Below, piece after piece: positions 1 through 64,000 of a stretch of 64,000 nt of DNA. The notes under the pieces are model-generated. The model made no database searches. It saw nothing but the letters and a program-made list of their open reading frames with translations, and had not been told where the DNA came from. The DNA is from Symbiodinium natans (taxonomy: Eukaryota > Sar > Dinophyceae > Suessiales > Symbiodiniaceae): positions 344,501 to 408,500 of the forward strand of contig CAJNDS010002120.1 of the NCBI GenBank assembly GCA_905221605.1. Direction: 5' to 3'. Position 1 is the first letter of the stretch. Every line of letters starts with the position of its first letter. The translations under genes and the position numbers were made by a program.

Positions 1-3000
1 TGCTTAATGAGCTCAGCCAGTTGTTCTTTGGGAGTGAGGATTTCTCCCTTTTCGCTGCGAATGTGTGTGCGCGCGAAGGGTTTCCAGGGAGCTAATTTTC
101 TAGCGCTCATCCACACTTTCCTTTGATCACCCTTAGCGGCAGCAACTTGTAGGTCCTCGGCGACAGCCTGCAGCTTTTCACGCTTAATTTTCTTGGCAGT
201 TTGTTTCATCGCTTTAGAGGCCACGCGAAACTCAGTGTACTTTTTCCATTTCCGGAGAGTTTCGATTAAGCTGTTCGCTTTGGTGGATTTCCATTCCTTG
301 TACTTAGCCCACATCTCTTTCGCGGTGTGCTTAAACTGCGGATTCTGCGAAACGCGGTTGTCAACTTCAGGTTCGGGAGGGTAGACGGTTTGCATGTGTT
401 CTTTCATGATCTCATCCACCTGCCGCGTAAAGCTGTGAAGATGCAAGTCAGGGTCCAGCTTCTGAATATCCGCGTCGATGAGGTGCTTTAACTTCTTAGC
501 CCGATCATCTGCCTGCGCAATGGAGTCTTGGATGCATTGCCTAGACGCCATCGAAGGTTTGACTGGGTTCGGGAGACGACATGGCGCGACTCTACGGATG
601 TGAGCCTGCACTGGGATGTGGTGATTGGCCTTCCACTTTCCGAGGGCGACTTGATGCATGGGTCTGCTGTGTCTAGCAGTGCGAGTCGCGTGCTGAACCC
701 TACACGCAACGAAATCCAATTGTGTTTTGGTGCCTTGGCGCACGCACGTATGTGCCGGAGTGCAGTTCCACGTATTGAGGAGAGTGAGGCCGAAGTCCTG
801 GAGTATTCCCAGAAAGTCATCTTCGTCAGGCGATCCCTCTACTTTGGCTACAACGGCACTACCTATCAATCCCCTCGAGGTTTTGATGGAGCAGTTGAAG
901 TCTCCCGCAATGATCAAGTCGTTCCGTTGTGGACTCTTCATGATGCTAGACCGTATCGCATCCCAGATTGAGGCCCGAGCTTTCAGGTTCTCGGCTTTGT
1001 CAATGTTTGTCCTCCACACATGCTGGTAGACATTCAGAAGATCGGAGCCGTTCTGTTGGTGATGCAGTCGAACCGAGAGTACTCTGCCTTGCCTAAGAAC
1101 CCTGTAACTAACATTATCTTGCTTGCAGACATTCTGATGAATCAGAGTGGCAACTCCTGAGCATTTGTCTTTGCCTGTAGCCCCTGAGGAGACGACGAAC
1201 CAGGGGCCGGACGAGAAAGTGCGGCACCCCTCCTGTTTCCAGTGTGTTTCTTGCACGAACACAATGTCAAAGTCATCTGGTTTCTCACTTAACCATGACA
1301 TGAGTTCTTGCCAGGCCGCCTGCGACCCCCCGCTCATGTTCCAGGTGAGACATCTAAGGTGAGATGCTTTGTCAGATTTGGGATGCTTTGTGGGTTTAGC
1401 CGGCCGGTCATTCGGCCCCAGCTGGTGTATGCCCCCTGTGGTTTTTGTCAGTGTTTCCCTAGTGTACCATCTGCCCTTATAGTGAGTGCCGCCTGTGGCA
1501 TAGGCTCGTGCGCGAGCTCGTCGCAGCGATCTCTTGGCGATCCACCCGATGCTGTTGTGGTGATTACGTATTGCCTGGCCAGTGTCTTCGCCCATTCTAT
1601 TGGACTGTTGGGGCCGATGTTGTGTGGCTCCCACCACGGTACTGGAACCCGTGGTAACCCTCACGTCTGCTCGACCCCCATTTGCTGTCACGAAGCTTCC
1701 ACAAAGGATAAGAATCCACATCCAGAAGAGACTTCGAAAGCTTGGGGCCCAGCCGCTGGACTTGGGACCAGCGCGGCTCGGTGATGTGCGTCTGGCGGGC
1801 TCACCCCTCTGTGTTGTAAGTATTTTAGTAGTGCACGTGGCATGTGTGCTGATGATGTAGGGTCTCCTTCTGTAGCAACCTCTGATTCTCCTGGTGCAGA
1901 GCCATTTAGTTAGTCTATCTCTTTGCAACGATAGAAGCCTGCCTGCATAACCATACCCACCGACCAAAAACACTCCCAGCAGAAGAATGTGTCCCCATCT
2001 TAACCTAGCGTACTGACTCTCGGGACCTGGGACATCTCGTCGATCATAGTCCTGCAGCAGAGGCGAGGGGTTGGTGCGTATGCATTGGGTAGAGGAGACG
2101 GTGCAACGGATGCGATGATGCAATACAACCCCCGTGTATGCTCTCTGAGCTGCAGTGCGGTCTTGGTCACGGTCGCTGGGGGCCGAAGATCGGCTTCCCC
2201 TGGGGGACCGGAAAGAGTGAGACCGAACAATGGCCTGCATGACGATGTCAGCTGCCGGTGGCCCCTCTGAGCCAAAAACTTCTTCTCCCGATGCCAGGAT
2301 CCTGACGGCCTTTATACAATGCGGGGCCAGCTTGCCATCGGCACCCCGGGTTAAGTAGTAGCCGTTCATTGAACGGAACCAAACGGCCCCCGATTCTTTC
2401 GGGGAGAGTATGATTGCGATGTCACAATGCGCGGGGTAATTCCGATATTCACTTCTGTCTACTGAAACACAATGAATGTGTGTCCGGGACTGGGAGAGGC
2501 CTCCCGTGATGACGCCCTTCGCCAAGATCGAGCCGTAGAAGTCCCAGTTGGTTGCATGGAGGACGTACTCCGGCAACTCGGCATCCCCAAGGGGCCGCAT
2601 GACCGCTTCATCACGTAGTCCTTTCTTGGAGTGACCTTGAACCGCCCTGATGTAGAGATCGGCACCGCGCCATTCGAGCGCGAAGCGTTGCTTGTCGTTC
2701 CAGTAGACCACCGAGCGGATGTAGTTGAGGGTTGCCCCCTTCTCCTTCATGATGGAGGTGCGTAAAAGGTCTGACACCTTGGTCCACCCTGCCTCGTCGA
2801 ACGTCAAGCCGAAGTCTTCAGAGTCGTGCCTCAGAACAACTGACAGTCTTTTGGAGAGAGACTGATCCAGTTTCCAGTAGAGCTTCGTCGGCTCCCCAAG
2901 GGGGGCCGAATCGCGTGCTGGCGTGGGCAGAGAGGTGCCATCGCTGCTGGCGTAGGTCGTCTCCGTGTAGATGTTGTATCTCTCGACCCTGCGCGGGGAG

Positions 3001-4706
3001 TGGGGGATGCTGCCAGATTGATTTGGTGGCGTTTGCCCCGTAGGGTAGTCAACCTCCATCTCCACATAGGCATCAGATGAAGCCGGCTCGGCAGTCCGGG
3101 TTGCAGGAGCCGTGTTTCCCATGTGCTTGGAGGTCCTGTCCGTCATGTCATCATCTCTGCTGTCCTGGCTGGTTTGGTCCTGAATTGCCACTCGGACAAT
3201 TTGCTCATCATCCTTCAGTTGCGCGGCGGGGAAGTAGTAGTCGAACTTGATTGCCAGGTCTTGATGACTATCGAACCAATGGATTTGTTCATGCAGCGAC
3301 ATGGGGACTCCCTCAAACAGTGCGATTACGCTGTGCAGCATGCCGGCGAACTGGGTGAGGATGGGCTCGAAGTCCGCATCTTTTGACAGGCTCCATAGCC
3401 AGCATTCCACTGCCGTGCCGAAGGTGGAGTGGTTCGCGTAATTGAGCTTGTCTCTGGAAATCAGGCACATGACAAACGCAAGGTTCCAATTGCCTGCGGC
3501 CGGGATGATCTTCAGGGACTCCGAGTGGTGGAAGTCGTCATGATGCTTGACGAAGTGCCCCATTTCGAAGAAAGTTTTGAACGTGAGGGCGACCTTTTTC
3601 TTGCGCAGGACATTGATGTCATCTTCGATGATGGCCAGCAGGTTCCATTTCTCACGCACGGCTCTCAAGGATTGTGGGGGCACACTGTCTCGGGCAGGGG
3701 GGACGAACTGCTTGAGGCCCTCGGAGACATGCTGGGCAGGGGCCGGGGGTACGGCTCCCTCTGTGGTAGGCCTCCTTTGCTCGCTCGAGCTGCTAGCCTG
3801 CTGTCTCTTCTTTGGCGATGCCGGTGGGTCTGGCGGTTTCTGCCGGAACCACCATTCTCCCTGCCACCAGATCTTGAGGTAGCCCTCGTCGTCTTCCGTC
3901 GCATGTACTTCGTGCCGGTCACTGGTGTCAAACTGGTAGTCCTCGTCGTCTTCGTCCTCCTCGTCGTAGTACCAGTCCTGATGTTGATCCCGGGGCCGAG
4001 CGTCGGCTCCCCGCGCATTCTGCCAGTGTGGCTGTCGGCTCTCGCGATCGGCCGCTTGTCGCCAGGGCTGCTGATTCATCTCCTGAGCACGGGGGGCCGC
4101 AGTGTCGGCTCTCTCCCTTTGATTGCCAGGGGCATTGCGGCGGGCACTGCGGGCAGCCAGTTCATTGCGGGTGCGCCTCCTAGTGCCGTCGGGCCTGACC
4201 CGAGCTCGGGGATATCGATGCCACTTTTGATCTGACATGCTATCGGCAAAGACACCATACATGTATATGCTGATGCAATCAGGCGTGGCGTGCATCATGT
4301 TCCTGCAGCCCGGCAACCACTCTACAACACGGATCTCCTTTCTCGCATTCAGAAACCCCGAGGTCCTCCCACAGGTGCTTTGTGTAGGGCCGAATACGGC
4401 ACCCGCAGCTCTTCGGTTTGAAGTGACCTGGGCAGATAGTCCGGGTTTGGGGCAGGTACGACATCTGCGAGTGTCAGGCAATGGGAGTACAGTCGGGTGC
4501 AGGGCCATGCATTCTGCTACACCGAGTTTCCCACTTCGGGTACACTGCACCTGGGATGCGAGCATGTTGAGGATTTGACTGGGTATCAGGGCTGGCGTTC
4601 CGTGCCGAACATAGCTAACTGCGACAGGGCACATATTCCACATATGTCTACGGTGAGGCCCTCGAAGAGTTAAGGAAGGCCTTCGGTAGATGCCTCTAAC
4701 AAGCAT
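1..4706 (-). CDS. LINE ORF2 polyprotein with Tpt1/KptA domain and AP endonuclease (C-terminus missing)
   Basis: The frame is open without a stop from the ATG at 4706 to base 1, at least 1,568 codons. That ATG overlaps the stop of ORF1; in-frame ATGs at 4508 and 4238 are alternatives. In order: a Cys-rich stretch (RRCRTCPKPG), an Arg/Gln-rich and acidic region (DEEDEDDEDY), a Tpt1/KptA-like domain at about residues 610-800, two hydrophobic stretches near 903-921 and 990-1010, an exo/endonuclease-phosphatase domain from about 1120 (WNMSGG, VQETHW, GDFN, QLDFVA), then a Lys-rich helical region up to the edge. Endonuclease domains of this family nick target DNA to prime reverse transcription. The Tpt1 domain, normally a tRNA-splicing NAD+-dependent enzyme, is unexpected here. 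Gene identity is confident; the role of the Tpt1 part is unknown. Confidence 0.9.
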   Translation of the reverse strand, partial: MLVRGIYRRPSLTLRGPHRRHMWNMCPVAVSYVRHGTPALIPSQILNMLASQVQCTRSGKLGVAECMALHPTVLPLPDTRRCRTCPKPGLSAQVTSNRRAAGAVFGPTQSTCGRTSGFLNARKEIRVVEWLPGCRNMMHATPDCISIYMYGVFADSMSDQKWHRYPRARVRPDGTRRRTRNELAARSARRNAPGNQRERADTAAPRAQEMNQQPWRQAADRESRQPHWQNARGADARPRDQHQDWYYDEEDEDDEDYQFDTSDRHEVHATEDDEGYLKIWWQGEWWFRQKPPDPPASPKKRQQASSSSEQRRPTTEGAVPPAPAQHVSEGLKQFVPPARDSVPPQSLRAVREKWNLLAIIEDDINVLRKKKVALTFKTFFEMGHFVKHHDDFHHSESLKIIPAAGNWNLAFVMCLISRDKLNYANHSTFGTAVECWLWSLSKDADFEPILTQFAGMLHSVIALFEGVPMSLHEQIHWFDSHQDLAIKFDYYFPAAQLKDDEQIVRVAIQDQTSQDSRDDDMTDRTSKHMGNTAPATRTAEPASSDAYVEMEVDYPTGQTPPNQSGSIPHSPRRVERYNIYTETTYASSDGTSLPTPARDSAPLGEPTKLYWKLDQSLSKRLSVVLRHDSEDFGLTFDEAGWTKVSDLLRTSIMKEKGATLNYIRSVVYWNDKQRFALEWRGADLYIRAVQGHSKKGLRDEAVMRPLGDAELPEYVLHATNWDFYGSILAKGVITGGLSQSRTHIHCVSVDRSEYRNYPAHCDIAIILSPKESGAVWFRSMNGYYLTRGADGKLAPHCIKAVRILASGEEVFGSEGPPAADIVMQAIVRSHSFRSPRGSRSSAPSDRDQDRTAAQRAYTGVVLHHRIRCTVSSTQCIRTNPSPLLQDYDRRDVPGPESQYARLRWGHILLLGVFLVGGYGYAGRLLSLQRDRLTKWLCTRRIRGCYRRRPYIISTHATCTTKILTTQRGEPARRTSPSRAGPKSSGWAPSFRSLFWMWILILCGSFVTANGGRADVRVTTGSSTVVGATQHRPQQSNRMGEDTGQAIRNHHNSIGWIAKRSLRRARARAYATGGTHYKGRWYTRETLTKTTGGIHQLGPNDRPAKPTKHPKSDKASHLRCLTWNMSGGSQAAWQELMSWLSEKPDDFDIVFVQETHWKQEGCRTFSSGPWFVVSSGATGKDKCSGVATLIHQNVCKQDNVSYRVLRQGRVLSVRLHHQQNGSDLLNVYQHVWRTNIDKAENLKARASIWDAIRSSIMKSPQRNDLIIAGDFNCSIKTSRGLIGSAVVAKVEGSPDEDDFLGILQDFGLTLLNTWNCTPAHTCVRQGTKTQLDFVACRVQHATRTARHSRPMHQVALGKWKANHHIPVQAHIRRVAPCRLPNPVKPSMASRQCIQDSIAQADDRAKKLKHLIDADIQKLDPDLHLHSFTRQVDEIMKEHMQTVYPPEPEVDNRVSQNPQFKHTAKEMWAKYKEWKSTKANSLIETLRKWKKYTEFRVASKAMKQTAKKIKREKLQAVAEDLQVAAAKGDQRKVWMSARKLAPWKPFARTHIRSEKGEILTPKEQLAELIK
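640..1360 (-). other. AP-type (exo/endonuclease/phosphatase) domain of LINE ORF2
   Basis: The domain opens with LRCLTWNMSGG and continues with DFDIVFVQETHW (catalytic Glu region), SGVATLIH, a central beta-rich part, IIAGDFNCS (Asp/Asn of the metal site) and GTKTQLDFVACR. The order and spacing match endonucleases of LINE ORF2 proteins. The final His motif typical of the family (SDH) is not clear; the likely region near PMHQVALGKWKANHH may carry it. The frame is continuous with the Tpt1 domain upstream. Confidence 0.88.
2300..2870 (-). other. Tpt1/KptA RNA 2'-phosphotransferase-like domain inside LINE ORF2
   Basis: The domain begins with LSKRLSVVLRHDSEDFGL, which matches the Tpt1 family start (L..xLRH..E..GL). 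It continues with WTKVSDLL, then DKQRFAL, YIRAVQGHS, YVLHATNWDFYGSILAKG and SRTHIHCVS, and ends with a region containing SPKESGAVWF and NGYYLT. The family's four catalytic residues Arg-His-Arg-Arg can all be matched: RH of VLRH, Arg of IRAVQGHS, Arg of SRTHIH. The usual HGT is HAT here. Known Tpt1 enzymes remove an internal 2'-phosphate from RNA using NAD+, and some ADP-ribosylate nucleic-acid ends. That this copy is active is inference. Confidence 0.85.
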
Positions 4707-5322
4707 CAGTTTCGGCCTGCAAGGTCTCACACTTAGCGAGAAGTTCTGCAGCCTTCTTGCGCCTCTTCCTAGGAGGTAGGCTTCGAATGTCTCCGAGAAG
4801 TCTGGTGATAAGGCCCGCACATGAACCTGTGGAAATTGCGTATGCCACAGCATTGCTCGATATGCCCACCTTGCGACCCTTAGGTTGTGGTGGCGGCTCT
4901 GAGTCTGTCGAAAGTGAATCATCGGTGCCCGGTCCTTGTGCAGGGCTGGAGGATTGACCTGGGCCATCGGCTTCCCCAGGGCTGGGGCCGATTGTGGGAC
5001 TGTCGGTCCTGTCCACTGGGAGCGTGTTTGTCTCATGTGCGGAGCTCTCTGATTCGCTCCAGTCCAGGAGCCCTTGCGCGCTCCTCGGCACTCCATGGAT
5101 TCTGTCACTTGAAGAGGAACTAGCGAGCGGTGGTGATGAGAGCTGCAATGGGGGGGGCAAAGATGGAAGCTTCGGTTGTTTTTGGGGGGGGGTTGGGGCT
5201 TGGGGTCCTCTCTTATTTCGTGCGCTGGCTTTGGAGCTGGCTCCCCTAGGGGCCGTTGACTGCACGTAGTGGGATCTGGCCGACCAGTGCGCCTCATGGC
5301 ACTGTCGTAGGCGGGGATGCAT
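4696..5322 (-). CDS. LINE ORF1, Ser/Pro-rich protein
   Basis: A 208-residue ORF starts with the ATG at 5322. The sequence is dominated by Pro, Ser, Lys and Gln (for example PTPPQKQPKLPSLPPP) and has a basic cluster near the C-terminus (LPPRKRRKKAAELLAKCETL) that could bind RNA or act as a nuclear signal, followed by a short predicted helix. No RRM or zinc knuckle is visible. It lies directly upstream of ORF2. Its TAG stop is inside the ORF2 start sequence ATGCTTGTTAG, an 11-base overlap that would suit termination-reinitiation. Assigned as ORF1 by position; the sequence alone does not prove the function. Confidence 0.6.
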   Translation of the reverse strand: MHPRLRQCHEAHWSARSHYVQSTAPRGASSKASARNKRGPQAPTPPQKQPKLPSLPPPLQLSSPPLASSSSSDRIHGVPRSAQGLLDWSESESSAHETNTLPVDRTDSPTIGPSPGEADGPGQSSSPAQGPGTDDSLSTDSEPPPQPKGRKVGISSNAVAYAISTGSCAGLITRLLGDIRSLPPRKRRKKAAELLAKCETLQAETDAC

Positions 5323-5365
5323 CTGCGGCAAAGGATGACTGTGAAAATCAAGTGCAGAGCTAGAT

Positions 5366-5683
5366 TCATGGTTTGTCTGAGATCAGGCTGATAAGAGTCT
5401 GTGCAAGTTGTTGCTCAAGTGCTACACACAACAACGGGAACCTGACAGAAATGATGGCCACCAGCTGAAGTCCCTGTTCTCTCGGTAGAACCTCAAGGAT
5501 CGCTGGCACAAGTTCGTCTGCAGTATCCTGATTCCACAGCTGCCCTGCGAGGTCCAAGGCACTGTCAATGTCAATAGTGTCTTGACTATTCAGCAAGCAG
5601 TCTGCAACCAGTTCCAGAGCCACAACGCGAATCTGAGTAACAGGCAGAATGGCTTCTAATGGTGAGAAGAGTACAGAAATCAC
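5366..5683 (-). CDS. Helical ORF without an ATG, upstream of LINE ORF1
   Basis: A 105-residue open frame (open upstream to a stop near 5750) contains no ATG; the listed extent begins at a GTG. The peptide is rich in Leu, Ala, Val and Ile in a helical-repeat-like pattern (VVALELVADCLL, ALDLAGQLW, LVPAILEVLP) and resembles a piece of a HEAT/armadillo-type protein, but I cannot assign a family. It could be the end of an upstream exon, a host-gene relic between the telomere-like tract and the LINE, or a chance ORF in the LINE 5' UTR. Confidence 0.3.
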   Translation of the reverse strand: MISVLFSPLEAILPVTQIRVVALELVADCLLNSQDTIDIDSALDLAGQLWNQDTADELVPAILEVLPREQGLQLVAIISVRFPLLCVALEQQLAQTLISLISDKP

Positions 5684-5774
5684 CGAAGGGGCACTACGGT
5701 CTGCTAGTGGGGGCTCGCTATACGAAACGCTGAGAGCCGAGACGCTTTAGTATTGCCCTAACAAGCTTAAGATG

Positions 5775-5978
5775 CCCTAAACCCTAAACCCTAAACCCTA
5801 AACCCTAAACCCTAAACCCTAAACCCTAAACCCTAAACCCTAAACCCAAAACCCAAAACCCTAAACCCTAAACCCTAAACCCTAAACCCCAACCCTAAAC
5901 CCTAAACCCTAAACCCCTAACCCCTAAACCCTAAACCCTAAACCCTAAACCCTAAACATCCCTAAACCCTAAACCCCA
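5775..5978. repeat. Interstitial telomere-like (CCCTAAA)n tract
   Basis: About 28 tandem heptamers CCCTAAA with a few variants (AACCCAAAACCC, AACCCCAACCC, one CATCCCTAAA near the end). The complementary TTTAGGG is the plant-type telomere repeat, reported also for dinoflagellates. The tract is internal to the window, with unique sequence on both sides, so it is an interstitial telomeric sequence. The G-rich strand is the minus strand and runs 5'-3' towards the LINE. Confidence 0.95.
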
Positions 5979-7210
5979 AGCAAGAGCTCCCGAGAAGCAA
6001 GGGCCCTGGCCGCGAAGCTTCCAGGCCTTGATCACATCGATTAAATTGGGGGTGGGGTAGTAGGGGGCAGAAAGCTTGCAATGTGCAAAGATACACTCAT
6101 GCACAGGAGTTCTTTTGGGCACCCCAAATACATCTCTTCTTTGTCTGACACTCTGGCCGTTGGGCAGCAGTTGTCGATGACAGGCCGGAGACACCTCCGG
6201 AGGACCAAGAAAACTAGAACGAATTCAACTGGAAGCCCCCCCCTATCGGTAAGCCCGAACCCTCGTTCTGTGAGCTGGTGTGCTGCACGACTCGAAAATG
6301 CCACTGCACGGCACCAAGCCTCAAAGTCTAGACACCTACGCTATTGCAGCACGCATTGCTTGTTGATGCATGCTGATTGGGCCAGAACCTGGCGAGCAGC
6401 TGGCTTTCCTCATTAAGGAAGTCTCCAATCCCTCTCCCAGGTCGGCCCAATTTCGGGCCTGGCTTGTTGGAGACATTGGCGGGCGAATCCTTTGAAGGAA
6501 CAACCCGGCAACCAGGAGAAGCAACCGTTATTCTCATGGCCATCCATGTGTCCAGAGGCTCTGGCTACGGTTTCTTCCACAGCATCCAGGGTCCCCCGGT
6601 CAATGGCCCTGGCAACACGGCAGGCTTCCACAAAACAGGCTCGCAAACTGGCAGAGCTAGCCGAGCGGCCTGTCAACCCACCCTTCCCTCAGATGGACCT
6701 CCGCAGCAAGCGAAAAATTTTGCAACAGCTGCAACATTGCTGGCAAGATGAAATCGCCTGTGCAGGTGCTGTGCTCGACGGGTGAGCATCCTTGCTCGGA
6801 GAGTTTACCGGCGTCAAACCAGATGGCATATCAATGAAAGTGTTCCTGAGATGTCACGAGAAAATTCAGCTAGCTCACTGCCATTCTGCTTCTTGCTGGC
6901 CACCCAATTCCGTCAAGCAACTTTACTGGTAGCGGCACACCCGCCTGAAGAGATCAGCTGAAGTTTGTGTTCCAACAAATGCTACCAGAAGCAAAATCTT
7001 GGATCCTGACATTCGTCTCGCCTATTGCGAGCTCATTGCTGGTGTCACCTTCACACTCGGTGCAAAACATTGTTTGAAACAACCCAAGATGTATCGAGCC
7101 CCAACTTGTTCACGCCAGGCCTTTATGCCCAAGAGCCGCATCACTCAAAGGCACCGGTCGCTTAGTAGGCATGGCGAAACCTGCAACAAGCCCACGGACT
7201 GAGAACAAAG

Positions 7211-7254
7211 GTACAAACATGGGACAAACATGGTACAAACATGGTACAAACATG
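7211..7254. repeat. Short tandem repeat, 11-bp unit
   Basis: Four head-to-tail copies of GTACAAACATG, the second reading GGACAAACATG. A fifth, diverged unit follows. Confidence 0.9.
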
Positions 7255-7702
7255 GATGAACATCGCATGCCCGGGTCACAAGGGCCTGGCCAACTCACGC
7301 GAATGACCTTGGTTCACATCCACATCTCCTGATCTCAAAAACTCCGTCGTGAACAATCCCATACGACCCCGACATAGCGCAAAACTGATCAAGGCGAGCT
7401 TAGCCGGCAGCTGTGGAACACAACGGCCATTTGCACGACTCATGACCGTGAATCAACAAGAACTTGCACAATTCGCCTGTTGTTTGAAAAGCGTGCACTA
7501 AGCTGCTGAACCCACCAAACTTCGGAGACAACCGCCCACGAAGTACAACACACCGTGCTTTTCGAGGTCTGGGACCGGCTGCCATTGTCGTGATGCTGAT
7601 CATCTCTGCCCAAGCTTGAATTTAGGCATCGGCTGCAAGTCACACAGTCACATCAAAAACCATGGGAAGGATTGGTACACAAATGATGCACAAGCAGCAA
7701 GG

Positions 7703-7868
7703 ATGATGGGGTTATTGTGGGGTTATTATGAGGTTATTATGGGGTTGGTTTTAGTTATGGGGTTATTTATGGGGTTATTGTAGGGTTATTACAGGGTTAT
7801 TGTGGGGTTAATGTGAATTCTGGGGTTGTTATGGGTTATTACGGGGCTATTATGGGTTATTATGGGGT
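7703..7868. repeat. Degenerate GGGGTTATTAT-type minisatellite
   Basis: Roughly fourteen imperfect units of 10-13 bases built on GGGGTTATTATG, with variants GGGTTATTAC, GGGGCTATTAT and GGGGTTAATGTG. The G-rich strand is the plus strand. The unit is not a telomere heptamer, although it shares the GGGTT core. Confidence 0.85.
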
Positions 7869-10800
7869 GCCTCTGAACCGTTGTTCATGTTTGCCATGGA
7901 TGTGTCAGATGGCACGCCGCAAATGGCCATGAAACCCGCGCCTCAAACGCACGCAAGCCCCATGACAAGCACAAACGATTAATGCTCGTTTGAACGATGC
8001 AACAAAGTGTCTTACTCGAGCACAGCACGAGCATTGATTTCCAGGGCTTGACGGAAATTTTGAACCGACCAGAGCGAAACTTGCGAAAAATCGGCGTTGG
8101 GTACGACCTCAGGCATCTGAGAATGACAGCCTTGTGAAATTTGATTAAACATACAAACCCAAAGACCCACAGGTGTGAGAAAGCATGTCGCGACTGAACT
8201 TTTCGCAAACTGATTTGATGCGTGTCTTTTGGGGCTGAAGTGGCGCAAAGTACAACTTACCGAAAGCAACCACGCCTGAAGAAATCAACCAAGCCATACA
8301 ACTTCAAACCTCGCCGATGCAAACATTAACTAGCGTTTGCAATGTGAGAAGATACGATCTCGGTTCATTCGAAGGCCTGGACTGCAAGAGAGCGCAGTCT
8401 CCTTTTTTGCTTGAAAAACCCTGACGGGGCTCACAGCAAGAAGTTGTGAAGCCCCACCTCTTGCAGACGCGTGAACACATGGATCTCGCAATGAAAAAGA
8501 CTCTTGCGCACCAAAGAAGGATTGGGTACTTGAGAGGCGGTGCTTTCAAAGACGCGCCAATGGTCGCGCCAACCTTGAGAGATGCTTGGGGTATTGCAAC
8601 TTGTCGTTCACGCAAGGAGCACAAGCGCAGCGTTCCATGAACCGCAATGAGAAATAGCCATATGAGCCACGTTTAAAACAAGGCGAAGTGCCCGTGTGGA
8701 GATGCAGCAATCCTTGCACGTCGACATGGCCCTGCCACGACTACAATGCCAAGACGACTAAGCACAATCTGAAAAGTAGAATCCGGCCGTGCCGGAAAAT
8801 AGTGGAGACATTGCTCTGCTGCTGCGCCAGCAGACGCATAACACGATCACGTACTACGAAACTCAACACAGCAGTCTGCAGTGTTCCCAGTTCTCGTAAC
8901 CTTACCTCACTTTCGAACCCAGAAGCAAGATAGGCAACCCTCGAGACTCTCAAGACTGCAGCTTGAGGTCTCAATTTCGAACAGTTTCAGTATCGCTTTG
9001 AATGTACGAAGCGCAGCCAAAAACAAAGGTGGCACTTGTGTAGTACGTGGAGAGTGCATGACTCCACGTCCTTTCCTTGAGCCTGCAATGCCGCATTTGT
9101 TTTTGAACAGCCGGGGATGGAACTCGTCACAAAATTTTCGTGGTTTGACTTTAAACTGGTTCGCCACTGGCCCGTCATGCAACCAACCATGTGGCGGGTG
9201 CGAAAAAACTTCGATCTCCATGTTTTTTGCAGGCGCTGGCATGTGTCCATGTGCAAAAGGTCAGCACAAGTGCACAAAAAACAAGAAAAGAAGGACCAAA
9301 CAAGACCGACACCCAACAAGAACACAACCAACAAACACGGGGCGCACCAAGAACAAACACTAATGTGAAACAGCGGCCATTTTCAGTAGTTTTTCGCGTT
9401 GACGTAGTCACCACATTGCTGGCATAGTTCGAATATGGATTGCCGCTTGATGTTGGCAACAAATTCAATGCTGCAAAATGCGAAGCATCGTTCAAAACCT
9501 CGAATGCATCATGGCCACACATCGTCATCAGGACGGCGCGGTGCGTGGAACTGCATGGTATCCGCTTGAGAAGTGGTGCCCCTTCGCTTGAGGCGCCGCG
9601 CAAAACTAGCCATCCGCGTGTCCAGAAGCAGCAAATGGCGGCGCCTACAGCTTCACTGGTTGCGAAAAAGCCCACCTTGCCAAATGCCCCACGCCAACAC
9701 CCAACGGGAAGAGGCTCAGCCCATGGAAGAGGTGCACAGGGAAGACTGCCATGATGCTGAAAATTGGGATGAGCCCAGCGGCGCCACACTGCCGGCCACA
9801 TCTCGCATCCGAGCACTCGCCCCTCCTGGAGTGAGGTGGCGTCCGACACCTCGTCCAGGAAAGCGCACCGACAGCGTCTGTTGCGGCATCGACATCCAGT
9901 ACCCCCACGGAGGTGACAACCAAATGCGGCTACAAATTGCGCCCGCTACAAGTGGACACCCACGTTGACAGTGCGTCAAATGCACTCTCAAGGACGCGGA
10001 GCAGACGGATTGCTTGTTGCCGATCACATGGATCTGTCGGCTTTTGGACCTAATCGGTGAGTCCTTTTGATGGAGTGCAAGACTTCTTGCAAATTCCCAC
10101 CGCTGCACCTCGACTCGACCTCTGAGAGAGCCGTCTCACCGTTGGATGCTTCGCTTTGTCGGGTGTGGTGTGTTTCTTTGCTTTGAAAAAAAACGCAACT
10201 CATCCGCGCTTCCGACGATAACCCGAAGTAAAGCAGCTGGGGCCAGGTCAAGCAGGTGTTTCGGGTTGCAAATTGCTTTGGCAGCTTGCAAAGGAACTCT
10301 TCACAACAGCGATACGCCCGTATTTGGTTCCGGTGTAGTGAAGGGAAAAGTCTTTCAACACCAGGTAGCTGGGTGCAGGCGGGGCAGGCCGGCAACAGGG
10401 TCAACCCTGCCACTGGCCTGTTTCGCCAGTGGGGCGGGGAAACATTCAGTTGCAGAAGACGATCTGCAGCTCTAGACTCTTCGCGTCCAATTGTCACGTG
10501 AAGGAAAGCAGTATCTTTCTCAAACCAGCGGACGATTCGACCTCAGCGGCAGTCGTCAGCCGGCAAACCTGAACGAGCGGTGGTTTTATTGATGATGCTT
10601 CTAATGGAAATCTGTTTCCTTCCGCGGAACCCTTCCGCGAACCGTGAAAACTTGAAGGTCCCTCTGGTACCTTTTCCCTTGAAAGCACGAACCCAAACCT
10701 ATCTCAACCAAGTGCGGACACACTTTTTTCTCGCAGGCCTTGAGCCAAAAGTCACGAAGTGCGCAAACTAAACCGAATTCACACGTGAGCTTAAACTCAG

Positions 10801-10870
10801 CTTCAGAACAAAGTTCCTACACACTGCATACTCACTCAAAGTAGCGTATTGGGTAAAAACATACACTCGC

Positions 10871-10891
10871 ATGATTTCCTAGGGAAATCAT
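10871..10891. repeat. Short near-perfect palindrome
   Basis: Arms ATGATTTCC and GGAAATCAT (9 bases each) flank a 3-base centre TAG. It has no neighbouring gene and could be chance or a regulatory/hairpin site. Confidence 0.6.
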
Positions 10892-12140
10892 CGAGGCAAA
10901 AACATCGAGGATGGGATCACAAAGATTCCCAATCACTCCGAAGCAAAACAAAACTATACAAGCTGATCCAAAACATGACAAAACCGTCAATGTTCAGCCA
11001 CGATCTTCCACCCCCCGCATTTTGCTGAGGGTTCATGCCAAAGATCCCAAAGTCCAAGCATAGCTCGGCACTTCAACACTAAGGGGATGCCCTGGCCACA
11101 TTCCCTTGGTGCGTACTCGCCACCAAAGCGAAACAAACAACACACCAGTCGATCTCTGACATAAAACTTAAAACTCATGCAAAATCCCACCATAAGGCAG
11201 GTTGTCCTGAGTCCAACTGGCACCCAAGAGTTCGTTGTCCAAACTCGTGACAAACTAATTCAACTTGCATCATGAGTACTAGACAGGGCTGTCTTGGAAC
11301 ATCTCCAAGAGTTCGTTGTGACAAACACGTGAACGAATTGATGCAAGTCTCCGGCTCACCCACTTTCAGTACTCGACTTCGACTGGTCATAGCCTTCAAT
11401 CTCGCAAACTTTCCAGGAAAACAAGCTCACTGGCTAGCATCCTCTGGCAGAGCTCCAACAAAACACGGCCGTCCTTCAGCATCGCGCTTAGCGCGGACTT
11501 TCCACCCTCTGAAAAACCAAACTCAAATGCACTGACCAGGGTTTCCAATGGAAAAACGCGGACGGTATGGCATCTTCTGCACCTGAGGTGAGAACGCACC
11601 TCAATCCGTGTCCTCGCCTTCCACAGCATCTTTCTTTTCTTTCTCAACTTTCTCCTTCTTAACATCCATCATCACAGCAATCCCTTCCTTTCGCTTTCTC
11701 TCAGCTTCTTCTCGATCCTGCTGATTCACAGCTTCCTTACATCTCTCTCAACCCCTTTTTCTTAGTCTCAATTTGCTGATTTCTTCGCACATAATAATCT
11801 GCCACACCTGCTGCCACACATCCGAGGGCATCATCAAGTTGAATATCTCCACGTAATAACCATGCTTCTGGTCTTACTTGGTCACTTTATTCCAACCATT
11901 CTGTTTTCTCTTTGTTCTGATCGGAACTAACAACTCCAATAGTTGCCGTAGACGTAAAACTCCAACGCGGCACTGGTCGGTTCTCTTGACCAATGTCGGA
12001 TCGTGAATTCTTTCGTAAGGCACAAAAGCATTAAAATCGCCCGCACCCCCATGATCTTTGCAGCAGTTGATCCAAGGTGATGCGCAGCGTCTCTATCTCG
12101 TCTTTCAAGCACAGCTTTGGCACTTCCGCGTCCGTGCGTT

Positions 12141-12211
12141 CCATGGTGGTCAGCCACTGGAACTTACAAGTGAGCACTGCCCCAGGGCTTGCCATGGTGG
12201 TCAGCCAGTGG
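12141..12211. repeat. Paired 20-bp motif, pair 1
   Basis: The motif CCATGGTGGTCAGCCAGTGG occurs at 12141 (one mismatch, CACTGG end) and at 12192, 51 bases apart and in the same orientation. It belongs to the series continued at 12796 and 13557. Confidence 0.9.
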
Positions 12212-12333
12212 GTAGCTGCGAGTTGCAGGCTTCTGGGGCTTCTAGGACGGAAGCCATTGAGTAGCACAGCTACCGTTCAGATAGTTCAGTTGTTCCACCC
12301 ATGCAATCAGGTGGGTTTGAGGGATTGCCAAGA

Positions 12334-12350
12334 GCCTTTCCAGTTAGGGC
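12334..12350 (-). repeat. 17-bp sequence shared with 63,485-63,501
   Basis: GCCTTTCCAGTTAGGGC is identical at both places and is preceded by related bases (GCCAAGA / CAAGGAAA). On the minus strand it encodes ALTGKA in both contexts. It suggests that a boundary of the repeated gene family lies here. A 13-base T run follows on the plus strand. Confidence 0.6.
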
Positions 12351-12795
12351 TTTTTTTTTTTTGGACTGTTGCCTCTTTACTACATCAGTAGCACAGTAGG
12401 CCGGTCTTGTTGGGCTCGACGTAAAGGGTGAAACAAGGTCAGCGCTCACAACCGCAAGACACAACAAGCAACCACCAAGCAAACAGACACCGAAGAAACA
12501 AAGCGAGCAATCGCGCTGAACTACTAGATACCCCACGGACTCAGTACTCGAGGTCGTCAATGAAGTCCCGGTTCACAAGGAAGCACAGAGCTTGTGGGGG
12601 AATCGCAAATTGCGACGTTGCCAGATTCTCAAAACCACCATCATGTAGCCACTGGTGCGACAGCGGTTATTCAAACCGAGGTCATCAGAAGAGGTTCGGA
12701 TCGCGTACTCGTTGTCAAGGAGAGACAACCGACACTCAATGGCGAAAGGATGTTGCAATTCAGACTCCAGGGGGGATGAAAGATGCGCATATGCC

Positions 12796-12880
12796 CCATG
12801 GTGGTCAGCCAGTAGGGACTTAACGGCAAGAACAATCAAGCAAGACCGGCCCAGGGCACTCCATGGTGGTCAGCCAGTGG
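12796..12880. repeat. Paired 20-bp motif, pair 2
   Basis: Copies at 12796 (one mismatch, AGTAGG) and 12861 (exact) are 65 bases apart. The sequence between them (GGGACTTAACGGCAAGA and CAGGGCACT) is also conserved with pair 3. Confidence 0.9.
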
Positions 12881-13556
12881 AGTAGCTCCGAGCACAGGGT
12901 TTTCCGTCAACCTGGCGTACAAGTGCCCGCCCAGAACGGTGCCCGCGCACTGCCAGAGGGGGGGCGAGAGTAGCTGCAGCTACCGATTCCACGGGGAGAT
13001 TCCACAGCGAATCGGCACGCATCAGGTCCCTCCAAACCCAAACCCGCGAGGTACGTCGGTAAGGAGATGGGAGGGCTCACATCACATTGGTGCCGAGGTG
13101 CAAGGATCTCCACGGTATTGCTACTTTGATCCAATCAGAGCCTTCAGGTAACATCCACGCGGGCGGGGAGCCCACTTGCCCTGCCGCAGGCCAGCTCAGA
13201 CGAGGGTGACCCTCCAGAGTCACAAGAGGGCCAGGTTGTTCTACAAGTGGAGAATGGCTCCCTGCCACGTCAGCGGGTGCATAACTTCCGCGTAGAAGTG
13301 TCCACAGCCAGCGCGCCGAACTGCTAGGAGGCCGGGAGCACACATGTAGCACCGAGTGCGCAGGTGCGTCGCAAGTTGCGGCGTTGCCAGATTCACAAAA
13401 TCACCATCATGCAGCCACCGATGCGAATACATTCAGCACCAGCCAAGGCCGTTCACGAGAAGGTTCACAAGTCCGCCATCACAGGCGGGGCATAGTCGTG
13501 CCTTGGCACGGGATGTTGCAGGTGGCAACCTTCTTGATCCGAAGTATAAAGTTGCC

Positions 13557-13640
13557 CCATGGTGGTCAGCCAGTGGGGACTTAACGGCAAGATCAAAGGG
13601 TAGGACCAGCCCAGAGCACTCCATGGTGGTCAGCCAGTGG
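13557..13640. repeat. Paired 20-bp motif, pair 3
   Basis: Exact copies at 13557 and 13621 are 64 bases apart. The block of about 84 bases is a diverged duplicate of 12796-12880. A seventh, weaker copy (GTGGCAGATGGCCAGTGG) lies near 14,370 behind a conserved CAAGACCGG stretch. Confidence 0.9.
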
Positions 13641-14670
13641 AGCCTCTCCGAGCACAAGGCGCAACGTTCTTTGGACTCACAAGAGTCTCGTCCGACGGCC
13701 AAGGCAGGCTTGACTGCTTCGTTCCAATCAGAGCCATCAGGTGGACCCAAGTAGGCGGGGACCCCACCTGCCCTGCAGGAAGCGGGAGAGTCCCCCAGTC
13801 GAAACTTCGCACTCAAGGCCAAGCAACTATCTCCTTGGCCGGTGAGGGTTGAGGGTTCAATAACCAGAATCAGACCCTCCATGCCCAAACCGACAGACGT
13901 CGGCGAGGAGATGTGAGGGCTCACATCACGCTTGGCCACCTACCGATGGGGAGGTAGTCATGTATGGCTGCTTTGACGCAAGCAGAGATATACACCCCAG
14001 CAGGCAGGGAACCCCGCAGCAACCCAAGCACAGGCGAGAATGGCTCTCGTGAAGGCCAGGTTGTCCACAGGTGCTCGATGGCACATTGCCAGGGAAGTGG
14101 AAACCTGATCTCCGCGTAGAAGTGTCCACAGCCCAGAAGCAGCATCCCCTAGCTGGTCTCTCCCAATTGGCATGACGCCGTTGTACGACACGGGGGTGTC
14201 ACCGTCCAGACGAGAGATGGTCAACACTCAAGTCCGAGGGGTTCACACACGGTCGTAGCACATAGAAGCGGGCAACCTGCCCACCTAGAGGGGGCAGAGG
14301 AAAGGAAGATTGGCCGTTTTACCGATGACAAAGCTGGAACAGCCAAGCAAGACCGGGCCAGGGTAGTCCGTGGCAGATGGCCAGTGGAGCAACCACGAAA
14401 TAAAGGCCCCCCGTTCCCCCAGGCACACCGCGGGGCCGACACAGAAGGGTGTTCACAGCTGCAAGCTGTAAGCACACAAAAGACAAGCACGATCAATCCG
14501 TGGCATAGACCACGAGAGGGTTGCCAACCAAGAATATCCCGAGGTAGTCTTGCGGCATGTATCGGCGAGGAGATGTGAGGGCTCACATCACGCTGGGCAG
14601 CATGCCATGAAAGGACGCAATGGCGCGTTCGCATGGCGTCAGTAGGAGCCCTCAGATGACAGGTTGCTGT

Positions 14671-14730
14671 CTATTGCCAGGAGCCATCCCAGTCCGGACG
14701 CCGGGAGCGATGGCCCTCTGAGGCGGTATG
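14671..14730 (-). pseudogene. Displaced 3' end of the reading frame interrupted by element A
   Basis: If element A is removed, the frame reading minus through 40,537 continues here in phase for 19 codons (HTASEGHRSRRPD...) to the TAG at 14671-14673. The codon boundary falls exactly on the junction. The tail is short and has no known motif, so continuity alone supports it. Confidence 0.45.
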
Positions 14731-14968
14731 TTATTGTTCAAAACCGTGCTTGTAATGAAATGTCATGTCGTGTTTGAACACTTCAAGCATGACACAATCT
14801 TCATCAAGCAACATGCATTCTGCTCACATCACTCGCTCTCGTTCGAATCTTTTCACGTTGTGGGGAAACAGTACCGAGCACGGCTGGTTGGATCTCGATC
14901 CCTCCTGTAAGACCCAAGACTGTTGTTGAGTCTCGAAATGTCCTGTGAGACACAGGGCTCCTTTCCCC
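14731..14968 (-). repeat. Element A repeat B2 (outer end)
   Basis: 238 bases, repeated at 15802-16039 with a single T/A difference. It forms the downstream terminus of element A on the minus strand. It ends abruptly at 14731, where host sequence (GCGGTATG) begins. Confidence 0.92.
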
Positions 14969-15063
14969 TTCGAGAGGAAAATACAGCTAACTCACGGCCT
15001 CTCACAGGTTCGGCCTAAGTGTGACGGCCTGAACAGGATATCCATGTGGTTCAGAACGACAGT

Positions 15064-15441
15064 TCAAGAAGTTTCTGGCTGTCTCTGAGAGCTTGACGAG
15101 GCAGCTTCACTCGGTTGCTCCAAGTCAGGTGCAGGGTTCACAAACTGCCACTGAGACTGACGAGCTGCAACAGCCTCCTGTTGCCGCATCTCACGGTCTG
15201 CCATGAGGTCGTCCAATACCTCAGCCACCTTCATGAGGGAATCCATATTCAAAGAGTGGAGCCACACCCGAAAATCATTTAGCTGATCGCGCGTCAACGA
15301 CCGCGCCATGAAGAGTGCTGAGAAAAGTACAGCGGTGAAAAGAGCAATACTCGAGCCTTTATGCGTCAAGCAAACAAGCGGAACTGTCACCACATGAAGT
15401 AAGGCCCGCACTAACAAGGGTTCCTGATTGCACACGCTCAT
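15064..15441 (-). CDS. Small ORF in the A2-B2 spacer of element A
   Basis: A 125-residue ORF with a true ATG at 15441, and an internal ATG before MARSLTRDQLNDF. The N-terminal third is hydrophobic (ALFTAVLFSALFMA could span a membrane). The rest is a charged helix (LMKVAEVLDDLMADREMRQQEA) followed by a Ser/Gln-rich tail. I recognise no family. Its place between A2 and B2 is where some YR retrotransposons carry an extra gene, but it may equally be 3' UTR. Element B has no equivalent; its spacer is only 209 bases. Confidence 0.4.
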   Translation of the reverse strand: MSVCNQEPLLVRALLHVVTVPLVCLTHKGSSIALFTAVLFSALFMARSLTRDQLNDFRVWLHSLNMDSLMKVAEVLDDLMADREMRQQEAVAARQSQWQFVNPAPDLEQPSEAASSSSQRQPETS

Positions 15442-15544
15442 TGAGCTGCCTGGTCCCTTACCGGATACTTCGTATGCACACGAGTCCTCTCCTGACGTGG
15501 TTGCGAAAACGTTTACATTAGTTTACAAGGGCGGCGAGGGTGGG

Positions 15545-15801
15545 TTTTTCGAAAACGATCTATCAGCCTCTAAGAGCACTTTCCGGGCATCCTGCCCTCT
15601 GAGAGGTCCCGCTGCGACGGGTGTATAAGTAAATACAAATCCTGCACGAACAAGCATAAAACTGATTGAGCGGTGGAAATAAGTTGTGCAAAAAGGCAAG
15701 CACTGAAACAACAAGCAAATGTTTTGTTCACCACAACATTTTGATGTTGTTTCCTTTGAACAATAAAGCTCTATCTTCTCCAGGCATTCGAAGAACGATA
15801 C
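15545..15801 (-). repeat. Element A repeat A2 (internal)
   Basis: 257 bases, repeated at 40280-40536 (A1) with one difference. It contains TGTATTTACTTATACA on the minus strand, a TATA-like stretch that could belong to the element's promoter (inference). It abuts B1 at 15801/15802 with no gap, so this joint represents the element's circular junction. Confidence 0.92.
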
Positions 15802-16039
15802 TTATTGTTCAAAACCGTGCTTGTTATGAAATGTCATGTCGTGTTTGAACACTTCAAGCATGACACAATCTTCATCAAGCAACATGCATTCTGCTCACAT
15901 CACTCGCTCTCGTTCGAATCTTTTCACGTTGTGGGGAAACAGTACCGAGCACGGCTGGTTGGATCTCGATCCCTCCTGTAAGACCCAAGACTGTTGTTGA
16001 GTCTCGAAATGTCCTGTGAGACACAGGGCTCCTTTCCCC
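15802..16039 (-). repeat. Element A repeat B1 (internal)
   Basis: Copy of 14731-14968. It begins 18 bases after the stop codon of the RT/RNase H polyprotein, so it includes the 3' end of the coding transcript. Confidence 0.92.
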
Positions 16040-16057
16040 ATTCACCTGAGCCGTGTG

Positions 16058-18907
16058 TCAAACCTTCAGTTTCGAGGCCCTCTTCACAATCGCCGAAACG
16101 ATCCTCCTCGCTTCATGCGATTCGTCCTTGAATCCTAACTTCCTAACCAAATCAAGTTGGAACCTTGAAGGTTGATCTGCAAGATTCGCTGGGGAGGCAA
16201 CTCTTGCATACCACGGTAGAAATCCGTGAACATATTCCAGGAAGTTTGCTTCATCCACCAACATTCCAGCAACTCCTTTCTTAGCAGATCCCGAGATGTA
16301 GGCGTGTCGGGCCGCATCGTTGTCGAGGTAGACGATTACCCCAGTTAAAGCAGTCGCTCCATGCTGGGAATACGATTCAGCAAAGGCTGCAGTCTGGCCT
16401 GTTAGCAACTTCAAACCAACCAAAACCCCAAGCATTTCCAGCTCATAGATAATGGTTTGCTCTTCCTCCGTAGATAGCACTTGAGTTTGGATTTCCGAGA
16501 TCGGAACACTGAAGAATGACAGTGCTGTCCCACTCCCCGTAAGGAGCACACCACCTAATCCACCAGACCTTGTCTCGGTTTCGAAGGCTGCATCGGTGAG
16601 TATCATAAACGATCTGCACGACACCTGTCCCACTAGCCTGGGCTGAGCAGCGTCTAAGAACTTGCAGAACTCTTCCAAAAGGTCTTTGGTGTATCCCGGA
16701 ATTTTCCGCCTCCCACCATAGGCATGTCTCGTGATCTCAACCAGACACCTCCTGCCTAACCTTCCGAAGAACTGAGCTTGTGCAAACTGTAATCGGCCCC
16801 TCAGTTGCAAGGCCTCCTTCTGACCCATCAAACCATTCTCCAGGTGACCTCTGATGGCTGTGACCAACTCTCGACGCCTTCGTTCGGTGTTCTTAACTTT
16901 CAGGACCCCTGTCCCTGTTTGGTCCAGCTCAAACAAAACGCCCAAAGCTTCGAAACTTGTGCTCCACTCCGTAGTCTTGTCTGATGACAGCTTCCAACCC
17001 AACAGTTTCATGACCTCATCAAAGGTATACCCACATGAACTCCTGTCACCGCTCAATGCGAGGAGAACAAAGTCGTCAAAGTAATTCGTCGTAGGGATTC
17101 TGGCTCCTTTCACCAGGATCGTCCAAAGGGCTCTCGCAACCCTCAAGAAGAAGTATACTGCTTTCGTGGAACCAAAAGGCACCGCCAGTTGCTGGAACAA
17201 TTTGGGCTTCCCCTCGACCGGGTCGTACACTGCTAAGTATGAAAATCTCAAACTTTCATCCGAAATGGCCAACTGTCGATAGGCGCTTTTAAGGTCAGCC
17301 GTCTTCCCGAAGAGTTCCAACAGTCCCTTTTTCCTGGCTGCCTTCGACAGCTTGGTAATTAGGAGTGCGATCTCATCAATTGAATGTGTAACAGGTTTCT
17401 CGGAGACGGTGACCGTGTCATTAATGAGACTGGAAGAATAGTTGTCAATAGGTCTGAGTTTGCCCCCCTGCATCAGAGGGAAACGGGAACTCACCAGACA
17501 ATCTTTTGGGAGATGGCCAACGTCGTAAGGTCCTGCCAGATGACCCTTCTCGACCTCCTCTAACGTTTTCTCCCACAACAACGTGTCCATGTTTCTATCA
17601 CCACTGGATATTGTCCTGGCGAAGATCTGTTCACACACCTGTTCGGACATGTCCACTAGTTGTTCAATGTCCATCCTGGCTGGCTTCAGCTTCGCATCCA
17701 AAACTCCCGTCACTGGGATAGGGCCTGTGAGAGTGGCTCCCTGAACGAGCTCCTGCACCACGCCCATATCATCGTACTGAATATTTTGAAGCATTTCTTG
17801 GAAGAGGAGGATACGTTTTGGTCCGAGGATCGCCCCTCGATGGGTAGACATGCCAGCCTTCAGCTGTGCTTCCTCTGGTTCCAGTTCTTTGGCTCTTCTA
17901 GCCCATTTCTCAAGGTAAACCTTTCTCTGGGATCTCACCGAGCCTGGACGGTGCACAAGTTGCTCGATCAACTTCTCTAACGGTTTGTTGCACTTAGATA
18001 GCTGATGATAAGGGTGTCCTAGCTTTGCTGCCTTTCCAATAAATTCAATCGGATCCCAAGGAATCCCCACTCGCAGCACTGAGGCACCATCCAGTCGCTG
18101 CATCTCCTGCTGAAGTTGCGGGCTCAAGTTCCCCCCTGTCTGAGTCCGTGACAGAAGCTGGGAATCTACCGGCAGGGTGGCCATCCCCGGCAACACTCGA
18201 ACACCATCCGGAATCTGCCACTCCTGCTTGAGACGCTTGTGTCCTGAGAAAGGGTCCTCGGTCACTGTTCTAGGCAGCAGCACATAGACGACCACCTTCC
18301 ATTCCGGCATGACCTCATTCAAATGCCCTCGAGGTTGGTGCATGGCCGACACTCGAATGGCTTTATTGGCCAAAGAAGGGTTTTGGCACAGAAGTTTTCT
18401 CGCTGTGACGCCAGCCGCGAAGACCTCAGCCAATGCAGTCGCAAAGCCTCGGGGGTAGGTCCCCGAAGAGGCCTCCGGTGTTGTCGACTTCCCTACCGGT
18501 TCTCGTCCTTCGCGCCTAACCGTGGTGATTTCAGGGAGGTTTGACATCACAAAACTCCGCTGCTGATTCGCAGGAATCCAGCATCCCCACTCCACTTCGA
18601 TCCAATGGGGTGCCTGCTGAGCATCTGGAAGTTGGTTCAAATTATCCCAGAATGGGGACTTGCAAGAGCCTTCTACCACTAACGGCAGGTCTCTATCGAG
18701 GCATCCATTGATAACCGCGAAAACAAATGCCGCAGAGGTGGGGTCCAATGTGAACTTTGGTATGCAAATCAGCACCCCCGCAATCTTTCGTTTGTCCAAC
18801 CAAGTAAGAACAGAATCACAAGCCGTCCGAGAGGACAGGTCCATTTGCAAAACAGGTGCCATAGCAGACTTGCCATAAGCAAAGTAACCCTGCGCAAGCA
18901 GAGCTGC
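16058..18907 (-). CDS. Element A methyltransferase-like/RT/RNase H polyprotein, C-terminal part
   Basis: 950 codons continue in frame from 26556 once element B is removed. The N-terminal part (VLQMDLSSRTACDSVLTWL, IAGVLICIPKFTLD, HWIEVEWGCWIP, RSFVMSNLP) resembles the methyltransferase-like domain seen in other YR-retrotransposon proteins; the family is an inference. The reverse transcriptase has motif A KTADLKSAYRQLAI and catalytic NYFDDFVLLA. RNase H has ILTDAAFE, a Glu region (ELEMLGVLVGL), VYLDNDAARHAYI and VASPANLADQPSR, typical of DIRS/Ngaro elements. The frame is complete to TGA at 16058. From the ATG at 18862 it would still give a 935-residue product, but that lacks the true N-terminus. 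Confidence 0.9.
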   Translation of the reverse strand, partial: AALLAQGYFAYGKSAMAPVLQMDLSSRTACDSVLTWLDKRKIAGVLICIPKFTLDPTSAAFVFAVINGCLDRDLPLVVEGSCKSPFWDNLNQLPDAQQAPHWIEVEWGCWIPANQQRSFVMSNLPEITTVRREGREPVGKSTTPEASSGTYPRGFATALAEVFAAGVTARKLLCQNPSLANKAIRVSAMHQPRGHLNEVMPEWKVVVYVLLPRTVTEDPFSGHKRLKQEWQIPDGVRVLPGMATLPVDSQLLSRTQTGGNLSPQLQQEMQRLDGASVLRVGIPWDPIEFIGKAAKLGHPYHQLSKCNKPLEKLIEQLVHRPGSVRSQRKVYLEKWARRAKELEPEEAQLKAGMSTHRGAILGPKRILLFQEMLQNIQYDDMGVVQELVQGATLTGPIPVTGVLDAKLKPARMDIEQLVDMSEQVCEQIFARTISSGDRNMDTLLWEKTLEEVEKGHLAGPYDVGHLPKDCLVSSRFPLMQGGKLRPIDNYSSSLINDTVTVSEKPVTHSIDEIALLITKLSKAARKKGLLELFGKTADLKSAYRQLAISDESLRFSYLAVYDPVEGKPKLFQQLAVPFGSTKAVYFFLRVARALWTILVKGARIPTTNYFDDFVLLALSGDRSSCGYTFDEVMKLLGWKLSSDKTTEWSTSFEALGVLFELDQTGTGVLKVKNTERRRRELVTAIRGHLENGLMGQKEALQLRGRLQFAQAQFFGRLGRRCLVEITRHAYGGRRKIPGYTKDLLEEFCKFLDAAQPRLVGQVSCRSFMILTDAAFETETRSGGLGGVLLTGSGTALSFFSVPISEIQTQVLSTEEEQTIIYELEMLGVLVGLKLLTGQTAAFAESYSQHGATALTGVIVYLDNDAARHAYISGSAKKGVAGMLVDEANFLEYVHGFLPWYARVASPANLADQPSRFQLDLVRKLGFKDESHEARRIVSAIVKRASKLKV

Positions 18908-19085
18908 TTTTCATAAAAGGATTTTCAAACCACCAAGAAAACTCTAAGAGGTCTTGAAAGGGAATTGCAAAGCTCAGCACTCACATGAAGGTGCAATCGC
19001 AAAGCAACGGATCCCACATGCCTGAAAGCTCGGATGCACTCTTTTTGTCGCATGGGGCGAAACGGATCTGGCGTCCGCCCCCTTC
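18908..19085 (-). repeat. Element B repeat B2 (outer end)
   Basis: 178 bases beginning TTTTCATAAAAGG on the plus strand, repeated at 19592-19769. It forms the downstream terminus of element B. Confidence 0.92.
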
Positions 19086-19294
19086 GGGGGCGTGGGTGAG
19101 GCGGGTGGGAGAGTAGCACGCACGCCAGCTACGGGCTACTGCCTACGGAGCTGTGGCTACAGCTTCTACGGATTCGATGTGAAACCAACGAGCCCAGCAG
19201 GGCCGAGACTGAAGAGTCTGTCAAGCAGGTCAAAGCACGGCAGTGCACACAACTGCTCATGGCACCCGGGCCAGAGCAGGGAGTGGTGGGTGGG
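19086..19294. other. Element B spacer between A2 and B2
   Basis: 209 bases of sequence not repeated elsewhere in the window. No ORF of interest is confined to it. Confidence 0.6.
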
Positions 19295-19591
19295 TAAAAT
19301 TTTCTCTGTGGCGCTCACACTTGAGCACTGCGTTGCAAGCCGGGATGGCAACCCGTTTAAGAAAATTTCTGCACATGAAGGAAAACACAAGTCAAGCAAA
19401 ACGTGACCCACAAAACTGCATTGCACATCAATCACACTCACGCGCACAGGCAGTGATGCATTGTGCCCTCAAAGCTTGCACAGGTGACCAACGGCATATG
19501 TCCAAGAAAATCTCAGTTTGAAAACGCTCGTACCCTCGCTGTCCTAAAATGAAAAAGGGATCGTAGATGCGCTTGCTTTCTACTGGATCCC
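19295..19591 (-). repeat. Element B repeat A2 (internal)
   Basis: 297 bases, repeated at 26259-26555. It is joined directly to B1 at 19591/19592. Confidence 0.92.
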
Positions 19592-19769
19592 TTTTCATAA
19601 AAGGATTTTCAAACCACCAAGAAAACTCTAAGAGGTCTTGAAAGGGAATTGCAAAGCTCAGCACTCACATGAAGGTGCAATCGCAAAGCAACGGATCCCA
19701 CATGCCTGAAAGCTCGGATGCACTCTTTTTGTCGCATGGGGCGAAACGGATCTGGCGTCCGCCCCCTTC
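19592..19769 (-). repeat. Element B repeat B1 (internal)
   Basis: Copy of 18908-19085, starting 10 bases beyond the RT/RNase H stop codon. Confidence 0.92.
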
Positions 19770-19778
19770 ACCCCACTT

Positions 19779-21839
19779 TCAAATTTTTCCAAGGGCGCCA
19801 AGATCCACAAGGTCAAAACCACTTATGGGACACGAGGGAGTGACCCTGCGACATTGAGCCTTATGCAGAAACTCGAAGGCAGCACGTGACGGCTCGTCTG
19901 CGACATTGCTTGGACTCGCCACACGGGCGAACCACGTCCAGGAAGGGGAAAGCTTCTCCGACTCCTCGAAAGAAAGGAGGATTTCCCGCACGTGAGGGTT
20001 GGCAGAGGTGCCCTTTATGTAGGAGTCTTGTGCCTGCACATTATCGATGAAAAACAAAGCGCGCTGCGAAGCAATGAACTGGTGCCAGACTCGCCTTGCC
20101 ACGGCAACTGCATATGATTCAACCGGCCCGATAATGTGTCGCATCGTGGAGGTCCATTTGCTGATCAAGTGATCGGGAACAAGTGAACCAAAGCACGAAT
20201 GCAGCCTACCTTGCACTACGAGGACCCCACCAATCGAGTGCACCTCACCCTCACTGGCGCCATCCGTAAAGACGTGCACAACATGGCTTGCCACTCCACA
20301 AGGCACCTGGCGAGGCTCACAAGCACGGAGACGCGCAATGAACAGACGCAGCGATTCCCGTGCTGCATCGTCCAAGACCAATTCATCGGAACAATGCCCC
20401 TTTGCCCACGAGCGAATGTCCGCCATGATCAAACGGCCCGACTTGCCAAGTATGTATGAATCAGTGTAGTGGAGCCGACCCATGAGACTGAGGTAACGCT
20501 TTCGAGAGATCACTCCCTCGCGCAGAAACTCTTCAAGAGACACGACGAGTTCCTCAGCACGACCAGGCTTGTTCCTTACGAGCACCAAACCCTCATCACA
20601 CCTTGAACAATCAACCTCAACCCCCAACATGGTGGCAGCAGGCTGGAAGGGGCTAAGCTTGTCGTCAGCAAAGGCGAACCCGAGAAGGGAACACAAGGCA
20701 GTCATTGTACTCATGGTATTGTCTGAAATGGCACTCGGTGACATTGCAGGGAAGTCGTCGAAAAAGTTTCCCCATGGGATCAAAAGCTCAACCCCCAACC
20801 TCCACAACAACCTCGAGAGACGGTTGAAATGCAGCACCGAGGCCGCGCTGCCAAAAGGCAACGCCTTCGACTCGAAAAGGCCCGGCACCAGCGTATCAGG
20901 GTTAAGCAAAGCGATAACTGCCCAAGCTCGCGAGTCGGCCGACACTGCGAACTGCTTGTAGGCAGCTCGAAGATCAAGCGTGGTCAGAAGCGGCTGATGC
21001 CCTGCCTTCTTCCAACCAGGATGCACACGGCCCTTGAGCACAAGCCCCGAGGAAAGCACGAGCTCACAATCATGCCCCCCACACATGGCCCTTGCCCAAA
21101 TGCGGCAGGTGCAGATAAGTTGATCAAGCGCATTCAAGTCCAGCTTATCCATAGAACCAAAGGCAAGATTCACCTTGTTCTCGGTGAAATCATCAACAGG
21201 CCGCAGCTTGCGCCCGGCAGCAGAAGTCTGCTCCACCCCGAAACGCCGAGTGGGCAACCAGCCAGAGGGATGCCTATCGTCCAGCTGCTGCGACGACAGA
21301 GGTCCCTCCAACATACCACTCTCCACCTCCTGCATCGTCTTTTCCCACAGCTCACGCGCATTGCGATCCACGGACGACGATTTCACCTTACCCAGTAGGG
21401 CTGGCCTAAGAAATTTTGTGGCAGCAAGAAAGTCATCCTTCGGAAGCTTCGGAGGCCTGGGCTCAAGCGCGAAAACTCCCGTGTGCTTTGCATGCCCCAC
21501 CAAATCAAAGCCCTTCCTAAGCTCAGCGAAAACGCCCATGTCAACCCAGCCGATTGACGACGCAATCTTCTCAAGAAGCAGGAGCCTTTTGCCTTGCAAC
21601 ACCTTCGCAACCTCAGGGTCTAACGACTTGCGAAGGCCAGCTTCCTCGGCCTCAAGGTCGCGAGCCCACTGGGTCCACTTCTTGAGCAGCTTTGCCCTAC
21701 GATCCACTACCCAAGCAGGCCCTTTGGTCAGCATGTCAAAAAGGCACCGTTTGAGCACATCAGGCGCAGCATGCAGCTGATCAAAGGGATGCTCAACGTT
21801 CAGGCATTCTTCCACAAATTCTTCGGGGGAAGCATACAC
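19779..21839 (-). CDS. Element B reverse transcriptase/RNase H protein
   Basis: 686 open codons starting at a GTG; no ATG lies near the N-terminus, so the domain is probably expressed as part of a larger polyprotein. The N-terminal EHPFDQLHAAPDVLKRCLF and a Glu/Arg-rich helical linker match the corresponding region of element A (GHPYHQL). RT motifs: LTTLDLRAAYKQFAV (A) and NFFDDFPAM (catalytic Asp pair). RNase H motifs: VHVFTDGAS, ESYAVAVARRVW, LFFIDNVQAQDSYI and VASPSNVADEPSR. All expected catalytic acids are present, so it may be functional. It overlaps the preceding ORF by 40 bases in the -1 frame. Confidence 0.9.
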   Translation of the reverse strand: MYASPEEFVEECLNVEHPFDQLHAAPDVLKRCLFDMLTKGPAWVVDRRAKLLKKWTQWARDLEAEEAGLRKSLDPEVAKVLQGKRLLLLEKIASSIGWVDMGVFAELRKGFDLVGHAKHTGVFALEPRPPKLPKDDFLAATKFLRPALLGKVKSSSVDRNARELWEKTMQEVESGMLEGPLSSQQLDDRHPSGWLPTRRFGVEQTSAAGRKLRPVDDFTENKVNLAFGSMDKLDLNALDQLICTCRIWARAMCGGHDCELVLSSGLVLKGRVHPGWKKAGHQPLLTTLDLRAAYKQFAVSADSRAWAVIALLNPDTLVPGLFESKALPFGSAASVLHFNRLSRLLWRLGVELLIPWGNFFDDFPAMSPSAISDNTMSTMTALCSLLGFAFADDKLSPFQPAATMLGVEVDCSRCDEGLVLVRNKPGRAEELVVSLEEFLREGVISRKRYLSLMGRLHYTDSYILGKSGRLIMADIRSWAKGHCSDELVLDDAARESLRLFIARLRACEPRQVPCGVASHVVHVFTDGASEGEVHSIGGVLVVQGRLHSCFGSLVPDHLISKWTSTMRHIIGPVESYAVAVARRVWHQFIASQRALFFIDNVQAQDSYIKGTSANPHVREILLSFEESEKLSPSWTWFARVASPSNVADEPSRAAFEFLHKAQCRRVTPSCPISGFDLVDLGALGKI

Positions 21840-22405
21840 ACCACGGGCAAGAGAACTCCCTTCTGCTGCTGGCCATTGACCTGTCGAGAGACAGTGCCAG
21901 AGTCAGTGGCCACCCAAATTTCACCCCTCTCGAAACTCGACAAAGGAACCACCAAATTGGGCACACAAGAATTCTGCTGATCACGGTGGGGTTTAGTGCG
22001 AACCCCTTCAAAAACCACAACTGAAGTGAACTTATGCCCTGGGGCAGATTGGCGCACGAACGATGCAAAGACGCGGGACGCCTGAGGGAAAACAGCAACA
22101 TTCGTACGCAACCCAACCTTGACCCGAGCGAACGCTCCGGTAGCAAAGGCCTTGCCCTCAGTTCCACGCTGGGGCGCGGCCATTGGCAACATCTCAAAAA
22201 GCTGCAAAACATCGCTCGCCTCAAGCCACGGCTTCTTGAGCAGCTGAGACGCAAAAGCTTCGGGGTTGCTGGAAAGCGGCTGAGGCGGAACTGAGGCCGA
22301 GCACGGGACATGTTTCGGTGATGACTCCCCTTCAGGGATCTCATCATCGGAAGAAGAGAGCACAAGCTCCTCACCAAGCTGTGCTACATCTTTGTCATCA
22401 GTCAC
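21800..22405 (-). CDS. Element B ORF with dioxygenase-like (2OG-Fe(II)/JBP-TET-like) half-domain
   Basis: A 201-codon frame (GTG at its left limit, no clear ATG) starts with an acidic Ser-rich region (LVLSSSDDEIPEGESS). The C-terminal half reads HKFTSVVVFEGVRTKPHRDQ followed by NLVVPLSSFERGEIWVA. The HxD (HRD) followed by a strand and a G-[EQ]-[IL]-W-V turn is the iron-binding signature of double-stranded beta-helix dioxygenases, including the JBP/TET type found near many eukaryotic transposons. The distal His and Arg are not clear in this frame; the following RT frame overlaps by -1, so a frameshift may split the domain. Function is inference. Confidence 0.5.
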   Translation of the reverse strand: MTDDKDVAQLGEELVLSSSDDEIPEGESSPKHVPCSASVPPQPLSSNPEAFASQLLKKPWLEASDVLQLFEMLPMAAPQRGTEGKAFATGAFARVKVGLRTNVAVFPQASRVFASFVRQSAPGHKFTSVVVFEGVRTKPHRDQQNSCVPNLVVPLSSFERGEIWVATDSGTVSRQVNGQQQKGVLLPVVCMLPPKNLWKNA

Positions 22406-22429
22406 GTGGACCTGCGCCTCAGAGCCTAG

Positions 22430-23632
22430 TCACTCCCTCTTATGCTTGGGGCAATTTGTATAGACATGATCCCGCTTGAAGCAACCTTTGATGCAACAAA
22501 TGTGAAGACCACGATCGCACTTGCCACTAGTGACGGTACGCTGACACCGCCCCAAGTTGTGGTCGAAGCAGATGGGCAAGCCCCGGGTGGTGACCGGCAC
22601 CCCATCGGACAGCTCAGCAGGCATACGAACATTTCCCTTGCCTTTACCTTTCCCTTTACCCCTACCGCGACCCTTCAAACCCCTGCGGTCATCATAGGGC
22701 CCAGGCCGTGGATGCAAAGGAGCTGGCGGAGGCAAGGGCAAGGGTTGCAGCAGGTGAGTGACATTGTTGCAAGACATGGCGTCACTCCAAATGCGATCGA
22801 CCGGTCGTCCGGAAGCCACCACCTGAATCCCCTGGCGGGTCCGATCAGCTGCTTCAACAAAAACCTGCCTGTCCGCCTGGATGAGTTGCTGGAGCGTGAC
22901 ACGGGCATACTGGTCGGGCGGATCCCGAAATCGAGCCTGAAACAACGCCTCAGACCAACGCTCATGCTCCGCAAAGCTCAGAATGCCAGCTTGGTCCAGC
23001 GCAAGCCCACGACGTGTAAGTGCATGCTTAAGCAAAAGGTCAGTGGACACATCGGCCTCCACTTTCACGGCTTGCGACCTAAGAGACACGTGCCCCGTGC
23101 CATCCACAGCAAGCATCTTGTCATCCCGGTCCTTCTTGAACTTCACTTCATCATCCCGGCAGGGACAAGACTGCAAAGGTAGGTATGAAAGAGAATTATC
23201 CTCATACATCTGAACACAACGATCGATGACCGAATGACCCGGGAGAGTAGGGCCATGGATGTTCAAGCCAGCAAGCCTGACTTGTTGCCGCTGAAGCCTA
23301 TCGGCTCGATCGGGAGCCGCCAACCGCCTCGGAGCAGAATCTTCCGTTCGTTCAACCTGCACCTGAAGCTCTGAGACAGTGAGGTTGTAGCTCTCATGAA
23401 GAAGCCTGCGCAGCACGCTCAACTCTGCCACATTAGCAGCGCGCCCCAACACACCAGCAACTGCATCGGTAAAAGGGGACTCGTCAGTGTTGCCGGGCAC
23501 GAACGCACTAATGAAGGCAAATTTGCTCATGCAATCAATGCCAGCATCAGTGAACTTCTTCAAAACGTCAGCGGCCAACCCCAAGGCCGTCGCCCTGGAA
23601 GAAAAGTTTGCCTTGCTCTCGGTGATGGCCAT
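22430..23632 (-). CDS. Element B gag-like zinc-finger protein
   Basis: ATG at 23632 (MAITESKANF), 400 residues. The helical N-terminal domain (SRATALGLAADVLKKFTDAG, SKFAFISAF) matches the start of element A's gag-like protein. A Pro-rich hinge and a basic GRGRGKGKGKGKG tract follow. Then come two Cys/His clusters: CFDHNLGRCQ...C and HICCIKGCFKRDHVYTNCP. The layout (helical domain, basic linker, terminal zinc fingers) is that of a nucleocapsid-type protein. It sits between recombinase and RT, 24 bases from the next frame. Confidence 0.75.
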   Translation of the reverse strand: MAITESKANFSSRATALGLAADVLKKFTDAGIDCMSKFAFISAFVPGNTDESPFTDAVAGVLGRAANVAELSVLRRLLHESYNLTVSELQVQVERTEDSAPRRLAAPDRADRLQRQQVRLAGLNIHGPTLPGHSVIDRCVQMYEDNSLSYLPLQSCPCRDDEVKFKKDRDDKMLAVDGTGHVSLRSQAVKVEADVSTDLLLKHALTRRGLALDQAGILSFAEHERWSEALFQARFRDPPDQYARVTLQQLIQADRQVFVEAADRTRQGIQVVASGRPVDRIWSDAMSCNNVTHLLQPLPLPPPAPLHPRPGPYDDRRGLKGRGRGKGKGKGKGNVRMPAELSDGVPVTTRGLPICFDHNLGRCQRTVTSGKCDRGLHICCIKGCFKRDHVYTNCPKHKRE

Positions 23633-23996
23633 GGCGAATGGTCCTGCAAGTGCACTACACGATCCTTCAGCCAAAACTGTATGCTCAAGTTTACACTCAC
23701 AACCACAAGGCATTGTCGTATGCAAATCGCAACATTCACGGAACCACAGCACCGTACAGCCACATTTTCAAGTCATGGTTGACTTCCATCCAAAACCGCG
23801 TGCCCCGGTTAACCTGAGCACTTTCAGCTCGCCGAGTGGACCGGCACACCAAAGCACCGCGAGCACCGGTGCAACTGCTCACATAATCAAACTTCACCGC
23901 GAGGAACGGTGAGTGCATAGCCGAGTCTATCCGGCTGCGTCACAAAGACACGACCCATGCGCCGAGTGATCCGGCTGCCCCTCAGTTGAGCCGGGC

Positions 23997-25535
23997 TCAC
24001 TTGAAACAATTCAAGCACATGTCAGCCATAAACCTTGGTTTCTCACTGAGCCTCTCGAACTTTCGCGTGCACGCCTTTCCGCACTTCAGCCGATTCCCAC
24101 TCTCGTCAGCGAGGCGGTGCAACTTCCTTGAAGTTATATGGCGAACATAAACCAGAGCATCAGGATCCTGAACCACAAGTTCAGCCCAAGGCGGCACAAC
24201 CTGATCAGCGGCCGCTTCCTCTGCTCTCAAGTCTTGCACGTTGTCCTCTTCATCGAGCGAAACTTCGGATTCCGATGGCTCCTCAACGAACTCAGGCCCA
24301 GGCTCCCTCTGCGGCTGGGTCGGGAAGTAACCCGACCGCGTGACATCCGGCAAAAACAGGCCTTGTCTGATGTCCTGGATGACAGCCTCCAGCGACCTCA
24401 GGGCTGGAGACACATTGTCACGCCCATAAACGTGCATCATCTCATCCTGCGGAGCCTTGTGATAACCCAAAACACGCCGATGCAGAGGATCAACTCCGTG
24501 CTTCGACAGCCAAGAAAGACACGTGCATTTGCAGCTGTGAGTCCCGAGCTTGCGTGCCTCAGGGAAGCCACGAGAAATAAGAATCCCCCGGAGCCATGCA
24601 GCGGCCACCGTAGCTGAAGGGGGGACCGGAGCCCAACCCCCTTCTAGCCCTCGACTCGGCAGCAAAGGAAAGTCCTCGCCTTCAGGGATGCCCATGTCCT
24701 CGCGGAGACCTAACCAAGTCTTGAACCAAGGAACTGCAGTCAGGCCGAAAAGTGGCCCTACCATCGGGAGCAGAGCCGTCTTCCTTTCCAGCGAGAAACT
24801 CGTCTTTGTCCTTGAAGCTTCCCCTTGAAAATATCCTGTCAAGCGGCCAGCAAAACCTTCAGGCTCATCGATTGCAAGATTCTTCAGACCTTGGGCATCG
24901 CTATACCTTGCTCGAAGGAAAACACAAACGAGGAAGAACCCCGCACACAGCCTGTCGATATCTCCTTCACGTTCGGAGATCACCAATCTCTCAAGGGCCT
25001 TCACCATGTCAACGGTGAGGGGTGGCTTCTGCCGTCGCTTCCTTTTGTTCAGGAACATCGAACGAGCCAAGCCCCCAAACCGACCACTGCTCAGAACATC
25101 AGAAACATTCTCAACGCCCAGCACAAATTTGCAAAATGCAAGTGCAGACATCAGCGCCTTTCCGAATGACGGCGCACAAGTGCTCTCGGATTCAAGCAGA
25201 AAATCATACAAAAGCGCCTCGCTGAAGGGTAAGGGCTTGCACTGGCGAGCCTTGGCCCAGGCAACAAACCTGATGAGAGGCCCAGCACGGCTGTGCAAGG
25301 TACCTGCTGATTTGCCGGAAAAAGTGTGCAGAAGGCCCTGAGAAATCGCCTCGTCATTTCCCACGAAAGCAGCACACCGCCTACCGACGTCAAAAGACAA
25401 AGGATCCTCAACCACTAAAGCAACCCACTTTTGTATGGCAGCACTAAGCCTCCTCTCAAGGTGAGCACCCCAAGAATCGTCCAAACGGACCCGGGAAATC
25501 GCAATCTTCGTGACTGCAGCAACGGTTGGCGTCAC
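23997..25535 (-). CDS. Element B tyrosine recombinase
   Basis: 512 open codons starting at GTG; no ATG precedes the core domain. Catalytic signatures in order: Arg in VFLRARYSDAQGL, THSCKCTCLSWLSKHG (HxxK where most recombinases have HxxR), and RRVLGYHKAPQDEMMHVYGRD with the last His and the nucleophilic Tyr. A Glu/Asp-rich linker and a Cys-rich tail (CGKACTRKF, MCLNCFK) follow. The start lies just behind TTTTATTCCAG, a good 3' splice-site sequence, and overlaps the TGA of the small upstream ORF; splicing or a -1 shift may supply the N-terminus. The recombinase would insert the circular DNA intermediate. Confidence 0.9.
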   Translation of the reverse strand: MTPTVAAVTKIAISRVRLDDSWGAHLERRLSAAIQKWVALVVEDPLSFDVGRRCAAFVGNDEAISQGLLHTFSGKSAGTLHSRAGPLIRFVAWAKARQCKPLPFSEALLYDFLLESESTCAPSFGKALMSALAFCKFVLGVENVSDVLSSGRFGGLARSMFLNKRKRRQKPPLTVDMVKALERLVISEREGDIDRLCAGFFLVCVFLRARYSDAQGLKNLAIDEPEGFAGRLTGYFQGEASRTKTSFSLERKTALLPMVGPLFGLTAVPWFKTWLGLREDMGIPEGEDFPLLPSRGLEGGWAPVPPSATVAAAWLRGILISRGFPEARKLGTHSCKCTCLSWLSKHGVDPLHRRVLGYHKAPQDEMMHVYGRDNVSPALRSLEAVIQDIRQGLFLPDVTRSGYFPTQPQREPGPEFVEEPSESEVSLDEEDNVQDLRAEEAAADQVVPPWAELVVQDPDALVYVRHITSRKLHRLADESGNRLKCGKACTRKFERLSEKPRFMADMCLNCFK

Positions 25536-25816
25536 TGGAATAAAATCACAGGCACAAGAGACGGCACTGGTGGGAACATGCCTCGTGACCTAACCACACC
25601 GGTAAAGAGCACTGAAGAAGGCCTCAACCGAAAATCCCAAGACCGAGAATAGCCCGTCTTATTAACCTTGCGAGTGCAGGCAGCCAAATGAGCCTCATAA
25701 TCCTGAACAGGCACCTCTGCCTGCCTCCGCCGGTCGCTGTCCTCAGGCACACGAAGGGACCCAGTACCCAAACCCCCAGCTAGCAAATCTTCTGGGGCAC
25801 GAGGGGGCTGAGCCAT
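25532..25816 (-). CDS. Small ORF in front of the element B recombinase
   Basis: A 94-residue ORF from the ATG at 25816 (MAQPPRAPEDLLAGG) to the TGA that overlaps the recombinase GTG (CAGTGACG). Pro/Arg-rich, no motif. It may be a leader exon or the N-terminus of the recombinase joined by splicing or frameshift. Other overlapping frames here are equally open, so confidence is low. Confidence 0.3.
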   Translation of the reverse strand: MAQPPRAPEDLLAGGLGTGSLRVPEDSDRRRQAEVPVQDYEAHLAACTRKVNKTGYSRSWDFRLRPSSVLFTGVVRSRGMFPPVPSLVPVILFQ

Positions 25817-26258
25817 GTGGATAAAGGGCACTAAACAGACAGCTGGAGAAGCTGTCGGGCGCACGCGTGCGGCCCGCGGCCGGAGCAAGCAAGTGCAAGC
25901 CAACTGGAAGGCTGGAGCCAGAGGAGCACGCGGGCCCCTTCCCTGGAACTGAGAAGCACTCCGCAAAGAGAACCCTCAAGAACGTACGTGAAGAGACTAG
26001 GGGGGGCCTCCAGGCTGCGCTCGAGTGATGCAAGGTGGAACGAGCGAGGCCTGATGCTGAGCGCCTGAAAGGCAGGCGCCTGAACGACAGGCACGGGTGG
26101 CCAGTCCCCGCTGAGGGAACTCTCCTCTGAACTCGAGGTGCTGTCCATCCACCGAGAGCACACAGGCCCCCGGCTTGCACGACCCCTAAGGGGAGACCAC
26201 TAGCACCTCGAACCTCTAGCACGGCACCCTTACGGGAGTAGCGGAGGCTCAACACTCC

Positions 26259-26555
26259 TAAAATTTTCTCTGTGGCGCTCACACTTGAGCACTGCGTTGC
26301 AAGCCGGGATGGCAACCCGTTTAAGAAAATTTCTGCACATGAAGGAAAACACAAGTCAAGCAAAACGTGACCCACAAAACTGCATTGCACATCAATCACA
26401 CTCACGTGCACAGGCAGTGATGCATTGTGCCCTCAAAGCTTGCACAGGTGACCAACGGCATATGTCCAAGAAAATCTCAGTTTGAAAACGCTCGTACCCT
26501 CGCTGTCCTAAAATGAAAAAGGGATCGTAGATGCGCTTGCTTTCTACTGGATCCC
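26259..26555 (-). repeat. Element B repeat A1 (outer end)
   Basis: Copy of 19295-19591 and the upstream terminus of element B. Its last base, C26555, is shared with the target. Confidence 0.92.
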
Positions 26556-26903
26556 AGCCACACGGGCCTGCCCAGCAAAACATTGAAGGATCGCACGGGT
26601 AGGTCCCCCGTGCTGTTCGTTCGAGAAAAATTGTTGCGGCTGTGTAGCCGGAGAACACTGCTCACTCCGAGAGGATGTCTCCTCGCCGGTCTGGAAAACT
26701 GGCAGTGTTGGGGCCGACAGCACCGAAGCCTTCGAAAAAGAACATTCAACCTCACGCTCAAAACTTTCGGCAACCCCAACTGCAGATACGGGGTCCAATC
26801 CCGCACCTGAAGGTAAGGCCTCCATACCGACCTCCTGGGTCGAAGCAGAGATGACACCACTAACGGATTCATCCTGAGGAACCATCTCAACATCCTGAGC
26901 CAT
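26556..26903 (-). CDS. Element A polyprotein, N-terminal part cut off by element B
   Basis: ATG at 26903 (MAQDVEMVPQDESVS). 116 codons up to the element B junction, then in-frame continuation at 18907; the rejoined gene would have 1,065 residues. The piece is acidic and Ser/Gln-rich and ends in AILQCFAGQARVA. This resembles the glycine-rich motif I (F-x-G-x-A/G) at the start of a methyltransferase-like domain whose rest lies in 18907-16058. The present copy runs only three codons into element B. Confidence 0.8.
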
Positions 26904-26933
26904 CGAAGTCTCGTCAAGACCAGGATCCCCGAG

Positions 26934-28223
26934 TCACAGCTTCTTAGGTTTCAACGGGCACTTGGTAACCGGGTGGTCGCCACCACACTTGTAGATGATG
27001 CACCCATGATCACCCTTCTGACAATTAGCATCGGTGCACCCGCTGAGGTTGAACCCGTAGCAGACCTTGTTGCCCTTCTTGTTCCATGCGGACGCTCCCT
27101 GGTAACGCAGGCCCTCGGGTAGCCATTCCGACTTGCCAGCCCCGTAACCTTTCCCTATGCCAGCCTTCTCCTTGCCCTTCGGCGAGGGTTTGCCCTTCCC
27201 GGGCCATGACTCGAAACCCCTAGGGCTCCAAAAAGACTTCCCTTTGCCCGGCTTGCCCTTATTTGGAGCATTCTCATACGGATGACTACGATTGCCTTTT
27301 CCCAATCGCAACTTTCCTCCGCCTTCAAAATCCCCCAAAGGAAGGAGCGCAACGATCAAATCGTAATCCTGCAGCACCGAAGATATCCTGGCATCCAAAG
27401 GCAAAGTTCCCGATGCGTCTGCACGCACCTCCGCTCCTGCCTCGGCCATCTTTGCGAATGCCAACTTGTCAGCTCGCAGGATCTGCCTCAAGGAAACCTT
27501 ACGATAACCTTGTTGAGCTGGTTTGGTGAGGTACTTGAAAAGCGAGGAGACGTAGGCCTCATGCTTGTCCCAACTAATCAACCTGGCGAATGCATATGCA
27601 ACTCCACGCCGTCTAAGGGCGTTTAGCACCTGGAGAGATCCCTCGATATCACGATCTTCCATGCCAGAGGACTCCGTAACTTTGAGTTTGCCCCCTTCGA
27701 GAGAGAGGCTGGTGGTCAACGGCTTCAAGTTCTGAACTTCCTCCTCGCGGCTGTGGCATTTTTCCGGGCCAATGTACTTAAGGCATCGATTCTCCCACTG
27801 CTGAACGGTCATGTCCAACAAGGCATGACTAGGCTCCAACTGTCCAGTCAAGGAAATCCCCGAAAGCTGAGTGCGCAACTGGTCCATGCGTGCATTTCGC
27901 TCAGCGAGCCCCACCTTCTTAGGTGAAACCCCTTCGGATGGTTCCGCCATGTCCTTGAGGGAGGCTACCAACATCGTCTGGGCCTCAAGAATCACCCGTC
28001 TCAGTGATGCCTTTTCGCCCACCGTAAGGTCCGCCAATACTGATGTACTCCATGTGTCGAAGTCGGATTGAGCCAGGAGTTGCCCCGGCTGGCCCACGCA
28101 AAAAGCTAGCTGAGCCAAGGCTTTGACCCCTTTGGCAGTCAGCGCGTCAACGACCCGCTTGGTTAACAAAATCTCCTCTGCTCTCTGAAGGAAGTAAGGG
28201 GCCGAGTCCACTGAACTTGTCAT
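26934..28223 (-). CDS. Element A gag-like zinc-finger protein
   Basis: ATG at 28223 (MTSSVDSAPYFLQRAEE), 429 residues. The helical N-terminal domain is homologous to that of element B (LTKRVVDALTAKGVKALAQL). Then comes a long basic Gly/Lys/Pro tract (KGKPGKGKSFW, KGKPSPKGKEK). C-terminal Cys/His fingers follow: VCYGFNLSGCTDANCQKGDH and CIIYKCGGDHPVTKCP. Uninterrupted, and it lies 31 bases before the polyprotein ATG. A nucleocapsid-like role is inferred from layout and position. Confidence 0.78.
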   Translation of the reverse strand: MTSSVDSAPYFLQRAEEILLTKRVVDALTAKGVKALAQLAFCVGQPGQLLAQSDFDTWSTSVLADLTVGEKASLRRVILEAQTMLVASLKDMAEPSEGVSPKKVGLAERNARMDQLRTQLSGISLTGQLEPSHALLDMTVQQWENRCLKYIGPEKCHSREEEVQNLKPLTTSLSLEGGKLKVTESSGMEDRDIEGSLQVLNALRRRGVAYAFARLISWDKHEAYVSSLFKYLTKPAQQGYRKVSLRQILRADKLAFAKMAEAGAEVRADASGTLPLDARISSVLQDYDLIVALLPLGDFEGGGKLRLGKGNRSHPYENAPNKGKPGKGKSFWSPRGFESWPGKGKPSPKGKEKAGIGKGYGAGKSEWLPEGLRYQGASAWNKKGNKVCYGFNLSGCTDANCQKGDHGCIIYKCGGDHPVTKCPLKPKKL

Positions 28224-28368
28224 GGCCGCTACAAGCTGTACGAGCCAAACAAACACTCGCAAACAGAGACCTCACACCCGAGTCTGCGAGCTGGCATGAC
28301 GGCAAACTCACCCTGCTATTTTCCAACTACGCTCGTGCTCACCACCTCTCCATTAGGGGAAAGTGGCT

Positions 28369-29598
28369 CTAAGAGAAACATTTAGAACACTGAGGGTAAG
28401 CATGTGCCCTGACCATAGGGACGCGGCGGTAGTGATCTCCAAAAGCTCTACCGCACAAAAACAAAGCAGACCCAAGTGTGGTTCTGTGCAAGACCTGACT
28501 TGTAGGGTGAGCCCAGTACGAGGGGCTCTCCGAATTATCCTCCTCCGAATCAGAAGCATCTGAAACTACAGCCAAGGCAGCGTCCTGATCGTCGGGCGCG
28601 TCCCCCTGACTGGTTTCATCATCTCCAGGTGCAACCGCCGCGGACTCCATGATCTTTTGACGGTTCCAGCCTTGAGCAAAGTGGCCGCTCCTAGTTTGGT
28701 CAGGAAAAAATTTGCCTGACGCAACCGCTTCCAGGATAATGATGTACTCGCGCAACGCAGCACTCTGCAGCTCCCGACCGTACACCGCGTCTGATCCTGT
28801 AGCAGCGTCAGCGTGATGACCAAGAACGCGCTTAGTCTCCCTCAGCATGCCGAATTTAGAGCACCACACGAGGGTGGTCGCCTTGAGAGAATGACTAGAC
28901 AATGGCTTTTCTGAATCAGGACGAGGGAGTAGAAAACGCAGCCAGCGGGTCACTTCACTAGATGACAGGGGGTCCGAAGACCAACTACCATCAGGCCGAG
29001 GGGCCGGCAGGAAAGGGACATCAATCCCATCATTCTGCAACCCAGCTTCATCTCTCAACTCCAGCAGCAGTTGTCCCAACGGGACTTTAGCAATACCAAT
29101 TCCCGGAATCACCAAGGGAAGGATTCGGCGTTGCTGAGCATCGAGTCGTGAAGTTTTGTGGTGGAGGGTGCCTAGCTCAATGAACCCGTGACTCCAATCC
29201 GAGCCACTCTTGTCAATGATCAAAGGTTGAATACAACGGACATCAGAGGCTCTAGCTCTGCCGTAAAGCATGGCCAGAAAATGAACTGCACCACATCTAT
29301 CGATAAGGGAGATGCCCTCATCCTGAGCAATTGCATGAAGCTGCAACACCTCTTGTACCTGCAGAGGGGGAGCCGGGTCCCACGGACTCTTGTTGGCCAG
29401 AGCTTTAGCCACCAGTCCGTTAACACGTGCACTCTGAAAAACCTCAAGACGTACCCGCAATCCCAGGGCATGATAACTCCACCTGATGGCTTTCAGACAC
29501 GTATCCAAAGTGGATGCAGCCGTTCGGGGCATCTTCAAGACACAATTGACAAAAGACCAAACGGCCTTTTCAGGAAGAAAAGGAGGAAGGTTCCCTGA
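28369..29598 (-). CDS. Element A tyrosine recombinase, C-terminal part split by copia
   Basis: 409 residues contain the whole catalytic core: MLYGRARASDVRCI (Arg), LSSHSLKATTLVWCSKFG (HxxK), RVLGHHADAATGSDAVYGRE (His and Tyr), an acidic linker and a Cys-containing tail. Homologous to the element B recombinase in all motifs, including the HxxK deviation. The frame is joined exactly to 37070-36576 if copia and one copy of the 5-base duplication are removed, giving 574 residues. In its present state the gene is disrupted. Confidence 0.9.
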   Translation of the reverse strand, partial: SGNLPPFLPEKAVWSFVNCVLKMPRTAASTLDTCLKAIRWSYHALGLRVRLEVFQSARVNGLVAKALANKSPWDPAPPLQVQEVLQLHAIAQDEGISLIDRCGAVHFLAMLYGRARASDVRCIQPLIIDKSGSDWSHGFIELGTLHHKTSRLDAQQRRILPLVIPGIGIAKVPLGQLLLELRDEAGLQNDGIDVPFLPAPRPDGSWSSDPLSSSEVTRWLRFLLPRPDSEKPLSSHSLKATTLVWCSKFGMLRETKRVLGHHADAATGSDAVYGRELQSAALREYIIILEAVASGKFFPDQTRSGHFAQGWNRQKIMESAAVAPGDDETSQGDAPDDQDAALAVVSDASDSEEDNSESPSYWAHPTSQVLHRTTLGSALFLCGRAFGDHYRRVPMVRAHAYPQCSKCFS

Positions 29599-29603
29599 CT
29601 TCA
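29599..29603. other. Target-site duplication of the copia element (left)
   Basis: CTTCA, repeated at 36576-36580 directly outside the other LTR. Confidence 0.85.
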
Positions 29604-29748
29604 CAACACACTAGGGGCAAACACACACACCCCTACATTCACACACTTTTCCTTCTCAAGTTGAGCCTGACGGTGTGTACTGTCTCTTCAAAGCACCAAA
29701 GGAAAACACTGCTCTTGAGGTGTTTCAGGGTAACTGCAAAAGTTGTCA
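29604..29748 (-). repeat. Copia 3' LTR
   Basis: 145 bases. On the minus strand it begins TGACAAC and ends GTGTTG. Identical to 36431-36575 by eye. Confidence 0.94.
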
Positions 29749-29758
29749 CCCCCCTCAG
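29749..29758 (-). other. Copia polypurine tract
   Basis: CTGAGGGGGG on the minus strand directly before the 3' LTR, the place and composition of a plus-strand primer. Confidence 0.75.
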
Positions 29759-30220
29759 ACGTGGTAGCCTTCAAAGCTTACCATGTCTGGACTGCAAAAG
29801 AGGATCCTGGTGACCCTTTCGCAAAGTGCTCGCACGTGTGCGCAAGGCCTTTGCAACTTTTCCTCAAACCTAAAACCTTCGTTCGAAGGTTTCTCAAAAG
29901 TCGCAAGAGCTTCACTCCTGCTCCCTGTTGCAAGTTTCTACCTACTGTAGTGGACCAACAGGTTTAGTCCAAAGGCTTGTCACTCAGCTGTACACATCCT
30001 AAACCCATCCTAAACCCTCTTCGAAGGTTTATATGCATTTCGTATGCATCTTTTTCACTCTTCTCATCTTCCATGCTCAAAACTGTCCAACTCTGCAGGA
30101 AAAAACCATGCGTTTCAGCCCAAACTCTCAAACGCGCACGTCTGGAAACGCAGGCGCAGCTACAATTGGTGTCCTTCTTCTTTGCGCTCCACCGTCACGC
30201 GAACTTTCACGACCGCTGTC

Positions 30221-33200
30221 TCATCCAACAGAGATTTTGACGAACTTGAGCTGCTGTACTCTTGACCCCAACGTGGCTGCACAAAACCCCCCTATGATCA
30301 TGACAATGAAAATGCTGATCACAAAGAGCACAATCGTTGCATTGTTCTCGGACTGCTCACCAATCCCGGAGCCCATTGCTACAGGAGCTAAATAGCTAGC
30401 AAGCAGAACTCTCAAGATGTTGTTTTGCTGGCCTTGCTTGATCGCTGCAGAGACTAAGTACTCCTTCACTTCCTTCCCCCCTGCCAAAATGCCCGTCTCG
30501 TTGTCAACGTACCCCATCAAGCCCAGGAGGAAAAGGATTCGCTTCTTTGAATGAGGTTTTGTCCCCAGATCCGACGGACATGCGTACGTAGAAATTGGTC
30601 TTGTCAAAACGTGCCCCGAACGATTCTCTTTCTGAAGCCACAAATAAGACAAGTCTATGTGTCTCAGCTTGCCGGCTCCTTCTCGTGCTGCCAGCGCCCG
30701 AGCCCCGGAGTTGTCCACTCTGTGCACTAGCTTCACCTCGGATTCAAGGAATGTTTCAAGGAATTGCTTGACAAAGATGCCGTCTGCGACTCCCAACAAC
30801 GAAGACATCCACTCAGCCTCTGTTGAGCTTAGGGCGTAGGACTTTTGGAGCCTGGTGGACACGAAAACCATGTTGCCGTTCAAGTAGAGAGAATAGCTTG
30901 ACACACTCTTGCGCCCAAACATCCTTGAACCCCAATCTGAGTCCGTGATCACTTCTAAGACATGTCCTGTACCAAAACTGCATTCTCCTTCATGTTCATG
31001 TTCAACGTCATGCTCACACCTACTGAAGCTTCCACGCTCGCTAACGGGATCTCTGGTGCATTCAGTGTCACACTCTCGAAGCCGCTGTTCCAATGTCCTG
31101 CCAGGGCGTGTGAGCTTCAACTGGAGTACCCACTCAGGTCTCCCCTTCATGTACTTGCCCACATGTCGCATGATCGCAAGGTCATACTCACTCGGACTTG
31201 CACATCTGGATCCAAGGAGTCTCATGGCAAAATGGATCTCTGGAATATCATTGGCCATGTAGAGCAAAAGACCCAAAGCGCTTCTGAACGTGCTGTACGC
31301 AGAACCTTCTAAAGGCGGGTCTTCTTGAGGATACCTTATGGTTGAGGGAAGTGGTGTCGATTTGCTCGCGCTGCGCTCAAGTTGCAGGATTGAGATCAAC
31401 TTCTCCACGTACCTCTTCTCTGGGATCACCCTGATGCTGCCATCCTTCCCTTGAAACAAACGCTTCAAGAAATGCCCTTGTCCTCCAAACGGATCTATCG
31501 GTCCTTCTATCTTGAGCTTAAGGCCCGACTTCTTCAAGTTGCCCAGCAGTTTGCTCGCCCTCTTCTCGCCTGAGACAAACTGAAAATCATCTACGTGTGT
31601 TGAACACGCAAGGGATTTTGGTTCATAATACACTGCTGGTGCTGCAGGATACGACGTCAAGCCATCTTTCGCGAAAATCTCCCCTGCATACATGAACCAA
31701 TCTCTCGCCCCACTACGCTGTCCGGGAAGATTGTATTTGAGTTCATAGGAGAGTCCTGTTGAGGTAGTGATGAATGTAGGTCTCCTTTGTGGTACCATAA
31801 GGTAAGCATCGGAAACATCAACCATGTACATGACGAGGTTCTCCCCACTCACACACAAGCCCGCTAGCAACTTCTGGAGGATCCCAAGGCTCGCTGGAGC
31901 ATACAGGTCTTCAAGGGCCGGTTGAAGGTGTCTAAACTCCTTCGCCACCAAACGCGATCTCCTTCGCCACTCCCCCCTGAACCTCCAGTCGCGCACCGTC
32001 TTCGACTTTAAACACACCATGCCCTTACCATCTTCTTCACGTTGCATGGGTCTCAGGACTCCCATCTTCTCCAACCTGGTATACTCTACGTCATCCATCC
32101 TTCTGTCCAACTCTTCCAGTTCTTGCTGGCTTAGTTGAGGAGGACCCTCTTCATACGTTCTACCCTTCCAAGGCAATTCTTCGTGATCCTCAACGCTTTG
32201 CCCCTCAAGCCCCTTCTCGTAGTCCTGCTCCATGCTCTCGATTGGTAGGTCCACCTCTAAACCCTCTATCTCGATCTCATCTTCGTGGTTTGTAGGGTGA
32301 CTGGTGCCCACGACTCTTCTAAGCATGTATCCCTCAAGCTCTACCACCTGACTCGCATTCTCCATTTCGGCATCAGGAAGCATCTCAGGTGAATCCGTGC
32401 TCATCACTGAACCGCCTTCAGGAGTAATTCCACCTCCTATCCCTCCTGCGGGTTCACCAGCCACCGACGAAGGTGGGTCACTCGCTGCTTCATCTTGAGG
32501 CGCTTGGGGAAGCAACACATCTGGTACTCTGATTCTGGGCGCTCTTTTGGGCTTGGTCGGGACAACATCCAACACAGAGTTCCACGGCACACCCTTCATG
32601 CTCACAAGGTTTTCAGTCACATACGTTGTGGAACCCCTCCTTACCGACCTTGCATAGTGTACTCCATGCTGATCCGCCACCAGGTTTAAGTTTCCCATGG
32701 AAGACTTTCCCAACCACACGCATCTTCTCCAAGGTTCTGCTTTGGCATTCGTTTTCGGAAGGATTTGGGCAAACACTGTTGCGCCAAACGGGCACAACTT
32801 CCCAGCATACGCTCTACCATGGAGGAGTTCAAACGGGGTCTGGCCGCAACGAAGAACATGAAATCTGGAATACAGGAACGCACCGTGACGAAAGGCCCAA
32901 TAGAACAGAGGGTGGTTCGAAGTCACCTTCCATCCTGTCTTTTCTTCTATCGAAGCCAACAAACACTTTCCCATCGATCTCACTATGGTAATGAAGCGCT
33001 CAGCTTTCAACCCATGGTGCAGCTGTGAATCCGGAGGTGCCACTTCGATCTTAGTTCCCAATCCCAGCCTCGATCTGCTCGCACTCACGGTCTTGAGGAA
33101 CTGGATCATGGCTGGCTCGCTGTCACCTCGGATCACTAGCTCTGAATGTCCCAGCACCGCTCCTAGCTTCACCACTTCTTCAGTCGCATTCTTCAAGTCA

Positions 33201-36178
33201 TGAGCCGCTTTGGATTCTACTGGTACACAAAGACAGAAGTTCGTCTGCTCATCCACTACCACCATGTGTGTTGACATCGCATGCTCTTCATCACTGCCCG
33301 GCGTTTCTGTTCTACCAAACATGAAGTCGACGTGTATCACGCCTCTCTCCTTCGTCTCGGCTCCCGGGTGGTTGTCCTCCCTGCTTCTTGATGACAAGCA
33401 CGCTGAGCACCAAGATGCTCGAGGGAAGTGGGTTATTTCATGAAGGTCTATGGTGGCTTGATCAGGCAGCGCCGCTTGAGGTTCCACTTGAGGCTGTCTA
33501 GCATACTCTGTCAACATCGCATCGGACGCCTGGACTGCCGCCTTGATTCGAGAATCTGCAATCTCTGCTTGCAGCCTTGCCCATAGCACTCCTTTACCAC
33601 CACTCTTGCTTATGCGCATGTACTGGCACGCTGCCCTCAATGTTCTCAAAGATGAAGTTTCGAAGACCTCGATCCCATTAATGACCAACTTCTCTTCCCC
33701 AGTTTCCCTCGGAAGCACATCTGCCTCAGCAGGATGTTCGGCTCGCTCCTCAGGCCCATCAGGTGGACCACTCTCTGCAAGACCAAGTGCCTGGGATGCA
33801 CCCACTTCTACTTCCATTGGTCGCTCACATCTCTCTTCTCTAGCTTCTTCTGGCGCTTCAGCTTCTCTCGCTTGACCTCGAACTTGTGGACGAGCGAGTT
33901 CCGATTGAACAGCTCCAAGTGTCTCGGGATCTACAGGGTTCTGGGACAGCAGCGTGATCATCTTCACTTTGGGGCCATAAGTCTGCAAAACCTCTCTGCC
34001 TTCCCAGATTTCGCCACTCTCGAAAACCTCATACTTTCTCTCACCCTTGTGCACCAACGTACTTCGGAATGGCCAGATGTGACTCGGATACGATCTGCCT
34101 GGGTTTACTGTGCAATCACTGGACATGCTCACATGCATTGGCTGTCCATCTCGCCTCAGCTTCCACCCAGGTGTGGCTGAGAGTCGCTCAAGGTTTTCAG
34201 GGATCTCAACAATCATCCGAACATTCGAGCTCGCATCATCTCCAGACTCGATTCTGTAGATCTTGCAACGTGTCGCTAAGGAGTTTCTGGCCCAGTGCAC
34301 TGCGAACCCTTGGTTTCCTCGTGCCATTACATGACTGCCACTTGAATCTCGCTGCACTGACCAATCATTCTGAAACAACTTGCCTACGCACATCAGTGGT
34401 TGCCGAACGTTCCCAATGACCGCTCTATCCTTGAAGTAGATCTTCTTGCCATCTAGGCCCTCCATCTCAAAGATCACATTCCGTCTCGTACTGCTCGACG
34501 CGATAGTGTTACCTTGGGCGTCTCTAATGTTTGCAACACTCCCGCTCTCCTCTCCAGCTTCACTCATGCTCATGGGCAGCACTGTCACATCAGCACCGCT
34601 GTCTAGGATCACCTCCTGATAGCCTACCATTTGCTCACGCACTACACGCACATGACCACAATCTTCACCATCAGAACTGCGTGGACTGTGAATGTCAAAC
34701 ATCAACGTGCTCGTAGATGCTAGCTCGGGCTCTGTCTCCTCTAAAGCCTCGCTCTCCAAGGTGACCATCCGGATCTCGCTGAAGTTCTCGTTCTCGCTAT
34801 CCTGGCCAGAGAGGTCATAGTACTGACATGTTGGGGCACTTGGCGGAGTGTAGATCAGGAACTCACTTTCTGCTTCAATCTCTTCAATCACGGGCATAGT
34901 GTGCAACTCCAAACGGCGAACTTGGGGTATTGTTCGGGCACTTGAGGTTGTTGAGGCATTCGACGAAGCTGTTGACGCGCTAGACGAAGGAACTGAGGTA
35001 CTGCTCTCACTCTCTTGCACTTGACGCACTCCAGCACGACAATCAGCTGCAATGTGACCCATTCGCCCACAGGTGTAGCATGGACCAAGCTTGCCCTTGC
35101 CTTTGTCCTTGTCCTTGCCTTTCTTTCCATTCTTCCCACTCTTGTCCTTGCCCTTGTTGTTCTTTCCCCACTGCTTGCCAGAGCCTTTGTCCCCATAGCT
35201 GCCCCAGCCTTTGTTGCCATGTTGCTGGTAATGATACTTGCCCTTGCCCTTGTCCTTGCCCTTTCTGCCCTTTTCGCCTTTGTTGTTTCTGTCCTTGCCT
35301 TGCTCCACCCTATCAACATCCATCGGCGTAGGACCCCCAGATTCTAGATACTTTGCATCTTTCTCAATCCCAACTGAACGAAGCAAATGTTCCGAAGACC
35401 AAAGAGCAGTTGACCTCTCAAAGCGAAGAAGTTGCGTGCGCATCTTCTCGTAGGTCATTGTCTCGTCCAGGTTGAGCTGCAAGTACTTCTTGACATCTCC
35501 TGGCAGGCCACTGAGGAGAGTGCTGATCTTAAGGTTGTCGTCATATGGAGCTGCAGCCACTTTGTCGTACTCTTGCACTAACCTCTCAAAGGCTAACGTG
35601 TAGTCCAATAGTGAGCCACCCTCCTTATACGCAGGGAACCGGACAAGAGCCTGAGCTAGTGCAAGTGCTCTGGGTCGTGACTGTGGTTGCAATTCGTCTG
35701 AAAGGGTTCTCCACACTCTGTAACCGTCGCCGTTCTCCACACTACGAAGAATGCGAAGGGGCCTCTGTCTCAAATATGTTGCCAAAACGGCATACAGTCT
35801 GATACTTCTAGCCTTCGTTTCGGGGGCATACGACTCAAAGCTCACGAAGCTGTCTGCAGTCTCGCACTTCTGAAATTCATTGCGATACTCCTCTTCTTGG
35901 ATGTACATCCATTGTTTAAAGGTAAAGCTCCATTCACTCCACTGGCTCAATTCTTCATCGAGGCTTTTCGGCGCGAAGATCTCTGGAGCCTTCACATACT
36001 TGCTTTCAGACCAGGTATTGGGCTTTGGCTGGTTCACGCTAGCAAGCTGGGCCACTGCCGTGGCCAACTGACTCAGCACCACTGTAGGATCTAAAGCCGT
36101 AGCCGTTCCTGAAGCGCTGGGCGATGCTCCGCCACCTTGCGGAGAGGTTGGATTCTCTCCTTGCCCTTGGCTCTCCAT
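30221..36178 (-). CDS. Copia gag-pol polyprotein
   Basis: 1,985 residues from the ATG at 36178. Gag with a basic Lys/Gly tract and a CCHC knuckle (CYTCGRMGHIAADC, about residue 365). Aspartic protease VILDSGADVTVLPM (about 523). Integrase HHCC-like zinc region (ITHFPRASWCSACLSSRS, about 916) and first acidic residue in VIHVDFMFG (about 950). Reverse transcriptase VYMVDVSDAYLMV (motif A, about 1453) and CSTHVDDFQFVS (motif C, about 1529). RNase H VITDSDWGSR, SSTEAEWMSSL and HRVDNSGARALA. Domain order protease-integrase-RT-RNase H defines copia. A C-terminal hydrophobic segment (ATIVLFVISIFIVMIIGGF) is an unusual addition. No stop or frameshift. Confidence 0.96.
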   Translation of the reverse strand: MESQGQGENPTSPQGGGASPSASGTATALDPTVVLSQLATAVAQLASVNQPKPNTWSESKYVKAPEIFAPKSLDEELSQWSEWSFTFKQWMYIQEEEYRNEFQKCETADSFVSFESYAPETKARSIRLYAVLATYLRQRPLRILRSVENGDGYRVWRTLSDELQPQSRPRALALAQALVRFPAYKEGGSLLDYTLAFERLVQEYDKVAAAPYDDNLKISTLLSGLPGDVKKYLQLNLDETMTYEKMRTQLLRFERSTALWSSEHLLRSVGIEKDAKYLESGGPTPMDVDRVEQGKDRNNKGEKGRKGKDKGKGKYHYQQHGNKGWGSYGDKGSGKQWGKNNKGKDKSGKNGKKGKDKDKGKGKLGPCYTCGRMGHIAADCRAGVRQVQESESSTSVPSSSASTASSNASTTSSARTIPQVRRLELHTMPVIEEIEAESEFLIYTPPSAPTCQYYDLSGQDSENENFSEIRMVTLESEALEETEPELASTSTLMFDIHSPRSSDGEDCGHVRVVREQMVGYQEVILDSGADVTVLPMSMSEAGEESGSVANIRDAQGNTIASSSTRRNVIFEMEGLDGKKIYFKDRAVIGNVRQPLMCVGKLFQNDWSVQRDSSGSHVMARGNQGFAVHWARNSLATRCKIYRIESGDDASSNVRMIVEIPENLERLSATPGWKLRRDGQPMHVSMSSDCTVNPGRSYPSHIWPFRSTLVHKGERKYEVFESGEIWEGREVLQTYGPKVKMITLLSQNPVDPETLGAVQSELARPQVRGQAREAEAPEEAREERCERPMEVEVGASQALGLAESGPPDGPEERAEHPAEADVLPRETGEEKLVINGIEVFETSSLRTLRAACQYMRISKSGGKGVLWARLQAEIADSRIKAAVQASDAMLTEYARQPQVEPQAALPDQATIDLHEITHFPRASWCSACLSSRSREDNHPGAETKERGVIHVDFMFGRTETPGSDEEHAMSTHMVVVDEQTNFCLCVPVESKAAHDLKNATEEVVKLGAVLGHSELVIRGDSEPAMIQFLKTVSASRSRLGLGTKIEVAPPDSQLHHGLKAERFITIVRSMGKCLLASIEEKTGWKVTSNHPLFYWAFRHGAFLYSRFHVLRCGQTPFELLHGRAYAGKLCPFGATVFAQILPKTNAKAEPWRRCVWLGKSSMGNLNLVADQHGVHYARSVRRGSTTYVTENLVSMKGVPWNSVLDVVPTKPKRAPRIRVPDVLLPQAPQDEAASDPPSSVAGEPAGGIGGGITPEGGSVMSTDSPEMLPDAEMENASQVVELEGYMLRRVVGTSHPTNHEDEIEIEGLEVDLPIESMEQDYEKGLEGQSVEDHEELPWKGRTYEEGPPQLSQQELEELDRRMDDVEYTRLEKMGVLRPMQREEDGKGMVCLKSKTVRDWRFRGEWRRRSRLVAKEFRHLQPALEDLYAPASLGILQKLLAGLCVSGENLVMYMVDVSDAYLMVPQRRPTFITTSTGLSYELKYNLPGQRSGARDWFMYAGEIFAKDGLTSYPAAPAVYYEPKSLACSTHVDDFQFVSGEKRASKLLGNLKKSGLKLKIEGPIDPFGGQGHFLKRLFQGKDGSIRVIPEKRYVEKLISILQLERSASKSTPLPSTIRYPQEDPPLEGSAYSTFRSALGLLLYMANDIPEIHFAMRLLGSRCASPSEYDLAIMRHVGKYMKGRPEWVLQLKLTRPGRTLEQRLRECDTECTRDPVSERGSFSRCEHDVEHEHEGECSFGTGHVLEVITDSDWGSRMFGRKSVSSYSLYLNGNMVFVSTRLQKSYALSSTEAEWMSSLLGVADGIFVKQFLETFLESEVKLVHRVDNSGARALAAREGAGKLRHIDLSYLWLQKENRSGHVLTRPISTYACPSDLGTKPHSKKRILFLLGLMGYVDNETGILAGGKEVKEYLVSAAIKQGQQNNILRVLLASYLAPVAMGSGIGEQSENNATIVLFVISIFIVMIIGGFCAATLGSRVQQLKFVKISVG

Positions 36179-36418
36179 GGCCCAAGGCTCTTCTTTCTTT
36201 CTCCTTCTTTCCTCTTCTTTTCCTTCAGAATCGCACCCTCGAGCACGATCACGGGCTGGTCAAAGGCCAGTCGACAGCAGCTAGCAGCCGGCTGCACGCC
36301 AGCAATCACACGAGGAACTATGAAGGCTTGTCTCCGCCTACCACAGCTACTCTTGCAGATCGGGTCCAGTCTGCACCTACTAAGGAGCCTCCCCGAGACC
36401 ACAGGAATCGGTTCACAA

Positions 36419-36430
36419 GCTCCGCTACCA
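36419..36430 (-). other. Copia primer-binding site
   Basis: TGGTAGCGGAGC on the minus strand starts directly after the 5' LTR and is close to TGGTATCAGAGC, the initiator-tRNA-Met primer site of many copia elements. The two differences are at positions 6 and 8. Confidence 0.8.
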
Positions 36431-36575
36431 CAACACACTAGGGGCAAACACACACACCCCTACATTCACACACTTTTCCTTCTCAAGTTGAGCCTGACGG
36501 TGTGTACTGTCTCTTCAAAGCACCAAAGGAAAACACTGCTCTTGAGGTGTTTCAGGGTAACTGCAAAAGTTGTCA
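36431..36575 (-). repeat. Copia 5' LTR
   Basis: Copy of 29604-29748, followed on the plus strand by the duplicated CTTCA. Confidence 0.94.
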
Positions 36576-37070
36576 CTTCACCAGCCATTCGCAAAATGTG
36601 CGAATTGGCCCCACATGCTTCAAGACTGTGGCTGGGGATTTGCCGGCCAAAATCGCCTGCAATGAATCCTGACCATTCTCTTCATCGTCTTCCATGAGAG
36701 TGCACAAGTCAAAGAAACTCGCAAAAGATTGCAGCAAGAGCAAAACTTTCTGATAAGCTTCGTGCTGACGGTCTCGCGAGCTCGCTCCCCGACGGGCCTT
36801 AACTGCACGAGTCCAGGCCTGGCAATGCGACGTTGCTGTATCTGCTATACTTGTCGAAGACTGCGTGCCAGCTGTTAAGGTGGTCATCGGTTGTGTTCTC
36901 CCGCCCTGGTAAGGCACGCCCAACCCTTGAGGGAACATCGCCTTCATCGGGTCAAAAATGCACAACATGCTAGGCTGTTCCCAAGGCTGGCTGGGCAAAG
37001 CTGATCGTGCATGGATCTGGTTACGAAAGAACAATTCAGCCTCGCTGGAGCTGGGGTCTCGACCGGACAT
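36576..37070 (-). CDS. Element A tyrosine recombinase, N-terminal part
   Basis: ATG at 37070 (MSGRDPSSSEAELFF). 165 codons up to the copia insertion, ending VGPIRTFCEWLVK; it would continue as SGNLPPFLPEKAVW at 29598. The helical stretch before the cut is the SAM-like core-binding part of a tyrosine recombinase. The copia LTR supplies a stop at once, so this copy is truncated. Confidence 0.85.
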
Positions 37071-37289
37071 GACGAGGAATACCAATCAGCCAATCCCCAG
37101 ATGCTACATGAATACTGAGCCGATCCGTCACAAAACAACAAAGTGAGTTATCCCTGCTGGGGCATTGGATGCATGTGCAGCGACACAACACTCACATGTG
37201 CAAACACTCACATGTGCAAACTGAATTGTTTCCGATCTGCCTGATCGCTGCATCCTGTGCTGTTCATACTAAGGGTCCGGCTCACCCTG

Positions 37290-38612
37290 TCAGCGAGGCC
37301 ACCCCACTGCTATGCCGCGAAGCACAACATGCTTGGGCGAGAGCAGAAAATGCTCACCCGAGCGTACCGAGCCCGAGTCTCGGCACGCCGAGTGGAGGTA
37401 ATCGTGCCCACCTTCCACCTGAGGAGTGGGCCCCGGGAGCTCGGCCTCCACCACCAACATAGCCCCTCCGAGGGACTTAGCCCGGCTTGCTGTCTTCTTC
37501 ACAGCAGCCACCATGGAATCTTTCGAGTACCCCACGAGGGCACCACGAGCAGAAAATCCATAAGCCGGGAAACCATCTTCACGATTGTCCCCCACAGTGA
37601 TTTCTCCACATTGGGCCACGCCAATCACCGAGGCAAAACTTGTGCCATGACACATCGTGGCCTGGCTGGCATAGTTGGGGTCATGGATAAAGCTCGGCCC
37701 CTTGATGTTGCATCCCACGAACAAAACGTTCTGGCCCGGGACATCAAAAGTGAACATCTCCGGCCCAACCTTTTGGGCAAGATCACCATCGCCCTCCAAT
37801 GGACGTCCGTAATGCCGGAAGGCCCCCATAATCGTGGCCATTCTGCCAGCAACTGCATCAGGCACCGAAAGGTGGGACATCTGGGGCTTGTACTCCGAGG
37901 CCTCGGCAAATTGGGCCGCGATCTTGTGCCACGGGTACTTCCACCAGGGCTCAAGCTGCCCCTTCTCGACCAACTCACGTGCGCTGAGGGGTCGATCCGT
38001 GGCAGCCCAAGCTGCCGTGTTGGCCGACTCCCATAGGGCTTTGAGGTATTCCCCATCATCAGCTTCTTCGTCTTCCAGGGAGAGCTCATCTTGTCCTGCC
38101 TTATCGGCAGCTGCCTTTCGGGCTTCGGCCGCCTTGATTTCTTCGGGTGTGGCCTCCTTAACATCGTAACTCGCAGCAGGCCTGCCACGATCTTCCTGAG
38201 GCTTGCTTTTCTTCCAAGCCTCGCTCTGCCACTTATTCCATGGCTTCCGCTGGGGTTGCTTCCACTGAGAATGAGACTTCCAACTGTCTCTCCAACTGGA
38301 GGCTGCCTCTCTCCCAATGCCCCCTGGTCCGAGAAAAGCTTGGGAGGCCGGTTGTTGCATCACCGGCACCTGCTGCCACACGTGCCCTGGGCTAGCCATA
38401 GGTAACGCGGGCGGTGGTGGCATGGGCGGTGGCGCCGTCTCGCGGCGGGGTGGGGTGCTCCCACGGCTGCGTTCCGTCCTCCTGGACCTACGCCGACCCC
38501 TTGAACGATCTCTCGTTCGCTCGCTTGAGCGCGAGTCTGAGCTGCTGCGGCGCCTACGGCGTCTGCCCCGGGACTCCGTCCCAAAAGGTGGCATCAAAGG
38601 CCATGGGTACAT
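37290..38612 (-). CDS. Element A protein with RS-rich N-terminus and ADP-ribosyltransferase-like C-terminus
   Basis: ATG at 38612, 440 residues, uninterrupted. An Arg/Ser-rich tract of splicing-factor type (RGRRRRRRSSSDSRSSERTR) leads, then Pro-rich and Trp/Lys-rich tracts and an acidic helix (EATPEEIKAAEARKAAADK). The C-terminal 160 residues contain QATMCHGTSFASVIGVAQCG, FPAYGFSARGALVGYSKDSM and GGAMLVVEAEL. The CHGTS-x-x-x-x-I-x-x-x-G arrangement and a later Tyr-containing strand fit the H-Y ADP-ribosyltransferase/Tpt1-PARP fold, but I cannot name a family. It lies between A1 and the recombinase of element A, so it belongs to that element or is cargo in it. Role unknown. Confidence 0.55.
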   Translation of the reverse strand: MYPWPLMPPFGTESRGRRRRRRSSSDSRSSERTRDRSRGRRRSRRTERSRGSTPPRRETAPPPMPPPPALPMASPGHVWQQVPVMQQPASQAFLGPGGIGREAASSWRDSWKSHSQWKQPQRKPWNKWQSEAWKKSKPQEDRGRPAASYDVKEATPEEIKAAEARKAAADKAGQDELSLEDEEADDGEYLKALWESANTAAWAATDRPLSARELVEKGQLEPWWKYPWHKIAAQFAEASEYKPQMSHLSVPDAVAGRMATIMGAFRHYGRPLEGDGDLAQKVGPEMFTFDVPGQNVLFVGCNIKGPSFIHDPNYASQATMCHGTSFASVIGVAQCGEITVGDNREDGFPAYGFSARGALVGYSKDSMVAAVKKTASRAKSLGGAMLVVEAELPGPTPQVEGGHDYLHSACRDSGSVRSGEHFLLSPKHVVLRGIAVGWPR

Positions 38613-39343
38613 CTGACCCACCAGGCACCTGCCTTCGTGTCACAGGTTTCCGTGCTCCTGCACAAAATGCCCCGGCGAGTCTCGCCACGAACTAAGGTTT
38701 TGGGCCAAAGAAAAACAAATAATGCACGAACACCTGCTGCAATGACCACATCTGTGCCTACCACCGATACTCTGCGGTGCCGATCCTTCCTTTCCTTGTT
38801 GATACACGTCACGTGGCTGCACGGCCCTTCTCGGCCAGCCCTCGTGGGCTCTATACTTCTCGTGAGAGCACTTCTGGCTCGAGCTTTCGGCTCAGAATCA
38901 AAAACACGACCTAGGTCGTGTGATCAAGCTTGCACAGAAAAACAAGTCCCAAAACGATTCTCCAACACTGCACTGCATCTCGATGCACATACGTCTGTCA
39001 TTTGTCGTGAGGTTACCAAACAAATGCACTTCTCCTCTAACCAAAACAAAGTACCCAACAAAAAGCCTCGACAACAGGCAACTAGGCCCGAGGCGAGATC
39101 TGCACCCGAATGTATCAAGCACTCTGAGCTCAGGGCCGCCAACATCGCAGATGCCACGATCCAATGGTATTACATGTATCCTGATGTTAACCAGAACAGC
39201 ATGAGCAAAAATAGTCTCTACAAGTGCTCGAACATATAAGGTTTGCCAGCATTCAGCCAAACTCAAACCGATGCACTGTTTTCTCTTGCCCTTTCTGACA
39301 AGGTTTCGTCTATGGACAGTCACATCTGTCTCGAATTCACCAG
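38613..39343. other. Stretch without a supportable gene inside element A
   Basis: Long frames are open on both strands here (a 200-codon plus frame and a 191-codon minus frame that overlaps the next ORF), but neither shows a motif. Confidence 0.4.
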
Positions 39344-39862
39344 TCATGGTGAGTACGGACCAGGCCTCCGGCCAGGCCTGAAATGCCTCATGCGAATCGC
39401 TAACGATGGGAACTGAGGTGGAGGCATGGGCTCCCGGTTGTACATCCTGATCCCCGCGATCGTGAGGGACCACACCATCATGTCTGCATGAAGTCGGAAT
39501 GACTCCTGAAGGTGCCTAAGTAAATCAAACTGCAGCTCAACCATGTGTCGCAAAGCGTGGATCGCCTGAAAGAGCTGTTCGACATCACAGCCAAGAACTG
39601 ACATTGATGTCTGCTGCTGACTCTGAAACGTCAAAAACGACTCGCGAGCCTTGCGAATGTCACCTTCCAAAGATGCAATGTGTTGTAAACATCGGCGAAG
39701 ACGAGAATGATGTTCCATAATTTTCGTATCAATCTCCCACAAAGCAACTCTATCATATTCACAGAAGCTGAAAGGACGATCTGCATGAGTCTCCACAGTG
39801 GAGTCTTCCATGGGATGATTCTCGTCAATATGACGGGCTAACGAATCCCTGAGGGCAGTCAT
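39344..39862 (-). CDS. Element A small helical ORF 2
   Basis: ATG at 39862, 172 residues. The central part is a helix with heptad-like spacing (WEIDTKIMEHHSRLRRCLQH, IASLEGDIRKARESFLTF, IHALRHMVELQFDLLRHLQ), probably a coiled coil. The tail is Pro/Arg-rich. No family recognised. Same strand as the rest of element A, between ORF 1 and the ART-like gene. Confidence 0.5.
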   Translation of the reverse strand: MTALRDSLARHIDENHPMEDSTVETHADRPFSFCEYDRVALWEIDTKIMEHHSRLRRCLQHIASLEGDIRKARESFLTFQSQQQTSMSVLGCDVEQLFQAIHALRHMVELQFDLLRHLQESFRLHADMMVWSLTIAGIRMYNREPMPPPQFPSLAIRMRHFRPGRRPGPYSP

Positions 39863-39993
39863 AAGTACCAACCCCCTGAAGCACTTCGAGCCTCAAAGAA
39901 AAACACGAGGTGCAAAACACGTGTCCCTGATCCACATAAAAACTGCAGAAAGAAATGAGCAGCACTCAGGGCCAGGCTCATACTGTCTCCGGC

Positions 39994-40260
39994 TCATGGA
40001 AAAAGAGCATGGAAAGCTGATCGAAAACGTCTCACGAACGACTCCAGCCAAGATAAGCGTGCATCACTTTGTTGAACACGTGCTTCCAACACACGCAAGC
40101 GACTGGATATGTCTTCAAGGGCTCGACTGAGTTCACCAAGTTCATCTTGATGCCTTTCACACATAGCATGCACATCAACCACATGCCGATGCACCAAACT
40201 GACTGTGCCAGTCCCACTAGAGGACGGTGTCTGGGGCTCCGAAGCTGCACCATCTGCCAT
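39994..40260 (-). CDS. Element A small coiled-coil ORF 1
   Basis: ATG at 40260 in a good context (GAGCCATGG), 88 residues. A Ser/Thr-rich start is followed by an uninterrupted amphipathic helix (ELGELSRALEDISSRLRVLE, ARVQQSDARLSWLESFVRRF). It starts 20 bases inside A1 on the coding side and is the first ORF of element A. An oligomerising gag-like or regulatory role is possible but not shown. Confidence 0.5.
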   Translation of the reverse strand: MADGAASEPQTPSSSGTGTVSLVHRHVVDVHAMCERHQDELGELSRALEDISSRLRVLEARVQQSDARLSWLESFVRRFRSAFHALFP

Positions 40261-40279
40261 GGCTCAAGCTAACCCCCCT

Positions 40280-40536
40280 TTTTTCGAAAACGATCTATCA
40301 GCCTCTAAGAGCACTTTCCGGGCATCCTGCCCTCTGAGAGGTCCCGCTGCGACGGGTGTATAAGTAAATACAAATCCTGCACGAACAAGCATAAAACTGA
40401 TTGAGCAGTGGAAATAAGTTGTGCAAAAAGGCAAGCACTGAAACAACAAGCAAATGTTTTGTTCACCACAACATTTTGATGTTGTTTCCTTTGAACAATA
40501 AAGCTCTATCTTCTCCAGGCATTCGAAGAACGATAC
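40280..40536 (-). repeat. Element A repeat A1 (outer end)
   Basis: 257 bases repeated as A2 at 15545-15801, one difference. Host coding sequence begins at 40537 in exact codon phase. Confidence 0.92.
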
Positions 40537-42909
40537 GGAACGCGTACTGCTGGGCATGACCTGCATTGGAGGCAGCTCTTGCTCATCAACCCCCCACTCA
40601 GGGATGCCGTCCGGAATGGGGATACTCCTGTATCTTGTCATTGAGGTTTGGGCCGCAAGCCACATCACCCGGACAGCTTCCTGGATTTGCCTGTACTGCA
40701 CAACACCTTCGTCCTTATACTGAAAGGGGAAGGAGGTAACTGCCGCACGCAGGGCCGAAGGATCAGGGCCCTTGGGGGTGCCATGACAGTACATCTTAAA
40801 CCAGAAGCTGTTGAGTCGCTGCTTGGTTGGATGTTTGGCTCGCATGAGCCCCTTAATGGCAGCCCAATGAGCAGTGGCTGCGTCATACCACGCATTTTGG
40901 GGACGTCGGGGCCCATGCTTGGTGGGTGTGGTGCTGATCCCTTTCCAATGCGCATCAAAGATGACTGGCAGCCGGAAAGGGGCGGAGACATCCACTTCTC
41001 GCAAAGCTGCAAGGTCAGTGGTTCGCAGCTCCGAGAAGCGCCAATCATTCACCTGTGCCTCGGGTTCGTCCTCCGCGTCCGATATGTCATCCATCGGGCA
41101 GGGAGAGCCTTCGTTAGTTTCGGAAGAGATGCTGACGACCTCCGGCGAGGTTGCTGCAGTGTTTGCTTCCACAGGCGCAGCCAAGGGCGAGGAGAGCAGG
41201 CACTCTAATGGCAACACTCGCCGTAGAAAGACAGCCATTCTGTGAGAAGTGTCAGGCCATTCCAAGTTATAAACTGACCAAAAATGTTCAATGTTTTGGT
41301 TGGCCACCGAGGCTGCAAGAGCAAGCCTGATGGCGTCAAGGAAATGGGCAGGGGGGAGGTCCGGCCTAAATTCTTGATAGTGCCTTTTCCCAAGTGTCTC
41401 TGTGCCCTGCAGCGTGATGCCTAGGAACGTGTTCAGGCTGGGCTGGGCAAGCCTGGCCGTTTCCACGTCCGTGTGCTGAGCAGCTGCGGCCCATGCCTGC
41501 AAGGCTTCTTGGGAGGCTTGGCCAGTGACTTGTGGCAGTCCACTGTGCGCGTCCATCACATATTTGGTAGTGGGGCACTTGGGACACCGATAAGCTCGGC
41601 CAGCCAAGAAGGCCACCATGGCTGCAGGCGGCACATTGATCTGCAGGTCAGTAATTTTATTGTCAGATTCAGGAAAACCAATCACAATGGGCAGCCCTGC
41701 CGTACGCTCCAGGGGACCTTTTTGGTGGGACTCGAATGCGAGCAGAAGTGCACCCAGCCAATAATCTGGGTCAGCGTAGCTGAGCATTGCAGGAAAGCTG
41801 GCATTGATGACACTCGGCAAGTCCGACACCGCAGAGAAAAGGTCCGCGATGTACTGCGCTGTGGTAAGAAAGCCATACCCCACCAGGGACTCCGAAAGCC
41901 TTGCTTGGTCCAGCTGCGGGGCCGGGCAATCCAACATCGCAGCAAGGTCGACATGCTGCAATGCCCCCGACAATCTAAGGCACTGCGTGATGATAGGGTC
42001 ATAAACCTTCAAATACGCTGCCGGAAACGTTTCAGGCAGATGCAGTAGCGTGTCAGCGATTCCGATTAGCATGTCCGAGTTTTGCAGCTGGTTCGGTATG
42101 CCGCTCAAAAACACCTCATAGGCCCGATATGCCCGGAGCTGCTGGCAGTGTGTTGTGAGGTGTTGCGAGTCACGCAGGTTCATGTAGGGCCGAGGTTTGA
42201 CATTCTTACCAAAGTGATGTCCCGCTGCAAGTGCGCGCCACATGAGATCACAGACCGAGACTGTGTCGCTCTGCATGATGGGTGCGCAGGCTGGGGCGCT
42301 GGGATCGCGGGTGCCGCTGGGCTCGCTAGGCCCTCGAGGCTTGGCTTTTGGTTTTGGTGGTTCCAGCTGCTGAGAGCCGTCTTTGTCCAAAGCGAGAGGC
42401 CGACTTTCCTTGCGAGCTTGGACAGCGGGCACAGGCCTGGCGGGGCTGGGCGTCGGGCCATGGGGAGGCATAGGGAGATACGATTTTGGTTCCGTCAGGC
42501 CTAGTGAGTCCGTGGGAGACTTAGCGCAAGGGGGCTGTGACGCCTCAACCGTCCTAATCCCATCCGGAGATGTTGCGTGCGTGGGCCGTGTCCGGGGGCT
42601 GGGTGGACGTCGTACGCCAGGCGGCGGGTCCCTAATGTTGCCGCCACTACGGGGTGGACATGAGGCGGCGCTACCCCCTCCGATCCTGTGAGCAACTTCC
42701 CTTGAGGGAGTCGTCCCACAAGCATCCAGAGCAGTAGGACTCGCGGCCGGCACAACCGCAGGCGCTTTCGTTGCAGGCTCCTTCGTCAGTTGTCCTCTCT
42801 CCCGCGTTGGGGTGCCGCAAGGGGTTCGGGAAACGTCCCGTTTAGCTGGCGGAGGCGGAGCCCCCCGCGGCCCGAGGCTTGAGCCATGGTGTACCCCACC
42901 GCTCGCCAT
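40537..42909 (-). CDS. Unknown gene 'e' of the compact ORF cluster, 3' end interrupted by element A
   Basis: ATG at 42909 (MASGGVHHGSS), 791 codons to the element A junction; 19 more codons follow at 14730-14671 if A is removed. The N-terminal 220 residues are Pro/Arg-rich and low in complexity. The rest is globular with a possible zinc pair (YRCPKCPTTKY) and conserved blocks such as LRTTDLAALREVDVSAPF and NAWYDAATAHWAAIKGL. A decayed paralogue at 63.5-64.0 kb keeps the C-terminal part, which shows the frame is real. No known family. The start overlaps the end of the upstream ORF by 68 bases in another frame. Confidence 0.65.
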
Positions 42910-43624
42910 GGCGCGCGTTGGTGGTAGCCTCGCCTTGGGCTGGCGACTGCTGCGGCGTAGGAACCTCGACTGCAGTAGCAGCAACCACGTCGGGACTGTT
43001 ACTACCCGCGGGCACAGGGCTGTTTCCCGGGGAGTCCACATCAATCGCAGTTTCGGAGGCAGCCTTACTCGTGCGAACAGGTAGGAGGTGAAGACCGCGG
43101 GGGGCTCGCATTATGCCGGCCTTATGCTCGAAAGCCGGGTCAGCGCGTTGAGCAGATCCCCGCTTGGGCGGCATCCTAATGTTGGTGTCCCCTAGCAAGC
43201 AGGTGAGGTACTGGGCGACCCCATCTCCTTCCCTCACCGGCTGGAAGGGGACACAATACACCGCATTGGGCAGGGGCTCCAGGACGAAGCCGCGCGTTTG
43301 CAGACTAGCAATGGTGCCCGAGTAAGAGTTGGAGGTGAAAGAGGGACTCCCCCATCCTTCTTGCCGAAGTGTGCGGTAAAAAACTTCCCGCTTGTCTCCC
43401 CAGGTGGCCTTCAAAGCCCACGCTTGGTGCAGGGGTGGTGTTTCAAAGAGGTCCAGCCCAACTTTGCGTTCCGCAGGCAGCACGATGCTGGCTACTGTCC
43501 GTTCTCGGAAGGCTTGCTTGTGTAATGCCGTTGCAATGCCAGGGCCGTCCATGCTCCACAAGCTGGCTTGTGTGCGCACATATTCAGCGCATTCAATTAG
43601 GCCCCCGGTTGCGCAGGCCGCCAT
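42842..43624 (-). CDS. Unknown gene 'd' of the compact ORF cluster
   Basis: ATG at 43624 (MAACATGGLIECAEY), 260 residues. Starts 20 bases after the stop of the upstream ORF and overlaps the next one. The first 170 residues look globular (PAERKVGLDLFETPPLHQAW, LRQEGWGSPSFTSNSY), the rest is Ser/Pro/Ala-rich. No motif recognised. Confidence 0.5.
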   Translation of the reverse strand: MAACATGGLIECAEYVRTQASLWSMDGPGIATALHKQAFRERTVASIVLPAERKVGLDLFETPPLHQAWALKATWGDKREVFYRTLRQEGWGSPSFTSNSYSGTIASLQTRGFVLEPLPNAVYCVPFQPVREGDGVAQYLTCLLGDTNIRMPPKRGSAQRADPAFEHKAGIMRAPRGLHLLPVRTSKAASETAIDVDSPGNSPVPAGSNSPDVVAATAVEVPTPQQSPAQGEATTNARHGERWGTPWLKPRAAGGSASAS

Positions 43625-43646
43625 TTGGAAGCATGCACCTATACCA

Positions 43647-44336
43647 TCAGAGTAGTGCGGTGCCACGAACACCAAAGCCCCACGTAAGGAAGGCGGGACC
43701 AACCGCGAGCGCAAAGATGCTGGCTCGAGTCCTCGGATCGTGCTCGTTGCTCAACGAGTCATGGGACAGGCGTAGACACTCCGCATGCCACAGCGCAGGA
43801 GTCCGGGCGTCCTCTTGGCCGGGCAGCGGAGAGTCAGGCAGCGTAGCTAACACGCCACTCAGCAGCGTCGGCGTCCATTCTTGGCGATAGGATTGTTCCT
43901 CCGCAAGCCAAAGGTTGAGGAAGCTTTGCAAGGGGTTGGAAGCCCCTGGACCCGCAGTCAGCGATGCCTGCGCAACTTGCGCTTCGTGCTCTCTGAAGAC
44001 TTGGCAGACCTCCGGGTGAATGAGCTGTGCCCATGTGTCGTGCCAGTTCCCTCTCACCACTAGCCCGATAAGGAGGACAAGCACTAAATCTGTGAGAAAG
44101 CCCGGCAACCACTGTGGCTGCCGGATGGCATCAAGAGGCGAGTCTTCTAGCGGAACGCCCAATGCAACATGCTGCCTTTCCCTAGGCATGTGTAGCAGAG
44201 CATCCCAAAGCGGGGTAGAGGCTCCTCCGGGCAGAACCTCAAGCTGGCTGACTCTCGGCAGTGAGGGTCGTTGTGCGAATTGGTTGTGCTGTTCATCAGT
44301 CAAGAGCAGGGCAATGGTTATATTGACTGGCTGCAT
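43647..44336 (-). CDS. Unknown gene 'c' of the compact ORF cluster
   Basis: ATG at 44336 (MQPVNITIALLLTDE), four bases after the stop of the preceding ORF (TAAGGCCATG); an in-frame ATG at 44423 would overlap it. About 229 residues. A hydrophobic segment FLTDLVLVLLIGLVV may cross a membrane, followed by a Trp-rich helical part. Ends with TGA at 43647. No family recognised. Confidence 0.5.
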   Translation of the reverse strand: MQPVNITIALLLTDEQHNQFAQRPSLPRVSQLEVLPGGASTPLWDALLHMPRERQHVALGVPLEDSPLDAIRQPQWLPGFLTDLVLVLLIGLVVRGNWHDTWAQLIHPEVCQVFREHEAQVAQASLTAGPGASNPLQSFLNLWLAEEQSYRQEWTPTLLSGVLATLPDSPLPGQEDARTPALWHAECLRLSHDSLSNEHDPRTRASIFALAVGPAFLTWGFGVRGTALL

Positions 44337-44340
44337 GGCC

Positions 44341-47300
44341 TTACTTTCTCCAGGGCCGGTGAGAAGCTTCTTCGGGGCACGGAGCTCTATAAACATGCCT
44401 GGGTAGTACTGGGTAGGCCACATCCCCCTTGTCTTCTCTCAAGGTAACCAGCAAAGCAGTGCCCTTGGCCGGCACTTTACCAGCGACAGCAAACCACTTT
44501 GTAGCCCAGTCAGGGACATCCGCCAACTCCGGTGTAAGGAGCATGACCGATGCCCTTGGGTAAACTCGATGGAGAAGGCAGATTGGCCACGTATGCGTGC
44601 CGGGCTTTATCGCCACGGGGGTGGCGGCCCGCTTGACCGCAGCTTGCTCTGGGTAGTGATACTGTTCCGAGGGCTCCTCCTCGATTTCTGCTTCCGAGGC
44701 CATGGCTAAAAACTGATAACCCAGCATGTCAACCAGGCGCTCTAACGACAGGTGGGGGAGCCACATACCCAAAACTAGTTTCATCGTGGGACCAAGTTCA
44801 TGATACGAGGGCGGCAAATCAGCCAGATGCGGCTTGGCATCCATCAGGAGGACTTGGGTACAGTCAGCACGGAGACTTGCAATGCTCCGGTTCTCAGCGG
44901 AAGGTATCCGGAGAAAAGCCTCCATATCGGGGCGTCTGATTTGCCGTCCCAGCACGGAGTTGATGAAAGTTTTAGACTTATCCGAAAGCTGGACAGAGCC
45001 ACACGCAACCCCCATCAAACCTGCTCGCACTGTGCGATCCATCCAGGGGTCGGCCAAACCGCAAATCTTTTTAGTCAATTCCTTATGCACATAATCCCCC
45101 GGCGTGAGCTGGAATAGCTCTTCACTGTGGACAAAGTGACCATAAGAGTGTCCACCACTGCCAAGTGACTCAGGTCCAGTGAAGTAGTAGAGACGCGCTC
45201 CCGCGCCGATCGCTTGCGTCCTTGCTGCCTGGCTGGGCCGGAAGATACAAAGCTGGTCGCTCTCATGATGGACAAAACTAACAGCGTGCCGTAGTTCCGA
45301 ACCCAGGATATATTGCAGCATGGCCCGTGGCATGGCAACGCCGCCCAAGCGTGCCTTGATGTGGACAAAATCGCCCTTGCAGTCAGGAAGCTTTTGGCGC
45401 TCATGCCAAGCGATAGCCACAGCAGCGCCCGTATACGACCCAGCAGAGAAGCCCGTAACGCACAGTTTGCACTCGCCAGCTCTACCTGCGGCGAGGCCCA
45501 CATGTAGGGCGGTCAGCGCGGCAGTATGTGGCATGTGCAAGTGGGCCAGGGCAGGGCACATTGTCAAGGAGGCTTCTACCGAGCTGATTCTAGCACGAAC
45601 CGCCGCTGGCAGACCGCATCCTTCGACCTGAGGGTACAGAGCACGTGCCCATAGCTGGGCGGCTTGTGGCAGGAGCAACAATGCATGTGCGGCATTACCG
45701 CTGGTCGAAAGCAACAACGGGCGTTGTGTGTCCTCAAATCGGACCTTTTCGCCCTGGTTGTCCCGGACTGTTTCCATTTCTAAGCCAGTGAGTGCATAGG
45801 AATTGGCTGTGTGAATGATGCTACCCGACACAGTGGGGGGCGTATTCTCAGCCTTCCCATTCATCCCGCTAATGAAGAGCGACCGACATTCCCCTGAGGG
45901 GGTTAGGTGAGGCTTTGGGGGCGGGTACTGGTAGGCAGGAAAGGCAAAGGCTGCCAGGGCTTGTTGCACACGCATGGCTAGTCCATCATCCCAGTATTGA
46001 CTGAGGCCCAACGGCGTGACCTTTATGTCTGCAGCGAAGAGAGGCCACGGCAGATCCGCCTGGGCCAGCCAAGCATGCGCAGCGGCAGCAAGAAGAGCAA
46101 GCGGCCCAGTTGGGGTATTGGGTCGACTGCGCCATTTCGGGGTGGCCCTGCAGGAAGATAGGGCATCTTTCTTCCAAAACATGAGGACCCCAGAAAAAAA
46201 CTGGAGCCGCACTGGTCCACTGCCCTTTTTCCCAACAGAGGCCCACAGAGGGACGGTGTTCCCGTTGCCCCAGACCGACTCGGGTAGAGTAGGCAGCCGT
46301 ACCACACTCCCCCACTGCGGCAGGATGTTTTTGCCTTTGGCACCATATCCATGCACAAAAGGAGGGGGTACAACCTCGGCGCATCGGTTCGCCATGAAGA
46401 AGTCAGGACCAGGTAGGATTGCCAAACGAGAGTGCGAGCCGCCATAACCCCTGAGCAAGGGAAGAAATCCCTGTTCATATGGGCCTTGCCCCCATGTTTT
46501 GACCCCTCTGACCTGCCTGACTGGGGAGGCGCCAAACTGGATGTCTGGCTCTGGCCGGCCGGCAGTAAGGTCGGCCGTTTTCCACGCAACTTCATGTATG
46601 TATCTTCCTAAAAGTGCCCACGCAAACACAAAGTCAGAGTGCTTGTGAGCAGTGGTTCCGGCAAGAGGGGTGTTGCGTAGACATTGCCGATAATGGATCT
46701 GGTCCAACGGCACCTGCTCATGCATACCAGGCAATGGAGTGGGCACTTCACTGGGCATGATGACTAGCTGCAGGGCTCGGCTCAACGCAGTATCAATTGA
46801 GGTCACCGCACTAGCGACGTTGCCAGGGATGCAGAAGCGAGGGGGCCGGGGATTTTGGCCGTCCGGAGCATTCGGGTAGAAGAGGACCAATCCCCCATTT
46901 GCTTCAAGCTGGTCCTCGGACGCACAAACCATGCCAATTGAGTTTGGCGATCGGGCCCCACACGGTATGGACCCGTCCGGCGAGCAACTCCACGGCGAGG
47001 CTGGAAGCGAGCCACAGGGCTGTGTCTCGTCCGTCTCGACTTCCATGCAGCCCAGTGACTCCGTCGAGAGGGTATTGGGCAATAGATCGAGGACTGCAAA
47101 CCTTCGCAGCTCTTCGGCTTCCCACCTGGCAGTGAACAAGGTGTCATGGTCAAGCAACATCAAGACCACCCCTGGCGCAAGGATTCTGAGGACTGCCAGA
47201 ATTTCGGGCCCCGCCCACGTAAAGTGCACAGAAGCTAGCCCCGCTTCCTTGGTGTTAACCAAGATGGGAAACCACCTCTCCTTAAACGGGCCTTCCCACT

Positions 47301-48342
47301 GCATGCGTGCTACCAAATGCCGGACAAAGTAGGGGAAGTGCGGAATAGACAAGAAGCAGCGACTATCCGTGACCAAGAGCAGGACATGGGCTCCTGCGGA
47401 CTCAGCAGCCCGGAGCTGTGGAAGTAGGCAGCCGAGTAATGCATTGTAGTCAATCTCTGGGTGGAGACCTTGCGGCTCAGGCGGTTCGCCGGAGATGGCT
47501 CCCGAGGCCAGTTTCAATGGCAGTATGCCGCTAGGGGTGGGCTCAGGGAAATTCTGATTACTTTCTAGTGCCTGCGCGAGATCATCAGGCTCCTGAGGCC
47601 CCGGCACATGGTCAGCACTGAGCGTGCGAAGCTGGCATATAGCCTGCATTGCGGTCGCCGCAAGGACCTGTGGACCTGGGTGGCTAGGGACCTGCCACGG
47701 TGGCAGGTCGGCTGCCACTGGCGCGGGAGATGGCCTCCCATGTGGAACTCGCGGCTCGATCCTACTGACCTCACCCACTGGGTATTCTCCAACACGTGGA
47801 GGAATCGGCGGTACGGGAGGGCGAGGACTATTATCCGGCCAGCAGACCCTAGGTGGATTAGGTGATGGAGTTTGCCAGGGCCCGGGAGACAGGGCTGTCT
47901 CCCTACCCGCTCCTTGTTCGGTGACAACACTCGCCCAAGGGGGAAGGTCTATCGCGTCACCAGGCAAAGCACTGTGCGTGGACACCGCTCGCCCCACGAG
48001 GGCACTGCCATGCGGCATGATGCCGATGCCTGGCCTCCATGCATGCAGGAGAAAACAGCGAACCGTGGGTTGCCGGGCGAAGCATACGGCGTTGCTGTTT
48101 CTCAAAAAGGCAGAATGGTCCAGACACAACAAGGGTTGTATTTCCGGCGGAAAATATCGGCACCAACCGGCAGCATCGAATTCGTGAGGCAGGATGACGC
48201 CGGCTTGCATCTGCCTGGTCATTGCGATATCACTGGTCCCTAAAGTGGCAAGTGCAGTGAGTTGCCCTCTCCTGGCAACGTGGACTTGGAGCACTTGCGC
48301 TCCAACCCGGATCGCGTACGGTTGACAGGCATACGACTCCAT
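44341..48342 (-). CDS. Unknown gene 'b' with alpha/beta-hydrolase-like and possible glycosyltransferase-like segments
   Basis: ATG at 48342 (MESYACQPYAIRV), 1,333 residues, no stop. The N-terminal 300 residues include a Pro-rich region. Around residue 395 VVLMLLDHDTLFTARW has a hydrophobic strand ending in DxD, as in nucleotide-sugar transferases (weak). Around 970 LCVTGFSAGSYTGAAVAIAW is a nucleophile elbow G-x-S-x-G, with Asp in HHESDQLCIF (about 1027) and His in GGHSYGHFVHSEEL (about 1064). Ser-Asp-His in this order and spacing fits an alpha/beta-hydrolase. Substrate and role unknown. The frame is intron-free over 4 kb and is followed within four bases by gene 'c'. Confidence 0.65.
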   Translation of the reverse strand: MESYACQPYAIRVGAQVLQVHVARRGQLTALATLGTSDIAMTRQMQAGVILPHEFDAAGWCRYFPPEIQPLLCLDHSAFLRNSNAVCFARQPTVRCFLLHAWRPGIGIMPHGSALVGRAVSTHSALPGDAIDLPPWASVVTEQGAGRETALSPGPWQTPSPNPPRVCWPDNSPRPPVPPIPPRVGEYPVGEVSRIEPRVPHGRPSPAPVAADLPPWQVPSHPGPQVLAATAMQAICQLRTLSADHVPGPQEPDDLAQALESNQNFPEPTPSGILPLKLASGAISGEPPEPQGLHPEIDYNALLGCLLPQLRAAESAGAHVLLLVTDSRCFLSIPHFPYFVRHLVARMQWEGPFKERWFPILVNTKEAGLASVHFTWAGPEILAVLRILAPGVVLMLLDHDTLFTARWEAEELRRFAVLDLLPNTLSTESLGCMEVETDETQPCGSLPASPWSCSPDGSIPCGARSPNSIGMVCASEDQLEANGGLVLFYPNAPDGQNPRPPRFCIPGNVASAVTSIDTALSRALQLVIMPSEVPTPLPGMHEQVPLDQIHYRQCLRNTPLAGTTAHKHSDFVFAWALLGRYIHEVAWKTADLTAGRPEPDIQFGASPVRQVRGVKTWGQGPYEQGFLPLLRGYGGSHSRLAILPGPDFFMANRCAEVVPPPFVHGYGAKGKNILPQWGSVVRLPTLPESVWGNGNTVPLWASVGKKGSGPVRLQFFSGVLMFWKKDALSSCRATPKWRSRPNTPTGPLALLAAAAHAWLAQADLPWPLFAADIKVTPLGLSQYWDDGLAMRVQQALAAFAFPAYQYPPPKPHLTPSGECRSLFISGMNGKAENTPPTVSGSIIHTANSYALTGLEMETVRDNQGEKVRFEDTQRPLLLSTSGNAAHALLLLPQAAQLWARALYPQVEGCGLPAAVRARISSVEASLTMCPALAHLHMPHTAALTALHVGLAAGRAGECKLCVTGFSAGSYTGAAVAIAWHERQKLPDCKGDFVHIKARLGGVAMPRAMLQYILGSELRHAVSFVHHESDQLCIFRPSQAARTQAIGAGARLYYFTGPESLGSGGHSYGHFVHSEELFQLTPGDYVHKELTKKICGLADPWMDRTVRAGLMGVACGSVQLSDKSKTFINSVLGRQIRRPDMEAFLRIPSAENRSIASLRADCTQVLLMDAKPHLADLPPSYHELGPTMKLVLGMWLPHLSLERLVDMLGYQFLAMASEAEIEEEPSEQYHYPEQAAVKRAATPVAIKPGTHTWPICLLHRVYPRASVMLLTPELADVPDWATKWFAVAGKVPAKGTALLVTLREDKGDVAYPVLPRHVYRAPCPEEASHRPWRK

Positions 48343-48987
48343 GGCATCACTCACCGAACATGGCAGGCCAAACTCATGTGACAACCCCACAGACAGCGAA
48401 GAACCACGAGGCAACCTCCAGACACCAAGATCCCAGGAAAGTCCGTGCAAGAACAAGGGAGGGACAACAGGAAAGGGAGGACCAAACAAAAACCACAGCA
48501 CACAGGAGAGAAGAAGCAGAGAGGCGAGACAAAAACCAGCCAGGAGCGTTACAACCCTCTACACAATGGGTTCCTCGTTCAGTCAGCCAACCACCCTTAG
48601 CTTGAGCCAGGGCACATCCAACGCGCAACCAGAAAAGGGATGCAGCGTGTCATCGCAGGTGGCTGTTACTTGTGGCTGCACTGTGCTGCATGTACAAAGC
48701 AATGACCTGGAGACGATGGCATCCTTTACTTTGTCCGTGCACAGTAGTAGCACCAGAATGCAGGCGTACCTCGGTTGCTGGTCTGTTTGTAGCGGCAACA
48801 CAAGGGCCGGCGCGCATAAATCGATTAAAATGGAAAAAGGAAGGCACTCTCTACCCTGCCCCGACGACTACTCCGGGAGCTCGATATGGTCCGCCAGCAG
48901 CCAATCAGGATCGCTCAGCAACGCAGGCCACACCACATGCTCCGGGTCCTTGCCGATAACGACCTGACGGATTGTGAGGCCGGGGGT
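48343..48987. other. Intergenic stretch in the ORF cluster
   Basis: The frame of gene 'b' stays open upstream to 48501 but without ATG. Nothing else is convincing. Confidence 0.4.
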
Positions 48988-49856
48988 TCAGGGGTACTGC
49001 GTGCGTCCGTAGCCCTTGAAGGCGGTAAAGTGTGAGTCTTCGGAAAGGGCTTCTGTGACAGGAGGCACGCGATGATTGCCCCGCACCGAGTAGCACATCC
49101 GAAGGTGGTGCTGAAAGGTCTCTACGTCCTTTCGTCCGCCATAGACTAAAATTCGTGTCTCCCCGCCCGTGGGGGCTGGCAGCAAAGGAGGCAGCCTAAT
49201 GGGGCCCATGCAGACACAAGCCCGGAAGGTCGCATGGGCCTCGGAAATTGCAATCTGGTAGGTGATGGTTCCTCCAGAGCCAAGGCCCATGAGATATGTG
49301 GGCAAGGAGATGCGAGGGCTCGCATCACGTTGGACGGCCAGTAGGAGCGGTAGAATTTCCATGGTATACACTGCCTTGGTCCAGGCCGCACCGTCAGGCA
49401 GCATCCAGGCAGGCGGTGAGCCTGCTTGTCCCGCCACAGGCCACGCGCAGGCAATGACGGCCTTTTGAAAGCCAGGTTGCTCCACAGATACTCGATGGCC
49501 CCTTGCCAAGGCAGTGGGTGCATATTCTCCACATAGAAATGTCCACAACCAGGGAGGAGAAGCACTAGCGAGTTGGCTTCCCCTGCATCCGCACTCGGCC
49601 GGGATACAACAAAGGGGAGGGTTGAACTGCCATGGCTCGCCGTAATCCAGGTGTTTTCACGCCCAGCTACGAGCGGAGGGGCAACCAATGGAGGAGGCTG
49701 CAGGTTCTCCATGCCAAGGGGCTCTTGCAATGCCATGGCGAAGAAGAGGCAGCCTACCCAACTGATGGGGCAAGGTAGAGGAAGACTGGGCAGCCTTGCC
49801 TGAGAGCCGTGCCGTCCAGCGCAAAGAAAGTCACACAACAACAAGCTTGTTCCCAA
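48988..49856 (-). pseudogene. Member of the repeated family also seen at 12.1-14.7 kb, frame-shifted
   Basis: Two overlapping minus frames each hold part of one conserved protein. The frame open from 49856 contains LLLPGCGHFYVENMHPLPWQ and GAIEYLW. The frame open from 49548 contains VAGQAGSPPAWMLPDGAAW and DASPRISLPTYLMGLGSGG. All four blocks have counterparts in the 12.1-14.7 kb array. The shift between the two frames near 49.45 kb suggests decay or an intron. The last 70 residues (VYGGRKDVETFQHHLRMCYS) are intact. Function unknown. Confidence 0.5.
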
Positions 49857-50034
49857 CGTCCCCTGACTCAGCTCCCTTCAGTTGGAGACTTCATCAGCAG
49901 CAAAACATGATCAATGGTTACAACTTTCCAAATCGGTCAAGACAACAGCATGACAATACAGGAATGCCGCATGACCATGGATAACGACCGATGTACTAGG
50001 CCGCCGTTTGTTCCGTATTCGCACAAGGTCAGCG

Positions 50035-50727
50035 TTAGATGTCACTATCCGAATGCCGATTGTCTTCAAGCAGATGCATGGTCTCTTCCTCTAAATGCTC
50101 GAGTATGTCGGTAGCAATACGTTCATCGAGGAAGCACGCTACCCACTCCAGAATGACGGCATTATCATTGGGGACGGCATCGGACATCGCTTGCAAAAGC
50201 AAATTGACTTTATCGGCAGTGAAACGCCATGCAAGCAAAAGATGCTGCTCCAAACGCGCTTTTATGAGGTAAATTGGAAAATCTTCCTGGCGATGCACTA
50301 TGATTGGCCTGGCCCAGGCTAAAAGGGCATTCTGCTGTGGTCCAGGCGGACGCCTGAACATAGCCAGTAACGCCCCGTACTCCTGGGCAAGCTCGTTCCT
50401 CAAATCCTGCGAAAGATCTCGAAGGTGGTGCGCGAGCCAGGCACGATGACCTCCAACAGAGTGCGCGAGTTCGGCCGCAGCAAACATGGCGAGGGTCCGT
50501 TGATTAGGACGTCCTTGGGCTGCCGAGGCATCGCGGATTCCTTGCAGTACGAGGAGCTTGGTGAGCGATATCCAGCCAGCACTACAAGTGTGGCTGTGGC
50601 CTTCGAGGATGGGCTCGCTGGAAAAGATCTCCGGGTGTTCGTAAGGGTAGCATCTTTCCCAGTCACTGTCGCCATCTCCATTGACAGCAGTGTAAAGGCT
50701 GCCACCAATGACCAACGAAGCAGCCAT
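50035..50727 (-). CDS. Unknown gene 'a', first ORF of the cluster
   Basis: ATG at 50727 (MAASLVIGGSLYTAVNGDGD), 230 residues, mostly helical (RTLAMFAAAELAHSVGGHRA, LLLAWRFTADKVNLLLQAMS) with an acidic tail (LEHLEEETMHLLEDN). A weak resemblance of LLLAW...IARLDAA in the plus-strand ORF at 53.7-54.3 kb may mark a paralogue. No known family. Confidence 0.5.
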   Translation of the reverse strand: MAASLVIGGSLYTAVNGDGDSDWERCYPYEHPEIFSSEPILEGHSHTCSAGWISLTKLLVLQGIRDASAAQGRPNQRTLAMFAAAELAHSVGGHRAWLAHHLRDLSQDLRNELAQEYGALLAMFRRPPGPQQNALLAWARPIIVHRQEDFPIYLIKARLEQHLLLAWRFTADKVNLLLQAMSDAVPNDNAVILEWVACFLDERIATDILEHLEEETMHLLEDNRHSDSDI

Positions 50728-50894
50728 GCCGGGCAGTTAGTTCGGGGAGGGCAAGCGGGCGCCTGCTCCTATGAGCCCTGGCGGCACAGAACAAGGGGGC
50801 AAGTTAGCGGGTAATACCATCACTCCTTTATGTTCGCGGCTGAGAGGGCTATGAGCCACAGGAACAAACTGGCAATCCATGCGGGGGACTAGGG

Positions 50895-50919
50895 CGTGTG
50901 AGTGCGGGCGCACTCACGT
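50895..50919. repeat. Palindromic 25-mer, copy 1
   Basis: Arms GTGAGTGCG and CGCACTCAC around a GG centre, flanked by CGT/ACGT. The identical 25-mer lies at 51126-51150. Confidence 0.9.
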
Positions 50920-51125
50920 ACCCAACATCAAATCACTCCCGCACCCTCACAAGATTCTTCGCAAGTAATACTCGGGAGCAAGGGAGCAATGCGAACGGGA
51001 GCTCCTGAGCCGCTTCACCGAGCCCCTGCTCGGAAATGGCGGTGAGGGGTCACTGCTCGTCAAACTTATACAGAGAACGCAAATGGATCTACTGCCTTGA
51101 GAAGAGATGCAGGTTCCTACACCGC

Positions 51126-51150
51126 CGTGTGAGTGCGGGCGCACTCACGT
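51126..51150. repeat. Palindromic 25-mer, copy 2
   Basis: Identical to 50895-50919, same orientation, 231 bases apart start to start. The 206 bases between contain a further small inverted repeat (CCGAGCCCCTGCTCGG). Confidence 0.9.
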
Positions 51151-51162
51151 GGCATGAGCAAC

Positions 51163-51783
51163 TCAACCGTCCTCCTCCACTTGCCCAGCGACTGGGGTCC
51201 TAGCCTGGCTAGAGGAGGGGAAGAGTATAGCATTGTTTCGCATTCGCGCGACACCCAAGTCCATCAATTCCGTACCATGAAGCTGCAATTTTAAATGGGT
51301 GCAGTTCACACGCACGACGGGCACGACCCGCTGTGTACTGGCGAAGGTTGACGTCGATGTCACAAAACGCCTGCGCGATGCCCAAGCCCCGATGATACCT
51401 CCCCAGCGCCGACAAACAGCAGCCACTCTCGCGGTTTCCCTCAGGGATGGGAGGGCAACCCTATAATTCTCGACTCCAGGAGCGACGTGAGGGAGGCGAG
51501 TATAACAACAACCCCAATTCGACTGTTGTTGCCGCCAGAGGTACACTTGTGGAGGCTCGGAGAGGCCTTCGCGCGGCTCTATAATTAACCACAGGCTCAA
51601 GCACACAGTGCACGCATCAAAGAGGATACAACGCAATGCATCCATTGGGCAGTCGTGAAGGTGTCTATCGCTGTGCCTGGAGGCGGGCATACAGTAGGCC
51701 GACGTAGGGCTCAACTGCGAGACAATCACAAGCAGCGGAGCAAGACGTTCCATATGGATTTGAGGGCTGGATGCCTCAACCAT
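51163..51783 (-). CDS. Doubtful ORF, 206 codons
   Basis: ATG at 51783 (MVEASSPQIHMERL). Composition is mixed and Arg/Cys-rich with no motif. It could be a chance frame. Kept because it continues the same-strand series of ORFs between the palindromes and the 52-53 kb gene. Confidence 0.25.
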   Translation of the reverse strand: MVEASSPQIHMERLAPLLVIVSQLSPTSAYCMPASRHSDRHLHDCPMDALRCILFDACTVCLSLWLIIEPREGLSEPPQVYLWRQQQSNWGCCYTRLPHVAPGVENYRVALPSLRETARVAAVCRRWGGIIGAWASRRRFVTSTSTFASTQRVVPVVRVNCTHLKLQLHGTELMDLGVARMRNNAILFPSSSQARTPVAGQVEEDG

Positions 51784-51980
51784 GTCAGTGATGCCTTCCT
51801 GAGGGGAAGGCGGTGGACTACCTCGGATCTACAGAGTTGACCTGAGCCAGCACTGCGCAGCACCCATGAAGAAGTCCCGCCAACACATTCCCTAGAATGC
51901 AAAACCGCGAAAGCAGTGTGGAACTGGAGAACGAGACCCTCATGCTTCCAAGGCCAAGCCTTAATGAAGGGCCGGGGTCC

Positions 51981-53216
51981 CTACTGCATTTTCAGAAGTA
52001 TGTTTGCATTCGGAGCAAAAGCTCGGAGTACTGTCGACGCAGGACTCGCAACTGCCCCTTGTGAGTCGGCCAGGACAAAAGATCGACACTCGAGGTGCCC
52101 ACTGCGTTCTCTCATCGCTTGCACGCATTTGACCATCAACAGGGACACAGGCCAGCTACCAGAAGCCAAAACAGGGCAAGGCAGGTCATTCCAATCGCTT
52201 GGGTTGAGGAGCTGCAGGTGCCAGGACGGCCATCCAACAGTGACGGGTGGATGCGCTGCCCTTACAGCCAGGAGATCATTGTAGGCATATACAGTGAACG
52301 GTGCGCCCACCGGCCAATCTACCAGGGCACAGCACGGAGGGACAGGTAGGTGGCTAAGTTGCGAAACCGCGAAGACCCCAAGGAGGTCTGGCTGCAGGCG
52401 GTTCGGGCACAAAGCACATAAGGCAGGGAAAAGTTGAGTGGTAAGTTGGAGAGTATCCCCTTCAAGAGCTTCTTGTCGAAAGGGGGCAACGCACCAAACG
52501 ATTTGAATCTTACAACCTTGATGTTGAGTAACGCGCACAAGGGTGAGATTGGCAACAAGGCCAGCATACCTTACCCTACAACGAGAAGCTGCTTCACGGA
52601 CTGACCAAGGGGCAGGCACGTGACGCTGCAAGGTGGACTGTGTGCGAGGCCATAGACTGCCGCAGTGGCCCTTTGCCTGCGGGTGAGGAGAATCCATTTG
52701 GGCAGGCCAATGATGCTCATGAGCAAGTCGCCCGCCCAGGAGCTGCCTTGCAGGAGTTTGATTGGTAAAGTCAGCTGTAAACGGTGAACGCAGTCGGCTC
52801 GCGAGTGGGAAGTTTCCAACTGCATGGACGTCATAAGTGCATTCGTCAAGAGGCGTGACTCCAAAGAACGCTCCGGCGTGTTCCCCCGTGGGAATCGCAA
52901 AGAAAGGCATTCCCCTCAGACCTTCCATGAGAAGTCGGAACCAGTGCGAATTAACTGATGCAAGACAGGCCACAGACTGGATCGCCAATTGGCACCAATG
53001 AAGCATGTGCCAATGAAAGTCTAAGCCACCCGAGACCTGGCCGATCTTTACTTCTTGGCTTATGCTCCAACTAAGCCAAGCCTGGAAGGCATCAGCGGCA
53101 TTTTCCGTGCCATGAACACTCTGCAATGGTAGGGCAAGAACAACCTTGATGTTGCAGAGATCCACAAGAAGGCGTTGCGCGACTGACGATGTCAGTCTTT
53201 GCACAGGGTCCTCCAC
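51981..53216 (-). pseudogene. Unknown gene, 411 open codons, 5' end damaged
   Basis: The frame is open from a GTG directly after a TAA and has no N-terminal ATG, so the true start is probably in a different frame upstream. Blocks include LDFHWHMLHWCQLAIQSVA and, near the end, VQAMRERSGHLECRSFVLAD. The latter matches VQHMRQRSGYLESRAFVLCD at 53.6-53.7 kb. The former resembles LEWQQWGLQTLRAMGSVSVA encoded on the plus strand at about 54.95 kb. It therefore belongs to a local gene family with inverted and direct partial copies. Confidence 0.5.
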
Positions 53217-53529
53217 CTCCGCAAAGAGGGATTAGAGGGTCATTGCCTAGGACCAGCGTCAAGGCCACGGGGGACAAATCCAAGGACAGAGCTTGCGGCA
53301 GAGCAAGAGTACGGGCGTACTCAAGCTGCCTTGGGTCGCTGTCAAGGCAATCTTCCTCTGTTGACATGCTCAAGTTGGGCCGTAAGGCAACGAGTCGTAT
53401 AGTGTGGCGGCAGGAAAGTGACGTCGCTGGGCAGCCTCAGACTCCCATGAGCCAAAGCACTACTACGCTATTGTGAGCCAAAGGCGGCGAGAAGGCGTTA
53501 CCAATGCAGCAAAGCCAGCCGTCCTAGCA

Positions 53530-53781
53530 TCAAAGTAGGCTGTGGAAGGCGGAGACCAGTCTAAACAGGTGACCTTCGAAGGTGAGGCACTTGTACTTAA
53601 GAAGCACCCGCGCATCCTCATGGAACGCTGTTTGGATTTTGGTGCACGTGTCCGCAACAAAACCCTGTTCATCGCAAAGTACGAAAGCCCGACTTTCAAG
53701 GTAACCACTCCGTTGCCGCATGTGTTGCACAATTAGTATTTGCAGCATTAGCACCGGCAGCATTGGATCGAATGAAGCCAT
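53530..53781 (-). pseudogene. Partial paralogue of the C-terminus of the 52-53 kb gene
   Basis: 83 codons from the ATG at 53781. VQHMRQRSGYLESRAFVLCD and TKIQTAFHEDARVLLKY align with the end of the neighbouring gene (VQAMRERSGHLECRSFVLAD, STVLRAFAPNANILLKM). No larger frame is attached. Confidence 0.5.
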
Positions 53782-54313
53782 TGGTAGTCATTCCAGCACA
53801 GCTGACTTCGAACTCACAGTCCTCCCTGCTGCAGCGGGAGCGATCCTCGTGGCTCTCTTAAATGAAAGCAAGTCGAATGAAGCCCTTTCCCCGTATCATA
53901 AGGATCGTTTATATCGAGGCGTCTCCTTTGGTAATCCACTGATCATTCACGAGATTGTCGAAAATCTGGATGAGGGAAAACTCCTACTTGCATGGACTCT
54001 CATTGAAGTCATTGCAAGGCTGGACGCTGCCACTCAACCTCGCGCTACCGTGTCAATGCTATGGAAAATAAGCGCACCAAATCTCCGTGCCATCTTGTGC
54101 GTTGGAGAACGTGCGCTTGCCCAATCACTTTCGGAGCACTTTTCTTTGACCCCCAAGTGGTCTTCACGAGTTGTCGGGGCTTTAATCGGGCACAAAACTG
54201 GATGGGGTGGGGTAGAGGCATTGCTCCAGGTCTTAACGCCAAGAGCAACAGTCATTGCCCGTGAACTGTGTGAGTGTGAACAATTCCCCTATCACTTCTT
54301 TTGGCCGTGGTAG
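53720..54313 (+). CDS. Unknown ORF, 197 codons, plus strand
   Basis: ATG at 53720 or 53774 region. The peptide looks like a real helical protein (GAILVALLNESKSNEALS, IHEIVENLDEGKLLLAWTLI, EVIARLDAA) and ends in YHFFWPW. The LLLAW segment resembles gene 'a' at 50.0-50.7 kb. It overlaps the start of the minus-strand fragment. Weak evidence only. Confidence 0.35.
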   Translation: MCCTISICSISTGSIGSNEAIGSHSSTADFELTVLPAAAGAILVALLNESKSNEALSPYHKDRLYRGVSFGNPLIIHEIVENLDEGKLLLAWTLIEVIARLDAATQPRATVSMLWKISAPNLRAILCVGERALAQSLSEHFSLTPKWSSRVVGALIGHKTGWGGVEALLQVLTPRATVIARELCECEQFPYHFFWPW

Positions 54314-54660
54314 TCATACCCTGTTTCTTCTCACACAATAGATTCAGAGCCACGTTATTGGCTTTAATGCCCCTGGCTGGACCTACCTCACTTTGGCCAT
54401 CTGTTCGCAGACAGTGGAGCTATGTGCCAATGTGTCCACTGAGTGAGGGTGTGGTTGCCCCTTGTACTTTGTGCTCGGTGGGCTTTATTGCCGCTTATGG
54501 TACTCGTACCCTTACGTGCTCCTCTGTTATTTGCTTCGTTGATTGATCACTGTTAACATTGTGATCACCTACCCATCCCCATCCGAATATAGTTGGCACA
54601 TGCGTGGCAGTTATTTTGCTCAAGCGCTCGTTATGGGAGCACTGACCCTTAACCCGCGCA

Positions 54661-55100
54661 ATGGCCTTCTGTCTGGATTTGGCGCCGGATCATCTTAGGA
54701 AGATTCTTGGCTCTTCCATCCATATTTCGCCCTGCCTCTTCTCGTATGACAACAAATTCTGTACCGTGGAGTCCAGTATCGCCTTTTGCATTATGCAGCT
54801 GGCTGGCACGGTCTCCATTCGTGCACACTTGGATGCCGATGTAAAGTCCTCCGAACTGGTTGGGGCTGCTCTCCAGCTTATCCACCGCTGTTGGTCCAAG
54901 GGACTTGCCCTCCAGTTAAGGGAGATAGATGGATGCGGATGCCTTGAGTGGCAGCAATGGGGGTTACAAACTCTGCGCGCTATGGGTTCGGTGAGTGTGG
55001 CGTGGCATAATGTACTTGCTGGCCACATCGGGCAGGCGTATATAATTGCGCTCCCGGTAACATTGCATGCATCTTGCAGAATTGCCACTACTGCCCTGGG
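54661..55100 (+). pseudogene. Plus-strand partial copy related to the 52-53 kb gene
   Basis: Open from the ATG at 54661. The segment LEWQQWGLQTLRAMGSVSVA then WHNVLAG aligns with HWHMLHWCQLAIQSVACLAS then HWFRLL of the minus-strand gene. The frame runs on into low-complexity sequence and then into Helitron sequence after about 55.4 kb, so the present ORF is a fusion of unrelated pieces. Confidence 0.4.
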
Positions 55101-55394
55101 CAGCTACAAGGTGTTTTTTCTTCGGTTGAGCTCGCTGTCCTGTCTGCCTGTTTTCCGTCTTCATGCACCTCTTCTCGCATACCAAAGGTCGCCCTCCCAC
55201 CCTGCTTGCTCGTGCCACCCATCATGGTTTTTTGGCCTGGCGTTCTTAAACGCCCCTCTGGGTCCCTCCCAGCCGAGAATGGCACCGGTGCGCCACGAGT
55301 GCAAGAGTACCAGTTCACCACCCAAACGGCCTGCGCCTTTCACAAACAGGGTCTTGGTGCGACCTGTGCTTTCGTTGGCCAAATCGCCACCTTC

Positions 55395-57595
55395 GGCGCT
55401 GATCGGCTACAACTCAGACGCACAGCTGCTTCAGTTCGTGTACGACCTCTGGCTGTTCACCACCATTGGCGGAGCCAAGAACAGTGCTAATGCTGGCATC
55501 CGAGAAGCCTTGGCGGCGAAGCCCTATTCACCGGAGCTCTGGCACACCTACCACGCTGCCTTGATCGACCTTCAGAAGCAACTGGGCTGGCCCAGCCTCT
55601 TCATCACTGTCGCGCCATATGAGTGGTCCTTCCCGTCCACCAGTGGCTAAGACGAACTTGCAAAGAGCTTGCGCTCGAGATTGGAAATCCAGTGTCCGAG
55701 ACCTTGCATCTGGCGCACGTGCTGACTCGGGCAGTCAAGGGCCTTCTTACGGGCAGCAACGAAGTGCAACCGAAGAGGGACGTGTTTTCATCCGCAGAAG
55801 GCCCTGGCAAAGTGCGGCACTGGGTTGCGAGACTGGAGTTCCAGGACGGCAAGCGCAAGCGCCACGGGCGAGGCACAATCCATGTGCACCTCCTCTTGTG
55901 GCTTGAAGATATGCAGTGCATGGATTTGGCCTCCAAGATCCGCGCCGACGTGCCCGCAGAGAAGGAGGAAGAGATGCGCGACCTCGTCGTTGGGTCCCAG
56001 TTGGACTACATGTCGAGCGGCCCCGTGCGCGAAGAACCGACCAAGGTGAGCGAGGCCCGGCAGCGGCTCCAGCTGCATCATCCGATCTGCAGGACGCCTT
56101 CAAGCAACGATGCCGCGCACCTTCCAGACGTGTTGGCCGCTCGCTGCCACGTGGACGTCCTGGCGTCGGATAGTGCTCAAGTGCTGTGCAAGCCGCCCGA
56201 CCACTCGCCATAAAATAGAAGGTGAATGTATATAAATGCAATCATTGATTGTGTTGGAATCCTGCATTCCAGGCTGCCTGCGAAAATAGCAGCTCCTTTG
56301 CTCAAGAGCTGTTAAACAACCGGGCCGTGTTCTGGCAGATTACCACCCGCTGCAGCCCGAAATGATCATGCAGCGCAGCAGCACCCACAATTCGGTCCAC
56401 CACCGTGCGCAAATTCGTGGTTCCGGTGCCGTGGGAGAAAGACCCTGCCAAAGATCGTGCAGAGTCACATGACAAGCACCTGGAGGCGCGACGACATGAC
56501 ACTCCGAGTTCTTGCGAAAGGCTGGCTCCAGCGGGCAGATTGCGCAGAAGTCTCGCCGCATGCACAGTGCCTGCAGAATCCGAACGCCTCTGAAAGATTG
56601 AATCAGAACATCGCTCGGACGAGGCAAGACCCTCGTCCAACGTTGTGTGGGCACACCAACGATCGCCACTACGGCCAATGGCGATTGCTGAACGTGCCCT
56701 TCCGCAATGTCGACGAACTCTGGCACCCACCGGAATGCTAGCCCTCGGTACAGAGCGCGCTATCCGGATCTCAACATCGACAGTGCATAGTATGTTCGCG
56801 CTGCACAAAGAAGCTCTCGACGGCTGACATGATGAAGATCTAAAACACAGTCATCATCGACGAAGTCGGCCAACTCCCAACGTGATCTTTGACAGGCTGC
56901 TCCAACTGTGGGACGCCGCCGATCGTCAACCGGCCCTCGTGTTCGTCGGAGATTGAATCTGCACGAGATGCGTCGCTGCAAGTGCGACCGACTTAAGTGG
57001 AAGCTGCAGCTGCTGCGCAGCGCCACACCTAGCGGCGTCAACTCAAGCAGATCAGAGGGCACCTGCAAATCTGCGCGGTAAAGCCGTTGCCAACCGACTG
57101 ATTAATAACTCGCCCTGCGAGCACTTCCAGAAGCTGGAATGATTCCATCTTGGATTGGATACTGGCGATCCTCAAGATAACTTCAACAACTTCTGCAAAG
57201 AGAGACGCAGGTGGATGCAGAGCCCTTTTGGAGCCGGTGCACCAGTCCATGCGGGTTACGATTACCAGGAACGCCGACAAGAAGCACGGCTTCGTCAACG
57301 GGATGGACGCCACTGTTGAGTGCCTTAGGCGCAGCGGTGCAGGTCCTAACTGACCACGGCCAAGTTCTCCTCGTTCACCCGATCACGCACGAGACTTGGC
57401 TGCCAGATGGCTCCTGCCGAAGAACGGCCTTCCCGTTGCGTTTGGGGTGCACCACACTCCACAAGATCCAAGGTGCCACTTTGTCTCACATAACGATTTG
57501 GATGGATGTACCATTCATCCGTGCAGCTTTATAGGTCGCCCTCTCGCGAGTGCAACATGATCGCGATTGGCATTTTGTAGGCTCCGTTCAAAGGA
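55395..57595 (+). pseudogene. Decayed Helitron Rep/helicase
   Basis: Helitron N-terminal domain: QLLQFVYDLWLFTTIGGAKN, then QKQLGWPSLFITVAPYEWSF, with a frameshift at about 55,625. Rep domain in the next frame: HQWLRRTCKELALEIGNPVS, VARLEFQDG and GRGTIHVHLLLWLED, whose HVH is the HUH metal site. Helicase: NTVIIDEVGQLP (Walker B, about 56,845) and ALVFVGD after another shift; MRVTITRNADKKHGFVNGMD (about 57,250); FPLRLGCTTLHKIQGATLS (about 57,440); and RAAL*VALSRVQ with TAG in place of the usual Tyr at about 57,530. Order and motifs are those of a RepHel transposase. At least three frameshifts and one stop show it is dead. Terminal TC/CTRR ends were not identified. Confidence 0.85.
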
Positions 57596-58899
57596 ACATT
57601 GCTTGCCGTCCCCGTAGCAACGACGATGGCAGGCCAACAGACGGAGCCGGACTGAGCCTGGATACAAAAGATGACGCGTGCGTGCAGCATCGACGTGTAA
57701 ATTTTTGTTGACCAAAGAGTAGTCAGCCGCCCAGAACCCATGGACCCACATTCATGCAGCCTGGCACTCATGCATCCACCTCAGCGCAGTGGTAACGCCA
57801 AGCAAGGAGGCAGCGTGTGGCGGCCAGCATGTTTGGGGGGTGTTGTGCCCGGGCGTTCACAACTGGTTTGAGCCAAAGGTGCCGCCATCACGAAAGAGGG
57901 AGGGTGGTTGAAATGGGGACTACACGCATCACAACGAAGGGGGTTACCCACAATCCCCTACGCGGAACAGCTGTAACATCAACGCGTCTCCTTTTATCGT
58001 CTCTTTGCCTCTCGACCTCTAGTATATCCTGAACTTCCAGGATGAGGCGCTTGGACACCCTGTTGGTGGTTGCCTTTTGGGTGCTTTAGGAGAGCAGGGC
58101 TATGACACGCGATACCCGCAGCATTTAACGCATCAACTGCAGCATTAAATTCACTCTTCGTGGTGGTAATAGCAAAGACATCTTGTAGGTTAGCTTTTAC
58201 TCACTATCCTCACGTAGCCGCACGAGCATCCGGAGTGTGATCCACATCAAGCCGAAAGAAGTCACAGCGATGGAAGGCCTACACTCAAGAAAGACCAATC
58301 TGGAATAAGTGAAGCGATTGACTTTTTATGAGAGGGTTTCGGCACGACCTTGTTACCAAGACGAAGTACAAAACACCAGATGGCATTAGGGTGGCTGAAC
58401 CGGCGGAGGCAAGTCAAGCCGGAGGTATGACCTAAACCGACAGTTTTAAGAGTAGAAAGTCCTGTGACTGCCTCAGCCTTGCAGCCGTGCAGCGCCAGAA
58501 TGTGCAACATTAAACTCGAAATCTGCGCACAGCTTTGCCGATGGGAAGTCTGCTATGAATAAAACTCCGATGAAGTCCGAAAGAGGCCACAAAATCAACC
58601 AGCAACAAAACCCAGCAGCATCTACCAACAGTGTGCCTGGAGCCCCAAGACTACTTCCCATCCGACACAAATGCAGACATCTGAGCAAGCACCTCCTGGT
58701 GCACGGCAACGCAAAGTAGGATGAACAACCCAAGTTTGCAGAGTAAGGTACGCTCAGGCACACCACCCTGTTCAACACTCCTGCAAATAGAGCCTCAACC
58801 CTACCCGCAAACACATTAGTACAATCACCCCTACATACAACGGGTTGTTTGACACGGCACCTGGTCCTAGGCTGGCAACTGCAAGTGATACTCACTCGC
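57596..58899. other. Stretch without a supportable gene
   Basis: Probably Helitron flank followed by the 3' region of the next element. No motif on either strand. Confidence 0.4.
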
Positions 58900-60420
58900 T
58901 TGGCTCCACCGGAAACATAAAAACTCGGAGTCTCAAGTTCGCAATCAATGCCCGTGTCATCCTTGCGCGAGATCAGAGTGGCAACCAAGTGAGTCTGAAT
59001 ATCAATGGCTCGTAAAATAAGGGGCTGCAGTTCAGCGAGCTTTCTTGCAGCTTCTTCCTTTGCTTTAGCAAGTGCATCAGCCCTCGCGTTTCCTTTAGTA
59101 AACGCAGCAGGCTGTGAAGTATCATTATCCTTGAACATGGGCTTGACTTTTTGAAAGATACAGTCCCGATTTGAACTTTGACTTCTTGAATGAAAGAGAG
59201 CCATAGATCAGGGTTGTCAAGCGCTTCCACATCTTCGTACTCATAGTCATGCGCCTGTAGTGACGTGGCAATGTTCACGAAATTAGCACAATCCGACACA
59301 AGAGTGATACTTCCGGAAGTGACTTTGAGCCAAAACTGCCGCGTAGAGTTCCGCTCTTTGCGATGTTTGGTCATTTCCCGGAACGAGCATAGCTTAATGG
59401 CCCGAAATATGGACAGCAGCGGCGGCTGTGCGTAGCGGTGCCCACTTGGAGAAGAAAGCGCTGCCATCCACGAAAACTGGAGAAGTAGGCTGCACTCGCT
59501 CAGGAAAATCAGGGTACCACACATTCGGGGTGCTATTGCACCTTTCCGCGCGCACGTTATCACATTCCAAAAAGATTCCAGTGAACCATGTTATGGTCTT
59601 CGCTGCCACGGATTGGCCTTGTCACTGAAAATCGGGGGCGATGTTGAAACAAATGTTCATGATCTTCTCGCACCCCACAATCTGGACAAAGATCCGTGCT
59701 GCAGAGTCCTGCTGCATACAGACGAGGGCCGGTAAAAATGGAACCTGAATGAAGTGCTCGAAGAACAGCTCGCGTGTACGAAAAGTCTTGTGGAAGTCGA
59801 TCAAGGAATGGCTTCAAGAAAGAAAAATCTTCACTTTTCTGGAATGACGTATCTTCAAGGAATCGCGTCAAGAAAATATCTACGTTGGGTATGTCCTCCC
59901 CAAGAGAACAGTCCTGCCGCTGCGGGACTTGCTGCAGGAGATACCGTCGGCAGGCTCTACCGAGTTCTTCTCGAAAAAATGTCTTGGAATAGTGCTTCAA
60001 GTTGATCCTTTCGCCAGAGTGTGTGGAGAAAACGAAGAGGTCGGCATCATGCACCTTCCACTGAAGCTCGTGACACAATATGGCGACAACAGCTTCGACA
60101 CCATTCTCACCCCACTTGGGTTTACACCTTCTAGACGCAACACGTTTGAGGATCCGTGCTACGAGATCAGGATGCGTGAAAGATACCCGGCGCAGCTTGC
60201 TTGAAAACATGCAACACCCATTTAGCAAACGGGTCTAAAAACACGTCTTCATGGGCAGCAAAAAACAAGTAAGGGGATCTCATGCTCGCACAACTTGCAT
60301 AAGCAGAATCGTCCTGTCAATCAGAATTTGAGGGTTCGCATTGCTTGTCAGACACTGAGGCAAATTGCTAACTTGCCCATCCCCTTCTGTAAGCGGCAGA
60401 TCCATGTTCATGCAAATGCT
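58900..60420 (-). pseudogene. Decayed 3' part of a LINE: RT C-terminus with zinc knuckle, then RNase H
   Basis: Read on the minus strand: PFAKWVLHVF and FTHPDLVARILKRV (post-RT region), AGLCSTDLCPDCGVREDHEH then LFQHRP (CCHC-type knuckle typical of LINE ORF2 ends). RNase H follows in shifted frames: SPVFVDGSAFFSKWAPLRTA (first Asp), ITLVSDCANFVN (Asp), VKPMFKD and TKGNARADALAKAKEEA (final Asp region). At least four frame changes occur. No endonuclease or RT core remains. It lies directly beyond the stop of the RNase H ORF at 60,420. Confidence 0.75.
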
Positions 60421-63400
60421 CACTCTGCATGGCACAGATGTTCAAGCCCCGTCGCATAAGCAGTTTGCTTCCCTGAGGTCTGCTGCTGTCCTAGCTTGTT
60501 TGTATAACAGACATCTTGTAGGTTAGCAAATTCCTGGTTAGGTGTGACCTGTGGATGACACCTGGATGAGCTGAACCAACGCTTCAGTAGCCCCTTCGAT
60601 GAAGGGTGAAACTGCGTTTCTATTTTTAACGTACACCCCGTCATGTACCCAAAGCACTGTGCCTGCGCAGTACGGGAGCATTGCAGCGAGCCTTTTCGCA
60701 TTACGAAGCTTTCCGCACAATTCCTGTTGTTGACCCTTGCATCCGGTTGGTAAAATGGGATTCCTTGCTGGATCATACCCTGGAGGGTAGCTTTAGCCTG
60801 CGCCAAGTGTGCAAGAAAACTTGCCAATGCAGGGGAGATGGCATAAGCAGCAATACTACCTTCATAAACATGCCGAAGGAAAGCATTGCTGTCCATTCCA
60901 ACTGCTCTTTGCAACAAGTGCTTGGTTTGTACTGTTTGTGCTTTGGGCGCGCGTGCAAGGTGACTACTAAATAGCTCCCTGGCTTCAAGCAACGTTGGGA
61001 GGGGTGGGTGAGTAGGGCTGTGACATGTAAGGAGGCGCAAAAGCGTATAATGCGCACCTTTCATGTCGATTTCAATTGCGTTCGGCCCGATGGCCAAGAA
61101 ACGTGTTAGCCTTTTACTCGTTTGCCAGTGCCGTATGGCATAATATCTACCCTGTGGGTGCAAAGATGGCCTTCGATACTGGACCAGCCCTGGCCACGTT
61201 GTATCAAGCTCAGGGGGAGGTTTGATCCGATTGTAGAGGCAAAACCGCAAAAGCAGTTCCGGATTCCAAAGTGGGGGGGCCTCAAGAGAAATAGTTTCAG
61301 CTCCGGAATGCAAGTCCTGTATAGCTTGCAGGTGCCATTGCTTAGAAGGCAACAGAATAGGCGGAAAGCACTCAGTGTTTATTTGCATATGAGGCTGACC
61401 CTCACCCGAGTCAAAGAAGACATCTTCATGAAGGGGTGCTTCGTAGCGGAGACTGTTAGCAGCGATTCCTGCCAGGTGATCAGCGACTTTGTTGCCGACG
61501 CGAGGGACGTATGACCAATGCACTGTAATGGGTGTGTGCGTTAACTTTTGCCACATGTTGTCCAGTTTTCGCACTAGGTCTTCCCTATGTAGTCTCAAGG
61601 CACCAGCAAAGTGCTTTACAATGTTGATGCAGTCGCCCTGAAGGATAACCTCCCTAATTTGATTGCTAGCAGCTAGAGATAATGCCTTGTCTAACGTTGC
61701 GTCAGCGGCGCATATTTCCGCAAACATAGAATCTGGACAAGGCTGGAGTGGGATGGCAATCGTTTCAAGAATTACCGGGACTGGTCCGGGCGACCATACG
61801 ATACCACCCGCACCACCGATACCTTCTTGCACGTGGCAGCTGCCGTCAAATTGAGCAACAAGGTGGGTATCTTTGACAGGTTTTAACTCAACAATAAGTG
61901 GAGTACCTGCAGGGATTGGCCTTAATGCCGTAACTTTAAGGTGCAGATTGCCGCAATGACACATTTTAGGCCATAGAGCAACATTAGGGACGCCAAGGGT
62001 CTGTTGATACATAGGTGCAAGCAAGTAGTGCTGTGCATCTAATGTTGCTAAAACATCCCCTATATTGGCATTCCTGGGGGAGACGGTAATCCCTTGGGCG
62101 CTTGCTTTAATTAAGGCAGAAAGGGGATGCTTGACCTCAATATGGAGTCCTCCGTCGTTGCAACAGGGCTTGCAGCGTTCCGTGTCAACCCACCATGCCG
62201 GTAGTGCTTTGGGAAGTAACATCCTCGGGATGGTATTCCAAAGACGTGACGCGAGCTTGGGTATGTTACTGATGTGTTTTGCCCGTTGCGGTGTCTCACA
62301 CCATCCAGGGTGCCAGGTGCATTGCTGTTCCATGGTATATCTTCTTATGGTCGCAATCCATGCTAATAGAACGGCACAGAATTTCTTGTCAATCCCTCCC
62401 TCAACATTGGTCCTAGGAAGGGCAGTGTGACACAGGGAGTCAAACGAGGCAGTGCCAGCATATCCCAATGTGACTAGGACAATAAAGAGGGAGGCTTTGG
62501 TGACCACGCAAGCCGTAAGCCAATGCTCTGTTGTGTTTGCTCCCAGCCCACAGAGCAGGCAATGGCTTTGGATAAAAGTACACTGGTGCTCATTGGGTAT
62601 AGCTGCTCTGTAAGTAATAGTTCTAGCCGGGGCACCAGGCATTGCCGCACATTGCAGGAGTGGTGCTTGGTTAACATCACAGCAAGGCAACATGCAGCTG
62701 ATGGCATGGGCAAGGTCATCAGGGCAGCTTTGGTTGAGATGACAGAGTTTGCAGACTGGCATGCTGCCGAACCCATTATCATACCAGAGCTCTTTCCCTG
62801 TTTGTTTGCGTAGGCAGACTCTACATTGCTCGTCCCTAGAGGCATATTGCCTGTACACAAAATATGCATCGGCTTCTTCAACAATGGCCCATCTAAGTGC
62901 GTAGCAACGAGTGACATCCGAAGCCATGTTTTTTGGCGGGAGGTTTAGCGCAAGCAAAATGGCACATAGCTGTCTCTCATGTGCATGGTTCGCAACTTTT
63001 TGTCGAAGATATCCTTGCGCCTGAACACAAGCAGCATTGCGCAACACTGCTCTAAGCGCAATTTGCGCCTGCTTGAGCTTACGACCGCCTGAGTGAGGGC
63101 TCACTCGAGGCAGCGCAGCAGATAGGGCATCATGGCACTTGCTTTTGAACTGCTCAATGATTGGTGAGTCTCCTAGGGAGACTGATTTCTGAATGGCCTG
63201 CCTGGCTTGCACAAGCAACGAATGGTAGAAGGGAAGGTTGGCCGCGTGCGCATTTTCAAGGTCATGCAGGATAACGTTTAAAGCCCATTTGCCTCTCCAG
63301 CGCAGCAGTAGGCCAACTTTAGATAATATGGCGCCTATCTCAGGATCCATTGCCCTAGGCGCTTTGATAAAATCAAAAACACCCGCCATATGTTTGGCCT

Positions 63401-63455
63401 GAATCCAGGGACGCCTCAAAATAGTTGAGCTGGCAATAGCTAATGCTTTGAGCAT
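60420..63455 (-). CDS. Large RNase H-containing protein of an unidentified retroelement or gene family
   Basis: ATG at 63455, 1,011 residues to the stop at 60420. A helical N-terminal third leads to a Cys-rich region (CRVCLRKQTGKELWYDNGFG, CKLCHLNQSCPDDLAHAISC). In the middle lies a complete RNase H: HLVAQFDGSCHVQEGIGGAG, MFAEICAADATLDKALSLA, EVILQGDCINIVKHF and VPRVGNKVADHLAGIAAN. Further on, GPNAIEIDMKGAHYTLLRLL looks like a polymerase motif A. From about 60,720 the better protein frame is another one (GTVLWVHDGVYVKNRN), so the last 100 codons of this ORF are probably out of frame. No classical RT core is seen. A bare C-terminal half of a retroelement polyprotein is the simplest view. Confidence 0.6.
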   Translation of the reverse strand: MLKALAIASSTILRRPWIQAKHMAGVFDFIKAPRAMDPEIGAILSKVGLLLRWRGKWALNVILHDLENAHAANLPFYHSLLVQARQAIQKSVSLGDSPIIEQFKSKCHDALSAALPRVSPHSGGRKLKQAQIALRAVLRNAACVQAQGYLRQKVANHAHERQLCAILLALNLPPKNMASDVTRCYALRWAIVEEADAYFVYRQYASRDEQCRVCLRKQTGKELWYDNGFGSMPVCKLCHLNQSCPDDLAHAISCMLPCCDVNQAPLLQCAAMPGAPARTITYRAAIPNEHQCTFIQSHCLLCGLGANTTEHWLTACVVTKASLFIVLVTLGYAGTASFDSLCHTALPRTNVEGGIDKKFCAVLLAWIATIRRYTMEQQCTWHPGWCETPQRAKHISNIPKLASRLWNTIPRMLLPKALPAWWVDTERCKPCCNDGGLHIEVKHPLSALIKASAQGITVSPRNANIGDVLATLDAQHYLLAPMYQQTLGVPNVALWPKMCHCGNLHLKVTALRPIPAGTPLIVELKPVKDTHLVAQFDGSCHVQEGIGGAGGIVWSPGPVPVILETIAIPLQPCPDSMFAEICAADATLDKALSLAASNQIREVILQGDCINIVKHFAGALRLHREDLVRKLDNMWQKLTHTPITVHWSYVPRVGNKVADHLAGIAANSLRYEAPLHEDVFFDSGEGQPHMQINTECFPPILLPSKQWHLQAIQDLHSGAETISLEAPPLWNPELLLRFCLYNRIKPPPELDTTWPGLVQYRRPSLHPQGRYYAIRHWQTSKRLTRFLAIGPNAIEIDMKGAHYTLLRLLTCHSPTHPPLPTLLEARELFSSHLARAPKAQTVQTKHLLQRAVGMDSNAFLRHVYEGSIAAYAISPALASFLAHLAQAKATLQGMIQQGIPFYQPDARVNNRNCAESFVMRKGSLQCSRTAQAQCFGYMTGCTLKIETQFHPSSKGLLKRWFSSSRCHPQVTPNQEFANLQDVCYTNKLGQQQTSGKQTAYATGLEHLCHAE
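60538..60720 (-). pseudogene. Shifted-frame continuation of the RNase H protein
   Basis: 60 codons, CGKLRNAKRLAAMLPYCAGT then VLWVHDGVYVKNRNAVSPFI. The pattern hydrophobic-HDG-hydrophobic resembles motif C of some DNA polymerases. It follows the in-frame FYQPDARVNNRNC of the large ORF if one shift is allowed. Confidence 0.4.
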
Positions 63456-63484
63456 ATGCCTTTTGGTGAAGGCGTACAAGGAAA

Positions 63485-63501
63485 GCCTTTCCAGTTAGGG
63501 C
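63485..63501 (-). repeat. 17-bp sequence shared with 12,334-12,350
   Basis: Identical GCCTTTCCAGTTAGGGC. On the minus strand it codes ALTGKAF just upstream of the RNase H ORF. Confidence 0.6.
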
Positions 63502-63544
63502 GTCGTAGGCGGTTGCCTGCAGAGACAGTATGTGCCCGTCTTTC

Positions 63545-64000
63545 AAGCTAACCCTCCAGTTAGAGATGAGTTGGAATGGAGCCCCCTTTGTGCCGTTTCA
63601 TTGAGACTTGGTCTTCCGGACAACGTTCTGTATTTGCCGATATTGCACAACTTCTTCGTTCCAATACTAAAAGAAGAAAGTGGCGCGGCTGCAAGAGCTT
63701 GGGCTTCTTGGAAAGTACCATGGCAGTACAGCTTGAACCAAACGCTGTTATTTGCTGCTTAGTTGGATGCTTGGATCTTGCAAGCCATGGCAGCATCATA
63801 CCACGCATTCCGGGAACGTTGGAGTTCATGCTTAGTAGGTGTTGTGCTAAGCCCATGCTTATTGTCAATGACCGACAGCCAAAAAGGAGCAGCAACATTA
63901 ACTTCTCGCAAGGCTGCAAGGTCAGTAGTTCGCAGTTAAGGGCCATACTTCTTCTACTGGAGAACATAAGCGATTCTTGATCTTTTCCGGGTATGGCAGC
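63545..64000 (-). pseudogene. Decayed paralogue of gene 'e' (40.5-42.9 kb), running off the right edge
   Basis: The minus strand reads LRTTDLAALREVNVAAPFWL, STTPTKHELQRSRNAWYDAA and NSVWFKLYCHGT, each matching gene 'e' (LRTTDLAALREVDVSAPFRL, STTPTKHGPRRPQNAWYDAA, NSFWFKMYCHGT). A stop (after KIQASN), a small deletion and frame shifts show decay. The match supports gene 'e' as a real, multicopy coding family. Confidence 0.8.

Follow-up and report, generated by a model that had tools for sequence, protein, structure and literature searches.

We describe an endonuclease-type LINE of Symbiodinium natans whose main ORF includes a Tpt1/KptA RNA 2'-phosphotransferase domain. The stretch of DNA analyzed here, 64,000 nucleotides of a single contig (G000:C1808:344501-408500; hereafter, the window), contains the 5' part of this element, ca. 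5.7 kb, on the minus strand. The main ORF consists, in this order, of an N-domain, the Tpt1 domain, a linker, an endonuclease, a reverse transcriptase (RT), and a finger-like end, and its Tpt1 domain is held by purifying selection. As far as can be judged from the sequence, the preserved active site suggests that the element uses this enzyme on phosphorylated RNA or DNA while copying itself.

Domain architecture of the main ORF

A stop-free frame of 1,804 codons runs on the minus strand from window position 5414 to position 3, which has a chance probability of ~7e-31 at the base composition of the window; on the contig, the same frame comprises 2,558 codons from window position 5414 and ends at G000:C1808:342241. 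There is no stop between positions 5414 and 3 and both Pfam domains lie in this frame, which bears out the original prediction of an uninterrupted frame joining the Tpt1 motifs to an endonuclease. The part of the main ORF (ORF2) that lies within the window spans positions 3..4238 (minus strand, as are all the domains below).

The N-domain (3180..3599) is all-helical in a predicted model (pLDDT 82.7) and is conserved in the lineage of the window element (lineage A) and in three other lineages with the same kind of Tpt1 (B, C, and D; see below). It produced no family match, and searches of PDB and BFVD gave no fold match at E ≤ 0.001. It is followed by the Tpt1 domain (2343..2867, residues 850-1024), which matches the PTS_2-RNA family (PF01885) with an E value of 2.3e-32 and a score of 112.9 bits against a cut-off of 26. 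The coordinates and motifs predicted for this domain were right, and the absence of a family hit, which would have spoken against it, did not occur. The NCBIfam bacterial equivalog models match the domain below their cut-off (74.4 of 239 bits).

The linker (1410..2222) is weakly constrained and includes a hydrophobic stretch at 1932-1988 that resembles a membrane segment. Similar stretches follow Tpt1 in lineage B (residues 399-417 and 556-574 of P0008) and lineage C (residues 422-440 of P0011 and 599-617 of P0012). Downstream of the linker lies an EEP (APE-type) endonuclease domain (675..1349), seen as an Exo_endo_phos (PF03372) match at residues 1356-1579 with E values of 2.6e-6 in the window frame and 4.7e-6 in the 2,558-codon frame. 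Farther downstream, the contig frame encodes an RT (RVT_1, PF00078; residues 1897-2141, E = 5.3e-19), followed by a C2H2-finger match that scores under its cut-off. Thus, an EEP endonuclease and then an RT are found within a single ORF, as in endonuclease-type LINEs, and 19 dispersed copies of the element, on 18 contigs, share their 5' end.

Copies in the genome and purifying selection

A PF01885 profile search of the 759-Mb S. natans assembly shows at least 150 Tpt1 loci, a lower bound, as 150 of the 474 candidates were scored and all 150 matched; six of these have stops inside the match. The family of the window element is represented by 19 rows, selected by profile span (3-177) and score (116 to 122 bits) and all retrieved via Tpt1. 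The 18 other copies are 92.9 to 99.5% identical to the window copy over 3.8 to 8.9 kb and start within seven bases of each other. A single long frame joins Tpt1 to the endonuclease motif and to the YADD motif of the RT in 9 of the 19 copies, and the frames of two more (L038 and L042) cover the same three features from a later start; in the remaining eight, YADD is not reached in the stretch read because the frame closes or the contig ends first.

Nei-Gojobori dN/dS values were calculated for every pair among the 19 copies. In the Tpt1 domain the ratio is 0.15, with 29 distinct synonymous and 13 nonsynonymous changes and no stop; its codon bootstrap interval of 0.06 to 0.31, like the other intervals given here, is too narrow because pairs of copies share history, but the contrast with the 5' region is large (0.15 versus 0.92 in the 5' sequence). 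The proposed dN/dS check of the Tpt1 part therefore comes out in favor of selection. Upstream of Tpt1, the ratios are 0.14 in the N-terminal low-complexity part, 0.14 in the N-domain, and 0.20 in the spacer; downstream, they are 0.41 in the linker, 0.07 each in the endonuclease, the post-endonuclease part, and the RT, and 0.23 in the C-terminal part. An earlier test based on protein models, in which 6 of 8 Tpt1 changes were conservative (p = 0.011), is superseded by these values. Nor is the domain a one-off: besides the 19 copies read, it occurs in related lineages, and in at least one more family it shares a frame with an endonuclease.

The 5' region and a candidate ORF1

The 5' part of the element occupies positions 4239..5747 (minus strand), its end being set by the alignment of the 18 other copies, which begin at reference position 1118, 1123, or 1124, corresponding to window positions 5747 to 5753. 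When read in the Tpt1 frame, residues 16-392 have a dN/dS of 0.92 (codon bootstrap, 0.62 to 1.4; 19 copies). Because of this value, and since the related proteins P0009 and P0014 begin nearby, coding in the Tpt1 frame is placed as beginning at approximately Met393 (window position 4238), and the open stretch upstream of it is probably not translated in that frame. The idea that this stretch encodes the N terminus of the protein was rejected, given the ratio of 0.92 versus 0.30 in another frame. The latter, 228 codons from stop to stop (4696..5382, minus strand), has one stop cell among the 19 copies, whereas its two sister frames have ratios of 1.0 and 1.19, and it may be ORF1. At the extreme 5' end, a frame at positions 5746-5366 shows a dN/dS of 0.65 (bootstrap, 0.33 to 1.33).

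Relatives of the element

Six S. natans proteins named TRPT1 match the domain, five of them (P0003 to P0006 and P0015) at 98 to 100% and one (P0007) at 90% identity; the gene model of P0007 is without part of the domain. P0002 shows 100% identity. The UniRef labels of P0004, P0006, and P0015 carry taxid 8784, that of the Casuariiformes (birds), instead of 878477, the taxid of S. natans. Two more proteins, P0016 and P0021, have 61 to 69% identity and appear to be fragments of a single disrupted copy.

The N-domain and Tpt1 are kept in lineages B to D, with ~38% identity in Tpt1, and the endonuclease is also kept in one of them. In lineage B (P0008 to P0010; 38% identity in Tpt1 and 30% overall), the order is as in the window, namely, N-domain, Tpt1, hydrophobic linker, and endonuclease region, the last being recognized by alignment; Pfam finds only Tpt1 in these proteins at E ≤ 0.001. 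Lineage C includes P0011, P0012, and P0017, and lineage D includes P0013 and P0014 from Symbiodinium sp. CCMP2592, which is listed as a strain of S. tridacnidorum (PMC8045281). The gene models of lineages C and D contain no endonuclease, and an RT is weakly matched in P0013 (E = 0.0014).

Other families with Tpt1 are present in S. natans itself. Family G (L002 to L004 and L023) has a Tpt1 dN/dS of 0.07 for the three copies given, out of four loci, and family H (L006 to L017) has the same value for the 11 of 12 copies that passed a length and identity filter; in family H, the frame continues from Tpt1 into an endonuclease (E = 9.4e-6 in L050). In family I (L019 to L022 and L024 to L030), Tpt1 ends a 656-codon frame and has a dN/dS of 0.13 (11 of 11 copies). 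Inspection by eye of one member of this family (L028:1435-3405, minus strand) shows a second stretch, in mid-frame, that resembles an ADP-ribosyltransferase start (YHGTKLESLYSILY); Pfam found only Tpt1 in this frame. In family J (L018), the Tpt1 frame runs into an endonuclease-like start, again judged by eye. There is also a numerous Tpt1 family scoring ~81 bits (profile positions 8-176), of which one copy of 2.3 kb was read (L051, G000:C2410:208560-210900); it has LRGH in place of LRH and 8 stops in its Tpt1 frame, so that, on the evidence of this one copy, that family may lack both the RH pair and a joined endonuclease. The best match of the search, L001, with a 323-codon frame, is a candidate for a cellular Tpt1, and L005 is another.

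In a tree of Tpt1 sequences with seven cellular rows (L001 and L005 excluded), families G, H, and J are not joined in one group and their order is open; both this tree and one with nine cellular rows carry a program warning of long branches meeting. A constraint grouping lineage A with the mammalian enzymes, tested with four cellular rows, is rejected, but only at p = 0.043. Searches for relatives in contig collections gave 10 pattern stretches among genome_contigs and 40 among viral_contigs, none of which was confirmed.

Active site of the Tpt1 domain

In the predicted model, the Tpt1 domain has the two-lobe fold of the animal enzymes, with a winged-helix RNA lobe and an ART-like NAD+ lobe. 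The catalytic Arg-His-Arg-Arg tetrad comprises R862-H863 (2826..2831), R910 in NDKQRF (2685..2687), and R977 in SRTHIH (2484..2486), all on the minus strand. These residues, as well as K908 of the KxR motif and H953 and T955 of the HxT motif, are kept in all 19 copies. Counting residues along Clostridium Tpt1 (6e3a) and yeast Tpt1 (7yw4) identified the third member of the tetrad; the original prediction, although correct as to the presence of the set, pointed to the Arg of YIRAVQGHS rather than to that of NDKQRF. The possibility that lineages B, C, and D had lost the third Arg was rejected for the same reason: it lies in KxRF, which is kept, and not in IRAVQGHS. Among 16 LINE-type rows from the four lineages, R18 and H19 are each found in 15 of the 15 rows that have the residue, R68 in 16 of 16, and R121 in 15 of 16. 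The exceptions are P0017, which has Lys for R121, and P0007, whose gene model is missing the RH part.

The cage of three Arg residues around the NAD+ phosphates (R121, R139, and R140 in Clostridium) is kept at R121 but has P994 (2433..2435, minus strand) in place of the Arg that corresponds to Runella R137. The alignments put the R137 column at Clostridium position 139 or 140, which was settled by the GMR motif common to the Runella and human chains. Pro occupies this place in lineages A to D (15 of the 15 rows with the residue, out of 16, and 8 of 8 in a second alignment), whereas the human enzyme, L001, L005, and families G, H, and J have GMR and family I has GFR; one bacterial row (P0018) has Ala. 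The third cage Arg is also variable among animal enzymes. As the cage contact is known from one enzyme, the assignment of the domain to the family by sequence stands, while its normal activity is in doubt. In Runella Tpt1, the R137A substitution is reported to yield less product, with accumulation of phospho-ADP-ribosylated RNA, and to leave the enzyme inactive at 0.1 mM NAD+ and yeast barely viable (PMC6333775). By analogy with this effect of Ala, an enzyme with Pro at this place may be slow or may be tuned to leave ADP-ribose on its substrate.

Insertion target and other features of the window

The 5' ends of 16 of the 19 copies fall, to within a few bases, at a single site in a satellite unit, following ...CAAAGCATATGA..CTTTTTGAAACCCATCAT; 14 of these junctions were found by a search for the junction word with up to three substitutions, and two (L031 and L037) were found by flank alignment. 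With 16 of 19 five-prime junctions at one satellite point, the element looks site-specific, in the way of LINEs whose copies share one site in a repeated sequence. The satellite, with a unit of ~113 bp, is seen in the 5' flanks of L031 to L037, L040, L041, L043, L045 to L049, and L042, a common insertion target; in L042, an array of the 113-bp unit (7.7 copies, L042:259-1129) ends exactly at the element. L038 and L039 share a different flank, which in L038 contains a 480-bp tandem repeat. The number of independent insertions is below 19 because some copies (L042, L048, and L049) share long flanks. L048 and L049 lie on the same contig (G000:C2127), ~13 kb apart and in the same orientation, with flanks ~90% alike, perhaps as a result of tandem duplication.

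The satellite word is absent from the window within three substitutions. The window copy is instead preceded by 28 TTTAGGG (CCCTAAA) units at positions 5775-5976, ending 27 bases 5' of the element; TTTAGGG is given as the dinoflagellate telomere unit (PMC11453091). Such units are also found farther out in the 5' flanks of L031, L032, L037, and L041. Telomere targeting was considered and rejected: 27 bases separate the array from the element, and of the 18 other copies, 16 are at the satellite point.

Pfam searches of 19 other ORFs in the window matched nothing beyond RT, RNase H, and zinc knuckles. Pieces of retroelements lie on the minus strand at 16058-18862 and 19779-21839 (RT below the Pfam cut-off) and at 60420-63479 (RNase H-like), and a zinc knuckle is found in a 1,985-codon frame at 30221-36178 (minus strand). 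Rfam found no matches in the window at the gathering score. An exact copy of TTTTGGCTCAAG, which we take to be the 3' half of the spliced leader of dinoflagellates, is found at 10739-10750 (minus strand); the window contains three matches with at most one mismatch, versus 0.6 expected.

Possible functions of Tpt1 in the LINE

Ranked by probability, repair of the element RNA comes before capping of the nick or cDNA, then RNA binding, and then host-directed activity. Since a LINE protein for the most part acts on the RNA from which it was translated, the Tpt1 domain most likely acts on element RNA. We tentatively favor, as a possibility short of an even chance, that it works in cis on this RNA via NAD+, mainly in RNA repair. 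According to this scheme, the LINE would insert at one point of the satellite repeat, and Tpt1 would use NAD+ to remove or ADP-ribosylate 2'-phosphates (such as might remain after resealing of cut RNA by a fungal-type RNA ligase) or phosphorylated ends of the element RNA, so treated RNA then letting reverse transcription pass. We count in its favor the PF01885 match at E = 2.3e-32, the animal-enzyme fold, the invariant tetrad, Lys, and HxT residues, the dN/dS of Tpt1, and the endonuclease and RT in the same frame, as well as the RNA viruses described as carrying Tpt1 in a polyprotein, a parallel among RNA-copying parasites (PMC11316551). Counted against it are the Pro at the place of Runella R137, whose change to Ala makes a weak enzyme that fails at 0.1 mM NAD+, a constraint on Tpt1 weaker than that on the endonuclease and RT (0.15 versus 0.07), and the 8 of 19 copies whose frame, in the stretch read, falls short of YADD.

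The same Pro could favor a halt at the ADP-ribosyl stage, as in the proposal that Tpt1 transfers ADP-ribose from NAD+ onto the 5'-phosphate of either the cDNA or the nicked target, which would shield it from ligases and exonucleases during reverse transcription. This we regard as unlikely, although Tpt1 does adjoin the nicking endonuclease, human TRPT1 is reported to ADP-ribosylate 5'-phosphorylated single-stranded RNA and DNA through the tetrad (PMC6582358), and the titles of PDB entries 9lda and 9ldc refer to archaeal KptA with ADP-ribosylated DNA. The retention of Arg in families G, H, I, and J speaks against it, the change to Pro not being common to the Tpt1-bearing families. Less probable than such capping is its more specific form, in which a dinoflagellate LINE branch would have turned a tRNA-splicing enzyme into an ADP-ribosylation module, Pro halting the reaction at the phospho-ADP-ribosyl stage and the phosphorylated ends of RNA, cDNA, or nicked satellite being capped and protected during insertion. 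Binding alone would not need all of the tetrad, the KxR Lys, and HxT, yet these are invariant in the 19 copies and nearly so across lineages, so that we give still less weight to the idea that the winged-helix lobe holds the element RNA and that catalysis is of little account. The mostly cis action of LINE proteins makes it improbable that Tpt1 serves in counter-defense or otherwise targets the host, removing phosphate or ADP-ribose marks from its RNA or DNA or adding them, and we know of no such host mark or defense in dinoflagellates; what does fit a host-directed role is the occurrence of Tpt1 homologs in phages (69 database records), in gammabaculoviruses (PMC3230848), and in dicistro-like viruses (PMC11316551). 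Finally, a single copy could not have excluded a chance-caught gene piece without function, and the eight frames that stop short of YADD in the stretch read would suit one, but such a passenger is very improbable in view of the Tpt1 dN/dS of 0.15 over 19 copies, of 0.07, 0.13, and 0.07 in families H, I, and G, and of the order of N-domain, Tpt1, and endonuclease kept in lineage B at 30% overall identity.

Relation to known systems

R1, TRAS, SART, and Tx1 are EEP-type LINEs that insert at one point of a repeated target. The element described here resembles them in this respect, with the differences that its target is a ~113-bp satellite of S. natans and that it carries Tpt1.

The closest parallel within the genus, SymbioLINE-Dnmt, is described as a Symbiodinium LINE with an EEP endonuclease, an RT, and a captured nucleic-acid enzyme that is under purifying selection, and it is present in many copies (PMC5890265). 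There, the DNMT is encoded ahead of the RT in a separate ORF, whereas here Tpt1 is in frame with both endonuclease and RT; no cytosine methyltransferase (PF00145) was found in the 2,558-codon frame at E ≤ 0.01 or in the window frame at E ≤ 1. With the Tpt1/KptA/TRPT1 enzymes (human 7yw3 and Clostridium 6e3a), the predicted domain shares the fold with both lobes, the tetrad, and HxT, but the enzymes compared are single-domain proteins, whereas here the domain belongs to a retroelement polyprotein and, in lineages A to D, has Pro at the position of the NAD+-cage Arg. The dicistro-like viruses EPlV2 and PVLADV1 are likewise RNA-copying parasites with PTS_2-RNA inside a polyprotein, but they are RNA viruses in which, as described, the domain lies between VPgs, without endonuclease or RT (PMC11316551).

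We found no published Tpt1-bearing LINE in the open-licence literature, judged by titles and the beginnings of abstracts of the papers listed, which agrees with the statement in the original prediction that none was known; nor did that literature yield another LINE with an NAD+-using nucleic-acid enzyme. The word "phosphotransferase" does not occur in the main text of three dinoflagellate papers (PMC8045281, PMC11453091, and PMC5890265). What appears to be new is the combination of Tpt1 with a LINE; there are precedents for the capture of DNMTs by LINEs and for Tpt1 in viruses, and Tpt1 is also recorded from plasmids (34 database records).

Tpt1 homologs are described as widespread, also where no RNA pathway with 2'-phosphates is known, and their role there has been called elusive (PMC6582358). 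A Tpt1 domain that is under selection and in frame with an endonuclease and an RT provides a defined setting for seeking its substrate. In the cases read, the Symbiodinium gene models named TRPT1 are retroelements.
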